DNA of 64,000 nt from Synechococcus sp. PROS-7-1 (GTDB taxonomy: Bacteria; Cyanobacteriota; Cyanobacteriia; PCC-6307; Cyanobiaceae). The position numbers and the translations under genes were made by a program. The stretch spans positions 1,570,572-1,634,571 of the forward strand of contig NZ_CP047945.1 of NCBI RefSeq assembly GCF_014279795.1, given 5' to 3'. Of this stretch, positions 1 to 64,000 are shown piece after piece; within the stretch, counting starts at the first letter, position 1, and each line of letters begins with the position of its first letter. The notes below the pieces were generated by a model, which had not been told where the DNA came from, made no database searches, and worked only from the letters and a program-made list of their open reading frames with translations.

Positions 1-347
1 GCGCGGTGCGGCTGCATACGGGCGATCACTACCCGTCGCTCAATTTGTCCCATGCCGTGGCGATCGTGCTGCACGACCTTCAACGCAGCAGGCATCTCCC
101 TGCAGCGAACGACCCGCAGCCGCCGCAGCCATCAGAAGCAGCCGCACCACCCCAGCTGGATGCCTGCCTGCAGGACGCTGAAGCGCTGCTGCTGGAGGCG
201 GGATTTCTGCTGCCCCATACCGCCAGAGCGCGCATGGCGAAGATCAAGGGCCTGCTGCGGCGAGCCAGTGTTCAGGCGCAGGAGCTCGCCATGCTGCGCG
301 GCATGGTGCGTCAACTGCGCTGGGCGATCCGTTGCCACCGCCCGTAA
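1..347 (+). CDS. TrmJ-type RNA 2'-O-methyltransferase, C-terminal part (truncated by window edge)
   Basis: This is the 3' end of a gene that begins left of the window; the reading frame is open from base 3. The visible protein starts with a segment containing YPSLNLSHAVAIVLHDL, typical of the last part of the SpoU/TrmH alpha/beta-knot catalytic domain, where Ser and Asn sit near the S-adenosylmethionine site. A helical tail of about 70 residues with many Arg and Leu follows, as in TrmJ proteins that 2'-O-methylate position 32 of tRNAs. The tail favours TrmJ over the shorter TrmL or TrmH. The first GTG visible (base 6) is not a real start. The next gene begins 24 bases downstream on the same strand. 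Confidence 0.7.
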   Translation, partial: AVRLHTGDHYPSLNLSHAVAIVLHDLQRSRHLPAANDPQPPQPSEAAAPPQLDACLQDAEALLLEAGFLLPHTARARMAKIKGLLRRASVQAQELAMLRGMVRQLRWAIRCHRP

Positions 348-371
348 TCTCTGGTTTTCCAGCGCAGCCCC

Positions 372-1520
372 TTGTCCTCCAGTCGATCCAGTCGCCAGTC
401 CTCGGGCTGGGGACGCCCGCTGCGGTTGCTGCTCAGACTCATCCTGATGGGCGTCGGGCTCGGCGTGATCACAGGCTCTCTGCTCAAACTGGCGGGCCCA
501 GCGGTTCAGAGGGGAGACCTCTCCCTGCCGCCGTGGCTGACCTTGCCCGGTTCCCCACGCACGGCTGACACGGGAGCCGCAGCGCAAACCCCACTGCCTC
601 AGCAAGCCAAGCGCACCCAATCGCTCGGCCGTTTTCAAACCAAAAATGAGCTCAAGGCCCTGAGTGATCGCTGGACGCAACTGGCCGCAGGCCAGCCTGA
701 TCTCACAGTGAGCGCCTTCATGCTGGTGCTCGATGACGGCCGCTATGCCCAGCTGGCACCCGACACGGCCCTCCCAGCAGCGAGCGCGATCAAGACTCCG
801 ATCTTGGTCGTGACCCTTGAAGAACTCGACGCAGGACAGCTCAGCTGGAATGAACCGCTCACACTCACCAAACCCGTGGTGGGCGGCGGTGCGGGATGGA
901 TGGCGACCAAGCCCCTGGGGACCCGCTTCCCGACCCATGAGGTGGCCACGGAAATGATCCGGGTGAGCGACAACACCGCCACCAACCTGCTGATTGAACG
1001 GCTCGGGGGGAAGGACGCCCTCAATGCCCGCTTCAACGCCCTTGGCTTGAGCGCCACCGCAGTGAACAACTGGTTGCCCGACCTCAAGGGAACGAACACA
1101 ACCAGCGCAAGGGATCTGGCCCGCTCCATCGCCCTGGTCGACACTGGCGAAGCCCTGTCGATCCGCAGCCGCGATCTCTTTCGCGAAGTGATGGGCACTT
1201 CGGTAACCAACACGCTGCTGCCCAAAGGCCTGCTGCGAGGACTTGGCGGTCAACAGGGTGCACCTGACGACAGCCTGATGATCAAGGGATACCGGGTGCT
1301 GAACAAGACCGGTGATATCGGAATCGCCTACGCCGACGCTGGGCTGATTGAACTTCCTGATGGCAGCAGAGCCGTGGCCGCTTTTCTGGTGAAAGGCCCC
1401 TTCAATGATCCCCGTTCCACAGAACTGATCCGAAAACTGGCTGCCGCCATGGCGCCGGTTCTCAAACCCAAACCCGCCGTAGCCCGCAACACCGCCGCTG
1501 CCGCCAGCATCAACCCATGA
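372..1520 (+). CDS. Class A beta-lactamase-fold serine hydrolase lacking the general-base Glu
   Basis: The protein has 382 residues, with an Arg-rich N-terminus and a membrane anchor at about residues 17-38, so it is probably periplasmic. It carries all three signatures of penicillin-recognising enzymes in order: SAIK (nucleophile Ser138, Lys141), SDN (199-201) and KTG (312-314). The omega-loop region reads WLPDLKG where class A beta-lactamases have W-E-P-E-L-N, so the deacylating Glu166 equivalent is Leu. Such proteins in cyanobacteria are often labelled beta-lactamase, but without that Glu efficient turnover of beta-lactams is unlikely; a peptidoglycan-related role is an inference. Start is TTG at 372; ATG at 447 is possible but would remove part of the anchor. 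Its stop overlaps the next ATG by four bases. Confidence 0.8.
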   Translation: MSSSRSSRQSSGWGRPLRLLLRLILMGVGLGVITGSLLKLAGPAVQRGDLSLPPWLTLPGSPRTADTGAAAQTPLPQQAKRTQSLGRFQTKNELKALSDRWTQLAAGQPDLTVSAFMLVLDDGRYAQLAPDTALPAASAIKTPILVVTLEELDAGQLSWNEPLTLTKPVVGGGAGWMATKPLGTRFPTHEVATEMIRVSDNTATNLLIERLGGKDALNARFNALGLSATAVNNWLPDLKGTNTTSARDLARSIALVDTGEALSIRSRDLFREVMGTSVTNTLLPKGLLRGLGGQQGAPDDSLMIKGYRVLNKTGDIGIAYADAGLIELPDGSRAVAAFLVKGPFNDPRSTELIRKLAAAMAPVLKPKPAVARNTAAAASINP

Positions 1521-2908
1521 CCTGTTTTCATTCCCGGCGCGCCTTAACAGCCGTCACCTTGATGGTGTTGCCCTGGATCGGCACACCCTCCAAGGCCGAT
1601 GCGCCCCAGGCTGTGATTCGCAGCCAGCAGGTGCGTGCCCTTCCTGGCCAGCTGGATGAGGTGCTGGTGGTGAACGACAACAACCCGGAACTGATCACCG
1701 GGGAAGGCATTCTGGTCTCCACATTCCGGCAACCGCCTGGCCTTGATCTGGCGTTGAACGGTCGCTTCGACCTGTTCAGCCATCACGTGTTTGCAGGCAA
1801 AGAAAACGCCTTGAAGTCCACGCTCTGGCTTGCAGTGCTGGCGCAACCGGCCGGCGATGCAGCGGTCAGCCTGGAGCTGCTAGGAGGCAGCACCTCCCTG
1901 TCGCAGGCCACCCAAAAGGGGCAAACAGCGGCTCCCTTCCTTCCTCTGCCTGCGCTGATGAGCGAGACCGGCACCCCCATCGCCGCCGGTCCTGGAAGCC
2001 GTGTTGCCGGAGACCTGCTGCGGGGTGAGAGCGCACCGGAACTGCCGCAGACCTGGCGCATCGCCCCTGGATCAGCCAGTGCCCTCGTGGTGCTGCCGAT
2101 TCCGGTGGAAGGTCTCGACCCCCTTCTGAACGGCCGCAATCTGCAGATGCGCCTGCAGAGTTCCGGGCCCGTGCATCTGGCCACGGTGGCTGCCTACGGA
2201 GAGGGCGATCGGGCACCATCGCTCAGCCGATTGCAGAGCCTGCTGTCATCTGGCCAGCAAAGCCCGAAGGAGCACACCCCCACGCCGCGCGGCAGCACGG
2301 GAAAGATCATTTATTCCAGGGTGAGCGGCGTCCAAATCGGCTCCACCTGGACAGCCACACTCACCGATCCAGGATCCAGTGATCTGGCCCTGAGCGGAAA
2401 GCCCGTGTCTTGGCCGATCAGCAGCCTGGAACGCGGAGATCTGCAGACGGGCCAGGTGCAGACGGCTGAACTCAAGGTGTTTGATGAGGGCACCGCCTGG
2501 GCCGCCCATGGCAACTACGGCGTGGAATACGACCTCACCCTTCCCCTCAAGAATCCAGGCTCCACGCCCCGCACGGTGGCTTTGGCCCTGGAATCACCCG
2601 ATAAAAACGGCAGCAACGCCAAGCAGCTTCGCTTTGGTGGCGGAAACAGCAGCCCGGTGATGTTCCGCGGACCGATTGAAATCCGCGGCCTGGATGACGC
2701 GCAGGGCCAAGCGCAAGGCCGGAGGCGATTCCACCTGGTGTTGCGCCGCGGTCAGCAGGGCCCGGAACTCGGTCGGGTGACCCTGGCACCGGGCGGGCGT
2801 CGCCAGGTGCGAATCAGGCTGATCTACCCGGCGGATGCGACCCCACCACAGGTTTTGTCCATCCTGCCTGTGAAACAATCCTCAACAGTTTCAAACCGTC
2901 GTCCGTGA
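1517..2908 (+). CDS. DUF3370 family exported protein
   Basis: 463 residues with an N-terminal signal peptide (hydrophobic TAVTLMVLPWIGT, likely cleavage after PSKA or nearby). The mature start, with QVRALPGQLDEVLVVN, GEGILVSTF and GRFDLFSHH, matches my memory of the cyanobacterial DUF3370 family, whose function is unknown. No catalytic motif is evident. The C-terminal part is rich in beta-strand-like sequence and includes MFRGPIEIRG and a final Arg-rich strand region. The ATG overlaps the preceding TGA (ATGA), and its own stop overlaps the chlI GTG, so the three genes are probably co-transcribed and translationally coupled. An extracytoplasmic structural role is only an inference. Confidence 0.8.
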   Translation: MTCFHSRRALTAVTLMVLPWIGTPSKADAPQAVIRSQQVRALPGQLDEVLVVNDNNPELITGEGILVSTFRQPPGLDLALNGRFDLFSHHVFAGKENALKSTLWLAVLAQPAGDAAVSLELLGGSTSLSQATQKGQTAAPFLPLPALMSETGTPIAAGPGSRVAGDLLRGESAPELPQTWRIAPGSASALVVLPIPVEGLDPLLNGRNLQMRLQSSGPVHLATVAAYGEGDRAPSLSRLQSLLSSGQQSPKEHTPTPRGSTGKIIYSRVSGVQIGSTWTATLTDPGSSDLALSGKPVSWPISSLERGDLQTGQVQTAELKVFDEGTAWAAHGNYGVEYDLTLPLKNPGSTPRTVALALESPDKNGSNAKQLRFGGGNSSPVMFRGPIEIRGLDDAQGQAQGRRRFHLVLRRGQQGPELGRVTLAPGGRRQVRIRLIYPADATPPQVLSILPVKQSSTVSNRRP

Positions 2909-3993
2909 GTTCACCGCGCAAGCGCAGAGTCTTCCCTTTCACGGCCGTGATCGGTCAGGAGGAAATGAAGCTTGCGCTGCTCCTCAACGTGATCGATCCC
3001 CGCATCGGCGGCGTGATGATCATGGGTGACCGCGGCACGGGGAAATCCACCACGATCCGAGCCCTGGCTGATCTTCTGCCTGGAATCGAGGTGGTTGCCG
3101 GTGATCCCTACAACAGCTCTCCGAGCGATCCCGATCTGCAGAGCAGTGATGTGCGCCAACGCCTGGACCATGGCGAGACCCTCACCACTGAGGAGCGTCA
3201 GGTGCCCATGGTGGATCTCCCTCTGGGCGCCACTGAAGACAGGCTCTGCGGCACGATCGACATCGAGAAAGCCCTCAGTGAGGGAGTGCGCGCCTTTGAA
3301 CCTGGCCTGCTGGCCAAAGCGAACCGAGGGCTTCTCTATGTGGATGAGGTGAACCTCCTCGATGATCACCTGGTGGACGTGCTGCTGGATTCAGCAGCCT
3401 CGGGCTGGAACACCGTGGAACGGGAAGGGGTATCGGTGCGTCACCCAGCGCGCTTTGTTCTGATCGGCTCCGGCAACCCTGAAGAAGGCGAACTGCGCCC
3501 GCAGCTGCTCGACCGATTCGGCATGAGCGTGGAGGTTCGCACCGTCCGCGACCCTGAGCTGCGTGTTCAGGTGGTGGACCAACGGACAGCCTTCGACACG
3601 GATCCAGATGGTTTTTCCAACGCCGTGGAAGAAGGGCAGAAAGCCTTGCAGCAGCGTGTTGTTGAGGCACAGCAGCGCCTGGATCAAGTCGAGATCGACG
3701 ATGACCTGCGTCTGCGCATCTCCGCGGTGTGTGGCGAGCTCGATGTGGATGGATTGCGCGGAGACATCGTCACCAACCGAGCGGCCCGGGCTCTCGCTGC
3801 CTTTGAGGGTCGTACGGAAGTCACTGAAGACGATGTGGCCCGCGTGGCGTCCTGCTGTTTGCGTCACCGCCTGCGCAAGGATCCACTCGAGCAGATCGAT
3901 TCCGGCGATCGGGTGGTGAAGGTGTTCTGCAAGGTGTTCGAACGCAGCGAAAGCGGCGATCGCACCGACTTCGAACTAGCTCTGGCAGCCTGA
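2905..3993 (+). CDS. chlI: Magnesium chelatase ATPase subunit I (ChlI)
   Basis: ChlI is the AAA+ subunit that, with ChlD, drives ChlH to insert Mg2+ into protoporphyrin IX, the committed step to chlorophyll. The 362-residue protein has the Walker A motif GDRGTGKST at residues 41-49, Walker B LYVDEV around 144-149, and the sensor/arginine-finger stretch GSGNPEEGELRPQLLDRF near 188-205. Length and the sequence starting KRRVFPFTAVIGQEEMKLAL fit the cyanobacterial enzyme. Start is GTG at 2905, overlapping the DUF3370 stop (GTGA). ruvC follows after 18 bases on the same strand. No anomalies seen. Confidence 0.97.
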   Translation: MSSPRKRRVFPFTAVIGQEEMKLALLLNVIDPRIGGVMIMGDRGTGKSTTIRALADLLPGIEVVAGDPYNSSPSDPDLQSSDVRQRLDHGETLTTEERQVPMVDLPLGATEDRLCGTIDIEKALSEGVRAFEPGLLAKANRGLLYVDEVNLLDDHLVDVLLDSAASGWNTVEREGVSVRHPARFVLIGSGNPEEGELRPQLLDRFGMSVEVRTVRDPELRVQVVDQRTAFDTDPDGFSNAVEEGQKALQQRVVEAQQRLDQVEIDDDLRLRISAVCGELDVDGLRGDIVTNRAARALAAFEGRTEVTEDDVARVASCCLRHRLRKDPLEQIDSGDRVVKVFCKVFERSESGDRTDFELALAA

Positions 3994-4011
3994 GCCCCGC
4001 CCTCCTACCCA

Positions 4012-4476
4012 GTGCGCATTCTCGGCATCGACCCCGGCCTCGCTCGGGTGGGCTACGGCGTGATCGAGACCGCAGGTGGGGAGCAGACCATGCTCGACTG
4101 CGGAATCATCCGAACCGATTCAGGGCGTCCAGAGGGTGAACGCATGGTGGAGATCGCCCGGGATCTGCGCCAGCTGATCCGAGCCTGGAAACCAGAGCTC
4201 GCAGCCGTCGAGAAATTCTTCTTCTACCGCTCGAGCAACACGATCGCTGTTGTCCAGGCCCGCGGTGTGGTGATCATGACCCTGACCCGATTCGGACTGC
4301 CGATCGTGGAATTTCCGCCGATGCAGATCAAACAAGCCCTCACAGGCCATGGGCATGCGGACAAGGATGAAGTGCTCGAAGCGGTGATGCGCGAGCTGTC
4401 GCTGGAGACCCCACCAAGACCGGATGATGCCGCTGACGCCCTTGCTGTCGCTCTGACCGGTTGGTTTCAACGCTGA
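4012..4476 (+). CDS. ruvC: Holliday junction resolvase RuvC
   Basis: RuvC is the Mg2+-dependent endonuclease that resolves Holliday junctions together with RuvAB in recombination repair. The 154-residue protein contains the acidic active-site residues of the RNase H-like fold: Asp7 in GIDPG, Glu67 in AVEKFFF, and Asp139/Asp142 in PDDAADAL. The segment FFYRSSNTIAVVQARGV is characteristic. Start is GTG at 4012. It lies between chlI and a folate enzyme gene, which begins 14 bases after its stop, suggesting one transcript. Confidence 0.96.
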   Translation: MRILGIDPGLARVGYGVIETAGGEQTMLDCGIIRTDSGRPEGERMVEIARDLRQLIRAWKPELAAVEKFFFYRSSNTIAVVQARGVVIMTLTRFGLPIVEFPPMQIKQALTGHGHADKDEVLEAVMRELSLETPPRPDDAADALAVALTGWFQR

Positions 4477-4490
4477 CTGGCTTGATCCCG

Positions 4491-5078
4491 ATGAACACCA
4501 GCAAGCAGGAGCTGCGCCGCACGTATCGGCAGCGACGATCCCAGGCTCTGAACGATCACCACACGCTGCACGCCGTCATCGCCCAACAGGTTCTCGCCGA
4601 GATCCGCGAGCGGCATGCGCAGCGTCCATTCCAGGGACATCTCGGTCTGTACTGGCCCCTCCCGGGGGAAGTGAACCTCACGGTGCTGCGCCCCCGCCTT
4701 GAGGAGGAACTGACGTTGAAGCTGGCCCTGCCGGCTGCCGATGGCCAGGGTCATCTCAGCTATCACCCCTGGGGACCTGAACCCTTAATCCCTGACGGGT
4801 GCGGGATTCCTGCTCCTCTCAACCATCCCCCACTCACGGCTGATGAGCTGGATCTGCTGCTGGTTCCAGCCCTTGCCGTTGACCGAGACGGCATTCGCCT
4901 TGGCTACGGCGGGGGCTACTACGACCGCCTCAGGGCCCAGCCACTCTGGTGCGAGGTGCCGGCCTTGGTGGTGCTTCCAGGAGCCTGCATCAGCCGAGAC
5001 GCTTTGCCCCGGGATCCCTGGGATCGCCCCTTTGATGGATGGGCGACTGAACAGGGCGTTTGTAGGGTCGGAGGGTGA
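4491..5078 (+). CDS. 5-formyltetrahydrofolate cyclo-ligase
   Basis: This enzyme converts 5-formyl-THF to 5,10-methenyl-THF with ATP, returning the storage folate to one-carbon metabolism. The protein is 195 residues from ATG 4491. The Lys/Arg-rich N-terminus (KQELRRTYRQRR) and the diagnostic loop RLGYGGGYYDR in the C-terminal third are the family signatures; LYWPLPGEVNL and LLLVPALAVDRDG are also typical. The frame extends upstream into ruvC from a TTG at 4461, but the ATG at 4491 gives the expected N-terminus. Its TGA overlaps the GTG of the small downstream gene. Confidence 0.93.
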   Translation: MNTSKQELRRTYRQRRSQALNDHHTLHAVIAQQVLAEIRERHAQRPFQGHLGLYWPLPGEVNLTVLRPRLEEELTLKLALPAADGQGHLSYHPWGPEPLIPDGCGIPAPLNHPPLTADELDLLLVPALAVDRDGIRLGYGGGYYDRLRAQPLWCEVPALVVLPGACISRDALPRDPWDRPFDGWATEQGVCRVGG

Positions 5079-5284
5079 GATCCCAAGGCAAGCTGGTGAA
5101 TCCAAACACTCCGATCAGCCCGGCGCGGCGCCTGCAGGATTCATCAGACCCGCAACATCTGACCCTTGCCCAGAGGGTGATTGCCCGTGAACTCAGCGAG
5201 CGAGGCAGCGATCAGCCTCAGGCGGTGGGGTTGATGCTGGATTCCATGGGGCACATGTTCCGCGCTGTTGCGCACCAATCCTGA
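5075..5284 (+). CDS. Small hypothetical protein, 69 aa
   Basis: I do not recognise a named family. The protein is 69 residues, soluble, and starts at GTG 5075, overlapping the stop of the folate enzyme by four bases, an arrangement that suggests translational coupling. The core LAQRVIARELSERGSDQPQAVGLMLDSMGHMFRAV looks like two amphipathic helices and has normal coding composition. The opposite-strand frame over this region is Arg/Gly-rich and looks like a shadow. The next gene begins 61 bases later. Probably a conserved picocyanobacterial protein, though conservation was not tested. Confidence 0.6.
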   Translation: MRSQGKLVNPNTPISPARRLQDSSDPQHLTLAQRVIARELSERGSDQPQAVGLMLDSMGHMFRAVAHQS

Positions 5285-5345
5285 GCCCCCCTCTGGCCTC
5301 AGGCCCGCATCAGCCGCAGGATGGGGTCCCGAGTCCCGGAAGCCC

Positions 5346-5813
5346 ATGCCCGTGTGGCCACGCCTTGTTGCACTCTCCGCCATCGCCTTGATCTCCGGAG
5401 TGATCCACCAGCCATCAGCTGATGCCCACGGGGTGGAAAGCAGCTTGCGCTACCTCGATGGACAGCTCGAGTTAACCAGCAGTTTCTCGACAGGAGAGCC
5501 CGTGGAAGGGGCTGTTGTGAGGTTGCTTCAGGCTGACGGCAGCGCTGGCGAAGAACTGGGCACGATCGACGCCGACGGGCGCCTCCAGCTTCAACTCTCG
5601 GCACTGGAGGATGGATTGGTTGACCTTCAGGTGGACGGGGGGCCCGGTCACCGCGATTACCTCACCCTTCCGCTTCAACAGGGCGTCGTGAATCTCGACG
5701 AGGTGGTTGAGACCCCAAAGCCTCTTCCCTGGATCGCCTGGCTGTCCGCACCGGCTTTGCTTGGCTTGGTGCGCACGATGGCTAAGGTTCGAGGCCACGA
5801 TCGCGATCACTGA
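5346..5813 (+). CDS. Exported small protein with C-terminal membrane segment
   Basis: 155 residues from ATG 5346. An N-terminal signal peptide (RLVALSAIALISGVI, probable cleavage after ADA) is followed by a beta-rich domain beginning HGVESSLRYLDGQLEL with FSTGEPVEGAVVRLLQADG and GTIDADGRLQL, a layout resembling carboxypeptidase-regulatory or NikL/DUF4198-like periplasmic domains. A short hydrophobic segment near the C-terminus (WIAWLSAPALLGLV) could anchor it. The frame is open upstream to 5268, but the ATG at 5346 places the signal peptide correctly. A link to metal uptake, suggested by the AHG start after cleavage and the beta domain, is speculative. sufE starts 7 bases downstream. Confidence 0.65.
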   Translation: MPVWPRLVALSAIALISGVIHQPSADAHGVESSLRYLDGQLELTSSFSTGEPVEGAVVRLLQADGSAGEELGTIDADGRLQLQLSALEDGLVDLQVDGGPGHRDYLTLPLQQGVVNLDEVVETPKPLPWIAWLSAPALLGLVRTMAKVRGHDRDH

Positions 5814-5820
5814 CTCGGCC

Positions 5821-6282
5821 ATGGCAGACCAAGGCAACGCGTCGACCCGCTATGGCAGCGCAGCCCTGGATCAGCTCACCGAGCGCCTAAGTGGCACGCA
5901 AGACCCACGCAAGCGTTACGAATACGTGCTTTGGCTGGCCAAAAAACTTCCGGCCATGCCCGCCGAGCTTCAAACCGAGGAGCGCAAGGTGAAGGGATGT
6001 GTCTCTCAGGTGTTCATCGCCTCCGACTTGGTCGATGGACGCCTTCGCTGGCAGGGTGACTCGGATGCCCTGATCACCAAAGGACTTCTGGCCCTTCTAA
6101 TCAAGGGGTTGACGGATCTCACCCCAGCCGAGGTGATGGCTGTGGACCCAGGCGTGATCGCCGCCACCGGACTTCAGGCCAGCCTGACGCCATCACGCGC
6201 CAACGGTTTTCTGAACATCCTGCGCACCATGCAAGCTCAGGCCGCAGCCCTGACGACCGGATCCGGTTCGACCGCTGCCTAA
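5821..6282 (+). CDS. sufE: SufE cysteine-desulfurase activator
   Basis: SufE accepts persulfide sulfur from the SufS cysteine desulfurase and passes it to the SufBCD scaffold for Fe-S cluster assembly, in demand for photosystem I and ferredoxins. The 153-residue product has the acceptor cysteine at position 60 in KVKGCVSQVF, preceded by RYEYVLWLAKKLP as in the family. The frame extends upstream to 5707, but ATG 5821 gives the usual SufE N-terminus and lies just after the previous gene. Length is slightly above the E. coli protein because of a C-terminal Ala/Thr/Ser tail. Confidence 0.93.
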   Translation: MADQGNASTRYGSAALDQLTERLSGTQDPRKRYEYVLWLAKKLPAMPAELQTEERKVKGCVSQVFIASDLVDGRLRWQGDSDALITKGLLALLIKGLTDLTPAEVMAVDPGVIAATGLQASLTPSRANGFLNILRTMQAQAAALTTGSGSTAA

Positions 6283-6317
6283 AGTCGGGAGTTCACCGCA
6301 GTTAACGGACCCGCCCC

Positions 6318-7634
6318 ATGGCGACAAGGATCGGCATTGGCCTGCTCGGCCTCGGAACCGTCGGCGCCGGTGTCGCCAGCATTCTCACGAGTCCTGAGGG
6401 CCGTCACCCACTCATCGCCGAGCTGGACCTCGTTCGCGTCGCCGTGCGCGATCTCAACCGTTCCCGTCCAGTCGCCATCCCCCAAGAAAGGTTGACCACC
6501 GATCCGGAGGCCGTGGTGGACGACCCCGAGGTTCAGGTGGTGGTGGAGGTGATGGGCGGGATTGAGCCAGCCCGCACCCTGATCATGCGCGCGATCGCTG
6601 CGGGCAAGTCGGTGGTGACCGCGAATAAAGCCGTGATCGCCCGCCATGGCGTGGAGATCGCTTCCGCCGCCGCTGCAGCCGGGGTGTACGTGCTGATCGA
6701 AGCCGCTGTTGGCGGTGGCATTCCGATCATCGAACCGCTCAAGCAGTCCCTGGGCAGCAACAGGATCAACCGGGTGAGCGGGATCATCAACGGCACGACC
6801 AACTACATCCTCAGCCGCATGGCTGATGAGGGGGCTGATTACTACGCCGTTCTCAAGGACGCTCAGGATCTCGGCTACGCCGAAGCCGATCCTGCCGCGG
6901 ACGTCGAAGGCCACGATGCCGCAGACAAGATTGCCATTCTCTCGGGCCTGGCCTTCGGTGGACCGATCGATCGCGACGCCATCCCAACCAGCGGGATCAG
7001 CAACCTGCAGAGCAAGGATGTGGATTACGCCACGCAGCTCGGATACGGCGTCAAGCTCCTGGCCATTGCTGAGCGGATTGAAACCACGAGCGATGCTTCA
7101 CCGGCGCTGCCTCTAGCCGTACGCGTGCAACCCACTCTGGTCCCGAAAGACCATCCCCTGGCAGGGGTTCACGGGGTCAACAACGCCATTCTCGTCGAGG
7201 GAGACCCGGTGGGTCGGGTGATGTTCTACGGACCTGGCGCCGGATCAGGGCCAACCGCATCGGCGGTGGTGGCCGACATTCTCAACATCGCTGGAATCCG
7301 CCAACTCAATGCCGCGCCTGGCGGCCTCGACCCGCTTCTGGCAGCCAGCAGTTGGCGTGCATGCCGCCTGGTGCAGGGAGGCGAGATCCGCCAGCGGAAT
7401 TATGTGCGATTCAACACGGATGACGCCCCCGGGGTGATCGGCCGAATCGGCAGCTGCTTTGGAGACCAGGAGGTCTCCATCCAGTCGATCGTGCAGTTCG
7501 ATGCCTGCGATGAAGGCGCTGAGATCGTTGTCATCACCCATGAAGTGAGCAGCGGTGCAATGCAGAAGGCATTGAGCGCGATCACGGCCCTGCCGGAAGT
7601 TCGCCTCCTGGCCTCCCACCTGGGTTGCCTCTGA
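6318..7634 (+). CDS. hom: Homoserine dehydrogenase
   Basis: This enzyme reduces aspartate semialdehyde to homoserine for threonine and methionine synthesis. The 438-residue protein has an N-terminal nucleotide-binding glycine motif GLGTVGAGV (residues about 10-18), the catalytic-domain signature around GIINGTTNYILSRMADEG and YAEADPAADVEGHDAADK, and a C-terminal ACT domain starting near residue 355 (YVRFNTDDAPGVIGRIGSCF), which in this class allows feedback by threonine. It is monofunctional, with no aspartokinase domain. ATG 6318 gives the standard N-terminus. Confidence 0.96.
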   Translation: MATRIGIGLLGLGTVGAGVASILTSPEGRHPLIAELDLVRVAVRDLNRSRPVAIPQERLTTDPEAVVDDPEVQVVVEVMGGIEPARTLIMRAIAAGKSVVTANKAVIARHGVEIASAAAAAGVYVLIEAAVGGGIPIIEPLKQSLGSNRINRVSGIINGTTNYILSRMADEGADYYAVLKDAQDLGYAEADPAADVEGHDAADKIAILSGLAFGGPIDRDAIPTSGISNLQSKDVDYATQLGYGVKLLAIAERIETTSDASPALPLAVRVQPTLVPKDHPLAGVHGVNNAILVEGDPVGRVMFYGPGAGSGPTASAVVADILNIAGIRQLNAAPGGLDPLLAASSWRACRLVQGGEIRQRNYVRFNTDDAPGVIGRIGSCFGDQEVSIQSIVQFDACDEGAEIVVITHEVSSGAMQKALSAITALPEVRLLASHLGCL

Positions 7635-7680
7635 GCCCTGGCGAACACCCCCCGGCATAGGGCAGAGTCGTAAGAACCAT

Positions 7681-7712
7681 CACAGAGCGGGTCTGCATTC
7701 GCAGATCTGTGC
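7681..7712. other. Imperfect inverted repeat between hom and the next gene
   Basis: CACAGA at 7681 pairs with TCTGTG at 7707, and TCTGC pairs with GCAGA across an ATTC loop, leaving a five-base bulge on the left arm. There is no T-run after it, so it is a weak terminator candidate; it could equally be a leader hairpin for the small gene at 7725. Confidence 0.25.
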
Positions 7713-7724
7713 TGCAAACCGTTC

Positions 7725-7967
7725 ATGCCGAACGAAACCTCCGTCCTGCTCGGGCAACGCTGCGACCAGCTCGTATCAAGATCCGTCATGAGCCTTCACC
7801 AGGGCGACTGCATCCGGCTTCACAGCAATAACGGGTTGTTTCAGGTGATTGGCATCGATGGCGATCACGATCGCTGCTGGGTGCGCCAATGGCCTCTGGA
7901 ACCAAAAGGGTCGCCCGTGTTCGAGGTGCCTCTCGATCAGATTCACAGTGAATCCCGTGCCGATTGA
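7725..7967 (+). CDS. Small hypothetical protein, 80 aa
   Basis: Not recognised as a named family. The protein begins at ATG 7725 and contains LHQGDCIRLHSNNGLFQVIGIDGDHDRCWVRQWPLEPKGSPVFEVPLDQI, which reads as a small beta-barrel-like domain with alternating hydrophobic residues and suggests a short SH3- or KOW-like fold (inference). It has no signal peptide or membrane segment. It stands alone between hom and the ABC-transporter genes, 17 bases before the latter. Composition is normal coding. Confidence 0.65.
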   Translation: MPNETSVLLGQRCDQLVSRSVMSLHQGDCIRLHSNNGLFQVIGIDGDHDRCWVRQWPLEPKGSPVFEVPLDQIHSESRAD

Positions 7968-7984
7968 GGCCTCAGGGCTTTTGA

Positions 7985-9625
7985 ATGGCTGGGTCTGAAC
8001 TCCCAGGCGTGAGCGAATCGAGCACGACAGGCCGCGGCCCCACCGCGTTTCCTTGGATCAAGGGCTCCCTGACCCTCATTGGGACCCTGGCGCTCTGTTT
8101 CGGCCAGACGGCCTGTCAGCCCAGCCGCACCAGCGACCGCCTCATCGTGGCCAGCGCGGGGCGGATCAGTGCCCTTGATCCAGCTCGAGCCAACACCTTC
8201 GGAGCTCTGCAGCTGCTGAGTGCCATCGGAGACACCCTCTACAAGCGCTCAGCCAGCGGTGATCTGCAACCATCCCTGGCCTCAGCCCTGCCTGACATCA
8301 GCGCTGACGGACGCACCATCACGATTCCGCTGCGTGAGGATGTTCTCTTCCACGACGGCACCCGCTTCGACGCTGAAGCGATGGCCTTCAGCCTGCGCCG
8401 GTTTCTGCGCATCGGACGTCTGAATTACATCGTGGGCGGACGCATCACCGCGGTGGAGACCCTGGAACCATTCCTGCTGCGCCTTCAGCTCAGCCGCCCG
8501 TCCACCTCCCTGGTGAACCTGCTGACCTCCACAAATCTCACGCCGGTGTCCCCCACCGCTTACAGGGATTACGAGAATCGCGCTCTCAACGACCGCTTTG
8601 TCGGCACCGGGCCGTACCGCCTGACCCATTTCAGAGCGGTTGAGCAGCGCCTGGAGCCCTTCGACCAGTACTGGGGAGAGCAACCGCGCAATGCGGGGCT
8701 CGAAATGATCTACCTGAGCAATTCCACGGCACTGTTCGGCGCCATGAGCAGCGGTGAGGTCGATGTGCTTCTCTCCGATGCCATCGACGAAGATCAGCGC
8801 CTGGCCTTGAATCGCCTGGCCGACAAGGGGATGCTGCGCGAGGGCAAAGGTCCGGCCTTGGTGATCGGATACGTCACCCTGCTGAGCAACGCCCCACCGT
8901 TCCAGGATCCTCGGGTGCGTAGGGCCATGGCCCTCAGCCTCGACCGCGACCTCATCAGCCAAAGGGTGAGCCACGGCCTGCGACCACCTTTGCGCTCGCT
9001 CGTTCCGCCCGGTCTGGAAGGGGGGGAGGGTGATCCTTGGCCCAGCCTCAACATCGCCAAGGCTCGAACCTTGCTGCAGAACGCCGGCTACTGCAACGGA
9101 CGGGTGCTCTCTGTTCCCTTCACCTATCGCTCCAATGTGCCGGCGGACCGCCTGATGGCCCTGATCTGGCAAGCGCAGCTGCAGCGCGACCTCCCCGACT
9201 GCCTGACTCTGGACCTCAACGGCATGGAATCAACCACCGTGTATCGCCAGCTGGGGGATGGAACCTTTGCAGCAGTGATGCTCGATTGGCGGGGGCCTTA
9301 TCCGGATCCTGAGGCTTACCTCTCCCCGCTGCTGAGCTGCAAGGCCTCGAAAGGATTCATCTGCGAACGCGGTGAAGCGGCGAAGAGCGGCAGTTTCTGG
9401 ACGACACCGGGACTCGATCGCGCCTTGCAACAGTCCGATCGCAACCGGGGCCGCAAGCGTTTGGATGAGCTCGAAGCCATCGAAGCGATGGCCGCTCAAG
9501 GCTCGGCCTACATCCCCGTTTGGCTGGTCACAGCCCGGGCCTGGAGCCAGACCAGCCTCGCCACCCCGGAATTCGACGGCAACGGTCAGGTCAAGCTGGC
9601 CCAACTCAAGGAGGTGCGCCGATGA
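7985..9625 (+). CDS. ABC transporter substrate-binding protein, family 5 (peptide/nickel type)
   Basis: 546 residues. This is the periplasmic solute receptor of a Dpp/Opp-type importer. After a basic N-terminus and a hydrophobic stretch (LTLIGTLALCFG) there is a cysteine at residue 44 (QTACQP) that may be a lipid-anchor site, although Gln at -3 makes a poor lipobox. The SBP_bac_5 domain is clear: LDPARANTFGALQLLSAIGDTLYK, FHDGTRFDAEAMAFSLRRFL, GTGPYRLTHF, and DPRVRRAMALSLDR. The ligand (peptide, nickel or other) cannot be told from sequence. The permease gene overlaps its stop by four bases; no ATPase or second permease gene is adjacent, so the rest of the transporter must be elsewhere. Confidence 0.9.
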   Translation: MAGSELPGVSESSTTGRGPTAFPWIKGSLTLIGTLALCFGQTACQPSRTSDRLIVASAGRISALDPARANTFGALQLLSAIGDTLYKRSASGDLQPSLASALPDISADGRTITIPLREDVLFHDGTRFDAEAMAFSLRRFLRIGRLNYIVGGRITAVETLEPFLLRLQLSRPSTSLVNLLTSTNLTPVSPTAYRDYENRALNDRFVGTGPYRLTHFRAVEQRLEPFDQYWGEQPRNAGLEMIYLSNSTALFGAMSSGEVDVLLSDAIDEDQRLALNRLADKGMLREGKGPALVIGYVTLLSNAPPFQDPRVRRAMALSLDRDLISQRVSHGLRPPLRSLVPPGLEGGEGDPWPSLNIAKARTLLQNAGYCNGRVLSVPFTYRSNVPADRLMALIWQAQLQRDLPDCLTLDLNGMESTTVYRQLGDGTFAAVMLDWRGPYPDPEAYLSPLLSCKASKGFICERGEAAKSGSFWTTPGLDRALQQSDRNRGRKRLDELEAIEAMAAQGSAYIPVWLVTARAWSQTSLATPEFDGNGQVKLAQLKEVRR

Positions 9626-10641
9626 GTCGCGGACGCGAACTGCTGCGTTACGTCAGCACGCGCCTGGCGCTGGCGCCAGTAATGCTTTGGCTGATCTCCA
9701 CCCTCGTGTTCCTGCTCCTGAGGGTCGCCCCTGGCGATCCTGTGGATGCGGTTCTGGGCAGCCGCGCACCTGAGGAGGTCAAAGCTGAACTCCGCGCCCA
9801 ACTCGGCCTCGATCAATCCCTGGGCAAGCAGTACCTCAAGTTCCTCTGGGACCTTGTGCATGGCGATCTGGGCTTGTCGCTGATCGATGAAAACCCAGTC
9901 ACCGGGATCATCGGCCGAGCCCTCCCCGCCAGCTTGGAGCTCAGTGTCACCGCCTTGGTGGTGGCGGCGGTGGTCGGACTCGCCGTGGGATTCACCGCCA
10001 TCGCCCGATCGGAAGGACGCCTGGATCTTGCTGGCCGTTTTTACGGGATCGGCACCTACGCCCTGCCGCCGTTTTGGGTGGCGATGCTGGCCCAGCTTCT
10101 GTTTGCCGTGATGCTCGGCTGGTTACCGGTGGGTGGGCGTTTTCCACCGGGGATGGTTCCGCCAGAAGGAAGCGGCTTTCTGATTGCCGACAGCCTGCTC
10201 AGCGGTGATTGGCGAGCTCTGCAAGGAAGCTTGCGCCACCTGGTGCTTCCTGCCTGCACGTTGGGACTGCTCTTGAGCGGTGTGTTCACCAATGCCTTGC
10301 GCCTGAATCTCAATCGCAGCCTGCGTTCCGATTACGTGGAAGCGGCTCGCAGCCGCGGACTGAATGAGACGCAGGTGGTGCTGCGGCACGCGCTGCCCAA
10401 TGCCCTACTCCCCGTGCTCACCATCGCTGGCATCACCGTGGCGTCGTTGATCGGTGGAGCGCTGTTGATCGAAGTGACGTTCTCCTGGCCAGGGATCGCC
10501 TTGCGTCTTCAGGAAAGCATCAACCAACGCGACTACCCCGTTGTGCAAGGAATCGTGGTGGTGGTGGCCTCCTTGGTGGTGTTAGTGAGTGTGGCGGTGG
10601 ATCTGCTGGTGGCACTTCTGGATCCTCGGGTGCGTTATTGA
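9622..10641 (+). CDS. ABC transporter permease, DppB/OppB type
   Basis: 339-residue inner-membrane permease of the peptide/nickel importer family, partner of the binding protein immediately upstream. The N-terminus (RYVSTRLALAPVMLWLISTLVFLLLRVAPGDPVD) is the family hallmark, and the cytoplasmic EAA loop that docks the ATPase is seen as DYVEAARSRGLNETQVVLRHALPNALLPV. Six hydrophobic segments are apparent. ATG 9622 overlaps the upstream TGA; the open frame reaches back to 9520 but that part lies inside the binding-protein gene. No DppC-like second permease follows. Confidence 0.93.
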   Translation: MSRGRELLRYVSTRLALAPVMLWLISTLVFLLLRVAPGDPVDAVLGSRAPEEVKAELRAQLGLDQSLGKQYLKFLWDLVHGDLGLSLIDENPVTGIIGRALPASLELSVTALVVAAVVGLAVGFTAIARSEGRLDLAGRFYGIGTYALPPFWVAMLAQLLFAVMLGWLPVGGRFPPGMVPPEGSGFLIADSLLSGDWRALQGSLRHLVLPACTLGLLLSGVFTNALRLNLNRSLRSDYVEAARSRGLNETQVVLRHALPNALLPVLTIAGITVASLIGGALLIEVTFSWPGIALRLQESINQRDYPVVQGIVVVVASLVVLVSVAVDLLVALLDPRVRY

Positions 10642-10705
10642 GGCAGCAAGAACGGCTGCCCATCAATCAGCGAACTCTCAGCGAAGCCTCACCACCGGCT
10701 TGCAT

Positions 10706-10725
10706 CAGGGGGTAGGACTCCCCTG
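10706..10725. other. Short GC-rich hairpin downstream of the permease gene
   Basis: CAGGGG and CCCCTG form a six-base-pair stem around an eight-base loop in the 114-base space between the permease gene and the small gene at 10756. No T-run follows, so terminator function is uncertain. A second short hairpin (GGCAGC/GCTGCC) lies just after the permease stop. Confidence 0.25.
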
Positions 10726-10755
10726 CACCATTCCGGCAGATCCACCTGGTCAACA

Positions 10756-10992
10756 ATGCAACGCCCCCGACTGTCGGAAGCCGAAGCGTTCGACATGGCC
10801 TGCCTGATTTATGACCACCTCAAGGGTCCTGCACCACGCCTGACCCCCGATGCCCAACAGTCAGACCTGAGTCCTCTGGGGATTTACAGACTGCGGGATA
10901 GCCAGTCCCTGCCGATCCTGGAAATGAAGCTGGCCCAGCTGCAGGCCAGATGTTCAAGGCTTCAATCCAACAGACGCGCTGCTCCCGCTTGA
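10756..10992 (+). CDS. Small hypothetical protein, 78 aa
   Basis: Not recognised. A 78-residue soluble protein from ATG 10756 with FDMACLIYDHLKGPAPRLTPDAQ, then LSPLGIYRLRD and a C-terminal amphipathic helix (LEMKLAQLQARCSRLQSNRR). The composition looks coding, and the layout suggests a small helical protein found in picocyanobacteria (inference). Its last 31 bases overlap the 3' end of the convergent hydrolase gene, so any terminator for either must lie inside the other's coding sequence. Confidence 0.6.
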   Translation: MQRPRLSEAEAFDMACLIYDHLKGPAPRLTPDAQQSDLSPLGIYRLRDSQSLPILEMKLAQLQARCSRLQSNRRAAPA

Positions 10993-12596
10993 TTTAAGCG
11001 ATAGAGATGCAGGGCCCCCACCTGGACATGTTCCGCGTCTGCGTCTGCGGTCGTCACCCGGCGACCGGTTTCCAAGGCTTCGAGAAAACGCAAAATTTCC
11101 TGTTCCAGCAGAGCCTGAACCTGAAGCGGCTGCACGCCAACGAACTCCTCGCCGAGCTGGAAGAGATCCTCCCCCTCGCCACCGCGTTGTCCCTCGACAC
11201 GCACCGGTGAAAAATGACTAGCACCCTCCACCAGCACAGCGCGCGTGCCCGGATTGGACGGCAATGCCCGCAGCAGACCCAGCTGTTCGCTGAGTGGAGG
11301 TGTGATCAAATCCAAAGAGCCACCGCTGAGCAACACGGGAATATCGCTGGCAACAGGCAAGCGCCGCGGCCAGAGCAGGCTGCCGAAGCTGTTGAGACCC
11401 ACCACCCCCGCCAGGGAAGCTGGCGGAGTCGAGGCTGGCAGCGCCACATCCTGGATCTGGCATTGCAACAGGCGAGAGAGATTGCTGAGCGGCAGGTCAT
11501 CCATCACCTTCTTGCAGCGTCGTCCCAGTCCCGGCTCTGGCTGGGCTCCACTGGCAAGCAGAGCCGTTAGAGCACCGAGAGAGTGACCCACAAGCACCAG
11601 TTGATCCCCCGAAAGCGGAAGCTCTCCCCTCTCCTGAGCCAAGAGCACCTCCTGCAAATCGCGCAGACGTTCTGGAAGCACTTCGGCGCCCGGCGGCGGA
11701 CGCCGCCCCTCCAAGAGGGCCTGCACGGCGACCGCATCACTTCCTGGGTGCTCCAACACAACCACAGGCCAACCGTTGCGGCTGAGAGCACGCCCTAACC
11801 AACCGAAGTGATCAGGGCTTCCGCCCAACCCCGGCATCAGCACCAACCAGGAGCGACGTTCTCGTTCCATCGATGCCTCTGGCAGCCAAAGCTGCAGCTG
11901 AAGAGCCCGCTCGCGATGGGGCACCGGCAACGCCAAGCGTTCGAGCGACCCATCGGCGGACGCTGCCGATTCAGTGGATTGTTTAAGGCGTTGCAGGGAC
12001 ACTGGCTGGCGTCCCAAGCGCTCCACCAGCAGCTGCTGACGTTCGAGCTGCAGGCGCCAACTGGCGGCCACCTCCAGCAGAGCATCGAGATCGAGACGGA
12101 CCTTCTTGGCCGGGAGAGCCTCCAGCAACTCAAGCGTGGTCACCTCCGGGCGCTGCTCCAGAAGCTGCTCGAGGGTGGTCTGAACCGTCAGACCTGTTGT
12201 TTCATCATCCACCTGCACCAGATCACCCACCTGATCCAACAGCTGCCGCCCTGCCCAGCTCTTGAGGATCTGCCGCGTCATGCTGCTGTCGTTAATAAGA
12301 GGCGCCTGCAGCAGATCGATCACCCCTGACCTGCTTTGTTCCTCAAGCAGGTTGAACCAAACGCCCAACTCAGAAGAACGCTCTCCACCACTGCGAACCC
12401 AGGCACTGAGATCGTCGATGGAAATCGGTAAGGCCATCCCATCCAGACGAACCTCCAGCTCACCGGCTGCCTGTGCGAGTCGCGGAGAGGCAGCGCAGAG
12501 CAGCAGACTGCTCAAGAATCCTGCGGCCACCCTTCGTCCTGTTAAGCGTCCTCCCAAGGCCAAGGCCAATTCACTGGTGGAACCAGTTTCCCGCAT
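10962..12596 (-). CDS. Exported alpha/beta hydrolase with DUF1400-type N-terminal domain
   Basis: 544 residues. A signal peptide (RRVAAGFLSSLLLCAASPRLAQA) is followed by a domain beginning GELEVRLDGMALPISIDDLSAWVRSG, which resembles DUF1400, a module attached to cyanobacterial hydrolases. The hydrolase core has LVLMPGLGGSPDHFGWLGRAL, the nucleophile elbow GHSLG, and a late GASHF that probably supplies the catalytic His; the acid is likely in DLITPP. A platelet-activating-factor-hydrolase-like or dienelactone-hydrolase-like esterase is plausible; substrate unknown. The ATG at 12596 is only 11 bases from the proposed start of the divergent MFS gene, so the two share a very compact promoter region. 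Confidence 0.82.
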   Translation of the reverse strand: MRETGSTSELALALGGRLTGRRVAAGFLSSLLLCAASPRLAQAAGELEVRLDGMALPISIDDLSAWVRSGGERSSELGVWFNLLEEQSRSGVIDLLQAPLINDSSMTRQILKSWAGRQLLDQVGDLVQVDDETTGLTVQTTLEQLLEQRPEVTTLELLEALPAKKVRLDLDALLEVAASWRLQLERQQLLVERLGRQPVSLQRLKQSTESAASADGSLERLALPVPHRERALQLQLWLPEASMERERRSWLVLMPGLGGSPDHFGWLGRALSRNGWPVVVLEHPGSDAVAVQALLEGRRPPPGAEVLPERLRDLQEVLLAQERGELPLSGDQLVLVGHSLGALTALLASGAQPEPGLGRRCKKVMDDLPLSNLSRLLQCQIQDVALPASTPPASLAGVVGLNSFGSLLWPRRLPVASDIPVLLSGGSLDLITPPLSEQLGLLRALPSNPGTRAVLVEGASHFSPVRVEGQRGGEGEDLFQLGEEFVGVQPLQVQALLEQEILRFLEALETGRRVTTADADAEHVQVGALHLYRLNQAGAARLLD

Positions 12597-12607
12597 CTCT
12601 GCAGGAA

Positions 12608-13852
12608 GTGGCCTCCATCCGTCTACTGGCGTCCCTCGGTGCGGGAGGGGTGATCTACATGACGCCGATGGTGTTCCATCAGGCCAGCTTCACCGCCAGT
12701 CAGGTTGGTCAGGGACTCGCCGCTTCTGCACTGATCGGCACAGCAGCACGGTTGATGAGTGGTGTGCTGCTCGATCGGGGCCTGTCCTGCTCCTGGCCTG
12801 TGCGTGCAGCAGCCGTGCTGGCCTTTCTCGCTGATCTGGTGCTGTTCCAGGCCCAGGGGTTCAACGGATACCTCGCCGGCCAGCTACTGATCGGTGTTGC
12901 AGCGGGGTTGTATTTCCCAGCGATTGAGCTAGCCGTTCCCCTCAGCTGCACAGGATTCAACTCCAGCCGTGGCTATGCCCTCGCGCGCAGTGCCGACGCC
13001 CTCGGCGTCGCCGTCGGAGCCTTGATGGGTGCGGTGGTGACCGCCTTAGGGCTGATCCGTGCGGTGTATCTGGTGGAGGCGGCAGCGGTGATCCTGATGC
13101 TGGTAGTGCTCAGCCTGCGCCCCCTTCCGGATGGCCGGGCCGCCCTGCTGCATCCAGCCGTAGAAGACCCAGCCGACAAGGATGCGGCTTCAGAAGGCTG
13201 GCATTGGTTGCCCCCACTAGCACCAGTACTGGCGGTGAGCATTGTGGCCACCGGGATCATTGCGCTCATGCAGAGCGCCCTCCCCCTCGATCTGGTGCGC
13301 GGCGGCATGGCCAGAGCACCCCTGAGTGAAGCCTGGAGCGGCGCACTGATTGCCCTGCAGCTGGCACTACTGGTGACACTGCAATGGCCCGTTGGCAACT
13401 GGGTAGCCCGTCGCAGCCTGCGCTTTGGGCTGGGAATGGGGCTTGGAGGGTTTGTGTTGGGGTGCCTTTTGTTGGCCGCCTCCGCTCTCTGGAGTGGTGG
13501 AATCGCCCTGATTGCGCTGGCCATGCTGCCGATTGCCTTCGGGGAAGCCGCCTTCCTTCCCACCGCCGCTGAAGCGATGGTGGAGGAAACGCCCCTTCAG
13601 CATCGCGGGCTGGCAATGGCGCTGTTTTCCCAGTGTTTTGCCATCAGCGCCACTGGAGCTCCACTGATGGCGGGGTTCCTGCTCGATCGGCAGGGGCATG
13701 GCCTGCTGCTCTGGATCCTGATGGCTTCGGTGTGCCTTCTGATGGTGCCGCTGCTCAAAGCGGTAAGGCCCCGCTATACACCAGGGTTGAGCGCCATTCC
13801 CCTGGAGAAGCCCAACGATGTCTCGAGCCCGAGAACTGCTTCGCTCCGTTAG
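12608..13852 (+). CDS. Major facilitator superfamily transporter
   Basis: About 414 residues with roughly 12 hydrophobic segments. The N-half has LLDRGLSC after TM2, a form of the MFS G-x-x-x-D-R loop, and YFPAIELAVPLS in TM4; the C-half repeats the pattern with FLLDRQGHGLL. The substrate is not predictable. Start is uncertain: the frame is open to GTG 12473, inside the divergent gene, and the residues WWNQFPASLQEVASIRLLASLGAGGV look like genuine protein, but the only ordinary start near them is GTG 12608, which drops the first few. A non-standard start just upstream is possible. The gene's end overlaps the Coq4-like gene by 35 bases. Confidence 0.8.
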   Translation: MASIRLLASLGAGGVIYMTPMVFHQASFTASQVGQGLAASALIGTAARLMSGVLLDRGLSCSWPVRAAAVLAFLADLVLFQAQGFNGYLAGQLLIGVAAGLYFPAIELAVPLSCTGFNSSRGYALARSADALGVAVGALMGAVVTALGLIRAVYLVEAAAVILMLVVLSLRPLPDGRAALLHPAVEDPADKDAASEGWHWLPPLAPVLAVSIVATGIIALMQSALPLDLVRGGMARAPLSEAWSGALIALQLALLVTLQWPVGNWVARRSLRFGLGMGLGGFVLGCLLLAASALWSGGIALIALAMLPIAFGEAAFLPTAAEAMVEETPLQHRGLAMALFSQCFAISATGAPLMAGFLLDRQGHGLLLWILMASVCLLMVPLLKAVRPRYTPGLSAIPLEKPNDVSSPRTASLR

Positions 13853-14495
13853 GAATCTCGCGATCATCCGTGAGATGGCCGTCAGTGAAGGTGGCCTCCA
13901 GAGCGTCGGCGATTTGGTCGACAACTTCATCGACAGCGAGGCGATGGTCGTCTGCCTAGAGCGCTTCAAGGCCTTGCCGGGAGGTGCGGAGATGATCGAG
14001 CAGCGCTACCCACCCTTCCAGCCCGATCTTGCTGCGCTGGAGGCGCTTCCAGAGGGAAGCCTGGGCCGGGCCTACGCAGGCATGATCCGCAAGCTCAATT
14101 ACGACCCCGACTTTTTTCGCCCACGGGACACCAGCAGTGAAGCGCTCTGGCTGACCCAGCGAATCGCCACCACCCACGACCTTCATCACGTGATCGGCGG
14201 GTTCAACACCCAAAGCGCTGGTGAGTCGGGCGTGTTGGCGATCACAGCGACGCAGATCGGCTTTCCCGCCTACGTGCTCATCAATACCCTGGCGTCCTTC
14301 CGCGCCTTCCGCTTCGCCCCGGCCAACCTGGCCAGCGTGAGCCGGAGCATTGCCTTCGGCAACCGCATCGGACTGGAGGCGAAGCCCCTGGTGCTGCAGC
14401 GCTGGGAAGAGGCCTGGGACAAGCCCCTGCGCCAATGGCGGCAGGAACTTGGTGTTCGCAGCGCGGAAGGCGAAGCCTTCGGGGCCGTGTATTAA
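13818..14495 (+). CDS. Coq4-family protein
   Basis: 225 residues. The Coq4 family metal-binding signature H-D-x-x-H-(x11)-E is present as HDLHHVIGGFNTQSAGE, and the surrounding EALWLTQRIATTHD and GVLAITATQIGFPAY fit. In mitochondria Coq4 acts in ubiquinone synthesis; cyanobacteria make plastoquinone instead, so the role here is unknown and may concern quinone or other prenyl-lipid metabolism (inference). Start ATG 13818 overlaps the MFS gene by 35 bases; ATG 13875 would avoid this but would remove a good helix. The stop overlaps the convergent SemiSWEET stop by a few bases. Confidence 0.85.
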   Translation: MSRARELLRSVRNLAIIREMAVSEGGLQSVGDLVDNFIDSEAMVVCLERFKALPGGAEMIEQRYPPFQPDLAALEALPEGSLGRAYAGMIRKLNYDPDFFRPRDTSSEALWLTQRIATTHDLHHVIGGFNTQSAGESGVLAITATQIGFPAYVLINTLASFRAFRFAPANLASVSRSIAFGNRIGLEAKPLVLQRWEEAWDKPLRQWRQELGVRSAEGEAFGAVY

Positions 14496-14761
14496 CGCTC
14501 GCCGCGCAGGAGGCGATGGCGGATCTTCTTCTGCAGCACGAAGGCCGCCGGAATGAATGTGAGGCCATTGGCCACGATCAAAGGACCATTCCCCGTGAGG
14601 CAACCGAACAGTCCCCAGATCGCCACACCAGTAGTGAACAAGCCATACATCGAAAGCGAAATGGATCGCGTGTCATCCAGACGCAGGGTTTTGATCGCCT
14701 GAGGGAAGAAACTGATCGTGGTGAGGGCTGCAGCGGTGTAACCGATCGCATCCACGTCCAT
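14492..14761 (-). CDS. SemiSWEET-type sugar transporter, PQ-loop family
   Basis: 89 residues, three membrane helices: one half of a SWEET fold that dimerises to form a passive sugar pore. The first helix contains the PQ motif (TTISFFPQAIKTLR), followed by the conserved DDTRSISLSMYGLF and a third helix GPLIVANGLTFIPAAFVLQKKIRH. The reading frame is open further upstream to 15076, but that part lies over another gene, and ATG 14761 gives the normal bacterial SemiSWEET length. The gene overlaps the Coq4-like gene tail to tail by four bases. Confidence 0.88.
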   Translation of the reverse strand: MDVDAIGYTAAALTTISFFPQAIKTLRLDDTRSISLSMYGLFTTGVAIWGLFGCLTGNGPLIVANGLTFIPAAFVLQKKIRHRLLRGER

Positions 14762-14812
14762 GGCATGAGGGATCGGCGAGATCCATAAACTGCCGCCAGT
14801 CTTGCCACAGCC

Positions 14813-15187
14813 ATGGCGTTCTCTCGCGCAACCGTGCAAATCCTGGCGGGGGCTTCGAGCGCACTCGCGCTGCTGGCCTGCAGCATCGGGGAGCTTGCTC
14901 ACCCCGTGCAGGCCGCCGACAGCGACACCCGCCAGGCTCTGGTGGGACTGGCGGCCTATGCCGAATGCAAGGTGCTGCACGCTGGCTACAGCCGGCAGAG
15001 GGCGCAAGCGATTGTGCAGAGCGGCATCCAAAGCAACGGTTGGCAGCAGCAGGCTGAATGGTTGAAATCGCCCCAAGCCATCCGGGTGGTGGCCCTCACC
15101 AGCGAAGCCATGAACAAAACCTGCGACGACTTCGATCAGAACAGCCCTGACTTCATCCCAGCGATGAAAGCCCTCGATGCGCTGTGA
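14813..15187 (+). CDS. Exported hypothetical protein, 124 aa
   Basis: Not recognised. ATG 14813 begins a signal peptide (ILAGASSALALLACSIGELAHPVQA) that could be cleaved after VQA, or the LLAC at residues 20-23 could be a lipobox. The mature part of about 90 residues is helical, with two cysteines (AECKVLHAGY and NKTCDDF) that may form a disulfide. It is divergent from the SemiSWEET gene, whose start is 51 bases away, and convergent with ychF. Probably a small conserved periplasmic protein of marine cyanobacteria. Confidence 0.65.
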   Translation: MAFSRATVQILAGASSALALLACSIGELAHPVQAADSDTRQALVGLAAYAECKVLHAGYSRQRAQAIVQSGIQSNGWQQQAEWLKSPQAIRVVALTSEAMNKTCDDFDQNSPDFIPAMKALDAL

Positions 15188-15205
15188 CGAAAAGGTTGAA
15201 CGTGA

Positions 15206-16297
15206 TCACACGTTGAAGAGGAATTCCATCACATCTCCCTCCTCCACTAGGTACTCCTTCCCTTCACTGCGCAGCCAACCTTTATTGCGCGCCTCAACGA
15301 GAGAACCGGCCTCCAGCAGTTTGTCGGTGCTGATCGTCTGAGCACGAATGAAACCCCTTTCAAAATCGGTGTGAATCACACCTGCAGCCTGCGGTGCGGT
15401 CATCCCGGCCTTGAAGGTCCAAGCGCGGGTTTCCTTTTCCCCGGTGGTGAAGTAGGTGCGAAGCCCCAAGAGCTGATAGGTCGCCCGGATCAGGCTTTGC
15501 AATCCCCCTTCGTTCACGCCCAGGCCATCGAGGTAGTCCTGTCGCTCCTCATCCCCGAGCTCGATCAGTTCGGCCTCCACTTGGGCTGAAATGCGCACGG
15601 TTTCGGCACCCTCCTTGGCCGCCAGCGCCACAATCTCCTCACAGAACGCATTGCCGCCCGCCAGATCGTCTTCGCTCACGTTGGTGGCGTAGATGATCGG
15701 CTTGGCAGTGAGCAGGCCCAGGGGTTTCAGCATCAGCGCCTCCTCATCGCTGAGCTCCACACTGCGGGCGGCACCTCCTTGCTCAAGCACCGCTTGAATG
15801 CGTTCGAGAGCAGCATCTTCAACCTGAGCTTCCTTGCTGGTGCGCACCTGTTTCTTGAGGCGCTCCCGCCGCTTCTCGAGCTGCGACAGGTCCGCCAGAC
15901 CCAGTTCAAGGTTGATCACCTCCGCATCCCGGGCCGGGCCCACCGCACCGGACACGTGAATGACGTCGTCGTCTTCAAAACAGCGGATCACGTGAACGAT
16001 TGCGTCCACCTCCCGGATGTTGGCGAGGAATTTGTTGCCCAGTCCCTCCCCCTGGCTGGCGCCCTTCACGAGCCCGGCGATGTCAACGAACTCCATCCGC
16101 GTGGGGATGATCTCCGCACTGCTGCTGAGATCAGACAGCAGCTCCAACCTGGAATCCGGGACGGCCACCGTGCCGACATTGGGCTCGATGGTGCAGAACG
16201 GAAAGTTGGCCGCCTGCGCCTGCGCGTTGGCCACCAGGGCATTGAACAGAGTGGATTTGCCCACGTTGGGCAACCCGACGATTCCGGCTTTAAGCAT
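15206..16297 (-). CDS. ychF: Redox-regulated ATPase/GTPase YchF (Obg family)
   Basis: YchF is a universally conserved P-loop NTPase that binds ribosomes and prefers ATP. The 363-residue protein has the G1 loop GLPNVGKST near its N-terminus, G3 as DIAGLVKGASQGEG, and NVSE at the G4 position, the change that gives ATP preference. The C-terminal TGS domain includes YFTTGEKETRAWTFKAGMTAPQAAGVIHTDFERGFIRA. Start is ATG 16297; the open frame extends to 16549 over the divergent adaptor gene but lacks family similarity there. No anomalies. Confidence 0.96.
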   Translation of the reverse strand: MLKAGIVGLPNVGKSTLFNALVANAQAQAANFPFCTIEPNVGTVAVPDSRLELLSDLSSSAEIIPTRMEFVDIAGLVKGASQGEGLGNKFLANIREVDAIVHVIRCFEDDDVIHVSGAVGPARDAEVINLELGLADLSQLEKRRERLKKQVRTSKEAQVEDAALERIQAVLEQGGAARSVELSDEEALMLKPLGLLTAKPIIYATNVSEDDLAGGNAFCEEIVALAAKEGAETVRISAQVEAELIELGDEERQDYLDGLGVNEGGLQSLIRATYQLLGLRTYFTTGEKETRAWTFKAGMTAPQAAGVIHTDFERGFIRAQTISTDKLLEAGSLVEARNKGWLRSEGKEYLVEEGDVMEFLFNV

Positions 16298-16382
16298 GCC
16301 GGCGAATCTATCGGCAGGGCTGCGGCTTACACGGTTGCGCCGCCTACGCGCGAGACTGCGTAACGAAACATGTTCAGGGGCC

Positions 16383-17555
16383 ATGGGCAGCCAGAAGAGC
16401 GAGACCTCCGCCGGGGCCACGCACGCAGCCCTCAGGCCGCTCACCCGCCTCAGCGGCATCAAACGGCGACGACAACGCCTGATGGCTGCTGCAGCTGTCG
16501 TTCTGGTCGTCGGTGGCGGGGCCCTGATCTGGAGCCGTGGAGCCGGCACAGGACGGCGCCAACTGGCGGACTACACCGCCACCGCTGAACGAGGGACCCT
16601 TCCGGGAGTGATTACTGCCAGTGGTGAATTGGAGCCCATCCGGCGCGTGAATGTGAGCCCCAAGCGTCAAGGCCTACTGGATGCCCTGTATGTGGATGAA
16701 GGCGATGCGGTCACGAAAGGGCAGGTGCTGGCCCGCATGGACAGCGGAGACTTCACCGATCGCATGGATGAGCTCTCGGCCCTCGAACGTCAGGCCCGGG
16801 CGGACTTCGAGGCGAAACGGGCCGACTACATCCGTTATCAAAAACTCGAAAACAGCGGAGCCATCAGTGCGTCGGATCTGGATGGCTACCGCGCAGCCTT
16901 CCTGAGCAGCAAGGAAGCGCTCACGGCAGCCAGGGAACGCATTCAGCAGCGCGATGTGGAAGGGAACGAACTCCTGATCAGAGCACCCTTCAGCGGTGTG
17001 ATCACCGAACGGTTCGCTGAACCGGGTGCTTTCGTGACTCCCACCACCACCGCTTCAGCGAATGCCGGAGCCACCAGTTCCTCCATCGTTGAGCTCTCCG
17101 AGGGCCTGGAAGTGGCGGCGAAAGTGCCCGAAAGCGACATCGGCCGCATCCGGATCGGCCAAGACGCCACGGTGCGTGTGGATGCCTTCCCCGATCAGCG
17201 CTTCCCTGCCCGGGTGAGAGATATCGCTCCGCGGGCCGAGAAAACCGACAACGTGATTTCCTTTGAGGTGGAGCTCACCCTGATCGATCCACCCCCAACC
17301 CTGCGCATCGGCATGACGGTGGACGTGGATTTCCAAACGGGTCGGACCGCAGAGAGCACCCTGGTTCCCAACGTGGCGATCGTGACCGAAAACGGCCAAC
17401 CCGGCGTTCTGCTCGTAGGTAAGGATGACCAGCCCCGCTTCCAACCGGTGGAACTGGGCTCCAGCAGCGGCGGCCAGAGTGCGATTCTCTCGGGGGTGAA
17501 ACCCGGCTCCAAGGTGTTCATCGACCTTCCGCCCTGGGCGAAGAAGCGCGACTGA
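16383..17555 (+). CDS. RND/MacA-type periplasmic adaptor (HlyD family)
   Basis: 390 residues. An N-terminal membrane anchor at about residues 33-50 follows an Arg-rich cytoplasmic start (GIKRRRQRL). The biotinyl-lipoyl halves (RVNVSPKRQGLLDALYVDEGDAVTKGQVLARMD and LIRAPFSGVITERFAEPGAFVTP) flank a helical hairpin of about 90 residues, followed by beta-barrel and membrane-proximal domains (GMTVDVDFQTG). This is the layout of adaptors that link an inner-membrane pump such as MacB to an outer-membrane channel. No pump gene is next to it, so the partner is unknown. ATG 16383 is preferred; the open frame upstream lies over ychF. polA starts 24 bases downstream. Confidence 0.88.
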   Translation: MGSQKSETSAGATHAALRPLTRLSGIKRRRQRLMAAAAVVLVVGGGALIWSRGAGTGRRQLADYTATAERGTLPGVITASGELEPIRRVNVSPKRQGLLDALYVDEGDAVTKGQVLARMDSGDFTDRMDELSALERQARADFEAKRADYIRYQKLENSGAISASDLDGYRAAFLSSKEALTAARERIQQRDVEGNELLIRAPFSGVITERFAEPGAFVTPTTTASANAGATSSSIVELSEGLEVAAKVPESDIGRIRIGQDATVRVDAFPDQRFPARVRDIAPRAEKTDNVISFEVELTLIDPPPTLRIGMTVDVDFQTGRTAESTLVPNVAIVTENGQPGVLLVGKDDQPRFQPVELGSSSGGQSAILSGVKPGSKVFIDLPPWAKKRD

Positions 17556-17579
17556 TCGAGATCCGACCTGCCCGACTCC

Positions 17580-20561
17580 ATGCCTGAAACCCTCGAGAAA
17601 CCCCTGCTGTTGCTAGTGGATGGCCACTCCCTGGCCTTTCGCAGTTTCTATGCGTTCAGCAAAGGCGGTGAGGGTGGATTGGCCACGAAAGACGGCCGGC
17701 CGACCAGCGTGACCTACGGCTTTCTCAAAGCCCTGCTCGACAACAGCAAAGGCCTGAAACCGGAAGGGGTGGCCATCGCCTTCGACACCGCTGAACCCAC
17801 CTTTCGCCATCAAGCCGATGCCAATTACAAAGCCCATCGCGATGTGGCTCCTGAGGTGTTCTTCCAAGACTTGGATCAACTGCAAACGATCCTGCGCGAA
17901 CGCCTGAAACTTCCTCTCTGTCTGGCGCCTGGATACGAAGCCGATGACGTGCTGGGGACCCTGGCCAATCGTGCTGCCGACTCGGGCTGGCGCGTGCGCA
18001 TTCTCAGCGGGGATCGGGACCTTTTCCAGCTGGTGGATGACCAGCGGGACATTGCCGTGCTTTACATGGGGGGCGGACCGTATGCCAAGAGCAGCGGACC
18101 GACCCTGATCGACGAAGCCGGCGTGGTGGCCAAGCTGGGCGTGATGCCCAACAAGGTGGTGGACCTCAAGGCCCTCACTGGCGACAGCTCCGACAACATC
18201 CCTGGCGTGAAGGGGGTCGGTCCCAAAACGGCCATCAATCTGCTCAAGGAAAACAACGACCTCGATGGCGTGTATCGCGTGCTGGAGGAGGTCGAGGCCG
18301 AGGGGCCCAAGGCCAGCCGCGGTGCCGTGAAAGGTGCGCTCAAGGGGAAGCTCAGCGCCGATCGCGACAACGCTTACCTCTCCCGCCATCTCGCTGAAAT
18401 CCTCATCGACATCCCCCTGCCTGAGGAGCCTGTCCTGGAGCTGGGACCGGTGGATGGTGAAGGTCTGGAGGAGCAGCTTCAGGACCTGGAGCTCAACAGC
18501 CTGGTCCGCCAGATCCCTAGCTTCGTGGCCACCTTCTCCAGCGGCGGACTGACGGCGAACGCCCATCTGCTGGAGGCTGCAAGCAGCAAAGAATCAACAT
18601 CCAAAGCCGCCGCTGCAGGCACGGATCCAGCACCTGCGCATTCAGCGCCTGCGCAGGAGATCGCCCCATCCAGCCTGCCCCAACTCGCGCCGCAGGTGAT
18701 CAGCACACAGGATCAACTGCAGGGCTTGATGCAGCAGCTGATGGGATGCACCAACCCATCGGAGCCGGTGGCCGTAGACACCGAAACCACCGATCTGAAC
18801 CCCTTCAAAGCCCAACTGGTGGGCCTTGGCGTGTGCTGGGGGGCCGGACTCAACGATCTGGCTTACATCCCAGTGGGACACACAGATCCCGCGCTTGCCC
18901 AGCTGCCGCTGGAGGTCGTGTTGGAGCAGCTCGCCCCCTGGTTGAGCAGCCCTAGTCATCCCAAAGCGCTGCAGAACGCCAAATACGACCGCCTGATCCT
19001 GCTGCGTCACGGCTTGGTTCTCGGCGGCGTGGTGATGGACACCCTGCTGGCGGATTACCTCCGCGATGCCGCGGCCAAACACAGCCTCGATGTGATGGCC
19101 GAGCGGGACTACGGCATCACTCCCACCGTGTTCAGTGACCTGGTGGGCAAGGCCAAGGACGGCAAGGCCAGCTGCTTTGCCGAGGTTCCCAGCGATCAGG
19201 CAGCGCTCTACTGCGCCATGGATGTGCACCTCACCCGCAGGCTGGCGATTGATCTGCGCCAGAAGCTCCAGGCCAGTAGCCAGCAGCTGACCCAATTGCT
19301 CGATCAGGTGGAACTGCCGCTGGAGCCTGTGCTGGCCTTGATGGAGGCCACCGGCATCCGCATTGATCTCGCCTATCTCGACACTCTCTCCAAGGAGATG
19401 GGCGAGACCCTGACGCGGCTTGAAGCTGATGCCAAACAAGCGGCAGGCGTGGACTTCAACCTGGCATCTCCCAAACAACTGGGAGAGCTGCTCTTCGAAA
19501 CGCTGGGGCTTGACCGCAAGAAATCACGCCGCACCAAAACGGGCTACAGCACCGATGCCACGGTGCTGGACAAGCTCGCTGACGACCATCCGGTGGTGCC
19601 GCTGGTGTTGGAGCATCGGGTGCTGAGCAAACTCAAAAGCACTTACGTGGATGCGCTGCCCCAGTTGGTGGAGGCTGAAACCGGCCGCGTGCATACGGAT
19701 TTCAACCAAGCTGTGACAGCCACCGGACGGCTCAGCAGCAGCAATCCCAACCTCCAGAACATTCCCATTCGCACCGAGTACAGCCGTCGCATCCGCAAAG
19801 CCTTCCTGCCTCAGGAGCACTGGACCCTGCTCAGTGCGGACTACTCCCAGATCGAGCTGCGCATCCTCACGCACCTCTCCGGGGAGGAGGTGCTGCTGCA
19901 GGCCTACCGCGATGGCGACGACGTGCATGCCCTCACCGCACGGCTCCTGCTTGAGAAAGACGAGGTGAGCGCCGATGAACGCCGGCTGGGCAAGACGATC
20001 AATTTCGGGGTGATTTACGGCATGGGCGCCCAGCGCTTCGCCCGCGAAACCGGGGTGAGCCAAGCGGAGGCCAAAGAGTTCCTGAGCAAATACCGGGAGC
20101 GGTATCCCAAGGTGTTCGCCTTCCTCGAACTGCAGGAACGCCTGGCCTTGAGCCGCGGCTATGTGGAGACGATCCTGGGCCGGCGCCGGCCCTTCCACTT
20201 CGACCGCAACGGTCTCGGTCGTCTGCTTGGCAAGGATCCCTTCGAGATCGATCTCGATGTGGCCCGACGCGGTGGCATGGAAGCCCAGCAGCTGCGCGCC
20301 GCGGCCAACGCACCGATTCAAGGCTCGAGTGCCGACATCATCAAGCTGGCCATGATTCAGCTGCAGGCAGCTCTGCAGCAGCGCTCCCTACCCGCTCGCC
20401 TGTTGCTGCAGGTGCACGATGAACTGGTGCTGGAGGTGGAGCCTTCTGCTTTGGACAACGTGAAAGCTCTGGTGGTCTCCACCATGGAGAAGGCCGTGGA
20501 ACTGAGCGTGCCCCTGGTGGCCGAAACCGGCTGCGGCAGCAATTGGATGGAAGCGAAATAG
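17580..20561 (+). CDS. polA: DNA polymerase I
   Basis: 993 residues, long for the family because of an Ala/Ser-rich linker at about 335-375. Domains in order: 5' nuclease (residues about 8-310; [49 protein letters not shown]), 3'-5' exonuclease (starting near 395 with VAVDTETTD, then [10 protein letters not shown] and [11 protein letters not shown], so the proofreading acidic residues are kept), and polymerase (motif [11 protein letters not shown], motif [15 protein letters not shown], motif [10 protein letters not shown]). It fills gaps in excision repair and removes Okazaki primers. ATG 17580 gives the normal N-terminus. Confidence 0.97.
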
Positions 20562-20613
20562 CCGTCACGCAGGGGTTCACCGGTTAGGCCGTAACCTCGC
20601 CCGCAGATCCCGA

Positions 20614-22113
20614 ATGCCTGTGTCCCTGCGGTTCACCAACACACTTACCCGCCGCACGGAACCGTTTCAGCCCCTGAAGGACGGGCAGGTGAGCATCTAC
20701 TGCTGCGGCGTGACGGTCTACGACCTCTGCCACCTGGGCCATGCCCGCAGCTACATCAATTGGGACGTGCTGCGCCGATATCTGATCTGGAGTGGCTACG
20801 CCGTCACCTTTGTGCAGAACTTCACCGACATCGACGACAAGATCCTCAAGCGTGCTGCGGAGGAAGGTTCGTCGATGGAGGTGGTGAGTGAGCGCAACAT
20901 CGAGGCGTTTCATGCCGACATGGATGCCCTCGGCATCCTGCGTCCCGATCGCATGCCCCGAGCCACCCGCTGCCTTGAAGGGATCCGGTCCCTGATCGCT
21001 GAGCTGGAAGCGAAGGGTGCTGCCTATTCCGCCGATGGAGATGTGTACTTCGCGGTGATGAAACACGCCGGCTACGGCAAGCTCAGCGGCCGCGACCTCG
21101 CCGACCAACAGACCAACGCGGACGGGCGGGTGGCCGATGCTGAAGAAGCGCGCAAGCAACACCCCTTCGACTTCGCCCTCTGGAAGGGAGCCAAGGCCGG
21201 TGAACCCAGCTTCCCCTCACCATGGGGTGAAGGCCGGCCGGGCTGGCACATCGAGTGCTCCGCCATGGTGCGCGAGGAGCTCGGCGACACCATTGACATC
21301 CACCTCGGGGGCGCCGATCTCGTGTTCCCACACCACGAGAATGAGATCGCCCAATCCGAGGCAGCCACCGGCCAGGAGCTGGCGCGCGTGTGGATGCACA
21401 ACGGCATGGTGAATGTGGGAGGAGAAAAGATGAGCAAATCACTCGGCAACTTCACCACCATCCGCGCCCTGCTGGAAAGTGGCCTGTCGGCCATGACCCT
21501 GCGGCTCTTTGTGCTCCAGGCCCATTACCGCAAACCGCTCGATTTCACCGCCGAGGCCCTGGAGGCCGCAACGACCGGTTGGAAAGGGCTGAACGCTGCA
21601 CTCAGCCTTGGGGACCTCCATGCAGAAGCACTGGGATGGTGTGCCTCAGACCCCATGGACGGCGGAGCCGTTCTCGCATCGGAGCCCTCAGCCATCGACA
21701 CGCTGCTCAGCGCCCGGCAGCGCTTCAGCGATGCCATGGACGATGACCTCAACAGCTCCGGAGCGCTTGCGGTGCTGTTCGACCTGGCCCGTCCATTAAG
21801 AGCACTAGCCAATCGTTTGGATCGGGGTGACGCACCAAACCACCCTGATGAGGAAGGCCAGGAGCTTCAACAGCGCTGGTTGCTGCTCAGGGAGCTCGCA
21901 GGGGTTCTGGGGCTGCGGCTGGAGCGCCCCTCAGGCAAGGAGGCGGAGACGGATCTCGACAGCCAGGTCATCGAAGCAGCGATTGAGGCTCGCCGGTTGG
22001 CCAAACAGTCGAAGGATTTCGCGGAAGCGGATCGAATCCGGGAGGAGCTCACCGCCCAGGGCATCGAACTGATCGACAAACCGGGCGGAATCACCGAGTG
22101 GCGACGGGGCTGA
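20614..22113 (+). CDS. cysS: Cysteinyl-tRNA synthetase
   Basis: Class I synthetase that charges tRNA-Cys. The 499-residue protein has the HIGH-type motif as [13 protein letters not shown] as EKMSKSLGN near residues 270-277, and zinc-site residues in [17 protein letters not shown] and HHENEIAQ, used to discriminate cysteine. The DALR-type helical anticodon region ends with [40 protein letters not shown], typical for CysRS. ATG 20614 lies 52 bases after polA on the same strand. Confidence 0.97.
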
Positions 22114-22123
22114 CCAGCAGAGC

Positions 22124-22369
22124 TCAGGGCTTGCGCTGCTGATTGGCCATCAGCGCTTCGATCTTGCGGATTCTCGTGAGGGTGGTGGTCCACACCTCAA
22201 GCCGAAAGCGTTGGTCGCCAAGCGTGGGATCGGCAGGGTCCGCACTGTCGATCCAGGCCTGCAATGCCGTGATCTTGGCTTCTGGGTTCTCCCTGGCTTC
22301 AAAGGCATCCCATAGCTCCCGTTCCAGCCGAGCTCGCTCAATGAAGTTCCAGCGTTTGAGCCAGAGCAT
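22124..22369 (-). CDS. Small hypothetical protein, 81 aa
   Basis: Not recognised. From ATG 22369 the protein reads as a highly charged helical protein (WLKRWNFIERARLERELWDAFEARENPEAKITALQAWIDSADPADPTLGDQRFRLEVW), without signal or membrane segments. The frame is open upstream to 22531, but that part overlaps the divergent gene and is Pro/Arg-rich. It is convergent with cysS, ten bases from its stop, and divergent from the DUF2721 gene. Composition supports coding. Confidence 0.65.
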   Translation of the reverse strand: MLWLKRWNFIERARLERELWDAFEARENPEAKITALQAWIDSADPADPTLGDQRFRLEVWTTTLTRIRKIEALMANQQRKP

Positions 22370-22437
22370 GGGAAGACCTGCATCAGGGCACCTGTCTACC
22401 GGATTCAAGCGGTCATCAGACCTAGCTTCAGGAGGAT

Positions 22438-22869
22438 TTGAATCGTCAACAGCCCATGCAGCCGGAAAGCCTCTCCAAAGCAATCCAGCTGTCTGTTGCC
22501 CCGGTGTTCCTGTTGGCGGGAATCGGCGCATTGATGAATGTCCTTTCAGGACGACTGGCCAGGATCGTCGATAGCGCCAAGCAGTTGCGCCTGACCGCCG
22601 ATGCCGGCGGTGCAGTGGATGAATTGGAACGACGACTGGCCAGGCGCCGAATGCAACTGGTGATCCGCTCGATCGAGCTGCTCACCGCTGCCACGCTGCT
22701 GATCGCAGGAATGGTGGCCACCATGTTCCTCAGTGTGATTTCCAGGGTGAATCTCACCTTGGTGGTGGTGCCTTTATTCATCACCTCGATGGTGCTGGTG
22801 ATGCTTGCAACAGTGTTCTTTCTCAGGGAGGTGCGCATGGCGTCTGTCCAACTGAACCGGCTGATTTAA
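22438..22869 (+). CDS. DUF2721 family membrane protein
   Basis: 143 residues with three hydrophobic segments: PVFLLAGIGALMNVL near the N-terminus, then after an Arg-rich loop (ELERRLARRRMQLVIRSIELL) two more (TAATLLIAGMVATMFL and LTLVVVPLFITSMVLVMLATVFFL). The pattern SVAPVFLLAGIGALMNVLSGRLARIVDR-like matches DUF2721, an uncharacterised bacterial family. Two starts are possible: TTG 22438, just two bases after an AGGAGG at 22430-22435 (closer than ideal), or ATG 22456, 20 bases after it (further than ideal). The function is unknown. Confidence 0.8.
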   Translation: MNRQQPMQPESLSKAIQLSVAPVFLLAGIGALMNVLSGRLARIVDSAKQLRLTADAGGAVDELERRLARRRMQLVIRSIELLTAATLLIAGMVATMFLSVISRVNLTLVVVPLFITSMVLVMLATVFFLREVRMASVQLNRLI

Positions 22870-22889
22870 TCCAGCGGGTTGCCCACCAA

Positions 22890-24233
22890 TCAGGCTGCGC
22901 CGAACCAGTTACGCAGCAGATCCACGGTGCTGATCAGCAAGCCAGCAGCAATCACCACTGGGGAAATCCATTGCAGGCAGAACATCAACACCCGTCTGAG
23001 CAAGGGTGAAGAGTCACTCTGTTCGAGATCTTCCAAAAACAGATTCGGTACGACCCAACCCATCAGCACGGCGATGAGCAGACCACCAGCAATCAGCAGC
23101 ACGCCGCCGAAGAGGGCATCCATCGTTCCCAGCACCTCCGTACGCATGCTGGCGGGGATCCCGAGCACAAAAATCACAGCGGCACTGACCCAGGTGGCCT
23201 TGCTGCGGCTCCAGTTCAAGCGATCCATCAGGGAGGACACCGGCACCTCCAACAGAGACACCGACGATGTGATCGCCGCCAGATAGGCCAAAGCAAAAAA
23301 CAGCACAGCCACCACCTGACCGGTGATGCCGATCGAGGCCAGTCCGGTGGGCAAGGCGATGAAGATGGCTCCGATCGTGGAGTCACCCACCACATCTGCC
23401 AGGTTGAAGCTGATCACCACAGGAAAGGTGAGCATGCCGGCCAGCAGCCCCACGGCTGTATCCAGACCCACCACAGCCACGGCTTCCTGAGGCAGTGGCG
23501 CCTTGCGATTCAGATAGGCCGAATAGGCAAGAATCGAGCCGATGCCCGTACCGATTGAGAAGAAAGCCTGGCTGAAGGCATTGCGGATGGTGGTGATGTT
23601 CATCAGCTCCTCCCCATCCCAGCGGAGCAGGAAGGTGCGGTAACCCTCGCCAGCGCCTGGAAGCGTGCTGGCCCAGATCGCCAGACCGATCAGCAGCAGC
23701 AGCAGCAGAGGCAGGGCCCAGCGCGAGAGCCGTTCGATGCCCGCCTGAACACCGGCAGCCACCACAAGGGCGGTGAGCAGGAGACTGATTCCCTGACCCG
23801 CCAGCGCACTGTTGCCCTCGCTGATGGACGCGAAGAACGCATCAGCAGCCTGCTTGTTCTCAGGCAGACCAACCAGAAGGGCGTGCACGAGGGTATGCCC
23901 CGTCCATCCCATCAACACGGCGTAGAAGGCCAGGATTCCGCAGGATGCCGCGATGAACATCCACCCCATCGGCCACCAAGCCTTGCCAGCCGCTTTGCTG
24001 GGAGCCAGCAAAGGACTGCTGCCTGTACTGCGGCCCAACACCATCTCCGCCACCAGCACGGGCAGGCAGATCAGCCCAACGATCAGCAGATAAAGCAACA
24101 CGAAACTGCCACCGCCTCCCTGGGATGCGCGGTAGGCGAACCCCCAGAGATTGCCAAGGCCCACGGCACTGCCCGCAGCCGCCAGCACGAACCCAAAACC
24201 GGACTTCCACTGCTCTTTTCTCACCGCCGCCAT
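22890..24233 (-). CDS. Sodium-dependent transporter, NSS/SNF family
   Basis: 447 residues with 11-12 hydrophobic segments, the size of LeuT-fold neurotransmitter:sodium symporters of bacteria. TM1 carries the hallmark [37 protein letters not shown], including residues that bind sodium and the amino-acid carboxylate. TM6 has the unwound region [23 protein letters not shown]. It probably imports an amino acid with Na+, useful in seawater; the substrate is not predictable. ATG 24233 is chosen because the 17 residues before it in the open frame do not resemble the family. Confidence 0.92.
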
Positions 24234-24317
24234 GAACGTGCTGTCCAGCCCTCTCGGCGGAAGTTTGCCAGCTTCCGGAATCAAAGTGGGAGGATGGCTC
24301 CACTTGCCGGGATCCGT

Positions 24318-25571
24318 GTGAAAGCCATCAGCGTGCTGGGCTCCACCGGCTCAATCGGTACACAGACCCTCGACATCGTTGAGGACTTTCCAGAGCAGTT
24401 CCGGGTGGTGGCCCTTTCGGCGGGCCGCAATCTCTCTTTGCTCGTGGAGCAGATCCAACGCCACAGCCCCGAGCTGGTGGCTCTGGCTGATGAAGCCCTG
24501 CTCCCAGAGTTGGAGCAGCGCCTCCAGGCCCTGCCGTCTGAACACCAGCCGCGATGCAAACCTCAGCTCGTTGGTGGTCCCAGCGGACTGAATGTGGCGG
24601 CCTCCTGGGACACAGCCGACCTCGTCGTAACCGGGATCGTGGGCTGCGCCGGGCTGTTGCCCACCCTGGCAGCCGTCCGCGCTGGCAAGGATCTGGCCCT
24701 GGCCAACAAGGAAACCTTGATCGCAGCCGGTCCGGTGGTGCTGCCGGAGCTCAAGAAAAGCGGCAGCAGGCTGCTGCCTGCGGATTCTGAACATTCGGCC
24801 ATCTTCCAGTGCCTGCAGGGAACGCCCTGGGCTGAAAACGCCCGCCTCTCCACCGGTGTGCCCACGCCAGGCCTGCGGCGCATCCAGCTCACCGCCTCCG
24901 GTGGCGCCTTCCGTGACTGGGCCGCAGCCGACCTTGAAAACGCCACTGTGGCCGATGCCACCTCCCATCCCAACTGGAGCATGGGTCGCAAGATCACTGT
25001 GGATTCCGCCTCCTTGATGAACAAGGGGCTGGAAGTGATCGAAGCCCATTACCTCTTCGGGCTGGATTACGACCACATCGAAATCGTGATCCACCCTCAG
25101 AGCATCATCCACTCCATGATCGAGTTGGCGGATTCTTCGGTGCTGGCCCAGCTGGGCTGGCCTGATATGAAGCTGCCGATTCTGTATTGCATGAGTTGGC
25201 CGTCACGGTTGGAAACGCCTTGGAAACGCCTTGATCTCACCCAGGTGGGACAACTCACCTTCAAAAGCCCCGATCCCGCCAAATATCCCTGCATGGAGCT
25301 GGCCTACGCGGCAGGGCGTGCTGGTGGAACCATGCCGGCGGTGCTAAATGCAGCCAATGAGGAGGCCGTGGCCCAGTTCCTGGGGGAACGCATCCATTTC
25401 CTCGACATTCCCGTTCTGATCGAAGCGGCCTGCGAACGGCACAAGCCCGATCGCGTCGACCACCCCCAACTGGATGATGTGCTGGCCGTGGACCAATGGG
25501 CGCGCCTTGCCGTGCGCGAGCAGGTAGCCCGGGGTACTCAGCGGATGTCGATGGCGGCGGTGGCTGCTTGA
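24318..25571 (+). CDS. dxr: 1-deoxy-D-xylulose 5-phosphate reductoisomerase
   Basis: Dxr makes 2-C-methyl-D-erythritol 4-phosphate, the first committed step of the MEP isoprenoid route that supplies carotenoids, phytol and plastoquinone tails. The NADPH site is [20 protein letters not shown] at the very start; [10 protein letters not shown]-like [14 protein letters not shown], the catalytic loop [29 protein letters not shown] and [13 protein letters not shown] are all present. Start GTG 24318 gives the usual N-terminus (417 residues); ATG 24294 in frame would add eight residues. The stop overlaps the TTG of the next gene. Confidence 0.95.
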
Positions 25572-25978
25572 TCAGCCATCACCTGCTGCTCTGCGCCACA
25601 GCCTCCAAAGCGAAATGCTGCGATCCAGCCATAGGACTGGAAACCTGGGATGAGCTGAAACGCCTCGTGCGCGACCTGGGGCTCGACAGTCAACAGCGCC
25701 CAGAAGGAATCGTTTTACGCAGCAAAGTTGACTGTCTGAGGGTATGCGAACGTGGGCCAATTCTGGTGGTTTGGCCTGAGGGCATTTGGTACGCAGACGT
25801 CACAGTAGACAAGATGGAGGCGATTATTCGCAGCCATATCATCAACAACCAACCTGTTGAAGAGTGGATTTACAAGACCACTCCATTTCAAAACCACTCA
25901 CTCCCATCGGCACACAAACAAACGACGCCCCAACAACCAAAAGTCACGAAGCAGCTCAACCAACGACTAGAGTCTTAA
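25568..25978 (+). CDS. Thioredoxin-like [2Fe-2S] ferredoxin-domain protein
   Basis: 136 residues from a TTG start that overlaps the dxr stop (TTGA). Cysteines are arranged as in thioredoxin-like ferredoxins: [13 protein letters not shown] near the N-terminus and [25 protein letters not shown] in the middle, supplying a probable [2Fe-2S] site. The middle segment is the most conserved in such proteins. The C-terminal tail (about 35 residues, rich in Thr/Gln/Lys/Pro) is low in complexity. Electron-transfer partners are unknown. Translational coupling to dxr suggests, but does not prove, a link with the Fe-S-dependent MEP pathway. Confidence 0.82.
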
Positions 25979-26002
25979 GCAAATCTAAAGCGCCACTTTG
26001 GG

Positions 26003-27181
26003 GTGCTTATCGCAGGCATTCTTTTGGTATCGGCAACCACGGCGACCTCCACTTCTCTCCCATCAACACCTCGTTTCAAGCGCAGCTCCCCTCAAGCGAC
26101 CTATCCGAGCAAGGCAGAACTGCTCAGTGCCCTGCCGCCAGAGCTCACGCAATTCAACCCCATCAAAGCGTGGGGGAGCCTGATCATGTCGACAGGCCTG
26201 TCTCTTGCTGCTTTAGGGATTGGGACCCAGATTCCCCTCACTCTCCTGGCCACTCCGCTGTGGGCGCTGTACGCCATCGGTTGCGGAACCATTGCCATGG
26301 GCTGTTGGGTATTAGCCCACGAATGTGGCCACAACGCGTTTCACCCAAATCGACGCATTGAGGGCGTCGTTGGCTTCCTGCTTCACAGCGCACTGCTAGT
26401 GCCTTACTACAGCTGGGCGCGCAGCCACAGCGTTCACCATGCCCACTGCAATCACCTTGAGCAAGGAGAAACCCACGTCCCTCCGAGGGCCTCATCGGTT
26501 CTAGGTCGAATCACAGAACAACTCAAAAGATCGCTGAATCCAACCTTGTTTGGGGTTATCTCTCTCCTCAATCATTTGGTGATCGGCTGGCCGCTCTATC
26601 TGCTTCTCGGAGCCACTGGCGGGGAGGACTACGGCTTTCCCACGTCCCATTTCTGGAACGGCCATCCTTTCTCAAATGGCAAGCGAAGCCTATTCCCTAA
26701 AAGATTTTGCACGTTGATGGTGCGGTCGAACATCGGCTGCCTGGCAATGATCACTTTTCTGATCATCGCCGCCATGCAATCGTCTCCACTACGTGTGATA
26801 TGTGTGTATGGATTGCCATATCTAGTGATTAATATTTGGCTCATCACTTACACCTGGCTTCAGCACACGGACCAGAACATTCCCCACTTCTCCAATACAA
26901 CATGGTGCTGGGTGAAGGGCGCGCTGCAAACGATTGATCGCCCCTATGGCCCCATGCTCAATCTGCTTCACCATGGCATCGGGTCTACCCATGTTTGCCA
27001 CCATGTGAACTCTGCCATTCCTCACTACAACGCCTGGCGGGGCACCGCCCTACTCAGACAACGATTCCCTGAGTTGGTGCACTACGACGCCACACCAATT
27101 CCTGAAGCACTTTGGAGAATTGCGACGACATGCGGTGGAGCTGTGTATCAAAGTTCTCACGATCAAGCCTATTACTTCTAG
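26003..27181 (+). CDS. Membrane fatty-acid desaturase (DesA/omega-6-like)
   Basis: 392-residue integral membrane di-iron desaturase. Three histidine boxes are seen: HECGH at 106-110, HSVHH at 142-146 and HVCHH at 330-334, with hydrophobic segments before and between them. The spacing and the motifs AHECGHNAF and STHVCHH resemble acyl-lipid delta-12 (DesA) desaturases, which raise membrane fluidity in the cold. Regiospecificity is an inference. Start GTG 26003 is the only ordinary one before the first membrane helix. Parts of the gene (about 26,650-26,850) are richer in A+T than their neighbours, which could reflect acquisition by transfer. Confidence 0.88.
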   Translation: MLIAGILLVSATTATSTSLPSTPRFKRSSPQATYPSKAELLSALPPELTQFNPIKAWGSLIMSTGLSLAALGIGTQIPLTLLATPLWALYAIGCGTIAMGCWVLAHECGHNAFHPNRRIEGVVGFLLHSALLVPYYSWARSHSVHHAHCNHLEQGETHVPPRASSVLGRITEQLKRSLNPTLFGVISLLNHLVIGWPLYLLLGATGGEDYGFPTSHFWNGHPFSNGKRSLFPKRFCTLMVRSNIGCLAMITFLIIAAMQSSPLRVICVYGLPYLVINIWLITYTWLQHTDQNIPHFSNTTWCWVKGALQTIDRPYGPMLNLLHHGIGSTHVCHHVNSAIPHYNAWRGTALLRQRFPELVHYDATPIPEALWRIATTCGGAVYQSSHDQAYYF

Positions 27182-27230
27182 TGAAAAATCTCGGGGTAAG
27201 AATCCTCCACAAAAGCAGCCCACCGATTGC

Positions 27231-28355
27231 TCAATTGATGCCGGAGGTCTCAATCCCATGCCTGAACCAGGCACAAGCCAAGCGATCAGACCAACACCCT
27301 TTAAGAAGACTGTCTCCGGCACCATGAAAGCCGTTGTGGCCGCCCTGGGCCGTCAACAACACAGCAAGGCGACGTCGACCCGACGGCAAGCCATCAGCAA
27401 CCACGGAGGTTTGGAGTTGGAGCGCAGAGGTCGCTGGCACCCAAGGATCATCAAGGGCCTGCAAGATCAAGGTCGGCGGAAGTGGCTGTGATGCCGAGAG
27501 AAGACGCGGCAGGGGTGAAGCCCCGGCGTAGTAATCGTCAACAGACGCGAAGCCCCAACGCGGTGCCGTGACCGCCTCATCAAAGGCACGGATCGACCGG
27601 GGGGGTTCACCGGTGAGTCGCTGCTGCTCTTGGGCACTGACGCCGAAGGGATCCGCCAGGGTCTGGCGCACAAGGCGCTTGAGAAGCCAACGCTGATACA
27701 CCCGATTGCGCGGACGTTCGATCGAGGCACTGCAGGCGGCAAGATCCAAGGGACTGCTGGCGCAGAACAGACCATCCAGCAGCGGTGCATGGCCGTCCCA
27801 GCCATGCGTTGCTCTCTCCTCGGCGCTGGCCATGCAGGCATTGAGCAGCATGGTGCCCCCCAGAGACACTCCAGCACCAAACAGGGGCAATGGCCTGGCT
27901 GATGGGGCCAACGCAGCACACAACTGCCGCGCGCGTTGAATCACCGGAAGAAGATCACTGTTGCAGCGAGCTGCGTAGGTGCCTCCAGCAAGATGGCGAC
28001 CGGGATCCGCTCCGCGCAGATTCAGCCTGAGCACCGCGAAGCCGCTGTTCTGGAGAGTGATGCCAAGACGCCTCAGACCCTCACGGCGACTGGAGCCGCC
28101 AAGACCGTGCAACAGCAGCACCAGCGCTCGGGGAGGTGCGCCTTGCAGGTCGACGCTGGGATGCGGGCGATCCAGAAACGCCAGCAATTCACCAGCGGCT
28201 GCGGCACCACTCGCCAGAGCAGGAACAGCGATCGGAATCGGTTCCCCACGGTCAGGAGGAAGCGCAACCGGACGGAGCGTGTCGCGCAGGGTCTGAAGGT
28301 CTCCACCGATCCAGGGAAAACGCTGCCGATAAGGAACAACCCCCAGCTGCTGCAA
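27231..28355 (-). CDS. YheT-type alpha/beta hydrolase
   Basis: About 374 residues with the start given here. The core reads LVLLLHGLGGSSRREGLRRLGITLQNSGFAVLRLNLRGAD, then the nucleophile elbow GAGVSLGGTMLLN (Ser in VSLGG), ILQALDDPWVPA (acid) and LLTAQGGHNGF (His), the YheT/EMB8-like pattern. Physiological substrate unknown. The start is unclear: no ATG or GTG lies near the expected N-terminus (PYRQRFPWIGGDLQTLRDTL). TTG at 28355 falls in the loop of a strong hairpin; GTG 28436 lies inside pntB, overlapping its end; TTG 28397 is another option. It follows pntB on the same strand. Confidence 0.78.
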   Translation of the reverse strand: MQQLGVVPYRQRFPWIGGDLQTLRDTLRPVALPPDRGEPIPIAVPALASGAAAAGELLAFLDRPHPSVDLQGAPPRALVLLLHGLGGSSRREGLRRLGITLQNSGFAVLRLNLRGADPGRHLAGGTYAARCNSDLLPVIQRARQLCAALAPSARPLPLFGAGVSLGGTMLLNACMASAEERATHGWDGHAPLLDGLFCASSPLDLAACSASIERPRNRVYQRWLLKRLVRQTLADPFGVSAQEQQRLTGEPPRSIRAFDEAVTAPRWGFASVDDYYAGASPLPRLLSASQPLPPTLILQALDDPWVPATSALQLQTSVVADGLPSGRRRLAVLLTAQGGHNGFHGAGDSLLKGCWSDRLACAWFRHGIETSGIN

Positions 28356-28369
28356 CAGCTGGGGGTTGT
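28336..28369. other. Perfect 14-bp hairpin at the pntB / hydrolase junction
   Basis: ACAACCCCCAGCTG (28336-28349) pairs perfectly with CAGCTGGGGGTTGT (28356-28369) around the loop CTGCAA. It lies 51 bases after the pntB stop in the direction of transcription and over the likely 5' end of the hydrolase reading frame. There is no real T-run after it on the minus strand (TCCTTAT), so it may be a weak terminator, an attenuator or an mRNA-stability element for the pnt transcript rather than a classical terminator. Confidence 0.55.
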
Positions 28370-28419
28370 CTGGAGGATTCGCGTGTGATGCCTTCAAAAG
28401 CCGAATGAGGTCGCGCGGA

Positions 28420-29838
28420 TCACTTCTTGCCGACACCGAGCTCTTTGAGCTCGCCCAGCAAGTCGCCCAGCACCTTCTTGGCATCACCAAAAACCATGGA
28501 GGTGTTGCCCAGGTCGAACAGGTCGTTCTTGATACCGGAGTAGCCAGCACTCATGCCCCGCTTGACGACAAACACGGTGCGGGCCTGCTGCACATCGAGC
28601 ACGGGCATGCCGTAGAGCGGCGAGCTGGGATCGTTCTTCGCCTGGGGATTGACCACATCGTTGGCGCCGAGCACCAACACCACATCGGTGGCAGGGAACT
28701 CGGGGTTGATCACGTCCATCTCCTTGAGCTGCTCGTAGGGCACATCGGCCTCAGCAAGCAGCACATTCATGTGACCCGGCATGCGACCAGCCACTGGGTG
28801 AATGGCGTAATCCACCTGAATACCAGCAGCCTCCAGTGAGCGCGTGACCTCGCGCAGGGTGTGCTGGGCCTGAGCCACGGCAAGGCCATAACCGGGCACG
28901 ATCACCACCCGCTCAGCTGCCTCCAGGGTGAGGGCACATTCCTCCACACTGCAACTGGTGATGTTGGTGTATTCACCACCACCGCCTCCGGAAGCAGCAC
29001 TGGCGCCCAGAGCACCACCAAAGAGCACCGACACCAGCGAACGGTTCATGCCATTGCACATCACCTGAGTGAGGATCAGGCCAGCGGCACCGACCATGGC
29101 GCCCGCCACGATCAGCAACTGGCTGCCCACCACGAAACCGGCAGCGGCAGCCGCCACACCGGAATAGCTGTTCAACAGCGAAATCACCACGGGCATGTCT
29201 GCGCCACCGATCGGCAGGGTGACGCCGATGCCCAGCAGACCGGAGGCCACCACCAGCAGCCACAGCCCCTGGGTGCCGTTTCCATCCGCGATCAGCTTGA
29301 TGGCGGCCACAAGAGAGGCCACCGCAAGGGCGATGTTGACCACGTGACGGGCCTTGCTCTGCATCCAGGCGGGCGTGGACAGCCAGCCCTGGAGCTTGGC
29401 CATGGCCACGATCGAGCCCGTGAAGGTGATGGCACCCACGAACACGGAAATCACGATGGACACCACGGCCACCAGTCCCGAGGCCTCGAGCTGGAGCGGG
29501 AAGAAGGCTGCGGCAAGCGCCACCAGCAGCGATGACATGCCACCACAGCCGTTGAACAGGGCCACCGTTTCCGGCATGGAGGTCATCGGAACCCGCTGGG
29601 CCGTAATGGCACCGAGAACGCCGCCGATCAGCGTGCCGATGATGATCCACGTCCAGGCCGCGGCCGAAATACCGGATGTACCGAGATAGTTGATCAGAAG
29701 GCCCAGAACAGCCAGGGCCATCGCCACAGCGGCCAGCTGGTTGGCACTGCGGGCAGAGCGCACTTTCGACAAGCCCTTGATGCCCAGGGCGAGCAGCAGA
29801 ACGGCAACCAGTTCAAAGGCGTACTTGAGAAAATCCAT
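28420..29838 (-). CDS. pntB: NAD(P) transhydrogenase subunit beta
   Basis: PntB forms the NADP(H)-binding domain and most of the proton channel of transhydrogenase, which uses the proton gradient to reduce NADP+ with NADH. The 472-residue protein has about nine hydrophobic segments and a C-terminal NADP domain (VVIVPGYGLAVAQAQHTLREV, HPVAGRMPGHMNVLLAEADVPY, DVVLVLGANDVVNP, MPVLDV, VVKRGMSAGYSGIKNDLF). ATG 29838 overlaps the pntAB stop by one base (TGATG). It is the last gene of the three-gene pnt operon. Confidence 0.96.
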   Translation of the reverse strand: MDFLKYAFELVAVLLLALGIKGLSKVRSARSANQLAAVAMALAVLGLLINYLGTSGISAAAWTWIIIGTLIGGVLGAITAQRVPMTSMPETVALFNGCGGMSSLLVALAAAFFPLQLEASGLVAVVSIVISVFVGAITFTGSIVAMAKLQGWLSTPAWMQSKARHVVNIALAVASLVAAIKLIADGNGTQGLWLLVVASGLLGIGVTLPIGGADMPVVISLLNSYSGVAAAAAGFVVGSQLLIVAGAMVGAAGLILTQVMCNGMNRSLVSVLFGGALGASAASGGGGGEYTNITSCSVEECALTLEAAERVVIVPGYGLAVAQAQHTLREVTRSLEAAGIQVDYAIHPVAGRMPGHMNVLLAEADVPYEQLKEMDVINPEFPATDVVLVLGANDVVNPQAKNDPSSPLYGMPVLDVQQARTVFVVKRGMSAGYSGIKNDLFDLGNTSMVFGDAKKVLGDLLGELKELGVGKK

Positions 29839-30143
29839 CAGCGGTTCTCCTTGCGGGCGGGCTTACGGCTGAACATGGCCAGCATGCGATCGGTGACCAG
29901 GAAGCCCCCGATCACATTGAAAAGGGCAAAGCCCAGGGAGACGGCCCCGAGAATCAGCAGCACCAGGTTGTCCCCGGAGCGGATGATTGCGGTGAGCGCG
30001 GCCAGCACGGTGATGCCGGAGATGGCATTGGCCCCACTCATCAAGGGGGTGTGCAGGGTGGGTGGCACCTTGCCGATCAGTTCCAGTCCCAGAAGGCTGC
30101 CGAGCAGCAGCACCCAGAGGAACTCCACAAAGCTTGTTTCCAT
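29838..30143 (-). CDS. pntAB: NAD(P) transhydrogenase subunit alpha, membrane part (alpha-2)
   Basis: 101 residues with three or four hydrophobic helices (FVEFLWVLLLGSLLGLELI, GANAISGITVLAALTAIIR, NLVLLILGAVSLGFALFNVIGGFLVTDRML). In E. coli this region is the C-terminal part of PntA; in many other bacteria, including cyanobacteria, it is a separate gene as here. Start ATG 30143 overlaps the pntAA stop (TGATG) and its stop overlaps pntB by one base, so all three subunits are translationally coupled in equal amounts. The product supplies part of the proton channel. Confidence 0.94.
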   Translation of the reverse strand: METSFVEFLWVLLLGSLLGLELIGKVPPTLHTPLMSGANAISGITVLAALTAIIRSGDNLVLLILGAVSLGFALFNVIGGFLVTDRMLAMFSRKPARKENR

Positions 30144-31282
30144 CAGTTGGCTCCTGGGGTGAGAACGTCGCTGCGGCGGATGTTGCCGTCCTGACTGATC
30201 AGGCAACCGGCAATGAGCTCATCCTCAAGGTCGAGGGTGAGCTGGCTGTCTTGAAGCATGGGCTGCAGCAGCGCCAGCAAATTTTTGGAGTAAAGGAAGC
30301 TGGCGTGGTTGGGAACGGAGCAGGGGAGGTCATTGGCTCCGATCAACTTCACGCCCTTGCGATCCACGGTCTGGGAGGGAACGGTGTCGGCGCAGTTGCC
30401 GCCCTGAGCGACGGCCAGATCCACCACCACCGCCCCGGGGCGCATGCGATCGAGCATGTCTTCACTGATCAAACGCGGCGCACGCCGACCTGGCACCTGT
30501 GCGGTGCAGATGGCCACGTCGGCCTCGGCGAGCTGATCCGACAGCTGCTGACGCTGGGCCGCGAGGAAGGCATCGGAGGCCTGTTTCGCATAGCCACCCG
30601 ACTCAGCGGGTTTGTCCTCCATCTCGGGAGGGTCGATGAAGCGGGCACCGAGGGATTCCACCTGCTCCTTCACAGCAGGCCGGATATCGCTGACGTAGAC
30701 CACAGCACCAAGCCGGCGTGCGGTTGCAACGGCCTGAAGGCCGGCCACCCCTGCACCGAGCACCACAACCCGGGCAGGCTGAACCGTGCCTGCTGCGGTC
30801 ATCAGCATCGGGAAATAGCGATCCAGCGCCGCCGAGGCCAGCAGGACCGACTTGTAACCGGCGATATTGGCCTGAGAAGAGAGTGCATCGGCTGACTGGG
30901 CACGGCTGATGCGAGGCAACAGCTCGAGGGCCATCGCCGAAAGACCGCAACGCTTCAGCGCTGCATCGAGCTCGGCATTGGCGTAAGGAGCCAGCAGACC
31001 CACCACCAGCGCACCACGGCGCAAGCGGCCGAGATCAACAGGGGAGGGTGACTGAACGCACAGCAGCACGTCGGCTTCTCCCCAGGCCTGACTGTCTCCT
31101 GGAGTCACCAGCTGCGCGCCGGCCTCGGCGTAGGCCTCATCGAGAAAGCCGGACGTCCGTCCGGCTCCCCGTTCGAGCACCACCCGACAACCGAGAGCGA
31201 TGAACTTCTTGACTGTTTCCGGTGAGGCCGCAACGCGGGTTTCCCCCACCGCTGTCTCCACCGGGATCAAAAGTATGGGCAA
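30143..31282 (-). CDS. pntAA: NAD(P) transhydrogenase subunit alpha, NAD-binding part (alpha-1)
   Basis: 379-residue soluble NAD(H)-binding subunit, related to alanine dehydrogenase. Signatures: IPVETAVGETRVAASPETVKKF at the start, MTAAGTVQPARVVVLGAGVAGLQAVATARRLGAVVYVSDIRP (Rossmann fold) and GAVVVDLAVAQGGNCADT. No ATG is available: the TTG at 31282 gives the correct N-terminus (second residue Pro), with a second TTG four codons on. First gene of the pnt operon; a 122-base space separates it from the divergent gene at 31405 and should hold the promoters of both. Confidence 0.94.
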   Translation of the reverse strand: MPILLIPVETAVGETRVAASPETVKKFIALGCRVVLERGAGRTSGFLDEAYAEAGAQLVTPGDSQAWGEADVLLCVQSPSPVDLGRLRRGALVVGLLAPYANAELDAALKRCGLSAMALELLPRISRAQSADALSSQANIAGYKSVLLASAALDRYFPMLMTAAGTVQPARVVVLGAGVAGLQAVATARRLGAVVYVSDIRPAVKEQVESLGARFIDPPEMEDKPAESGGYAKQASDAFLAAQRQQLSDQLAEADVAICTAQVPGRRAPRLISEDMLDRMRPGAVVVDLAVAQGGNCADTVPSQTVDRKGVKLIGANDLPCSVPNHASFLYSKNLLALLQPMLQDSQLTLDLEDELIAGCLISQDGNIRRSDVLTPGAN

Positions 31283-31404
31283 GATCGTGATGCCGCCGAC
31301 CGAGGCGAGGTTAGGCCGTCGCCGGATTCCGCCTGGATCTTTTCTGAAGAAGCAGATCAGCGAGGGCTGTTGATGGCTATGGAAAGGATCCTGTTTGCAA
31401 CACC

Positions 31405-31983
31405 ATGGGACTCACAGCGATCGAATGCCCAGACGGCGTCTGCCACAGCCATCACGGCGGCCACGCCGTTGAGCGCAATGCCATGGAAAAGCTGCTGGCC
31501 GACCACGGCCGCGAATGGTGCGAGCGGCTGGCCGAGCGCATCTACGAGATGTCTGTGGACACCTTTTCCCAGACCGTGATGCCCAGCCTCCACGCCGCCG
31601 GTTGGCAGCGACGCCACCTGGACTGGGAGTTCAAGCTGAGCGAGCAGGATTCAGAACCCGACCGCACCCTGGTCGACGGCATCATCAATGCCACCGAAAG
31701 CTTTCTGCGCAGCAGTGAGGTGCACCGCCTGTTCATCCAGGAACTGGTTCAGGGCACGTTTGACGAAGCCTCAGACGACCACCTGCGCAGCCAGGCTGTG
31801 CGCCAGCTGATCGAGGAAGAGATTCTTGGACTGCTGGAATCGCAGCGGGAGCAGCTTCTTCAACGGGTCAGCACCCGTTTGCTCGAGCCTGCAGGAGGAC
31901 GGATGGACCGAGCCCATCAAGCCGCTGAGGATGGACTGGTGGAAGTGGAGCGGTTGCTCTGCAACCACACCGAATCGCTCTGA
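31405..31983 (+). CDS. Hypothetical protein with His/Cys-rich N-terminus, 192 aa
   Basis: Not recognised as a named family. ATG 31405. The first 20 residues include CPDGVCHSHHGGH, a cluster of two Cys and four His that could bind a metal such as zinc, copper or nickel (inference). The rest is soluble and helical, with charged segments (EWCERLAERIYEMSVDTFSQTVMPSLHAAGWQRRHLDWEFKLSE, RQLIEEEILGLLESQREQLLQRV) and no membrane span or signal peptide. It is divergent from pntAA, with a shared 122-base upstream region. Length and composition support a true gene, likely conserved in picocyanobacteria. Confidence 0.72.
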   Translation: MGLTAIECPDGVCHSHHGGHAVERNAMEKLLADHGREWCERLAERIYEMSVDTFSQTVMPSLHAAGWQRRHLDWEFKLSEQDSEPDRTLVDGIINATESFLRSSEVHRLFIQELVQGTFDEASDDHLRSQAVRQLIEEEILGLLESQREQLLQRVSTRLLEPAGGRMDRAHQAAEDGLVEVERLLCNHTESL

Positions 31984-32018
31984 ACAACAGGCGAAACGCA
32001 AGAGGAGTTAAGACGGAC

Positions 32019-32064
32019 GAGCAGGACCTGAATGCCTTCAGAACAAGGGCATCAGTTCCTGCTC
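32019..32064. repeat. Imperfect inverted repeat overlapping the end of a small gene
   Basis: GAGCAGGA at 32019 pairs with TCCTGCTC at 32057, and the inner CTGA and TGCC pair with TCAG and GGCA, with one mismatch and one bulge; the ten-base loop contains the stop of the small minus-strand gene. It lies between convergent genes, where a shared terminator is expected, but no T-run flanks it. Confidence 0.4.
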
Positions 32065-32214
32065 AACTGACTGCGCCATGGGCCGGCGGCCTTGGTGATG
32101 CAGAAGCCTGGCGCGAAGAATGAGCGGATCCAGATCACAATCGAGGGGCCAACAGCGCTCGAGGGAGCGCCTGGATTCAGGACCGGACATGGGCTTGTAG
32201 CGACGTCGGGCCAT
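32038..32214 (-). CDS. Small basic protein, 58 aa
   Basis: A short reading frame from ATG 32214 that encodes an Arg-rich protein beginning MARRRYKPMSGPESRRSLER, then CWPLDCDLDPLILRARLLHHQGRRPMAQSVEQELMPLF. The composition (Arg/Leu-rich but with ordered charged and hydrophobic residues and a plausible amphipathic helix) looks like a genuine small picocyanobacterial protein, and no other gene occupies this 450-base gap. No Shine-Dalgarno sequence is obvious. Not recognised; function unknown. It is convergent with the preceding gene and divergent from the helicase. Confidence 0.5.
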   Translation of the reverse strand: MARRRYKPMSGPESRRSLERCWPLDCDLDPLILRARLLHHQGRRPMAQSVEQELMPLF

Positions 32215-32439
32215 AGCAGAGAGGGGCGAAAACCCGAGGGCTGATGGTCGGAAGGTAAGGGTGGCGAAAGCGATTGGAATGGTTAGAAAGACCTATCTTT
32301 CCGATCCGCCATCACGACGCCGTCTTTTGCTCTCGGTGGAGTTGCACCCAACAACGCGATCCGGCCCCGTCAGTGGCAGCAGCAACTGATCCAGCTGCTG
32401 CGCCGACGCCTGGATCCGATTGCTTCTGGATCGCGGGAT

Positions 32440-33753
32440 GTGCTGATCCATGCGGGGCCTGGTGCGGGGAAGACCCTCGGCGCCCTGCTGGCCTTCCAGG
32501 CGATGCAGAAGGAAGGGCGTCTGAATCGCGTACTTGTGTTCTGTCACCGCACCTCGATCCTCGAGCAGTGGCAACGGGCGGCAGAGCGCCTGGGACTTCG
32601 TCTTCAGCCCTGGAACGGTCCCGGCAGTGCCCCGCTCCAGGCCGACGGATGGCTGGTGAGTTACCAGGGGGCTGGTCGACAGTCTGAGGCGCTCAAAGCC
32701 GAGATCGCCCTGTGGAGCCATGGCACGCATCTGGCGATCGCAGACGAAGCCCACCATCTCGGGGTGGAGCCGGAAGAACCTGAAGGGCCGGTTTGGGGTC
32801 GCACGTTTCTGGAGCTGAGCCAGAGCGCCAGGCTGCGGCTGGGGCTGACCGGAACCCCCTTCCGGGCCGACAACCTTGCGTTCTGTGCCGCTCGGAGAGT
32901 GGAAGTGGAGGAGGCCGGTGAGCGGATGGAGCAGATCCAACCCGATCTCAGTGTGGAGCCGCGGGAACTGATCGCGGCTGGGGATGTGAGACCGCTGGAA
33001 TTTCGCTTCCAAGACGGATGGGTGGAACACAGCCAGGAGGGTCAGCCCGACCGGGAGGTGTCGCCGTTGTCGTCTGAGCAGAGGGAGAGCTGGCGAGCGC
33101 GCAACCTGCGCAGAGCCATCCGCCTTGCGGACAGCAGCAGCATCGCCCTGCAGCTGCTGCTGCGGGCCCGAACCCAACTGGAACGTGTTCGCCAGCACCA
33201 CCCGCGTGCGGCAGGTCTGGTGATCGCTCGGGACATCGACCACGCCCGAACCATCTCCTCCCTTCTCGAAGAGCAGGGCGACCGGGTGGACCTTGTTCAC
33301 TCCCAAGACCCAGGCGCCTCGGATCGACTGAACCGCTTTGAACGCGGGGATGCCGACTGGCTTGTGAGCATCGACATGTGCGCCGAAGGATTTGATGCCC
33401 CCCGACTGCGGGTGGTGGCCTATCTCACGACAGTGGCGACCCGAAGCCGTTTCATCCAGGGCATCACCCGGGCCGTCCGTCTCTGCGGGGATCGGGCCAG
33501 CAAGGAGGCGATTCCCCGCGATCCCTCCTTTGTGTTCGCGCCGGCCGACCCCCTGTTGATGCAGTACGCACGCAACTGGTCGCTGTCTGAGCCATATCGC
33601 ATTGCGGCTCCTGCCAAATCAGACACGCCTGAGGAGTGCGCGCAAGGAGGCTCATGGCGAGGGCCGAGCCTGCCCCTGGAAGCCGTCGGCGACGGTGCTG
33701 GTGCGGTGATCCGTATGCGAACCCCGGAATTACCTCAATTTTTGCAGCGCTGA
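32440..33753 (+). CDS. DEAH-box superfamily II helicase (5' end unresolved)
   Basis: 437 residues from GTG 32440. Motifs: Walker A AGPGAGKT almost at the start, DEAH in IADEAHHLGV, TGTPFR as motif III, and QGITRAVR as motif VI, so it is a complete SF2 core, likely acting on nucleic acid. However, the Walker A begins only seven residues after this GTG, while the same frame upstream reads RPRQWQQQLIQLLRRRLDP, a normal N-terminal helicase helix. That frame is open back to TAG 32284 but holds no ATG, GTG or TTG. A second frame starting at ATG 32279 (MVRKTYLSDPPSRRRLLLSV) may be the true beginning, joined by a frameshift, or a non-standard start is used. Confidence 0.75.
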   Translation: MLIHAGPGAGKTLGALLAFQAMQKEGRLNRVLVFCHRTSILEQWQRAAERLGLRLQPWNGPGSAPLQADGWLVSYQGAGRQSEALKAEIALWSHGTHLAIADEAHHLGVEPEEPEGPVWGRTFLELSQSARLRLGLTGTPFRADNLAFCAARRVEVEEAGERMEQIQPDLSVEPRELIAAGDVRPLEFRFQDGWVEHSQEGQPDREVSPLSSEQRESWRARNLRRAIRLADSSSIALQLLLRARTQLERVRQHHPRAAGLVIARDIDHARTISSLLEEQGDRVDLVHSQDPGASDRLNRFERGDADWLVSIDMCAEGFDAPRLRVVAYLTTVATRSRFIQGITRAVRLCGDRASKEAIPRDPSFVFAPADPLLMQYARNWSLSEPYRIAAPAKSDTPEECAQGGSWRGPSLPLEAVGDGAGAVIRMRTPELPQFLQR

Positions 33754-33849
33754 AAACATCTTCTCGTAAGAAAAAATGCGACGGTCTGCAAAATCAGGCC
33801 TGATGGAGCGCCATCAGCATTCAGCCTGGGCACCATCTGGGAGACAGTC

Positions 33850-34098
33850 ATGGACGCAGCTCTAGAACGTCGCGTCAGCGTTGCCACCTGCTGGGCAACA
33901 ACCCGGATTGCAGTGCTCGACAGCGCTGAGCGCTACGAAGACAGCTATGCGGTAACCCAAGAATTCCGGGAATGGATTCTCTGTATCGGGGAGCATCCGG
34001 AGATGCTGGAGGATTCCGTGATGAGCCTGAAGCAATCCAATGGGAAGCGTCGCCCCCTGCATGCAGACCACGCCTCAGAAGATTCACTTGAAATCTAA
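33850..34098 (+). CDS. Small hypothetical protein, 82 aa
   Basis: Not recognised. From ATG 33850 the protein has a core RRVSVATCWATTRIAVLDSAERYEDSYAVTQEFREWILCIGEHPEMLEDSVMSL, soluble and probably helical, and a Lys/Arg/His-rich tail. Composition is normal coding. It sits 96 bases after the helicase and 128 bases before the NTRC gene, in a local stretch with more A+T than its surroundings. No motif suggests function. Confidence 0.6.
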   Translation: MDAALERRVSVATCWATTRIAVLDSAERYEDSYAVTQEFREWILCIGEHPEMLEDSVMSLKQSNGKRRPLHADHASEDSLEI

Positions 34099-34118
34099 AT
34101 AAATTCTTAAATAGCCAA

Positions 34119-34143
34119 TTTTCTGATCATTCCGATCAGAAAA
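34119..34143. terminator. A+T-flanked hairpin downstream of the 82-aa gene
   Basis: TTTTCTGATC and GATCAGAAAA form a perfect ten-base-pair stem around ATTCC, 20 bases after the stop of the gene at 33850. On the plus strand it is followed by A residues rather than T, so it is not a textbook terminator, but its position between two plus-strand genes fits transcript-end formation. Confidence 0.4.
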
Positions 34144-34226
34144 AACGCGACCAAATTGCCAACAAAAAAAGCCCATCAGCCGGCCCCGACCACCTACACT
34201 TAACTCATAGTCACTCCGCATTAGCC

Positions 34227-35588
34227 ATGGCGGTCGAAAACCTGGTGATCGTGGGGTCTGGCCCTGCTGGGTACACCGCAGCCATCTACGCCGCCCGCGC
34301 CAACCTCAACCCGCTTCTGATCACGGGATTCCAACGGGGTGGAATTCCAGGTGGGCAATTGATGACCACCACCCATGTGGAAAATTTCCCTGGGTTTCCC
34401 GATGGCGTCCTAGGTCCTGACCTGATGGACCTGATGAAGGCCCAAGCGCAACGTTGGGGAACACGCTTGCTTGAGGCCGATGCAGACCGCATCGACTTGA
34501 GCCAGAGGCCCTACAGAATCGAAGCCGATGGCGACACGATCGAGACCCAGGCTCTGATCATCGCCACCGGTGCGAGCGCCAATCGCCTGAGCCTCCCCAA
34601 TGAAGAACGCTTCTGGAGCCAGGGAATCAGCGCCTGCGCCATCTGCGATGGCGCGACGCCCCAGTTCCGCAACGAGGAATTGGCCGTGGTGGGAGGCGGT
34701 GACTCCGCCTGCGAAGAGGCTGTGTATCTAACGAAATACGGAAGCCATGTGCACCTGCTGGTGCGCTCCGACCGCCTGCGTGCCAGCGCCGCCATGGCCG
34801 ACCGGGTGCAGGCCAACCCCCAGATCACCGTGCACTGGAACACCCAAGTGGCCGACGCCGAAGGCGGTGAATGGCTTAGTGGGCTGCGGCTCCAGCGCCG
34901 AGACAGCGGCCTGGAGGAGCACCTTCCAGTGAGGGGAATGTTCTATGCCATCGGCCACACACCGAACACCGAATTGGTGCGTGACCAGCTCCATTGCGAT
35001 GGCACCGGTTATCTGATCACCCAGCCCGGGCGCCCGGAAACCTCCAAAGAGGGGGTGTTCGCGGCCGGAGATGTTGCGGATGCGGAGTGGCGCCAAGGAA
35101 TCACCGCTGCAGGGAGTGGCTGCCAGGCAGCCCTGGCCGCCGAGCGATGGCTCAGCCACAACGACCTGGCCCAATTGGTGAAGCGCGATCAGGCCGAGCC
35201 CGCCAAGGCGGACACACCCAAAGCCACAGCGGAAACAACGGAATCCACCTACGACCCTGATGCGCTCTGGCAGAAGGGAAGCTACGCCCTCAGGAAGCTG
35301 TACCACGACAGCCAGAGGCCGCTCCTGGTTGTTTACACATCCCCGAGCTGCGGCCCCTGCCACGTGCTGAAGCCTCAGCTCAAGCGTGTGCTCGATGAAC
35401 TGGGAGGGCGCGCTCAGGGGATCGAAATCGATGTCGAGGCCGACCAGGCCATCGCTGAACAAGCTGGCGTGAATGGCACGCCCACCGTGCAGCTCTTTTA
35501 CGACAAAGAGCTCAAACAGCAATGGCGAGGAGTGAAGCAGCGCAGCGAGTTCATGGCCTCGATTCGCTCACTGCTGCCTGAGAGCTGA
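34227..35588 (+). CDS. NADPH-thioredoxin reductase fused to thioredoxin (NTRC)
   Basis: 453 residues. Residues 1-320 are a complete NADPH-thioredoxin reductase: FAD motif GSGPAGYTAAIYAARANL near 10-27, the redox pair CAIC at 137-140, NADPH motif VVGGGDSACEEA from 154, and FAD-binding FAAGDVADAEWRQGITAAGSGCQAA. A linker (about 320-345) leads to a thioredoxin domain with CGPC at 375-378 and the cis-Pro segment NGTPTVQLF. This is the NTRC arrangement of chloroplasts and some cyanobacteria, which passes NADPH electrons to 2-Cys peroxiredoxin and light-regulated targets. Start ATG 34227. A possible -10 element (TACACT, 34193-34198) lies upstream, without a clear -35. Confidence 0.95.
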   Translation: MAVENLVIVGSGPAGYTAAIYAARANLNPLLITGFQRGGIPGGQLMTTTHVENFPGFPDGVLGPDLMDLMKAQAQRWGTRLLEADADRIDLSQRPYRIEADGDTIETQALIIATGASANRLSLPNEERFWSQGISACAICDGATPQFRNEELAVVGGGDSACEEAVYLTKYGSHVHLLVRSDRLRASAAMADRVQANPQITVHWNTQVADAEGGEWLSGLRLQRRDSGLEEHLPVRGMFYAIGHTPNTELVRDQLHCDGTGYLITQPGRPETSKEGVFAAGDVADAEWRQGITAAGSGCQAALAAERWLSHNDLAQLVKRDQAEPAKADTPKATAETTESTYDPDALWQKGSYALRKLYHDSQRPLLVVYTSPSCGPCHVLKPQLKRVLDELGGRAQGIEIDVEADQAIAEQAGVNGTPTVQLFYDKELKQQWRGVKQRSEFMASIRSLLPES

Positions 35589-35591
35589 GCC

Positions 35592-35861
35592 TCAACGGCG
35601 GCGCGGTCCCCCGGGGCGGTTGCCACCGGGACGACCACCTGGTGCCCCAGCATTGCGTTCCCGGTACGTGATGCGACCTCGGGTGAGGTCATAAGGACTG
35701 ATCTCCACCAGCACCTTGTCACCCGCGAGCAGTTTGATCCTGAATTTGGTGAGCTTGCCGGCCGCACGGCAGAGGCATTGATGACCTGCGGGCTGCTCGA
35801 GGGTGACCAGGTAGAACCCGTTGCCCTGCTCTTTTTCAATCACACCCGAGGTTTCAATCAT
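35592..35861 (-). CDS. infA: Translation initiation factor IF-1-like protein with Gly/Arg/Pro tail
   Basis: 89 residues from ATG 35861. The S1-type OB fold of IF-1 is clear (SGVIEKEQGNGFYLVTLEQPAGHQCLCRAAGKLTKFRIKLLAGDKVLVEISPYDLTRGRITYRER), followed by about 20 residues of Gly/Arg/Pro (PGGRPGGNRPGG). IF-1 occupies the ribosomal A site during initiation. Normal IF-1 is about 72 residues and usually lies in the ribosomal-protein cluster; this copy stands alone, has QCLCRAAGKLTKFRIKLL where ordinary IF-1 has a different central loop, and has an extra basic tail. It may therefore be a second, divergent IF-1 or an RNA chaperone of related fold. It is convergent with NTRC, three bases apart. Confidence 0.78.
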   Translation of the reverse strand: MIETSGVIEKEQGNGFYLVTLEQPAGHQCLCRAAGKLTKFRIKLLAGDKVLVEISPYDLTRGRITYRERNAGAPGGRPGGNRPGGPRRR

Positions 35862-35975
35862 GCGCCGGAATAGACCTGAATCAAGAATCACTGAATTTTA
35901 GAAGGCCATCGGCGCTGCGCTCAGTCGCAGCAGCGGAACCCCGTCCCTAGGGTCAGCCTTCTCGCATCAAGGTTC

Positions 35976-36068
35976 ATGATCCTGCCCCCGCTGTCGATGG
36001 ACCTAGGCCTGCTGATGATTTCTATCGGGGCTGTGAATCTGTGGCGGTCACGGCAGAAATCCACTTAA
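35976..36068 (+). CDS. Possible 30-aa hydrophobic peptide
   Basis: A short frame from ATG 35976 encodes a 30-residue peptide with one hydrophobic stretch (PLSMDLGLLMISIGAVNLWR) and a basic end (RQKST), the charge layout of a small single-pass membrane protein. It lies in the 230-base space between infA and the Nif11 gene. Picocyanobacteria have many such small proteins, but a frame this short can arise by chance, and no clear ribosome-binding site precedes it. Confidence 0.35.
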   Translation: MILPPLSMDLGLLMISIGAVNLWRSRQKST

Positions 36069-36092
36069 TCTTCGAGAAAAGCGCCCAAATCC

Positions 36093-36341
36093 GTGTCCGA
36101 GTCAGCCCTCGTTGCCTTTGCATCCCTGGTGCAGTCTGATTCTCAGGTGAGAGAGCAGGTCAGACAAGCCGAAAGCCCCCAGCATGTGGTGGATCTCGCC
36201 AAGGAGCAGGGTCATGAGTTCACCCAGGCAACGATGATGAAAATGCAGGCCGAAAAGATGAAGCACCTGCATGACGACCACCTGAACAAGGCCTCCAGCT
36301 GGGGAGAGGCTCTGCTTCTCTGCTTCGGAGGCCATTCCTGA
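36093..36341 (+). CDS. Nif11-domain small protein
   Basis: 82 residues from GTG 36093. The helical pattern SESALVAFASLVQSDSQVREQVRQAESPQHVVDLAKEQGHEFT matches the Nif11 domain, found in leader peptides of ribosomally made natural products and in stand-alone proteins of nitrogen-fixing and marine cyanobacteria. Here the C-terminus ends LLLCFGGHS; there is a GG near the end but no core peptide after it, and no modification enzyme is near, so it looks like a stand-alone Nif11 protein rather than a prochlorosin-type precursor. Its stop overlaps the proposed CTG start of the next gene, with a GGAGG inside its last codons. Confidence 0.8.
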   Translation: MSESALVAFASLVQSDSQVREQVRQAESPQHVVDLAKEQGHEFTQATMMKMQAEKMKHLHDDHLNKASSWGEALLLCFGGHS

Positions 36342-36955
36342 CCCTGCTGCTTCACAAGCCATTTGGGGTTCTCAGTCAATTCACCCGAGAGCCCGGCAGT
36401 CGCTGGGGTTGCCTGGCCGACTGGGTTGACGTGCCGAATGTGTACGCAGCCGGCCGGCTGGACGCGGACAGTGAAGGATTGCTGCTCCTCACCGAAAACG
36501 GACGCCTGCAGCAACGGCTCACCGACCCCCGATTCGGCCACTGGCGAACCTATTGGGTGCAGGTGGAAGGTCTGGCGGACGATGCCCAACTGGCTTCCCT
36601 TGAACAAGGGGTGGTGATCAAAGGGCAGCGCACCCGTCCGGCCCGGGCGTCATCCCTCGCCCCAAGCATCTGGCGTGAACTGCCGGAGCGAACACCTCCC
36701 ATCCGCGAGCGTCGCTCGATCCCCACCTCCTGGCTCAGCATCAGCCTGCGCGAAGGCCGCAACCGCCAAATCAGGCGGATGACCGCGGCCGTGGGCCTGC
36801 CGACCCTGCGCTTGATTCGCAGCAGCATCGATTTGATGGACGGCAACCCTCCTCTCAGCCTTGAGGGCCTGGCTCCCGGTCAATGGAGACCGGTCAAGCC
36901 GGAAGAACAGGAGCGACTCAAAGCCTTGCTCAGGCCCCAGGGAGCACGCCGGTGA
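36338..36955 (+). CDS. RsuA/RluE-family pseudouridine synthase, probable CTG start
   Basis: About 205 residues. It isomerises a uridine in rRNA; the catalytic Asp is residue 42 in AAGRLDADSEGLLLLTENG, and LREGRNRQIRRMTAAVGLPTLRLIR is the conserved C-terminal motif. It lacks the N-terminal S4 domain, as RluE does. The domain must begin near TLLLHKPFGVLSQF, but this frame has no ATG, GTG or TTG until GTG 36431, which would delete the N-terminal 31 residues. CTG 36338 lies 6 bases after GGAGG (36327-36331) and overlaps the Nif11 stop by four bases (CTGA), so it is the best start. The 3' end overlaps arsM, on the other strand, by 26 bases. Confidence 0.85.
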   Translation: MTLLLHKPFGVLSQFTREPGSRWGCLADWVDVPNVYAAGRLDADSEGLLLLTENGRLQQRLTDPRFGHWRTYWVQVEGLADDAQLASLEQGVVIKGQRTRPARASSLAPSIWRELPERTPPIRERRSIPTSWLSISLREGRNRQIRRMTAAVGLPTLRLIRSSIDLMDGNPPLSLEGLAPGQWRPVKPEEQERLKALLRPQGARR

Positions 36956-37709
36956 GGGTGACCGCCCGGAACTCAATCCCCTCCACCACTCTCCAGGGCG
37001 TGTCGGAACGGTCGGCATAGGCAACCTGCTCAAAACCAAGGGCACGGAAGTCGTCCAGAAAGGCATCCTCAAGCCAGGCGCCGCTGATGCAACCGCTCCA
37101 GAGTTCAGGATCCTGCTGAAGACTCAGCGGCACAGGTCGATCGCACACGATGTCGCTGATGGCGACACGCCCACCCGGACGCAACACCCGGCGGATGTTG
37201 GCCAAAAGTGCAGCACGGGCCGAAGGGTTCACCAGATTGAGCACACAGTTGCTCAACACCACATCCACGCTGGCGGATTCAATCAAGGTGGAGCCTGATG
37301 CCGTTGCAGCATCCAGGGCTTCAATCGCACCCTTCACAAAGCGCACGTTGGCGAATCCAATGCGGTTGGCCACCACCGGAGCTGCCGCGCAGGACAGGGC
37401 CAGCATGTCGTCGTTGCGATCCACACCGATGACCGACCCGCGTTCACCAACCACCTGAGAGCAAATAAAGGCATTTTTTCCGCTGCCGCTTCCGAGATCG
37501 AGCACATCGTCGCCAACCTGCACCCATCGGGTGGGATCACCGCATCCGTAGTCGCGCTCCACCACTTCAGCAGGAATCACCTGCAACAGTGACGCGTCAA
37601 AGGCGACAGGGGTGCACAGGCAAGCTTCCTGTTGATGGGCCGCTGCTCCATACCGTGATTCAACGGCCTCGGTCTGGTCCAAAGACGGTCCACAACATTG
37701 TTCAGCCAT
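36930..37709 (-). CDS. arsM: Arsenite S-adenosylmethionine methyltransferase (ArsM)
   Basis: 259 residues from ATG 37709. A Rossmann methyltransferase with the SAM loop VLDLGSGSGKNAF. Cysteines expected to hold As(III) are present in YGCGDPTRW, SNCVLNLVNP and WSGCISGAW, and the tail EPWRVVEGIEFRAVT-like stretch fits arsenosugar-type ArsM of cyanobacteria. It methylates arsenite as a first step in detoxification or arsenosugar formation. The N-terminus has CCGPS and CLCTP, extra Cys pairs that may also bind arsenic. It overlaps the stop of the upstream small gene by one base (TGATG). The open frame before it (to 37748) is not part of the family. Confidence 0.9.
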   Translation of the reverse strand: MAEQCCGPSLDQTEAVESRYGAAAHQQEACLCTPVAFDASLLQVIPAEVVERDYGCGDPTRWVQVGDDVLDLGSGSGKNAFICSQVVGERGSVIGVDRNDDMLALSCAAAPVVANRIGFANVRFVKGAIEALDAATASGSTLIESASVDVVLSNCVLNLVNPSARAALLANIRRVLRPGGRVAISDIVCDRPVPLSLQQDPELWSGCISGAWLEDAFLDDFRALGFEQVAYADRSDTPWRVVEGIEFRAVTLTGVLPGA

Positions 37710-37924
37710 CACCCCAGGGCCTCCTGCAGCTCTCGTGCGGTCATCCATTGACCGTAGTAATAATTGGCGCTGGCCCGGCGATCGCTGTCCTCAAGGCCGT
37801 CGAAGGCATCGAATCCCAAGGTGCGCCAGAGCTCATGCCCGCACGTGCGCGTGAGCTCGGTTTCCGCCTCACGGCAGAGGTTGTCGAGCCGTCGCTGCAG
37901 ATTCTTGACTTGAGCAACCGACAT
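37709..37924 (-). CDS. Small hypothetical protein coupled to arsM, 71 aa
   Basis: Not recognised. From ATG 37924: MSVAQVKNLQRRLDNLCREAETELTR, then CGHELWRTLGFDAFDGLEDSDRRASANYYYGQWMTARELQEALG. Soluble, two or three helices, with conserved-looking Tyr and Trp at the end. Its stop overlaps the arsM ATG (TGATG), so the two are almost certainly co-translated. Whether it takes part in arsenic metabolism is unknown; it contains only two cysteines. Confidence 0.65.
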   Translation of the reverse strand: MSVAQVKNLQRRLDNLCREAETELTRTCGHELWRTLGFDAFDGLEDSDRRASANYYYGQWMTARELQEALG

Positions 37925-37993
37925 AAAACAAAGCGGGCGGGCCCCGACTTTAACGAAAACCAGTACAAATCAACCACTCGCCAGTGGAGGGCT

Positions 37994-38956
37994 TCAGAAC
38001 GGCAGCTTTTTCTTGGCGTCCCTGTCGAGATCCGCCTCCATGGCACGCAAGCGCTTGAGAATCGTGTCGTAGTACTCCCGGATGTACTCCTCCAGGCCGG
38101 TGACCTCCGAAGCATCGATGCCGAAATGGCTGTAGCTGGACTCCATCGGTGCATCGAGGGCACCGCCGCCACCGGTGACTTCGGCAAAAGCCAAACGCTC
38201 CGCCACATTCACCGCAGGCTCGAAGAAGGAGCAGGCACCTTCCATCAATCGCATCAGCACGGGGGGCACGCGGAACACCCGAGCTGACTTCCCGGAGGCC
38301 AGCTCACAGAGCTGAACCACCTCGCCTGTATTCCAGGCTTTCGGACCGACCACCGGGAAACTGCCGCGCACCGTTTCCGGATGATCCAGAGCAGCCACCG
38401 CAAAGCGGGCCATGTCTTGGGTGTTCATGTAGGCAATCGGCGTGGGACTGCCGCTCACCCAGACGGTCTGGCTCTCCAGCACCGGAATCGCGAACTGACT
38501 GATCACCCCCTGCATGAAGGCAGCACCCTGGAGGATGGTGTAGTCGAGGTCTGACTCCTGGAGCAGCTTCTCGGTGCAGTACTTGATGTCCATCAATGGA
38601 ACATCGCGGTGCTTCTCTGCGCCCAGCAGGGAGAGAAACACAAACCGCTTCACCCCGGCGCGTTCACAGGCTCTGAGCAGATTGAGTTTGCCGTCCCAGT
38701 CGGTGACATAAACACTCTGGGGATCGTTGGGGCGGCTGGTGGCCGCATCGATCACAGCGTCCACCCCATCGAGGGCGTAATCGAGGCTGGCCGGCTCGAG
38801 CAGATCACCGCGGGTGAGCTCACACCCCCACTCCTGCAGAAAGGGGGCTTTGCGCGGAGAACGCACCATGCAGCGCACATCGTGACCCTGATCCAAGGCA
38901 CGACGGGCAATCTGCCTGCCCAGGGTTCCCGTACCACCAACCACCAGAACCTGCAT
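37994..38956 (-). CDS. ycf39: Ycf39-type NAD(P)-binding assembly factor of photosystem II
   Basis: 320 residues, atypical short-chain dehydrogenase of the NmrA-like group. The nucleotide loop is VVGGTGTLGRQIARRAL at the N-terminus; then VRSPRKAPFLQEWGCELTRGDLLEP, DAVIDAATSRP, VFLSLLGAEKHRDVPLMDIKYCTEKLL and ILQGAAFMQGVISQFA match Ycf39. In cyanobacteria Ycf39 works with high-light-inducible proteins to deliver chlorophyll to newly made D1. ATG 38956. It lies downstream of petM on the same strand, 54 bases apart. Confidence 0.92.
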   Translation of the reverse strand: MQVLVVGGTGTLGRQIARRALDQGHDVRCMVRSPRKAPFLQEWGCELTRGDLLEPASLDYALDGVDAVIDAATSRPNDPQSVYVTDWDGKLNLLRACERAGVKRFVFLSLLGAEKHRDVPLMDIKYCTEKLLQESDLDYTILQGAAFMQGVISQFAIPVLESQTVWVSGSPTPIAYMNTQDMARFAVAALDHPETVRGSFPVVGPKAWNTGEVVQLCELASGKSARVFRVPPVLMRLMEGACSFFEPAVNVAERLAFAEVTGGGGALDAPMESSYSHFGIDASEVTGLEEYIREYYDTILKRLRAMEADLDRDAKKKLPF

Positions 38957-39010
38957 GGGGCTCGCTCTTCCAAGGCAGGAGCCTAAGGGGCGTCCAACCT
39001 TGTTTGAGGG

Positions 39011-39109
39011 TCAGTCCTTCTGAAGCTTCAGGAGCAGGGCACCACCGGCCAGACCCACAGGAATCAGCACCCAGAACACCGCTGCAATGCCGAAAATCTC
39101 TGAAGCCAT
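39011..39109 (-). CDS. petM: Cytochrome b6f complex subunit PetM
   Basis: A 32-residue single-pass protein from ATG 39109: [19 protein letters not shown] followed by [13 protein letters not shown]. The one hydrophobic helix and the LLKLQKD-type end are as in cyanobacterial PetM (subunit 7 of the b6f complex), a peripheral helix that stabilises the dimer. It is followed by ycf39 on the same strand and preceded by the TRM1-like gene, whose stop is 40 bases upstream, so it may share that transcript or have its own promoter in the gap. Confidence 0.93.
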
Positions 39110-39148
39110 GGGGATGTGTTCACGATCAGCACCTATTAAAGGCTGCTC

Positions 39149-40372
39149 TCAGGCCAGATCGGCACACCGTTGTAACAACACCTTCCATGGCGCATCCGTG
39201 CGTAGCTGCCCGGCCATCACGCCACTGACGCCAGCCCAATAGCCATCCCCCTGCAGCGCCTGCACAAGCCTGTGCAAGGGAGGCGGGCCGGCAAGCCCGA
39301 GGCGTTGCGCCAGCTCATCGGTGGACCAGCAACACACCGGTAACCCCGGATCCGCCTGCAAGCGCTCGAGCAGCCGCCGGCTGGGGGGCGCCAGGGAGTG
39401 GGGCATGGCTTCACTCAGGGTGAGCAGCTCCTGCAGCAGCGCCGGGGACTGCAATGGACCCAGCCAGAGTGGCCCCGACACCGCCCAGCGCCCCACCTCA
39501 GACAAGCAAGAGCAGGCCCGCCAGCCGCTGAGCTTCAGCACAGGCTGAACGGCTTGATCACCGCAGTGTTCGCAGCGGGCGAGGAGGCCCAGGCTGCCTT
39601 CCTCATCCGCACCAACACGGCGATGCAGGCGCACAGCCAAGCGGAAGGTTCGCCCATCGCTGAAGCAAGCCAGCGGTTCAAGCCCTCGGCCCAACATCCA
39701 GGCCTCCCGCGCTAACGCTGCAAGTTGCAGCCGCAAGGCCAACTCCCAGCTGGATGGATGGGCCCGTGCTGCCGCAGCAAACCGCCGCACAGCGGCCACC
39801 CGGTCATGGCCTGTGGGCGAGCGACCATCGGTGCTGGCGAGGATCAACACCCCACCGAAGCGCAGCACCGCCAGTGCCGACTGCAACAGCCCGTTCGGGC
39901 AACCAAAGGCATCGAGATCAATCAGATCGAAACGGCGCTGATCGAGATAGGCCTGCCGCAGCAAACGTTCGGCAGGCTGTTGGCTGAGCGCGAGGTCCAC
40001 GCCGGCGTGGCCAGACAGCGGCTTGAGATTGGCCTGGAGGGAGTCCATGCGCTCGGGATCGGCGTCATTCAGCCAGAGCGCCAGCGGGTGCGGCGACTGG
40101 GGCGCGCTTTCCAGCCCCCAGCGCAAGCCACGAATGCCGCAACCGGCCATCAGGTCCAGCCAGTGCTGGGGCCCCTCGGCCCGGGTGGCCTGATGGGCAG
40201 CCAGAAGAACAGACAAGTCCCGGGACGGGCGGGACTGCACCCGGAAGAAGCCCGATCCCGTCTGCAAACAGGCCGCGCCTTCGCGATAGTGAGGATCCTG
40301 GGAGTCCAGCCGCGTGCCTGCAACCACCCTCCAGCCTGCCTCCACCGGTGCTGACTGGGGCGATGCGGCCAC
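39149..40372 (-). CDS. TRM1-like tRNA (guanine-N2)-methyltransferase
   Basis: 407 residues. N-terminal recognition YREGAACLQTGSGFFRVQSRPSRDLSVLL, SAM loop WLDLMAGCGIRGLRW, and the catalytic motif IDLDAFGCPNGLL (D-P-F-G in classical Trm1 is D-A-F-G here). The C-terminal part has a cysteine pair, ARCEHCGDQAV, and further Cys (ACSC) that probably bind zinc, as in Trm1. Trm1 forms N2,N2-dimethylguanosine at tRNA position 26; it is common in archaea and eukaryotes and rare in bacteria, but known in cyanobacteria. Start GTG 40372 overlaps the divergent hydrolase by 59 bases; GTG 40345 or 40327 would reduce that. Confidence 0.85.
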   Translation of the reverse strand: MAASPQSAPVEAGWRVVAGTRLDSQDPHYREGAACLQTGSGFFRVQSRPSRDLSVLLAAHQATRAEGPQHWLDLMAGCGIRGLRWGLESAPQSPHPLALWLNDADPERMDSLQANLKPLSGHAGVDLALSQQPAERLLRQAYLDQRRFDLIDLDAFGCPNGLLQSALAVLRFGGVLILASTDGRSPTGHDRVAAVRRFAAAARAHPSSWELALRLQLAALAREAWMLGRGLEPLACFSDGRTFRLAVRLHRRVGADEEGSLGLLARCEHCGDQAVQPVLKLSGWRACSCLSEVGRWAVSGPLWLGPLQSPALLQELLTLSEAMPHSLAPPSRRLLERLQADPGLPVCCWSTDELAQRLGLAGPPPLHRLVQALQGDGYWAGVSGVMAGQLRTDAPWKVLLQRCADLA

Positions 40373-41294
40373 CTGGACATGGCAGGGATTCCAGTGCCAC
40401 TGGCGCGTTCTCGGCGCCAGAAGCGCCCCTGCAGTCGTTCTGCTGCACGGCTTCGGCGCCAGCAGCAGCCACTGGCGTCACAACGCCGGCCCTCTGGCTG
40501 ACGCTGGCTACCGCGTGTATGGCTTGGATCTGATCGGCTTCGGCCGCTCTGACCAGCCTGGCCTTCAGCGCCGGATGGCCCTCGACAACCGCTTGTGGGG
40601 ACGGCAACTGGCCGCCTTTCTCGAACAGGTGGTGCAGTCACCGGCGGTGCTGGTGGGCAACTCCCTGGGCGGTCTGACCGCTCTCACCACCGCCGTGCTG
40701 GCCCCCCGACTGGTGGCAGCGGTGGCCGCCGCCCCCCTGCCGGACCCAGCGCTGATCAACCCGGTCGCCTTACGACAAAAGCGAGGGGCGAGGCGACTCA
40801 GGCGCGCCATCGTGACGGTGCTGTGCAGGTTGCTGCCGCTGGAGCTGGTGGTGCCGTTCATCAGTCGCACGCCACTGCTCAAGGCAGGACTACAAGGGGC
40901 CTACAACCGTCCCATCGGCATGGACCGGGAACTGCAGCGCCTGATCGCTCAGCCAGCGCGACGACGCACGGCACCCAGAGCGCTGCGGGCGATGAGCGTC
41001 GGCATGGCCCTGCGCCCAAGAGGCGCCACGGCACCGGCCCTGCTGCAGCAGCTGCGCCAAAGCCCGCAGCCCCCACCCGTGCTGTTGCTCTGGGGACGTG
41101 ACGATCGCTTCGTGCCGTTGCTCATCGGTGAACGTGTGCAGACCGAACACCCCTGGATTGAGCTCAAGGTGGTGGAGAACAGTGGCCATTGCCCCCATGA
41201 CGAAACCCCCGAACGGTTTCATCAGGAGCTGCTGCACTGGCTGGACCGTAATTTGGGACACGAACACGCACCCAGGATCGAGCAACAGGCATGA
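40314..41294 (+). CDS. Alpha/beta-fold hydrolase
   Basis: 326 residues from GTG 40314. The order is [17 protein letters not shown] (oxyanion region), [17 protein letters not shown], nucleophile elbow [10 protein letters not shown], acid in [13 protein letters not shown], and His in [12 protein letters not shown], as in the haloalkane dehalogenase/epoxide hydrolase superfamily. The pattern is close to plant pheophytinase-type hydrolases, but a substrate cannot be assigned. The ilvH ATG overlaps its stop (ATGA). Head-to-head overlap with the TRM1-like gene is unusual; there is no other start before the conserved region. Confidence 0.85.
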
Positions 41295-41821
41295 AGCACA
41301 CCCTGTCGGTTCTGGTGGAAGACGAATCCGGTGCCCTCAGCCGCATTGCCGGTTTGTTCGCCCGGCGAGGCTTCAATATCGACAGCTTGGCCGTGGGCCC
41401 TGCGGAGGCGGAGGGACACTCGCGGCTGACGATGGTGGTGGAGGGCGATCAGCAGACCCTCCAGCAGATGACCAAACAGCTGGACAAGCTGGTGAATGTT
41501 CTGCAGGTGCTCGATCTGTCCCAGCGCCCCGCAGTGGAACGGGAACTGATGTTGATGAAGGTGTCGGCACCCGCCAGTCAGCGCAGCGCCATTCTCGAGC
41601 TGGTGCAGGTTTTCCGGGCCAAGGTGGTGGATGTGGCCGACGACGCCCTCACCCTGGAGGTTGTGGGCGATCCAGGAAAACTGGTGGCGCTTGAACGCTT
41701 GATGGCTCCCTATGGCATTCAGGAAATCGCGCGCACAGGGAAGGTCGCCTTGGAACGTGCCTCAGGTGTGAACACGGAACTTCTCAAAGCCTCGATCTCA
41801 GGCGGGCGGGTTCCGGCCTGA
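41291..41821 (+). CDS. ilvH: Acetolactate synthase small (regulatory) subunit
   Basis: 176 residues. IlvH binds the catalytic large subunit and mediates valine feedback in branched-chain amino acid synthesis. The N-terminal ACT domain ([37 protein letters not shown]) and the second domain ([32 protein letters not shown], then [36 protein letters not shown]) are complete. ATG 41291 overlaps the hydrolase stop. The last codons form the left arm of a strong terminator hairpin. Confidence 0.96.
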
Positions 41822-41834
41822 GATCGAGGCTTTT
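41786..41834. terminator. Bidirectional 18-bp terminator hairpin overlapping the end of ilvH
   Basis: AAAGCCTCGATCTCAGGC (41786-41803) and GCCTGAGATCGAGGCTTT (41816-41833) are perfectly complementary around a 12-base loop; TTTT follows on the plus strand and the A residues of the left arm give TTT on the minus strand. The left arm and loop are coding sequence and the ilvH TGA lies in the right arm. The convergent cyclophilin gene ends at 41838, so the hairpin probably ends both transcripts. Confidence 0.88.
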
Positions 41835-41837
41835 AGA

Positions 41838-42527
41838 TCAGAGCCCAGGCGTGAGCAGGGTGGCTTTGATGATCTTGTCGTCCTGACGGATGGCATCCAC
41901 CACGTCCATGCCCTCGGTGACTCGGCCGAAGACGGCGTAGCGACCATCCAGTTCTGGCAGGGGCTTCAAGGCGATGTAGAACTGCGCGCTCGCAGAATCC
42001 GGTGACTGGGATCGGGCCATGGCCAGGGCGCCGCGGGCATGACTGAGCTTCAGCTTCAGCAGTTCGCTGGGGTTGCTCACCACGCGCCCGTAGCGGGGTT
42101 GATCCTCACCGTCAAACGCCACCTCCAGGGGAATGAAGCGGGCCTGGCCGCTCTCAGGATCGATGAAGCTGCCGTTGCCGTATTGAGCCTTGGGCGTTTG
42201 GGGATTGCTCGAGGCAGGATCGCCTCCCTGCACCACAAACGGAACGGGCTCCCTCACAACGCGATGAAACACGGTGCCGTTGTAAGTGCCGCGCTTCACC
42301 AGATCCACAAAATTGCCGGCCGTAACCGGAGCCGCATTGCCATCCAGCTCAAGGGTGATCGTTCCGCGGCTGGTCTCCATAGCAACGCTGGCCTTGCCCT
42401 GAAGGCAGGGGCTCGAGGCCTGCTCACACCCATCCGGAACAGAGGCGGTGGTGGTGGTGGCACAGCTCACCAACAGAGGAACGCAGAGCGCCAGGGTGAT
42501 CAGAGCGCGAAATGTACGGTGGAGCAT
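41838..42527 (-). CDS. Lipid-anchored cyclophilin-type peptidyl-prolyl isomerase
   Basis: 229 residues from ATG 42527. The signal peptide ends with a lipobox (LLVSC, Cys22), so it is likely a lipoprotein outside the inner membrane. The cyclophilin fold has VAMETSRGTITLELDGNAAPVTAGNFVDLVKRGTYNGTVFHRV, then GGDP, the long insert typical of cyanobacterial forms, and SHARGALAMARSQSPDSASAQFYI, ending FGRVTEGMDVVDAI. It catalyses cis-trans isomerisation of Xaa-Pro bonds in exported proteins. The active-site Arg lies in FHRVV. ycf4 lies just upstream on the same strand (8 bases). Confidence 0.92.
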   Translation of the reverse strand: MLHRTFRALITLALCVPLLVSCATTTTASVPDGCEQASSPCLQGKASVAMETSRGTITLELDGNAAPVTAGNFVDLVKRGTYNGTVFHRVVREPVPFVVQGGDPASSNPQTPKAQYGNGSFIDPESGQARFIPLEVAFDGEDQPRYGRVVSNPSELLKLKLSHARGALAMARSQSPDSASAQFYIALKPLPELDGRYAVFGRVTEGMDVVDAIRQDDKIIKATLLTPGL

Positions 42528-42534
42528 GGTGCGA

Positions 42535-43071
42535 TCAGAGTCCCTCGAGATTCACGCCCAGAAACCGGGCGAGTTCGGCTCCATCCTGCTCCAGCTGGGC
42601 GAGGGGGAGAGGTTCTCCCACGCGGGTGAGCGGCATGTCGCGCCGGCCCTGCACGCGCAAGGACACGCGCCTGCGCGTGTTGAAACCATCGCGCACTTCC
42701 ACCTTCACAGCCTGAACATCCTTCAAAGGAATTTCAACGCTGATCGGCTTGCGGAATCCACGGCGGGAGATCGTGATCACCCCGGCCTGCTTGTCGAAGC
42801 GGTTGGAGCCCGATCCCACATCGATGGCGATCACCGCCCAGAGGTATGTGGCCAGAAGGGCTGCAGCAATGCTGTAAAGACCCATCACCAGCCCTTGCGG
42901 GACAAACACCAACCCGGCCGGATGTCCTAGGGGCAGCAGGTCCCGACCGAGATAACTGGACAAGGAGGCGAACAGGAAACCCACTCCGCCGATGGTGACC
43001 ATGGCAGCAACCAGGATGTTGGACAGGCGGCGCGATCCCAGCACCGGCTGTTCGAGCAGTTCAGCGGCCAT
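42535..43071 (-). CDS. ycf4: Photosystem I assembly protein Ycf4
   Basis: 178 residues from ATG 43071 (the frame is open to 43092, but [22 protein letters not shown] is the usual beginning). Two transmembrane helices ([24 protein letters not shown] and [24 protein letters not shown]) are followed by a cytosolic domain with [24 protein letters not shown]. Ycf4 is a thylakoid scaffold for assembly of photosystem I. It is divergent from psbD, with 221 bases between them. Confidence 0.94.
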
Positions 43072-43292
43072 CGAAGCCTGGAAACAGCGCACATTGTGAA
43101 CGCTGATGCCGTTGCGCGGACGGCACGTGCAAGACCTGCCACAAAAGGACCCGGAAAAACGAAAGAAAGAGGAAAGAAACGCTCCGATACAACGGATTTC
43201 AGCTGTGGGCGATCAGCCCCGCAGACCCCGTTGAGATTGTTAAGGTCGCCAGGTATCCCACAGCCTGCGGGTAACCGCACCGTTCTCCTCTC
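43072..43292. promoter_or_regulatory. Divergent intergenic region between ycf4 and psbD
   Basis: This 221-base space should hold the promoter and 5' untranslated region of the strongly expressed psbD gene and the promoter of ycf4. A possible plus-strand promoter is TTGAGA at 43230-43235 with TATCCC 17 bases further (43253-43258); the match of the second element is poor. There is no Shine-Dalgarno sequence before the psbD ATG (TTCTCCTCTC precedes it). An A/G-rich tract (43,143-43,180) is present. An in-frame stretch starting at 43096 is taken as noise. Confidence 0.4.
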
Positions 43293-44348
43293 ATGACGAT
43301 CGCTGTAGGACGCGCGCCACAGCGGGGATGGTTTGACGTCCTCGATGACTGGCTCAAGCGCGACCGCTTCGTATTTGTCGGCTGGTCCGGCATTCTTCTC
43401 TTCCCAACGGCCTATCTGGCCATCGGTGGCTGGCTCACTGGCACCACCTTTGTCACCTCCTGGTACACCCACGGCATTGCCTCGTCGTACCTGGAAGGTT
43501 GCAACTTCCTCACCGCTGCTGTGTCCACCCCCGCTGATGCGATGGGTCACAGCCTGCTTCTTCTCTGGGGACCTGAGGCCCAGGGCGACTTCGTTCGCTG
43601 GTGTCAGCTCGGCGGCCTCTGGGCCTTCGTGGCACTCCACGGCGCCTTCGCTCTGATCGGCTTCATGCTCCGTCAGTTCGAGATTGCTCGTCTGGTGGGC
43701 ATCCGCCCTTACAACGCCATCGCCTTCTCCGGTCCGATTGCGGTGTTCGTCAGCGTCTTCCTGATGTACCCCCTCGGCCAGAGCAGCTGGTTCTTCGCGC
43801 CCTCCTTCGGTGTGGCTGCGATCTTCCGCTTCCTCCTCTTCCTCCAGGGCTTCCACAACTGGACCCTGAACCCCTTCCACATGATGGGCGTGGCCGGCAT
43901 CCTCGGCGGCGCACTGCTGTGTGCCATTCACGGCGCCACCGTGGAAAACACCCTGTTTGAGGACGGCGAGCAGGCCAACACCTTCAAGGCGTTCGAGCCC
44001 ACTCAGGAAGAAGAGACCTATTCCATGGTCACCGCCAACCGCTTCTGGAGCCAGATCTTCGGAATTGCGTTCTCCAACAAGCGCTGGCTGCACTTCTTCA
44101 TGCTGTTCGTGCCTGTGATGGGCCTGTGGACCAGCTCCATCGGCATCATCGGCCTGGCCCTCAACCTGCGCGCCTACGACTTCGTGTCGCAGGAAATCCG
44201 CGCTGCAGAAGATCCCGAATTCGAGACCTTCTACACCAAGAACATCCTTCTCAATGAAGGTCTGCGTGCCTGGATGGCACCGGCTGACCAGCCGCACGAA
44301 AACTTCGTCTTCCCTGAAGAGGTTCTGCCCCGTGGAAACGCCCTTTAA
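43293..44348 (+). CDS. psbD: Photosystem II reaction-centre protein D2
   Basis: 351 residues, five transmembrane helices. The start [32 protein letters not shown], the segment [30 protein letters not shown] with the His ligands of the P680 chlorophyll and non-heme iron, and the end [29 protein letters not shown] are those of D2. It binds the primary quinone QA and half of the P680 pair. The last 17 bases overlap psbC, as in most cyanobacteria and chloroplasts. Confidence 0.99.
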
Positions 44349-45720
44349 TTCCGGTCTTATCGCCACTGGCGGTAAAGACCTCGACTCCACCGGCTACGCC
44401 TGGTGGTCTGGAAATGCCCGCCTGATCAACCTGTCCGGCCGTCTGCTGGGTGCCCACGTGGCCCACGCTGGTCTGATGGTGTTCTGGGCCGGCGCCATGA
44501 TGCTGTTCGAGGTGAGCCACTTCACCTTCGACAAGCCCATGTACGAGCAGGGCCTGATCCTGTTCCCCCACGTCGCAACCCTCGGTTACGGCGTAGGACC
44601 TGGTGGTGAGGTCACCGATCTCTACCCCTTCTTCGTGGTGGGTGTGCTGCACCTGATCAGCTCCGCCGTGCTCGGCCTCGGCGGCCTCTATCACGCCCTG
44701 CGTGGTCCTGAAATTCTCGAGAACTACTCCACGTTCTTCTCTCAGGACTGGCGTGACAAGAACCAGATGACCAACATCATTGGTTATCACCTGATCCTTC
44801 TGGGCGTCGGCTGCCTGCTGCTGGTCTTCAAGGCCATGTTCTTCGGCGGCGTCTACGACACCTGGGCCCCCGGCGGTGGTGATGTGCGTCTGATCACCAA
44901 CCCCACCCTGGATCCTGGCGTGATCTTCGGTTATCTGTTCCGCGCCCCCTTCGGCGGCGAGGGCTGGATCATCGGTGTGAACTCCATGGAGGACATCATC
45001 GGTGGCCACATCTGGTTGGGTCTGACCCTGATCTTCGGTGGCATCTGGCACGTGATCACCAAGCCTTTCGGCTGGGTGCGTCGCGCCTTCATCTGGAACG
45101 GTGAGGCTTACCTGAGCTACAGCCTCGGCGCCCTGAGCTTCATGAGCTTCATCGCCTCGGCTTACATCTGGTTCAACAACACCGCTTATCCCTCGGAGTT
45201 CTACGGCCCCACCAACGCCGAAGCCTCCCAGGCCCAGAGCTTCACCTTCCTGGTGCGTGACCAGCGCCTCGGCGCCAACATCGGTTCCGCCATGGGCCCC
45301 ACCGGCCTGGGCAAGTACCTGATGCGCTCACCCACCGGTGAAATCATCTTCGGTGGCGAAACCATGCGTTTCTGGGACTTCCGTGGTCCCTGGCTGGAGC
45401 CCCTGCGTGGCCCCAATGGTCTGAGCCTCGACAAGCTGCAGAACGACATCCAGCCCTGGCAGGTGCGTCGTGCCGCTGAGTACATGACCCACGCACCTAA
45501 CGCGTCGATCAACTCCGTGGGCGGCATCATCACCGAGCCCAACTCGGTGAACTTCGTGAACATCCGCCAATGGTTGGCTGCCACGCAGTTCATCCTGGCC
45601 TTCTTCTTCTTGATCGGTCACCTCTGGCATGCGGGCCGCGCCCGTGCTGCTGCTGCCGGTTTTGAAAAAGGCATCGACCGTCAGGCCGAGCCCACGCTGG
45701 CTATGCCCGACCTCGACTGA
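44332..45720 (+). CDS. psbC: Photosystem II core antenna protein CP43
   Basis: 462 residues from GTG 44332 ([25 protein letters not shown]), which lies inside the 3' end of psbD, 17 bases overlapping. Six transmembrane helices carry chlorophyll-binding His residues ([63 protein letters not shown]). The large lumenal loop has the [20 protein letters not shown] motif, which contains the Glu and Arg near the Mn4Ca cluster. The ATG-like frame upstream of 44332 is not used. Confidence 0.98.
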
Positions 45721-45753
45721 TCCACGGATTCATTCCCAACGATCGTCATTCAG

Positions 45754-45779
45754 CCCCTGCCGCAAGGCGGGGGTTTTTT
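45754..45779 (+). terminator. Rho-independent terminator of psbD-psbC
   Basis: CCCCTGCC and GGCGGGGG form an eight-pair stem (one G-U) with a GCAA loop, followed by six T residues, 34 bases after the psbC stop. This is a textbook intrinsic terminator. Confidence 0.93.
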
Positions 45780-45790
45780 ATTGGATTGGC

Positions 45791-45955
45791 TCATTGACTA
45801 CGGGTGGTGTCACCCGCCGTCGCCGGTTGGGCCGGTTCAAAATTCTGAACGGCATGCCGATAGGCAAAGCTCAGAGAGAAAGCGGCGCCGATCACTACAA
45901 CAGCACCAACCCCTGCGAGCGCCGCCAAGCGGCCAACGATGGTGCGGAGTCTCAT
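45791..45955 (-). CDS. Small membrane-anchored protein, 54 aa
   Basis: A frame from ATG 45955 encodes 54 residues: a basic start (MRLRTIVGRLAALAG), one hydrophobic segment (VGAVVVIGAAFSLSFAY) and a polar tail (RHAVQNFEPAQPATAGDTTRSQ). The layout (positive inside, single helix) is convincing for a small membrane or exported protein. Not recognised. It is divergent from the gene at 46036, and a perfect palindrome lies in the 80-base space between them. It reads toward psbC and its stop is close to the psbC terminator. Confidence 0.55.
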   Translation of the reverse strand: MRLRTIVGRLAALAGVGAVVVIGAAFSLSFAYRHAVQNFEPAQPATAGDTTRSQ

Positions 45956-45991
45956 CGAATCAAGGAAGAGCGAAACGTTTGCACAAGCAGA

Positions 45992-46023
45992 GTTAGCAAA
46001 ATTTTGCTAACAGTTGAGTCAAC
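45992..46023. promoter_or_regulatory. Perfect 20-bp palindrome plus adjacent 11-bp palindrome in a divergent promoter
   Basis: GTTAGCAAAATTTTGCTAAC (45992-46011) is a perfect dyad with an A/T centre, and one base later comes GTTGA-G-TCAAC (46013-46023). Both lie between the divergent starts at 45955 and 46036. Symmetry, size and position are those of an operator for a dimeric transcription factor; a transcript of either strand could also form a hairpin. The regulator is unknown. Confidence 0.5.
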
Positions 46024-46035
46024 GGCTCTGTCCTG

Positions 46036-46263
46036 ATGACCAAAGCTGAAAAGCATGCCTTGGTGAAAAGTGCTCTACTCGCCTTCGGTTGGCCACTGGC
46101 CTTGAATCATTTTTACGAGGGCGATTCGGGCACAGGCATTGTTGCCGTGCTTTTAACGTGGATTGCCTGGGCATCGATTGTGGGCATCATCTTCTGGATG
46201 ATTCCTTTTTTCACAAAGCTCTTCCAATATCTCAAAGAGTTTGAAGGCAATAATGGATTTTGA
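46036..46263 (+). CDS. Small membrane protein, 75 aa
   Basis: 75 residues from ATG 46036. After a charged start (TKAEKHALVKSALLAFGWPLALNHFYEGDSG) are one or two hydrophobic helices (TGIVAVLLTWIAWASIVGIIFWMIPFFTKLF) and a polar end. The pattern FGWPLALNHFYEGDSGTGI recalls small TM2-like domains (G-x-x-G-x-H-x-F-Y), so it may be a shortened TM2 protein (inference). A palindrome that may be its operator lies 25 bases upstream of the start. Confidence 0.65.
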   Translation: MTKAEKHALVKSALLAFGWPLALNHFYEGDSGTGIVAVLLTWIAWASIVGIIFWMIPFFTKLFQYLKEFEGNNGF

Positions 46264-46321
46264 GCATCAGTGCTGGAGTGCGGAATCGAGATAGCGATCG
46301 ATTAAAAGACGTCACCGATGA

Positions 46322-46495
46322 TCACTCCAAGACCAAAAAATGACCTGCACTCAAGAGGACAAACAGAATAAGCACGATGATGATGAGCCGGTGGCACCAA
46401 TGAAATCCATTCGGATGCAAGTTCAGATCCTTCGGGCAGGCCAGTGACTCGCACTGGGAGCACTTAGCCCATTGGCTGAATGGACACCGGCACAA
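46322..46495 (-). CDS. Possible Cys-rich small membrane protein, 57 aa
   Basis: From TTG 46495 the frame encodes CRCPFSQWAKCSQCESLACPKD, with five or six Cys that could form a zinc or Fe-S site, then HPNGFHWCHRL and a strongly hydrophobic C-terminal helix (IIIVLILFVLLSAGHFLVLE). The ordered Cys pairs and the helix argue for a real protein, but the start is a weak TTG and the region overlaps a decayed gene on the other strand. The frame is also open upstream to ATG 46579. Confidence 0.4.
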   Translation of the reverse strand: MCRCPFSQWAKCSQCESLACPKDLNLHPNGFHWCHRLIIIVLILFVLLSAGHFLVLE

Positions 46496-46758
46496 GCCGA
46501 CAGCACCCAGGCCACCTGTTGGCTCAGCCGGCACGATCACACCATACCGGTGGAGACAGGACCCTTCCGTTTCAGCCAACGCCAGGGGAACGTGGATGTG
46601 CGTTTCACCATTGGGCCTTCCATTTCCCGAACACAGAACAGGGAAAGACCTACCAGCGCATAAACACAGCCAGCGGCATTCGCTTCAACAGGGAGGGTGC
46701 CTACACACTGCAAGTGCGGTGGGCGTCAAAGGATCAATCAAACACTGTAAAACCTTAG
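46400..46758 (+). pseudogene. Decayed gene for a small exported protein (in-frame stop and frameshift)
   Basis: Protein-like sequence is spread over two frames. Frame one: a start at ATG 46400, a TGA at 46445, then LALGALSPLAEWTPAQADSTQATCWLSRHDHTIPVETGPFRFSQRQGNVDVRF, which looks like the end of a signal peptide and a small beta-rich domain. At about 46601-46611 the sense continues in another frame as HHWAFHFPNTEQGKTYQRINTASGIRFNREGAYTLQVRW, ending at 46758. The two halves read as one continuous domain. A one-base indel plus a nonsense change would explain this. Family not recognised with certainty. Confidence 0.6.
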
Positions 46759-46794
46759 AACTGGGCCACGGACAACATTGAGCTGGGCCGCTAG

Positions 46795-47052
46795 CGAGCG
46801 AACAGTACGGCAGGACGTGCCATCCTTGATGCGCACACAGTGGAACCCGATCGTGTGCAATGGGGACGTGCTTTGAATGGCATCGACGAGAGCGATGAAA
46901 GCGTGGTCAGGCTGACGCTGAAGCCGGGCCCCAGCAAATCTGGCGATGTAGTCCTCCAGCTCGCGAAACCGACGGATGGATCGAATGAGATTCAGATGGT
47001 GACCTATGACACCAACAGCAACATGAATGGCAATAACCGCGACCTCACATGA
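46795..47052 (+). pseudogene. Possible remnant coding segment without a good start
   Basis: The frame from after TAG 46792 to the TGA at 47052 reads AGRAILDAHTVEPDRVQWGRALNGIDESDESVVRLTLKPGPSKSGDVVLQLAKPTDGSNEIQMVTYD and ends Asn-rich. The composition (Asp, Glu, Ser, Gly, Val) is that of a real soluble or surface protein, unlike the Ile/His/Arg-rich opposite frame, but only a GTG (46840) could start it. It may be a 3' remnant of a gene interrupted or deleted in this region, or a short lineage-specific gene. Nothing else was seen in the interval up to 47081. Confidence 0.35.
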
Positions 47053-47081
47053 GTGCACTAACAAGTGCAAACAAACAAAAC

Positions 47082-48452
47082 TTACTCGCGGAAAGCGTCG
47101 CCGAAACCACGACGAATTGGCCCCAATAAATACAGAAACAGGTTTGTACGATCAGTCAAAATGTCAGCCGTGAGGGTCATTCCTGGAACGAGCAGATTCT
47201 TGCTTTTGTCTTTACCTGCGAAATCACGATCGAGCCTTGCACGAACCTTGTAATAAGGTTCACCTGTTTTTTCATCCTGAAAGGTTCCAGCTGAAATCGA
47301 TTTCACATAGCCTGGCACAGTGCCGAATCGGCTGTAGTCGTAGGCCTGAACTTTCATCTCTACTCTTTGGCCGACAGAGACATTGCCGATATCAGCAGGC
47401 TTGACACGTAAAAATCCTTCCAGCTCGTCACCCACAGGAACCACCTCAGCAACAACACTCCCAGGTGCAATCACACCACCCAAGGTATTGACTGTGTAGC
47501 TCTTAACAATGCCATCAACAGGGGAACGCACCTGCAAGCGCTCGACCTCATCAAGCTGCTGACCAAGCACACTTTGGAGCTCCGCCTTTTCACTGGTTAC
47601 ATCAGCAAGTTGTTCAAAAATGTCGGTTCGCAATTTTGAACGCAACTCAAGACGCTGGGTTTGCGTTTCTTGAATGGTTCCATCCAACTCTGCCAAAAGC
47701 GTTTCAGTTGAAGCAATCCGACGTTCGGCTTCCAGCACATCGTTGTGAGCAATCGCACCGGCTTTGTCGAGCGATTCATAGGCCTTCGTTTGCTCTTTGA
47801 GCAAAGCAACCTCATCAAGGTATTCTCGGCGCTTGGCCTGCAAAGTGGCAAGCCGTTGATCAGCAATCAAAATCTGGCGTTGAATATCCTTCGCCTTCTG
47901 ATCAAGAAGATCAGCGAAAGCTTTCTCGACCTCCGCAGACGGTTTAGACGGCGTGCGCTGATCGCCATTCATCGGATCCTGTCCAAGAGCCTTACGTAAT
48001 TCACGCTGCTCCAAGGTGAGATTGGTAATCCGGGTTGCAGTTTGTTGTTCTTGAGAACCGATTTCACCCTCTGCAAGCTTCAGAAGAATCTCACCTTTAC
48101 GAACACGCTCTCCTTCCTCAACAAGCTGTGCACGAATAATGCCTCCCTCAAGATGCTGGACTTTTTGAACATCGCCTGCTGGCTCAATCTCACCAGAGGC
48201 AATGACGTAGTTCTGAATAGGAATCAGCGCAGAAACCACTATTGAACTTGCGAAAACAACTGTTGAACCCAGAAGCCATCGCAACAAATTTGGAGGAACC
48301 TGACCTGCCTCTAGAGACAAAGCCTCAGCCCGTCGTCCATGCCCAAAGGCCTGGTCCGTTTCATCAGCCTGCATTTGCCAAAGAGAGATGTCATTGGCAT
48401 CGGGAGGATCAGGCTGACCAAGCGAACTTGGATTGGGGGATGAGAGAGACAT
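47082..48452 (-). CDS. HlyD-family membrane-fusion protein of a type I secretion system
   Basis: 456 residues from ATG 48452. A cytosolic start of about 58 residues, a membrane helix near 59-77 (LLGSTVVFASSIVVSALIPI), the lipoyl half VQHLEGGIIRAQLVEEGERVRKGEILLKL, a long coiled coil of about 200 residues, the second half (LQVRSPVDGIVKSYTVNTLGGVIAPGSVVAEVVP) and the terminal beta barrel (LVPGMTLTADILTDRTNLFLYLLGPI). This matches HlyD/LapC-type adaptors that link an ABC exporter to TolC. It lies 37 bases downstream of two ABC genes on the same strand, so the three probably form one operon. No TolC gene is in the window. Confidence 0.93.
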   Translation of the reverse strand: MSLSSPNPSSLGQPDPPDANDISLWQMQADETDQAFGHGRRAEALSLEAGQVPPNLLRWLLGSTVVFASSIVVSALIPIQNYVIASGEIEPAGDVQKVQHLEGGIIRAQLVEEGERVRKGEILLKLAEGEIGSQEQQTATRITNLTLEQRELRKALGQDPMNGDQRTPSKPSAEVEKAFADLLDQKAKDIQRQILIADQRLATLQAKRREYLDEVALLKEQTKAYESLDKAGAIAHNDVLEAERRIASTETLLAELDGTIQETQTQRLELRSKLRTDIFEQLADVTSEKAELQSVLGQQLDEVERLQVRSPVDGIVKSYTVNTLGGVIAPGSVVAEVVPVGDELEGFLRVKPADIGNVSVGQRVEMKVQAYDYSRFGTVPGYVKSISAGTFQDEKTGEPYYKVRARLDRDFAGKDKSKNLLVPGMTLTADILTDRTNLFLYLLGPIRRGFGDAFRE

Positions 48453-48489
48453 GATTTGGATGGATGGTGAAAACTAAAAAGGTTGAGGC

Positions 48490-50622
48490 TTAGACCGCAA
48501 AGGAATGACCACCTGATGAAGCCTTTGGAATTGACTGCATCTGAGCCTTTTTCTGAGTTTCGAGAAGATCTTGAGGTGAACCTGAAAAGGCCACACAACC
48601 AGCCTTCAATAAAATAATTTGATCAGCAATCTGAAGAAGCTGTGGATCATCAGATGCCACAATTGTGGTCCCAGAGCCACGCCGTTGTCTCAAAAGCTGG
48701 CACAATGAAGTTGCTCCCACCGTATCCAAGTTTCTAAAGGGGTCATCCATTAATAATATCGAGGAACGCCTTAAAAACAAACGTGCTATAGAAATTGCCT
48801 GAACCTGATAGATCGGCAACGCGTTGGGCCCCTGACTACTCACAAGGCGATCCAAGCCAGAGCCTAGAAGCAAATCTCCGAGACCCACTGCCAAAAGAAC
48901 CTCTTTAATCGCATCGTCGGTAGCGAAAGGATCAACGATGAGCATGTTTTCTCTGAGACTTGCACTAAAAAGCCCAGGCTTTTCCGGTAAATAGTCAATC
49001 GCTTCGCGCAGCTGGGACAATGGAAACTGACGAGAATCAGAGCCATCAAAGAGAATCAACCCACTGCCTGGCTTTAATTGACTATCGAGTAGACGGAGAA
49101 CTGATGACGTGCCTGCGCCCTCAGGCCCAGACAGTACAACCAACGTGCCAGCATCAACACTAAAACTAGCTTGTATCAATGCTGGATCTTGAAGCGCACT
49201 TAATCGCAGTGTTACATTCTTGAGTTCCAAAGCACCACGCGGCAATGGCAGCACCCACCGCTGGCTTGTCGATGTTTTTGTCTCCACATCCGTTGCAGCC
49301 ATTAAACGATTAAGTTGATCAAAATTAGGCTTAATTTGAGACCAACGGCTTAAGGCTTGATATCCCATCTGAATAGGCCTGAAAACACGCCAGACAAAAA
49401 ACATTGCCGCAATCATCGTCCCAAGTTGAATGCCACTACCGCCGGCAATCGCTAATCCAGCCCCAGTTGCCAGAACCAGGGCACCTGTTAATTGAGAAAA
49501 TTCACCAGTAAGAATCGACAGCAACTGCTGAAGTCTCAAAGGAGCGAGACCCTGAATAACAGCTTCACTGGATGCACGCTCAATCTTTGCATGCCAGATT
49601 CTCTCCATTCCAGTGCGCTTAATACGCTCATGATGATCAAGCAAATCAAGGAGCAAAGGTTCTAAATTTGAAGGATTACGAGTTAGAGGTTTCTGAACAG
49701 CGCGGGCAGCTCTACCAACAATATAAATGCCACCAAAACAGATCAATACCATGGCAAGAGTGAGCACCATCAGGGGGACACTCATCAAGCCAATTGCAAT
49801 CAAATAAATACCGATGAAAGGGAGATCCAATGTTGCCTGAGCCAGGGGCCCGGTAACATACGCACGAAGTCCCTGAAATCCCCTGAGCCGACTCGCCAAA
49901 GAAAGAGGTGTGTACCTCTCAAGTTGAGGAAGCCTTAAACACATCAACTTCTCAAGGACACGAATACAGATCGTGATGTCCAGTTCAGCGCCAAGATCAG
50001 CCAGTCGGGCTTGACGACGCTGAGTTAACCACATCTGCAGGATCACAGCCAATGCGGCAAAGGGCAATAAACCAAAGAGATCACTCACCTGTCCACCAGG
50101 AATTTCCAAGTTGTAAACAGCCCGTATGTAGAAGGGTAGAACTAGACCAAGCAGAGTGATAAAAAGAGACAATACATAAAGCTCAGCAATACTGCCACGG
50201 AAACGAAGAACCTGTGCCTGAAACCACTGCTTTTGCTCTGCAAGATTTTGCGGCTCAAACCTAAAGCTGAAGACGAACAAGCGGCGAAGTCGGGGTAATG
50301 CATCGACCAGCTCTTGTTGATTATTAATCAGTAGAAATTCTCTACGATGCTGCCTACAAACCAAAACCGGGAAGTCCAGAGGAGGCAACTGACTGGGCGT
50401 CAATACACCACGGAGACGACTGACATCCCAACGAAAACCAAGGTTGGCCATGGTGTTCAAAAGATCAACATCATCCATATGCTGGGGAGTACCACTCAGG
50501 GCATTGCGCAGCTGAACAGGCTCTCCTATCCAAGAGAGCCCCTGCAGCAGTTCAGGCAATAACCTCGCTGCTGGAGATTCGCTGGAGGCCAGAAGCTGAA
50601 AAAACTCATTTCGACTGATCAT
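48490..50622 (-). CDS. T1SS ABC exporter with C39-like domain and degenerate ATPase site
   Basis: 710 residues. Order: an N-terminal C39-like domain without catalytic Cys (about 1-130; DVDLLNTMANLGFRWDVSRLRG), six-helix exporter membrane domain (about 155-430), and nucleotide-binding domain (about 470-690). The ATPase site is degraded: Walker A is GPEGAGTSS with Thr in place of the essential Lys, Walker B is ILLMDDPF (Asp for the catalytic Glu), the signature LSGGQ is replaced by LPIYQ, and the H-loop His is Asp in IVASDDPQ. ATG 50622 overlaps the stop of the upstream ABC gene by four bases. It probably forms a pair with that gene's product to export the giant protein next door. Confidence 0.9.
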   Translation of the reverse strand: MISRNEFFQLLASSESPAARLLPELLQGLSWIGEPVQLRNALSGTPQHMDDVDLLNTMANLGFRWDVSRLRGVLTPSQLPPLDFPVLVCRQHRREFLLINNQQELVDALPRLRRLFVFSFRFEPQNLAEQKQWFQAQVLRFRGSIAELYVLSLFITLLGLVLPFYIRAVYNLEIPGGQVSDLFGLLPFAALAVILQMWLTQRRQARLADLGAELDITICIRVLEKLMCLRLPQLERYTPLSLASRLRGFQGLRAYVTGPLAQATLDLPFIGIYLIAIGLMSVPLMVLTLAMVLICFGGIYIVGRAARAVQKPLTRNPSNLEPLLLDLLDHHERIKRTGMERIWHAKIERASSEAVIQGLAPLRLQQLLSILTGEFSQLTGALVLATGAGLAIAGGSGIQLGTMIAAMFFVWRVFRPIQMGYQALSRWSQIKPNFDQLNRLMAATDVETKTSTSQRWVLPLPRGALELKNVTLRLSALQDPALIQASFSVDAGTLVVLSGPEGAGTSSVLRLLDSQLKPGSGLILFDGSDSRQFPLSQLREAIDYLPEKPGLFSASLRENMLIVDPFATDDAIKEVLLAVGLGDLLLGSGLDRLVSSQGPNALPIYQVQAISIARLFLRRSSILLMDDPFRNLDTVGATSLCQLLRQRRGSGTTIVASDDPQLLQIADQIILLKAGCVAFSGSPQDLLETQKKAQMQSIPKASSGGHSFAV

Positions 50623-52250
50623 GCTTGAACCTCCACGAGTCGATCTCCCTTCCAGCAGACGCGACGGATCGAGGATGGCAATTGAGACGGTGCACTCTGC
50701 AAGGCAATCAAACGAGCACAATCAACATCAAGGCCTAACAACCAATTCAGGGATTCAATACCAATTTTCGGGAAGGTGCCATCGAGATACAGAGCAAAAG
50801 GTTTATCGAGAAGGGCCTGAATCACACCCATGCGAAAGCGCAAGCCAGCAGACAATGGATAATCCTGCATTTCTCCAATGATGGTGTCATAGCCCATGGG
50901 TAGGTTTTTAATATCGCTCGCAACACCATGCAATTCACAAAGTGCAACAGCATCAGATGCACGGCTGTTGACTTCAAAGCCTGTGAGCGACTCCAAGAGT
51001 GTTCCCCGAAAAGGCTGAGGGTCTGATTTGAGGCGCACCAAATGACGTCTCAACCAAGTTTTACGAAAGGTCGATAACAATTCACCACCAACGCGAAGCT
51101 CGTAAGGAGAATCAGTCGTTGCTGCTTCCATCGCATTCAAAAGTGCGGTGGATTGACCGGCATGACCACCCAGCAAAAGCATTGCCTCACTTGGCCGTAA
51201 GTCTTGACCAGCGAAATGCAGTGTTGTATCCACTGGTCGCTCATCACACCCAACGAGAAGATTTTTCTCTTGAGGAAGATCGAGTAACTGCTGTAAATCC
51301 AGAGACGACTGCTGATACGCGGCTCTCTGACCGTCAGCAGAAAAAAGCTTGCCCAATGGGGCTGTGACTTGACCACTAAGGAGTGTGCAGGCGGCAAGAG
51401 CACCGGTCGTGAGGTCTTGGTTGATCACCAACCAACCTCCAATACTCACAATCAAGAGTTGGTTCAGCTGAGAAAACAATGCCGAAAGATTCTGCAACTT
51501 TGCAGTTGATGACTCTTGCCGAAAAGTACTCTGACTTAATCTTTCCTGCAGAGGCTCCAGACGGCGAATCAAAAATCCTTCTAGATTCAGAGTTTTTATC
51601 GTAGAAGATAACCCCAACCCGTTGACCACAAGCTGATTACGTCCGACCTCCAGATCGTGATGCAAACGAGTACTTTGAACGATTTCACGTACAGAACTAT
51701 TTGCCAGTATCACAAAGATCGGGGCTAAAAGCAGTGGCGGCAAAAACAGCCAACCTCCGATGACACCAAGAACAATGAGATAGAGAAGCGAGAACGGCAA
51801 GTCGACATAACGCACGATCCATTGCTGCTCTAAGTAATTACGAAGCGATGTTGGACTTCGCAACTGGGCCATCCTGGCCTTGAGGGGCTGCTGACCAACG
51901 GCTTGCGAGGAAGCACCCAGTACGGCACGAACAGCCTCCATTCGCAAACGATGCTCCGTCGAAGCGGCTAGCCATGACAACACCCAGGCACGGATCCCCT
52001 TCAGCACAACGTCAAGAACAAGGACGCAAGCCAGTACAAGCGTGATCCCTGCAAGACTGTCTCCCGCCTGCTCAGGAACAACTGAGGTGTAAATCCGATT
52101 GATATAAAGCGGAATCGCGAGCACGATCAGATTGATGACAATCGTGGCCGCAACCAGCGAAATCAAATCCCTGCCTTGCCAACCAGAGCTCAATGCATGA
52201 ATCCTGGCTTGGATCGATGGAGCGGCCGAAGCTTGGTGACTCGCACCCAC
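50619..52250 (-). CDS. Second T1SS ABC exporter protein, degenerate ATPase site
   Basis: 543 residues from GTG 52250. It has an exporter-type membrane domain from the start (LISLVAATIVINLIVLAIPLYINRIYTSVVPEQAGDSL is the type I secretion pattern) but no C39-like domain. The C-terminal nucleotide-binding domain is shortened and degraded: Walker A is GGHAGQST with Gln for Lys, the signature is LSAGLRFRM, Walker B is FALYLDGTF (Gly for the catalytic Glu), and no H-loop His is seen (ALQSAPSQ). The 131-base divergent space to the giant gene suggests co-regulation. Together with the next gene it forms two non-identical halves of one exporter (inference). Confidence 0.88.
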   Translation of the reverse strand: MGASHQASAAPSIQARIHALSSGWQGRDLISLVAATIVINLIVLAIPLYINRIYTSVVPEQAGDSLAGITLVLACVLVLDVVLKGIRAWVLSWLAASTEHRLRMEAVRAVLGASSQAVGQQPLKARMAQLRSPTSLRNYLEQQWIVRYVDLPFSLLYLIVLGVIGGWLFLPPLLLAPIFVILANSSVREIVQSTRLHHDLEVGRNQLVVNGLGLSSTIKTLNLEGFLIRRLEPLQERLSQSTFRQESSTAKLQNLSALFSQLNQLLIVSIGGWLVINQDLTTGALAACTLLSGQVTAPLGKLFSADGQRAAYQQSSLDLQQLLDLPQEKNLLVGCDERPVDTTLHFAGQDLRPSEAMLLLGGHAGQSTALLNAMEAATTDSPYELRVGGELLSTFRKTWLRRHLVRLKSDPQPFRGTLLESLTGFEVNSRASDAVALCELHGVASDIKNLPMGYDTIIGEMQDYPLSAGLRFRMGVIQALLDKPFALYLDGTFPKIGIESLNWLLGLDVDCARLIALQSAPSQLPSSIRRVCWKGDRLVEVQA

Positions 52251-52381
52251 AACTGCGTTGCGTCAATTCCCAAAAGGTAGTGCCATTCAACCAATTTGGC
52301 AGGCTTTTCATAACCGAACGGACTAGTGCCAAAGCGCTTGGAAGCAAATAGGTTGAGGGCTAGCGTCGGTTCTTCTGTGGT
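52251..52381. promoter_or_regulatory. Divergent space between exporter operon and giant gene
   Basis: 131 bases with no gene, between the GTG of the second ABC protein (minus) and the ATG of the giant protein (plus). It should contain promoters for both units. I see no clear -35/-10 pair or Shine-Dalgarno sequence; TAG codons at about 52350 and 52362 close the giant frame upstream and fix ATG 52382 as its start. Confidence 0.4.
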
Positions 52382-55300
52382 ATGGACCCATTCAATGAAA
52401 CGCCAAACAGTCAGGCCGCTGGAGCAGGAGCTCCAGGATCTGAGAATGCTGAGGGTGGACCGGGAACAGAGGAGTCCTCCAAGAGCGCAGCCACCCAGGC
52501 AACCAACAACGGGACATTGGTAGATCGCATTAAAAGACGACTGGGGCTTGAAAATCTCCATAGCGGGTCCCGGGAAGCTTACGAAGCCGAGAGCAAACCC
52601 AGCGATATCAAAGAGAAGGCAACCTCACAAAGCAACGAAACAACCGGCCTACCCCAACACAGCGAAGAATTACCCTCAATTCAATCCAGCGCTTTTGAAC
52701 GCAGCTCTCTTAATCTCAGCGAAAGTCTTGAGAGCAAAGATATAAGTGGCTCCCGCCAGAACCTTGCTGCAGCAAACTTTGACGCCCCTGCCAAGGGAAC
52801 TGAGACAAAGTCTTCAGAGCCCAACTCGAATACTGAACAGCCAACAAGCGAACACTCTGCAGCCAATGCTTCCTCAACTATTGGATTTGCAGACAAACGC
52901 ATCGACAGCAGTGAGACAGACCAAAATAATTCTGAAAATCCAACAACAAGTTCTAAACAAAGTAAGTTCACTAACGAATCAAGGCTTGACCAAGACAAGG
53001 AGATAGACGACAAGGACAATCGCTCATCATCGCAAAGCACAATTTTTAGGGAGCAACACTCCTCTGACCTACCACCCCATATCACGGATAATGCAGTAAA
53101 CAAAAATAATTCAAATGTTGTTAATAATCCCTTGAGAATTCCCCCATGGAGCTCTCACTCTCAGCATGGCTTCTCTGATGCAGATGAATCTGCGTCGTTG
53201 AAAGAAGATTCCTCCATCGCTGGAAATCTCCTCACAGGCACCTCTTCACCAGATGGGCCCGTCTCCATCCAAGATTTCTCCATCGATGGTCTGCCTGGAC
53301 AATTCACTCCAGGACAAACTGCCAATATCCCAGGCGTCGGATCCTTCTCTCTCGACTCCTCAGGCTCCTACTCATTCACTCCGGATCAAAATTGGAATGG
53401 ACCTGTCCCTTCCATTCACTACACCGTCACCGACGGCTCGTCCACCGATCAATCCACACTCTCCCTCAACGTCACTCCCGTTGATGATCCTTTCAATGAT
53501 GCAGATGAATCTGCGTCGTTGAAAGAAGATTCCTCCATCGCTGGAAATCTCCTCACAGGCACCTCTTCACCAGATGGGCCCGTCTCCATCCAAGATTTCT
53601 CCATCGATGGTCTGCCTGGACAATTCACTCCAGGACAAACTGCCAATATCCCAGGCGTCGGATCCTTCTCTCTCGACTCCTCAGGCTCCTACTCATTCAC
53701 TCCGGATCAAAATTGGAATGGACCTGTCCCTTCCATTCACTACACCGTCACCGACGGCTCTTCCACCGATCAATCAACACTCTCCCTCAACGTCACTCCC
53801 GTTGATGATCCTTTCAATGATGCAGATGAATCTGCGTCGTTGAAAGAAGATTCCTCCATCGCTGGAAATCTCCTCACAGGCACCTCTTCACCAGATGGGC
53901 CCGTCTCCATCCAAGATTTCTCCATCGATGGTCTGCCTGGACAATTCACTCCAGGACAAACTGCCAATATCCCAGGCGTCGGATCCTTCTCTCTCGACTC
54001 CTCAGGCTCCTACTCATTCACTCCGGATCAAAATTGGAATGGACCTGTCCCTTCCATTCACTACACCGTCACTGACGGCTCTTCCACCGATCAATCAACA
54101 CTCTCCCTCAACGTCACTCCCGTTGATGATCCTTTCAATGATGCAGATGAATCTGCGTCGTTGAAAGAAGATTCCTCCATCGCTGGAAATCTCCTCACAG
54201 GCACCTCTTCACCAGATGGGCCCGTCTCCATCCAAGATTTCTCCATCGATGGTCTGCCTGGACAATTCACTCCAGGACAAACTGCCAATATCCCAGGCGT
54301 CGGATCCTTCTCTCTCGACTCCTCAGGCTCCTACTCATTCACTCCGGATCAAAATTGGAATGGACCTGTCCCTTCCATTCACTACACCGTCACCGACGGC
54401 TCTTCCACCGATCAATCAACACTCTCCCTCAACGTCACATCGATTAACGACAAGCCAGTATTCAGCTCCACACTGGTCTATCCAGCAATTGAAGGTGGCG
54501 CGATTCGCAGTGGTCAACTGACGGTCACTGATCCTGATGATCCTCAAGCATCTCTGATTATTTCAGCCGTATCACCTCATAATCTCCCAGCAGGCTTTGC
54601 CATCAATCCCGATGGTTCCTGGTCCTTTGATCCCAAAAACCCCACTTACAACCATCTCCACCAAGGGCAACAGCAACAAATCCTCGTCAACCTCCAGGTC
54701 ACCGATCCCCACGGCGGCTCCTCTCAGCAGCAGCTCACCATCAATCTCACCGGCACCAATGATGGGCCCACTCTTCAATCCATCACCGATGCCAACGCGA
54801 AAGAAGATGGTCCCCAAATCCAAGGACAACTGAACGCCACTGATCCTGATACTGGCGATCAACTCTCCTTCTCTCTCGCCAGCGGGCAATCTCTACCCGA
54901 TGGCTTTGCCATCGATCCCAAGGGCTCCTGGTCCTTCGATCCAAGCCACTCCGCCTACAACCATCTCCAAGAAGGCCAACAGCAAGACATCCTCGTCAAC
55001 CTCCAGGTCACTGATTCACAAGGCGCATCCCAACAAAAACTCCTCACCATCCATCTCACTGGCACCAATGATGGGCCCACTCTTCAATCCATCACCGATG
55101 CCAACGCGAAAGAAGATGGTCCCCAAATCCAAGGACAACTGAACGCCACTGATCCTGATACTGGCGATCAACTCTCCTTCTCTCTCGCCAGCGGGCAATC
55201 TCTACCCGATGGCTTTGCCATCGATCCCAAGGGCTCCTGGTCCTTCGATCCAAGCCACTCCGCCTACAACCATCTCCAAGAAGGCCAACAGCAAGACATC

Positions 55301-58300
55301 CTCGTCAACCTCCAGGTCACTGATTCACAAGGCGCATCCCAACAAAAACTCCTCACCATCCATCTCACTGGCACCAATGATGGGCCCACTCTTCAATCCA
55401 TCACCGATGCCAACGCGAAAGAAGATGGTCCCCAAATCCAAGGACAACTGAACGCCACTGATCCTGATACTGGCGATCAACTCTCCTTCTCTCTCGCCAG
55501 CGGGCAATCTCTACCCGATGGCTTTGCCATCGATCCCAAGGGCTCCTGGTCCTTCGATCCAAGCCACTCCGCCTACAACCATCTCCAAGAAGGCCAACAG
55601 CAAGACATCCTCGTCAACCTCCAGGTCACTGATTCACAAGGCGCATCCCAACAAAAACTCCTCACCATCCATCTCACTGGCACCAATGATGGGCCCACTC
55701 TTCAATCCATCACCGATGCCAACGCGAAAGAAGATGGTCCCCAAATCCAAGGACAACTGAACGCCACTGATCCTGATACTGGCGATCAACTCTCCTTCTC
55801 TCTCGCCAGCGGGCAATCTCTACCCGATGGCTTTGCCATCGATCCCAAGGGCTCCTGGTCCTTCGATCCAAGCCACTCCGCCTACAACCATCTCCAAGAA
55901 GGCCAACAGCAAGACATCCTCGTCAACCTCCAGGTCACTGATTCACAAGGCGCATCCCAACAAAAACTCCTCACCATCCATCTCACTGGCACCAATGATG
56001 GGCCCACTCTTCAATCCATCACCGATGCCAACGCGAAAGAAGATGGTCCCCAAATCCAAGGACAACTGAACGCCACTGATCCTGATACTGGCGATCAACT
56101 CTCCTTCTCTCTCGCCAGCGGGCAATCTCTACCCGATGGCTTTGCCATCGATCCCAAGGGCTCCTGGTCCTTCGATCCAAGCCACTCCGCCTACAACCAT
56201 CTCCAAGAAGGCCAACAGCAAGACATCCTCGTCAACCTCCAGGTCACTGATTCACAAGGCGCATCCCAACAAAAACTCCTCACCATCCATCTCACTGGCA
56301 CCAATGATGGGCCCACTCTTCAATCCATCACCGATGCCAACGCGAAAGAAGATGGTCCCCAAATCCAAGGACAACTGAACGCCACTGATCCTGATACTGG
56401 CGATCAACTCTCCTTCTCTCTCGCCAGCGGGCAATCTCTACCCGATGGCTTTGCCATCGATCCCAAGGGCTCCTGGTCCTTCGATCCAAGCCACTCCGCC
56501 TACAACCATCTCCAAGAAGGCCAACAGCAAGACATCCTCGTCAACCTCCAGGTCACTGATTCACAAGGCGCATCCCAACAAAAACTCCTCACCATCCATC
56601 TCACTGGCACCAATGATGGGCCCACTCTTCAATCCATCACCGATGCCAACGCGAAAGAAGATGGTCCCCAAATCCAAGGACAACTGAACGCCACTGATCC
56701 TGATACTGGCGATCAACTCTCCTTCTCTCTCGCCAGCGGGCAATCTCTACCCGATGGCTTTGCCATCGATCCCAAGGGCTCCTGGTCCTTCGATCCAAGC
56801 CACTCCGCCTACAACCATCTCCAAGAAGGCCAACAGCAAGACATCCTCGTCAACCTCCAGGTCACTGATTCACAAGGCGCATCCCAACAAAAACTCCTCA
56901 CCATCCATCTCACTGGCACCAATGATGGGCCCACTCTTCAATCCATCACCGATGCCAACGCGAAAGAAGATGGTCCCCAAATCCAAGGACAACTGAACGC
57001 CACAGACCCTGATACTGGCGATCAACTCTCCTTCTCTCTCGCCAGCGGGCAATCTCTACCCGATGGCTTTGCCATCGATCCCAAGGGCTCCTGGTCCTTC
57101 GATCCAAGCCACTCCGCCTACAACCATCTCCAAGAAGGCCAACAGCAAGACATCCTCGTCAACCTCCAGGTCACTGATTCACAAAGCGCATCCCAACAAA
57201 AACTCCTCACCATCCATCTCACTGGCACCAACGACAAGCCGACGCTGAATGCAATCACAAGAGGGGTGCTCACAGAACTAGAAGGACAAGGGCAGGCGAA
57301 TCAAGAACAAACAAGCGGCTTAAGTGGCAATCTGAAGAGCCAAGACTTCGACGACAACGAGCAGCAAGCACTCGTCTACGGAATCCGGGGGAGCCAGAGC
57401 GGCAGCTTTGACCTCAATGGCACCCACTTTGACCTGATGAAGGCGGGAAGCTACGGGACCGCCTATCTGAACAGCAAGACAGGTGCCTATGAATACATCC
57501 CCGATCATGCGAAGGTGGAATCTCTCCATCATGGCGAGCATCAGCAAGAAAACTTCCGGATGACCGTGACTGACGGGCATCAGCAATCTGTAACCAGTCA
57601 CAATTGGCGCATTATTCTCAATGGCGGTGAAGACAAACCTGTCTTCACCGATGGGCCTCAGCAAACCGCCATTGAGGATCAAACCAGAAGAGTCAGCGGC
57701 CAGCTGAATGTTGTCGACGCCGATAAGAACGAAAGTCAGTTCCTCGGTGAAAGAATTCCAGGCAGCCACGGCACTCTGGTCATAAAGCCCGATGGAACCT
57801 GGACCTATCAACTGAAGAGTGGTAGTAGTGATCCTCAAGTCGATGCTTTGAACCCTACGGAAAAGCTGACAGAGCAGATCACGGTGCACAGCCAGGATGG
57901 AACCAGCCATCAACTCACGATCCTCATTGAGGGAACCAATGATGCACCGACACTCCATATTTCACCTGCGATCCAAACAGTCAGCGAAGACAGCAATAAT
58001 GGCCTGAGAGGCCAGATCCAAGGTCAGGATGTTGACCATCAAGCTGTGATCCATTACGAGCTGGTTGACCAGAATGGTCATCCCAGCACTGCACCAGCTG
58101 GCTTCCACTTCGATAGCCAGACCGGCACCTGGAGCTTTGACCCAACAGATTCCGCCTACCAAAACCTGAACCCCGGCGAGCACAAGGATCTCAACATCTA
58201 CGTGGTGGCAGTGGATGAGCACCAAGCCACATCGCCCATCCAACATCTGAACTTGCGCGTGACAGGGGAGAACGACATCCCTACGGCCCAGCATAGGGAT

Positions 58301-61300
58301 CTCCAAGCGGTGAATGAGGATCAGAGAGTAACGATTTCAGAAACCGAACTTCTCAAACAGTTGGGAATCACAGACGTCGACCAGCGCACTCACCTCCACA
58401 TCACGGATCTGACGAGTTCAACGAGTCGATGCCGGATCACCCCACTTGGAAACGGACAATACCAAATTCATCTGCCACGAAACTGGAACAGCGACGAGCA
58501 TCAAGGAAATGGCATTGCCTTAGCACTCAAGGTGGATGATGGAACCACGACAACAACATTCCAGGCCTCAATGCATGTGAACGCGGTTAACGATAGACCG
58601 ACAGCCTTGGATATCCACTTCCAGCCAATCGTCGAAGACACCTCACTGAGCTTCACCGAAGAGGATTTACTTCGCGGTAGCAAGGCTCAAGACGTCGACC
58701 GAGCAGATAATCAGAATTTGATCATCGAGCCTGGCAGCGTGATGCTGACCGACCCAACACTAGGGAGCCTGAACTTTGATAAGACCGCTAATACCTGGGT
58801 CTTCCAACCTGCAGCAAATTGGAACAGTCCAGACCATGCTGGCCAAAAAGTTCAGATTCAATTCAAAGTGCAGGACCCCTCTGGGGCGACTGTGACCAAG
58901 ACGGCCTCAGTAGAAGTGACGCAACAACAAGATGTGGCGATTATTACGGACCAAGCAAAAGACCACACCGTTACCGAAGTCAATCAAGGACCTGCCAGCA
59001 GCTGCAACGGACAACTGCAGGTGTCGGATGTTGACAAAGGCGAAGATCACTTCAGGGGCCAATCAACGATATTGTCGGCACATCAATATGGCACGGCACA
59101 CATTGATAGCACTGGCCAGTGGGTTTATGAGCTCGATAGTGCAAATCCAGCTGTCAATCAGTTAGCGGCTGGGCAACAACTGACTGACAGCTTCGAGGTG
59201 CACTCTGCCGATGGCACCACCCACACAGTGACCATCCAAATCCGAGGAACCAACGATCTTCCTGTCGTTGCTCCCATCGCAGATCTGATCACGAATGAAG
59301 ATGGGGGCCCCCAATCTGGTCATTTCCTCGCAACTGACGTCGATCTAGGTGAAAACCCAACATTCAGCCTCGATCCGAATAATCATCCGATTCCAGGCCT
59401 AACAGTTCAACCTGATGGGAGCTGGAGTTTTGATCCATCGCAATATGGTTACCTTGGAACGGGTGAAATCCTCGACAAGAAAGTTGTCCTACTGGTGAGC
59501 GATGGCAATCACAACCCAGTCAAGGTTGAATACCACATCCAGGTAGAGGGGCGTAACGATGCACCCACCGTGCAAACCGTGACCCAACCCTTGGTCATCG
59601 GGCAAGAGGATGGAGGTAGTCATAACCCCAACACCTGGATCCACGGCAGTAGCACAGGAAGCGGAAGTCTTCACTTCAGCAATCAAGATTTGCTGACCCA
59701 CATCCATGCTCAAGATCCAGATACTACAGATCAATCGAACTTGCATGTAATTGGAGCAAAGCTCAACTGGCCTGGCCACACTGCCGCAGATCTTCAACAT
59801 GCTGGGCATCTAATCCAAGACGGCAATGGCAACTACGAGTTTGTACCCGCACACAATTTCAGTGGAACGATTCAGATCCAATTTTTAGTGACGGATGGCA
59901 AAGAGAAGGTGTCCAGCACAGTCAATCTTCAAGTTGACCCCGTCAACGATGCACCGCATGCGATTCATCATTGGCTAGGAAGCACAGGCAAAGGCGGATT
60001 TGACTTTACGGCCAAGGATCTGATCGCAGGCAGTAACGATGTGGATAGCCCTAATACCATGATCGCTTTAGCTGCAATTCCCTCGGTGCCCTCGAATCAA
60101 GGGACGATCCAAGATCTTGGCAATGGTCATTACCATTTTGAGCCTAATCCAAACTATCAGACTGTTGGTCATATCAATATTCACTATCAATTGACAGACG
60201 GACAGGATGCAGGAAATCCTGCCAACGCGTCATTCCACTTTGACCCGAGCTTGCCGAGTGGACTGAAGCCACCAGCACTGATCCGAGATGTTCAGCATCA
60301 GGATGCCTATGAAGACCTTGATCCAAGCAAGATCGACCCGACTCTACCGGTTTCAGGAGAGGGAAGTGGTCAACTACAGGCCATAGATCCCGGAACACAT
60401 CAAATAATCGGATTCAAGAACGGGACGACCACCCTTCCCAACGTGGGTGTCTTCCATGTTGACTCCAATGGTCACTGGACTTTCACGCCTGACTACGCGA
60501 AATTGCAACACCTCAATGCAGGGAAAAGCGAGCATCATTGGTTCACGATAGAAACCACTGATGGAACTCGCTATCAGCAGAAAATCACGATCCATGGCCT
60601 GGATGATCCAGGACAACTAAACATGGGAAAACTGCTGAGCGTGACAGAGGATGACCCGAACGTTGATCATCGAAAATGCAGCGGCACGGTGACCCTTAAG
60701 GACCCTGATGACGGTCAGCATAGCTTCAACGGAGAGAACGGATTGATGGGCCAATATGGCGTACTAAAACTAGAACCCAATGGCACATATCACTATGAAT
60801 TGTTCACACACAACCAGAAACTTGACGCACTTGACCAAAGTCAAGTTGTGAAGGAATCTTTTGTTTTACACGAACGCGATGGCAGTGAAATCAAACAACA
60901 TTTGGAGATCCAAGTAATTGGCACCAATGATGCGCCAGTCATCACCGGTGTGAGCTCTGCCACCGTTGATATGAGCCAGAGCCATCCCCTCGCCAATGGC
61001 AGCGTGAATGCCTTTGATCCTGACGCACATGATCAACTGAGCTATGCACTAGGAGCCCTGGATCCCAGTCTTTTTCCGCATGGCTTGGCTGGCTTCCAGA
61101 TTGATCAGAGCGGAAATTGGAGTTTTGATCCCAGTCAATCCCAACTACCGCCGCTGCCACCCGGGCAATCACAAACACTCCATATCCCGATTGTGGTCAG
61201 CGACCATCATGGAGCGTCAACATCAGGACACATCGAAATACAACTTACCGGGAACACACAGAATCACCCACCCACAGTCAGCGTCACACAAGTCAATCTC

Positions 61301-64000
61301 ATCCCTCAAAATCTCTTCACAGAAGACAAAGACATCGTACTAAATATAGCTGACTTACTGAGTCAGGCTGGCGCCACAGACCTAGACCACGACAGACTTG
61401 GGATTGTAGATCTGCAACTCAGCGATCCCTCCCTGGGGCATTTCACAGACGATGGCAAGAGGCATATTACTTTTCATCCCAATGCGAATGTCAACACGGA
61501 CGGAAGCACATTCAGTTTCAGTTACCGCGTGACCGATGGCCAAGAAAAATCAGGTGTAGTCACAATCACCGCCAGGCTCGATGCAGTGAATGACAATCCG
61601 ATTATCGATGCTCAACTGGCCAAGGCTGGCCTTGGACATACCGATGAAGAAGTAGCAAAAACTTTTACCGCTGCGGATCTCCTGATGATGTGCACTGATG
61701 TTGATATAGCCACCAATCACGATCAACTTTCCATTGTGGGAACACCCACTGTAGCCCCTGCCGAAGGGAGCATTATGGAGAAACCAACGAACAGCGGAAC
61801 TTACATCTTTACACCAGCACAGAATTTCAACGGGCAGGCTCATATTCAATTTACAGTACAAGACTCTCAAGGTGCACAGGTATCAGGAAGCACCGAAATT
61901 AAGGTTGCTGCTTTACAGGATGCGGCTGTGATTACGCTGGATCGCCCCAGCAATCCACAAGTCACAGAAGATCAAGGTGGATCCGCAGCACCAATCCTGC
62001 AGGGTCATCTGAACATTCACGATGATGACGGAGCCAGCGACGAGAAGTTCCGCGCCAGCAATAATATCCAGGGAACCTTCGGCTATCTAACACTCACCCA
62101 GGATGGGCAGTGGACCTATGTTCTCCAAGAAAATGGCCAAGATACGGTGCAAGGCCTTGCCAAAAACGAGCACCTCACAGAAACCATTCATTTAGAAAGC
62201 AAGGACGGCACCGGCTATGACCTGCAGATTCAAATCCTGGGGTCCAATGATCCAGCCAAGATCATCGGAGCTGCGAGCGCAACACTCGATACCCAAACCG
62301 GATTACAAACGAGTGGAACCATTTCCGTTCAAGATCGCGACAAGAGCGAGGCAGGCCATACCCAAACGGAGACTGGATCTTCAGCCAATGGCTATGGCAT
62401 GTTCAGCGTGGATGGTGACGGAAACTGGAGTTACCAGCTCATCCCAGGTGACTCGCGGATCGCTGCCTTACCAGCCGGCAGGACTGTAACCGACAGCTTC
62501 GTGCTTCATTCCGTTGACGGCACTGCTGCCCGCACGATCACGGTGACGATTGTTGGCAAAAACGATGGGCCAGTGATTGACCAAGCACACATCAGCGGCT
62601 TCCCAGTGCTGCCGGGCCATGAAGATCAAACTCGCATAATCACATCCCAGGAACTACTGGCTGGGATCACCGATCCTGATGGCGACAGCCTCTCCATCAC
62701 CTCCATCAGTGTTGACCCTTCCCAGGCTGGATCCATAAGCGCCGATCCACAGCACCCTGGGCAGTATCTCTTCAAGCCAGCTGCAGATTTCAATGGCTCA
62801 GTTCAGTTCCAATACAACGTGACGGATGGAAATGGCGGCAGTGTGAAACAAACCGCCTCAATGCTCGTCACTCCCGAGAATGATGCGCCGATCTTCAGCA
62901 ATGGAAGCAACGCATTCGCGGGACGTGTCGATGAAGATGGCACAGCCAGCACCCTAATAACCCAAGGCCAGGTCAATGCAACTGATGTTGATCAAGATAA
63001 GCTCAGTTTTAATCTCGTCCACGGTCATGACATTGGAGGTGGTATCAGCGAACTCGTTCTCGCTGAAGGCATCTTTCAAATGAATCGCACTTCGGGAAAA
63101 TGGTCGTTCAAATTGAACAATGCCAATCCCCAGGTATCGGCCCTTAATGATGGAGATGTACTTCCAATTAGCACCATGATTGAAGTGAGTGATGGCCAGG
63201 TCAAGAGTCAACAGCATGCATTGAATGTGACCGTGCATGGCCACACCGATGGACCCAGCGTTGGTGCTCAACCCCCTGCCGTGATCGTCGGTGAACAAGG
63301 AAGCGGTTATCAGAGCAGCAGTGTTCAGAATCTGAATCTTCAAGCGGGAGATCTACCCATCACGGATCTGGCCCTTGCCCTGCCTGCTCAGTTTGGAAAC
63401 CAACCGATCGCGGGAATCCCCCACTGGCGGGTTGAGCAGGGAACGGGAGATCTCATTGGCAGTGTTAACGAGAATGGCACTTCGGTGGATACCGTTCGGC
63501 TCCATCTCATGCCCCACGGTGCCATTCAGGCCCACAGCAGCGGCGTGGTTCAAGTGCAGATCAACCTGCTGCATGATCTCAACCACCAGGGCAGTCTTGA
63601 TCTTCAAGGGTTTGAAGTTCAGGCCGGTGATGGACAAGGCCATCAGGTTGCCACGACATTCGGATTTAACGTTGCCGATGGAACGGCCAGCATTACAGGC
63701 GTTCCGCTCTTTGCCGGACAGGCCAGTCCGGCACCTGGAGTGCATCAAGGAGCCTTCCAAGTGGACGGCGCTGATGTGATGGGTGGTTCCTTGCTGCTCT
63801 CGATCGGCGGCCTCGCCCAACACAACGCCTTCATTGGAACCGACACCGATGGTGATGGACTCCTTGATCAATTCCAGGAATCAACCCCATGGGGCAACCT
63901 GGAAGTCTTGATGAATCCCCAGACAGGGAAGGGCACATGGAGCTTCCAGGAAGGACTTGCCTATGACCCACAACAACCGCCCCAGATCCAACTGGGTTTC
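52382..64000 (+). CDS. Giant repeat-rich surface/adhesin protein (runs off the window)
   Basis: At least 3,873 residues in one open frame from ATG 52382, without a stop by the right edge. Residues 1-265 are low-complexity, rich in Ser, Asn, Glu, Thr and Gln, with no signal peptide. Residues 266-693 are four near-identical 107-residue cadherin-like repeats (TPDQNWNGPVPSIHYTVTDG); after a divergent unit, residues 791-1614 are eight near-identical 103-residue repeats (GTNDGPTLQSITD, ATDPDTGDQLSFSL, DPKGSWSFDPSHSAYNHL). The remainder is a series of diverged VCBS/cadherin-like domains with repeated GTNDAP-type joints, and near the edge a calcium-type loop DTDGDGLLDQF. It is probably exported through the adjacent T1SS to the cell surface; the C-terminal secretion signal lies outside. 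Confidence 0.93.
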   Translation, partial: MDPFNETPNSQAAGAGAPGSENAEGGPGTEESSKSAATQATNNGTLVDRIKRRLGLENLHSGSREAYEAESKPSDIKEKATSQSNETTGLPQHSEELPSIQSSAFERSSLNLSESLESKDISGSRQNLAAANFDAPAKGTETKSSEPNSNTEQPTSEHSAANASSTIGFADKRIDSSETDQNNSENPTTSSKQSKFTNESRLDQDKEIDDKDNRSSSQSTIFREQHSSDLPPHITDNAVNKNNSNVVNNPLRIPPWSSHSQHGFSDADESASLKEDSSIAGNLLTGTSSPDGPVSIQDFSIDGLPGQFTPGQTANIPGVGSFSLDSSGSYSFTPDQNWNGPVPSIHYTVTDGSSTDQSTLSLNVTPVDDPFNDADESASLKEDSSIAGNLLTGTSSPDGPVSIQDFSIDGLPGQFTPGQTANIPGVGSFSLDSSGSYSFTPDQNWNGPVPSIHYTVTDGSSTDQSTLSLNVTPVDDPFNDADESASLKEDSSIAGNLLTGTSSPDGPVSIQDFSIDGLPGQFTPGQTANIPGVGSFSLDSSGSYSFTPDQNWNGPVPSIHYTVTDGSSTDQSTLSLNVTPVDDPFNDADESASLKEDSSIAGNLLTGTSSPDGPVSIQDFSIDGLPGQFTPGQTANIPGVGSFSLDSSGSYSFTPDQNWNGPVPSIHYTVTDGSSTDQSTLSLNVTSINDKPVFSSTLVYPAIEGGAIRSGQLTVTDPDDPQASLIISAVSPHNLPAGFAINPDGSWSFDPKNPTYNHLHQGQQQQILVNLQVTDPHGGSSQQQLTINLTGTNDGPTLQSITDANAKEDGPQIQGQLNATDPDTGDQLSFSLASGQSLPDGFAIDPKGSWSFDPSHSAYNHLQEGQQQDILVNLQVTDSQGASQQKLLTIHLTGTNDGPTLQSITDANAKEDGPQIQGQLNATDPDTGDQLSFSLASGQSLPDGFAIDPKGSWSFDPSHSAYNHLQEGQQQDILVNLQVTDSQGASQQKLLTIHLTGTNDGPTLQSITDANAKEDGPQIQGQLNATDPDTGDQLSFSLASGQSLPDGFAIDPKGSWSFDPSHSAYNHLQEGQQQDILVNLQVTDSQGASQQKLLTIHLTGTNDGPTLQSITDANAKEDGPQIQGQLNATDPDTGDQLSFSLASGQSLPDGFAIDPKGSWSFDPSHSAYNHLQEGQQQDILVNLQVTDSQGASQQKLLTIHLTGTNDGPTLQSITDANAKEDGPQIQGQLNATDPDTGDQLSFSLASGQSLPDGFAIDPKGSWSFDPSHSAYNHLQEGQQQDILVNLQVTDSQGASQQKLLTIHLTGTNDGPTLQSITDANAKEDGPQIQGQLNATDPDTGDQLSFSLASGQSLPDGFAIDPKGSWSFDPSHSAYNHLQEGQQQDILVNLQVTDSQGASQQKLLTIHLTGTNDGPTLQSITDANAKEDGPQIQGQLNATDPDTGDQLSFSLASGQSLPDGFAIDPKGSWSFDPSHSAYNHLQEGQQQDILVNLQVTDSQGASQQKLLTIHLTGTNDGPTLQSITDANAKEDGPQIQGQLNATDPDTGDQLSFSLASGQSLPDGFAIDPKGSWSFDPSHSAYNHLQEGQQQDILVNLQVTDSQSASQQKLLTIHLTGTNDKPTLNAITRGVLTELEGQGQANQEQTSGLSGNLKSQDFDDNEQQALVYGIRGSQSGSFDLNGTHFDLMKAGSYGTAYLNSKTGAYEYIPDHAKVESLHHGEHQQENFRMTVTDGHQQSVTSHNWRIILNGGEDKPVFTDGPQQTAIEDQTRRVSGQLNVVDADKNESQFLGERIPGSHGTLVIKPDGTWTYQLKSGSSDPQVDALNPTEKLTEQITVHSQDGTSHQLTILIEGTNDAPTLHISPAIQTVSEDSNNGLRGQIQGQDVDHQAVIHYELVDQNGHPSTAPAGFHFDSQTGTWSFDPTDSAYQNLNPGEHKDLNIYVVAVDEHQATSPIQHLNLRVTGENDIPTAQHRDLQAVNEDQRVTISETELLKQLGITDVDQRTHLHITDLTSSTSRCRITPLGNGQYQIHLPRNWNSDEHQGNGIALALKVDDGTTTTTFQASMHVNAVNDRPTALDIHFQPIVEDTSLSFTEEDLLRGSKAQDVDRADNQNLIIEPGSVMLTDPTLGSLNFDKTANTWVFQPAANWNSPDHAGQKVQIQFKVQDPSGATVTKTASVEVTQQQDVAIITDQAKDHTVTEVNQGPASSCNGQLQVSDVDKGEDHFRGQSTILSAHQYGTAHIDSTGQWVYELDSANPAVNQLAAGQQLTDSFEVHSADGTTHTVTIQIRGTNDLPVVAPIADLITNEDGGPQSGHFLATDVDLGENPTFSLDPNNHPIPGLTVQPDGSWSFDPSQYGYLGTGEILDKKVVLLVSDGNHNPVKVEYHIQVEGRNDAPTVQTVTQPLVIGQEDGGSHNPNTWIHGSSTGSGSLHFSNQDLLTHIHAQDPDTTDQSNLHVIGAKLNWPGHTAADLQHAGHLIQDGNGNYEFVPAHNFSGTIQIQFLVTDGKEKVSSTVNLQVDPVNDAPHAIHHWLGSTGKGGFDFTAKDLIAGSNDVDSPNTMIALAAIPSVPSNQGTIQDLGNGHYHFEPNPNYQTVGHINIHYQLTDGQDAGNPANASFHFDPSLPSGLKPPALIRDVQHQDAYEDLDPSKIDPTLPVSGEGSGQLQAIDPGTHQIIGFKNGTTTLPNVGVFHVDSNGHWTFTPDYAKLQHLNAGKSEHHWFTIETTDGTRYQQKITIHGLDDPGQLNMGKLLSVTEDDPNVDHRKCSGTVTLKDPDDGQHSFNGENGLMGQYGVLKLEPNGTYHYELFTHNQKLDALDQSQVVKESFVLHERDGSEIKQHLEIQVIGTNDAPVITGVSSATVDMSQSHPLANGSVNAFDPDAHDQLSYALGALDPSLFPHGLAGFQIDQSGNWSFDPSQSQLPPLPPGQSQTLHIPIVVSDHHGASTSGHIEIQLTGNTQNHPPTVSVTQVNLIPQNLFTEDKDIVLNIADLLSQAGATDLDHDRLGIVDLQLSDPSLGHFTDDGKRHITFHPNANVNTDGSTFSFSYRVTDGQEKSGVVTITARLDAVNDNPIIDAQLAKAGLGHTDEEVAKTFTAADLLMMCTDVDIATNHDQLSIVGTPTVAPAEGSIMEKPTNSGTYIFTPAQNFNGQAHIQFTVQDSQGAQVSGSTEIKVAALQDAAVITLDRPSNPQVTEDQGGSAAPILQGHLNIHDDDGASDEKFRASNNIQGTFGYLTLTQDGQWTYVLQENGQDTVQGLAKNEHLTETIHLESKDGTGYDLQIQILGSNDPAKIIGAASATLDTQTGLQTSGTISVQDRDKSEAGHTQTETGSSANGYGMFSVDGDGNWSYQLIPGDSRIAALPAGRTVTDSFVLHSVDGTAARTITVTIVGKNDGPVIDQAHISGFPVLPGHEDQTRIITSQELLAGITDPDGDSLSITSISVDPSQAGSISADPQHPGQYLFKPAADFNGSVQFQYNVTDGNGGSVKQTASMLVTPENDAPIFSNGSNAFAGRVDEDGTASTLITQGQVNATDVDQDKLSFNLVHGHDIGGGISELVLAEGIFQMNRTSGKWSFKLNNANPQVSALNDGDVLPISTMIEVSDGQVKSQQHALNVTVHGHTDGPSVGAQPPAVIVGEQGSGYQSSSVQNLNLQAGDLPITDLALALPAQFGNQPIAGIPHWRVEQGTGDLIGSVNENGTSVDTVRLHLMPHGAIQAHSSGVVQVQINLLHDLNHQGSLDLQGFEVQAGDGQGHQVATTFGFNVADGTASITGVPLFAGQASPAPGVHQGAFQVDGADVMGGSLLLSIGGLAQHNAFIGTDTDGDGLLDQFQESTPWGNLEVLMNPQTGKGTWSFQEGLAYDPQQPPQIQLGF
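53177..54460 (+). repeat. Tandem repeat A: four 321-bp units
   Basis: Units begin at 53177, 53498, 53819 and 54140, each with GATGCAGATGAATCTGCG. They differ at only a few, mostly synonymous, positions (for example GGCTCG versus GGCTCT, and CACCGAC versus CACTGAC). The last diverges in its final 20 bases. Each encodes a 107-residue cadherin-like module of the giant protein. Near identity at DNA level indicates recent duplication or gene conversion. Confidence 0.97.
54752..57223 (+). repeat. Tandem repeat B: eight 309-bp units
   Basis: Units begin at 54752, 55061, 55370, 55679, 55988, 56297, 56606 and 56915, each starting GGCACCAATGATGGGCCC and encoding 103 residues. Copies are almost identical in DNA; visible differences are in the last unit (CACAGACCC for CACTGATCC near 57000, and AAAGCGC for AAGGCGC near 57184) and in the first, whose region around 54,950 matches the rest. 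A diverged unit with a different DNA sequence precedes them (54449-54751). The exact copy number should be regarded as tentative if short reads were assembled. Confidence 0.97.
57224..64000 (+). repeat. Diverged VCBS/cadherin-like repeats of the giant protein
   Basis: This part of the giant gene holds protein-level repeats that share joints such as GTNDAPTL, NDAPVI, VTDG and the strand pattern GTWTYQL or GSWSFDPSQ, but have little DNA identity. Units vary from about 95 to 120 residues. No frameshift was found in the places checked (58.8, 61.0, 62.0 and 63.2 kb). Asp/Asn-rich loops may bind calcium. Confidence 0.8.

Follow-up and report, generated by a model that had tools for sequence, protein, structure and literature searches.

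We describe two adjacent genes of Synechococcus sp. PROS-7-1 that encode the halves of a putative ABC exporter in which both composite ATP sites look dead, as judged from the residues present, and in which the pair does not look like decay. Either cargo is moved without ATP use by the pair itself, or the pair draws its power from something else. The genes lie in a stretch of 64,000 nucleotides, here called the window, and the features of interest are as follows.

47082..48452, minus strand: HlyD-type membrane fusion protein, 456 residues (TIGR01843 type_I_hlyD, 285 bits; cut-off 208.65)
48490..50622, minus strand: ABC1, the half that partners ABC2, made up of an N-terminal domain (about 1-140), a transmembrane domain (TMD) and a nucleotide-binding domain (NBD); the start is taken as the ATG at 50622
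50619..52250, minus strand: ABC2, ABC exporter half without a CLD, 543 residues, GTG start; TMD about 28-330, NBD 331-543
52382..64000, plus strand: giant gene, likely substrate, divergent and extending beyond the window end; 4051 residues in all
53176-54438: tandem repeat inside the giant gene, 321 bp x 3.9
54593-57231: tandem repeat inside the giant gene, 309 bp x 8.5

ABC2 matched the Pfam family ABC_membrane (E 9.9e-17), and its ABC_tran score of 14.4 bits was under the 25-bit cut-off. The Walker A stretch reads LGGHAGQST (GGHAGQST being residues 361-368), the Walker B stretch is LYLDG (487-491), LSAGL stands where LSGGQ is absent, the Q-loop is altered too in the alignments, and the H-loop stretch, whose position is ambiguous by one residue, is without His. 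The ABC2 of one relative (L041) seems to retain AHR at the H-loop. A sequence-only reading of this DNA had claimed Gln for the Walker A Lys and Gly for the catalytic Glu. Gln366 occupies the Lys position when GQST is read on GKST, whereas ungapped MAFFT alignments place Ser367 there. In the AlphaFold2 model the helix after the Walker A loop already begins at 364, so the loop itself is altered. Since no register puts a Lys in the loop, the loss of Lys is firm, and it is only the identity of the replacement as Gln that depends on the register and is unsure by one residue. Both residues of the GQS stretch, Gln and Ser, are invariant in the five nearest ABC2 sequences, as against 64 invariant columns of the 213 in the NBD. 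The claim of Gly for Glu was borne out, with Asp490 ending the predicted Walker B strand (486-490) and Gly491 directly following. The C39-like domain that the same reading had called absent from ABC2 is indeed without a Pfam match, and only ∼30 residues precede the TMD. Misalignment as the cause of the apparent losses, a possibility that the reading had itself raised for Walker A, was rejected. The doubt amounts to one residue and concerns ABC2 only, and Walker B and all of ABC1 agree with the predicted secondary structure.

The partner is degenerate as well, as had been claimed. Numbered from its ATG, ABC1 has GPEGAGTSS at Walker A (499-507), where Thr505 begins the helix in place of Lys, LLMDD at Walker B (623-627), where Glu is replaced by Asp, and IVASDD at the H-loop, where Asp658 replaces His. 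LSGGQ is absent, the signature stretch being ALPIYQ, and the Q-loop is altered. Neither site of the pair has Lys, Glu and His intact. The N-terminal domain (about 1-140) is C39-like in size and is not recognized by Pfam. The listed open reading frame (48490-50721) begins too early, at a TTG; when started from the ATG at 50622, ABC1 shares the letters ATGA with the stop of ABC2, and this 4-bp overlap is present in 28 of 31 pairs. The best homologues found outside the cyanobacteria are alphaproteobacterial ABC2-ABC1 pairs or fusions (Roseospira, Rhodospira and other relatives) with the same gene order, and in seven of the alphaproteobacterial loci read the two halves are fused into one chain, which argues that ABC2 and ABC1 are partners. 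From the overlap, the conservation and the fusions we infer a heterodimer, in keeping with the earlier suggestion that the two proteins form a pair. Unlike the window pair, most of the alphaproteobacterial pairs have lost neither the Walker A Lys nor the Walker B Glu from either half, and His is mostly retained in both as well.

As a control, we aligned the other ABC_membrane proteins of the genome (E ≤ 0.001; one of them under the Pfam cut-off). All 13 keep the Walker A Lys; in 12 the motif is GxxxxGK[ST] and in one AGQSSGKTT. Elsewhere in the genome, at 650 kb, a pair of 731 and 704 residues looks like a heterodimeric exporter with one degenerate site. The predicted models of ABC2 and ABC1 have an exporter-type TMD fused to an NBD fold (mean pLDDT of the two NBDs, 83.9 and 77.9), and the best PDB matches of the NBD models were PCAT1 and HlyB; such a prediction is weak evidence of fold, because the model is built from relatives.

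Of 400 family genomes, 31 carry the ABC2/ABC1 pair, at 33 places in all, and a gap in E-value from 8.6e-182 to 1.0e-67 separates these from the next match. Homologues in named genomes came from an alignment-based scan, a prior scan of these having given no match. Three rows with one ABC gene each and intact motifs (L123, L125 and L134) were not counted as pairs; L109 and L110, the same loci as L044 and L040, and other named cyanobacterial loci, largely on the same contigs as the G loci, were left out. Lys and Glu are missing from ABC2 in 32 of 32 cyanobacterial sequences read, which, together with the invariant Gln and Ser in the five nearest, speaks against chance as the cause of the lost Lys. 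In ABC1, Lys is missing in the six-operon clade that includes the window (clade I) and is kept in 25 of 25 members of its 25-operon sister (clade II), all 25 of which have Asp for Glu. The tree points to loss in steps: no cyanobacterial operon read retains Lys or Glu in ABC2, whereas Lys disappeared from ABC1 a single time, in the clade of the window. The sequence-only reading had called the losses in the two genes independent, which the tree does not support. Given the Glu-to-Asp change, hydrolysis was apparently lost in clade II too, and so the loss of turnover seems older than the loss of the second Lys.

Beside the operon stands the gene for a 4051-residue protein with cadherin-like and Ig-like repeats, which from its neighborhood is the likely substrate of ABC2, ABC1 and HlyD. 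Large open reading frames lie near the operon in all 11 loci checked, out of 33 operons, and cadherin, DUF5801 or RTX repeats were found in four of five scanned large neighbors as well as in the window's own. An N-terminal stretch of the form RIKRRLxLxNLHxG looks similar by eye in the neighbors of the window, G054, G260 and G101. TolC-like proteins are encoded in the genome. The operon region is a low-G+C island. The earlier reading had mentioned neither this giant neighbor nor the conservation and purifying selection of the pair.

On this basis we tentatively propose, giving it somewhat less than an even chance, a type I secretion system (T1SS) with two ABC halves, dedicated to the giant cadherin-repeat protein, in which ABC2 and ABC1 themselves do not hydrolyze ATP. 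The three minus-strand genes would form its inner-membrane half, with the ABC2-ABC1 heterodimer acting together with HlyD. Judging from the residues, neither composite site would hydrolyze ATP, and in the clade of the window there is probably no normal binding either. The NBD dimer would persist in a structural role, clamping the pore into shape and docking the substrate. The heterodimer would be a conduit gated by its substrate, and the chain would be threaded out via HlyD and a TolC-like protein, pulled by repeats folding outside (possibly calcium-dependent, by analogy with RTX proteins), perhaps with the proton motive force. Rather unlikely, though worth stating, is the strongest form of this reading, in which the heterodimer has abandoned ATP hydrolysis altogether, and in the clade of the window perhaps even the binding of ATP, and exports the ∼4000-residue protein independently of ATP, driven by folding outside, the proton motive force or both. 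We infer the substrate, the complex, the absence of ATP turnover and the energy source alike.

The pair might instead be a decaying pseudo-transporter heading to loss. Between two close relatives (L037 and L038) the NBDs evolve ∼2.4 times faster than the TMDs, with dN/dS values of 0.23 (ABC2) and 0.105 (ABC1) for the NBDs and 0.09 and 0.044 for the TMDs. With invariant columns in clade I ABC2 making up 30% of the NBD and 47% of the TMD, the relaxed constraint on the NBDs is real. The low G+C content, the ABC1 of L147 in clade II, which is short (514 residues) and split off from ABC2 by 585 bases, and one TGA flagged within the profile match of G236 could also be read as decay. However, these ratios indicate that the pair is under purifying selection, no stops were reported inside clade I ABC2 matches, ABC1 is full-length in all six clade I loci with complete sequence, and the seven clade I genomes carry three genus labels, all of which makes decay highly improbable. 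The HlyD-type protein has counterparts in L037 (87% identity) and L038 (85%), between which its dN/dS is 0.049. A pseudogene or sequencing error was likewise rejected, since the replacements are common to clade I orthologues and dN/dS is low. At least one site might still bind ATP via other residues, so that the pair would sense nucleotide as a slow or regulated gate and would not pump. Conserved residues stand in for the lost ones (Gln in five of five ABC2 and Thr in four of four ABC1), the P-loop glycines are mostly kept, and Arg stands at the ABC1 Lys position in L040 and L041 of clade I; the universal Lys of clade II ABC1 suggests that a binding-only stage may exist. We regard such residual use as improbable in the window, where Lys, Glu, His, Q-loop and signature are all altered at both sites.

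Power could also come from elsewhere, in that the dead heterodimer would select the substrate and an active, canonical HlyB-like homodimer encoded in the same genome would join the complex and supply the energy of ATP. An HlyD assembly can carry more than one ABC dimer, HlyB/HlyD being reported with three ABC transporters. Two canonical T1SS ABC proteins, L048 and L050, are encoded in the genome and have their motifs intact, and with one of them the pair may form a higher-order complex, and six of seven clade I genomes have a canonical match at E ≤ 1e-60. This co-occurrence says little, because canonical T1SS are common in family genomes without the operon too, 160 of the 400 genomes in all reaching that threshold. 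As a weak lead, the C-terminal tails of three clade I neighbors (DHSLLGS, DPSLLNV and DLSLLNS) resemble by eye the ends of small frames beside one canonical T1SS (DPNLLNSFGV and DPNLLNTFGI). A genome search with the tail pattern was uninformative, giving two matches (in frames of 39 and 17 residues) and five for the reversed control, and the pattern, because of its codons, missed the tail of the giant itself; nothing clear emerged in neighboring regions as a tail shared with the canonical cluster. Against a mixed engine, the operon has its own HlyD, and ABC2-ABC1 would seem, from the fused forms of relatives, to be a closed unit. A third, catalytically normal subunit, which the sequence-only reading had thought might undo its case, was not seen in the operon across the listed loci, apart from an ABC exporter frame of ∼580 residues on the opposite side of many clade II operons. 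On balance we consider a mixed engine unlikely. Less likely by far is that the pair only keeps the giant adhesin in the envelope or gates it there, by retention of the LapA type, while another T1SS exports it. The neighbor is adhesin-like and the N-terminal stretch recurs by eye in four neighbors, but in both halves conservation is highest in the TMDs, and the genome is without a match to the LapG protease (PF06035). Release of the LapG type was rejected, with no PF06035 match in this genome and a match in one of 14 control genomes (Caulobacter).

If the two-ABC system without its own hydrolysis is what this operon encodes, it bears on how ABC exporters, which are understood through ATP turnover, are viewed. 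A conserved pair, under purifying selection and without the needed residues in either half, would separate the roles of the NBD fold as scaffold, gate and dock from the role of ATP. The operons also form a series made by nature: the alphaproteobacteria have both sites furnished, the 25-operon clade has one Lys left and the clade of the window has none. In this series one can ask whether secretion of giant proteins depends on ATP at the ABC protein or is run by folding outside.

One degenerate site is a feature of heterodimeric ABC exporters such as TM287/288, TmrAB, BmrCD, TAP, and CFTR. Like these, the window pair would be a heterodimer, the pairing of its two different halves being suggested indirectly by the gene overlap and the fusions in relatives, and it has undergone site loss; in those proteins one site is consensus, whereas here both are degenerate. 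To our knowledge every characterized T1SS ABC protein needs ATP hydrolysis. The system is like the HlyB/HlyD (RTX) T1SS in its fold (HlyB and PCAT1 being top structural matches), in the HlyD-type partner in the operon (TIGR01843 over its cut-off), in the extra N-terminal domain on ABC1 and in neighbors with cadherin-like, DUF5801 or RTX repeats. It differs in having two ABC halves instead of one, with both NBDs lacking catalytic residues. Scores against the curated T1SS subfamilies of the HlyB/LssB/PrtD group, TIGR03375, TIGR01842, and TIGR01846 (cut-offs 693, 510 and 726 bits), fall far short, at 191, 144 and 99 bits for ABC2 and 285, 192 and 151 bits for ABC1. The available part of the T1SS literature describes these ABC proteins as powered by ATP hydrolysis, which counts against our proposal. 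No ABC exporter with both sites degenerate appeared among the literature matches listed, and the words "two degenerate" do not occur in the accessible portion of a review of degenerate sites. In gene layout the system resembles the four-component MARTX T1SS (RtxB, RtxD, RtxE, and TolC), which, in the text available, also has two related ABC proteins, one HlyD-type protein and a divergent giant substrate gene. According to that text, both of its ABC proteins bind ATP and are apparently necessary for secretion.

ABC2, an ABC exporter half without a CLD, lies with its partner half ABC1 and the membrane fusion protein HlyD beside a giant gene. The window's genome is a single contig of 2.57 Mb.

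50619-52250, minus strand: ABC2, 543 amino acids
48490-50622, minus strand: ABC1, 710 amino acids counted from ATG
47082-48452, minus strand: HlyD
52382 to beyond the window end, plus strand: giant gene, 4051 amino acids in all

The ABC2 and ABC1 genes are joined by an ATGA overlap. The two ABC proteins were aligned with canonical type I secretion system (T1SS) proteins from the same genome. Walker A of ABC2 has no Lys: the position reads Gln when GQST is set against GKST, and Ser in an ungapped alignment. In the same protein the Walker B Glu is Gly, the signature is LSAGL instead of LSGGQ, and the H-loop stretch has no His. The ABC1 changes are Walker A Lys to Thr, Walker B Glu to Asp, H-loop His to Asp, and Q-loop Gln to Glu, with ALPIYQ at the signature position. 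The ABC1 motifs and ABC2 Walker B agree with predicted secondary structure, and the ABC2 P-loop is shorter than usual in the predicted structure. Because each ATP site of a heterodimer combines Walker A and B of one half with the signature of the other, both composite sites of the pair are, judging from sequence, altered.

Among the 15 ABC_membrane matches in the window's genome, only ABC2 and ABC1 lack the Walker A Lys; the other 13 all keep it, and 11 have Asp-Glu at Walker B. At about 650 kb in this genome (L262) lies an ABC pair of 731 and 704 amino acids. One half has the Walker A Lys but Asp-Asn and no His, its partner carries Lys, Asp-Glu, and His, and the two look like an ordinary one-site-degenerate pair. 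Beside a canonical T1SS in the same genome (L048:2660-5606), a 286-amino acid ORF sits between two 298-amino acid ORFs whose printed ends are identical; all three end DPNLLN[ST]FG[VI].

An ABC2 profile built from 13 sequences, with three candidates scored per genome, matched at 33 places (E ≤ 8.6e-182), spread over 31 of the 400 genomes sampled from the family Cyanobiaceae. Named relatives in the family are Synechococcus, Cyanobium, and Vulcanococcus. The next match (1.0e-67) was a T1SS-sized protein in a 984-amino acid frame, and in a scan of 291 genomes of the class no match outside the family was better than 8.2e-63. The Walker A Lys and Walker B Glu were both missing in all 32 ABC2 sequences read (one, at a contig end, was left out). 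In the 31 ABC1 sequences the Walker B Glu was always missing (Asp in 26, His in 4, Ser in 1); the Walker A Lys was kept in 25/25 of one clade and gone in 6/6 of the clade holding the window.

Four ABC1 proteins (L037, L038, L039, L041) have His at the Walker B Glu and Asp or Glu at the H-loop His, a pattern resembling a swapped catalytic dyad; in the window both residues are Asp. In ABC2 of the 25-operon clade (L042, L043, L045, L046, L051, L052, L135-L153), the lost Walker A has become a fairly conserved motif, roughly D-x-x-F-G-x-x-x-R, and the signature is GLSxD. Two genomes carry both operon types (G101, L039 and L043; G054, L041 and L042), so the two types may be non-redundant. A contig labelled as a Flavobacteriales MAG (L115) has a Synechococcus-type operon with profile scores nearly equal to those of L046 and is probably mis-binned.

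A quick-method tree of 59 ABC2-ABC1 pairs, from transmembrane columns only, gave SH-aLRT values of 99 for the six-operon clade, 100 for the 25-operon clade, and 99 for both joined; the program warned of long branches, L041 and L190 among them, and no single branch cuts off the chosen outgroup: Bradyrhizobium and the two gammaproteobacterial pairs are placed within it. The minimum number of changes on this tree is one for the ABC1 lysine and three for the ABC2 lysine.

Outside cyanobacteria, the same pair has Lys and Glu in both halves at 5/5 loci (Roseospira, two in Rhodospira, Caenispirillum, and an unclassified alphaproteobacterium). The pairs of Bradyrhizobium, Gilvimarinus, and Aestuariicella have lost the ABC2 Lys and retained that of ABC1 (3/3). 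ABC2 relatives at 1e-75 occur in 84 of 199 genomes of Roseospira's order; at the best 30 loci the ABC2 Lys is kept in 28 and is Arg in two. At 20 loci read whole (17 of these 30 plus three chosen for long frames), ABC1 always keeps Lys, Glu, and His, and ABC2 keeps them in 18, 20, and 16, respectively. ABC2 and ABC1 are fused in seven of the 20, four of these among the best 30, and we counted 16 matches, out of 115 listed for the order, in frames of at least 1294 amino acids. The signature motif is already unusual in alphaproteobacterial relatives. Since these relatives mostly retain Lys, Glu, and His, a fully furnished heterodimer is likely the older state.

The nucleotide-binding domains are under constraint, weaker than that on the transmembrane domains, as shown by dN/dS in a single genome pair, L037 versus L038 (dS 0.3-0.6): 0.23 versus 0.09 in ABC2 and 0.105 versus 0.044 in ABC1, with 0.049 for HlyD. 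Window comparisons were dS-saturated and were excluded from the ratios.

G+C drops from 0.57-0.65 (about 0.62) to ∼0.50 from ∼46 kb on, covering operon and giant gene (46000-64000); psbD- and psbC-type genes lie at 43.3-45.7 kb. Given this drop and a dS against L037 of 2.1 (saturated) for the ABC genes versus 0.29 for psbC, lineages may have exchanged this island. Beyond HlyD, three relatives have a P-loop ORF of 363-373 amino acids, RecF-like by eye; none of this size was noticed in the ORF listing of the window at 45.7-47.1 kb.

L037:13329-14447, RecF-like ORF
L038:4043-5149, RecF-like ORF
L040:14840-15928, RecF-like ORF

A large ORF lies close to the operon at all 11 loci checked, out of 33 operons, and measures 788 to at least 4265 amino acids in ten of them. 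In G101 it is 687 + 965 amino acids with runs of N, and the one in G260 is separated from ABC2 by 2.2 kb that contain smaller ORFs. Pfam scans, of partly incomplete stretches, detected cadherin-like domains in the window and G193, DUF5801 in G054 and G044, and DUF5801 with RTX nonapeptides in G222; the 788-amino acid neighbor at L040 gave no Pfam match. Two tandem arrays in the window's giant gene (53176-54438, 321 bp × 3.9, 99%; 54593-57231, 309 bp × 8.5, 98%) consist of near-identical copies, which suggests recent amplification.

We favor a two-ABC secretion conduit that would export the giant neighbor without ATP hydrolysis. RTX proteins are reportedly pulled by calcium-driven folding outside the cell, and TolC-like proteins exist in the window's genome. 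Its leading competitor is a mixed complex, in which the altered pair would be joined by an active ABC protein from the same genome.

ABC exporters with one degenerate site are common. Among the matches listed in open-licence literature, a conserved, selected pair with both sites lost had no precedent. Two-ABC T1SS are already known from a MARTX review, and the arrangement of operon and giant gene here is similar to that of the MARTX systems, with their two ABC proteins.
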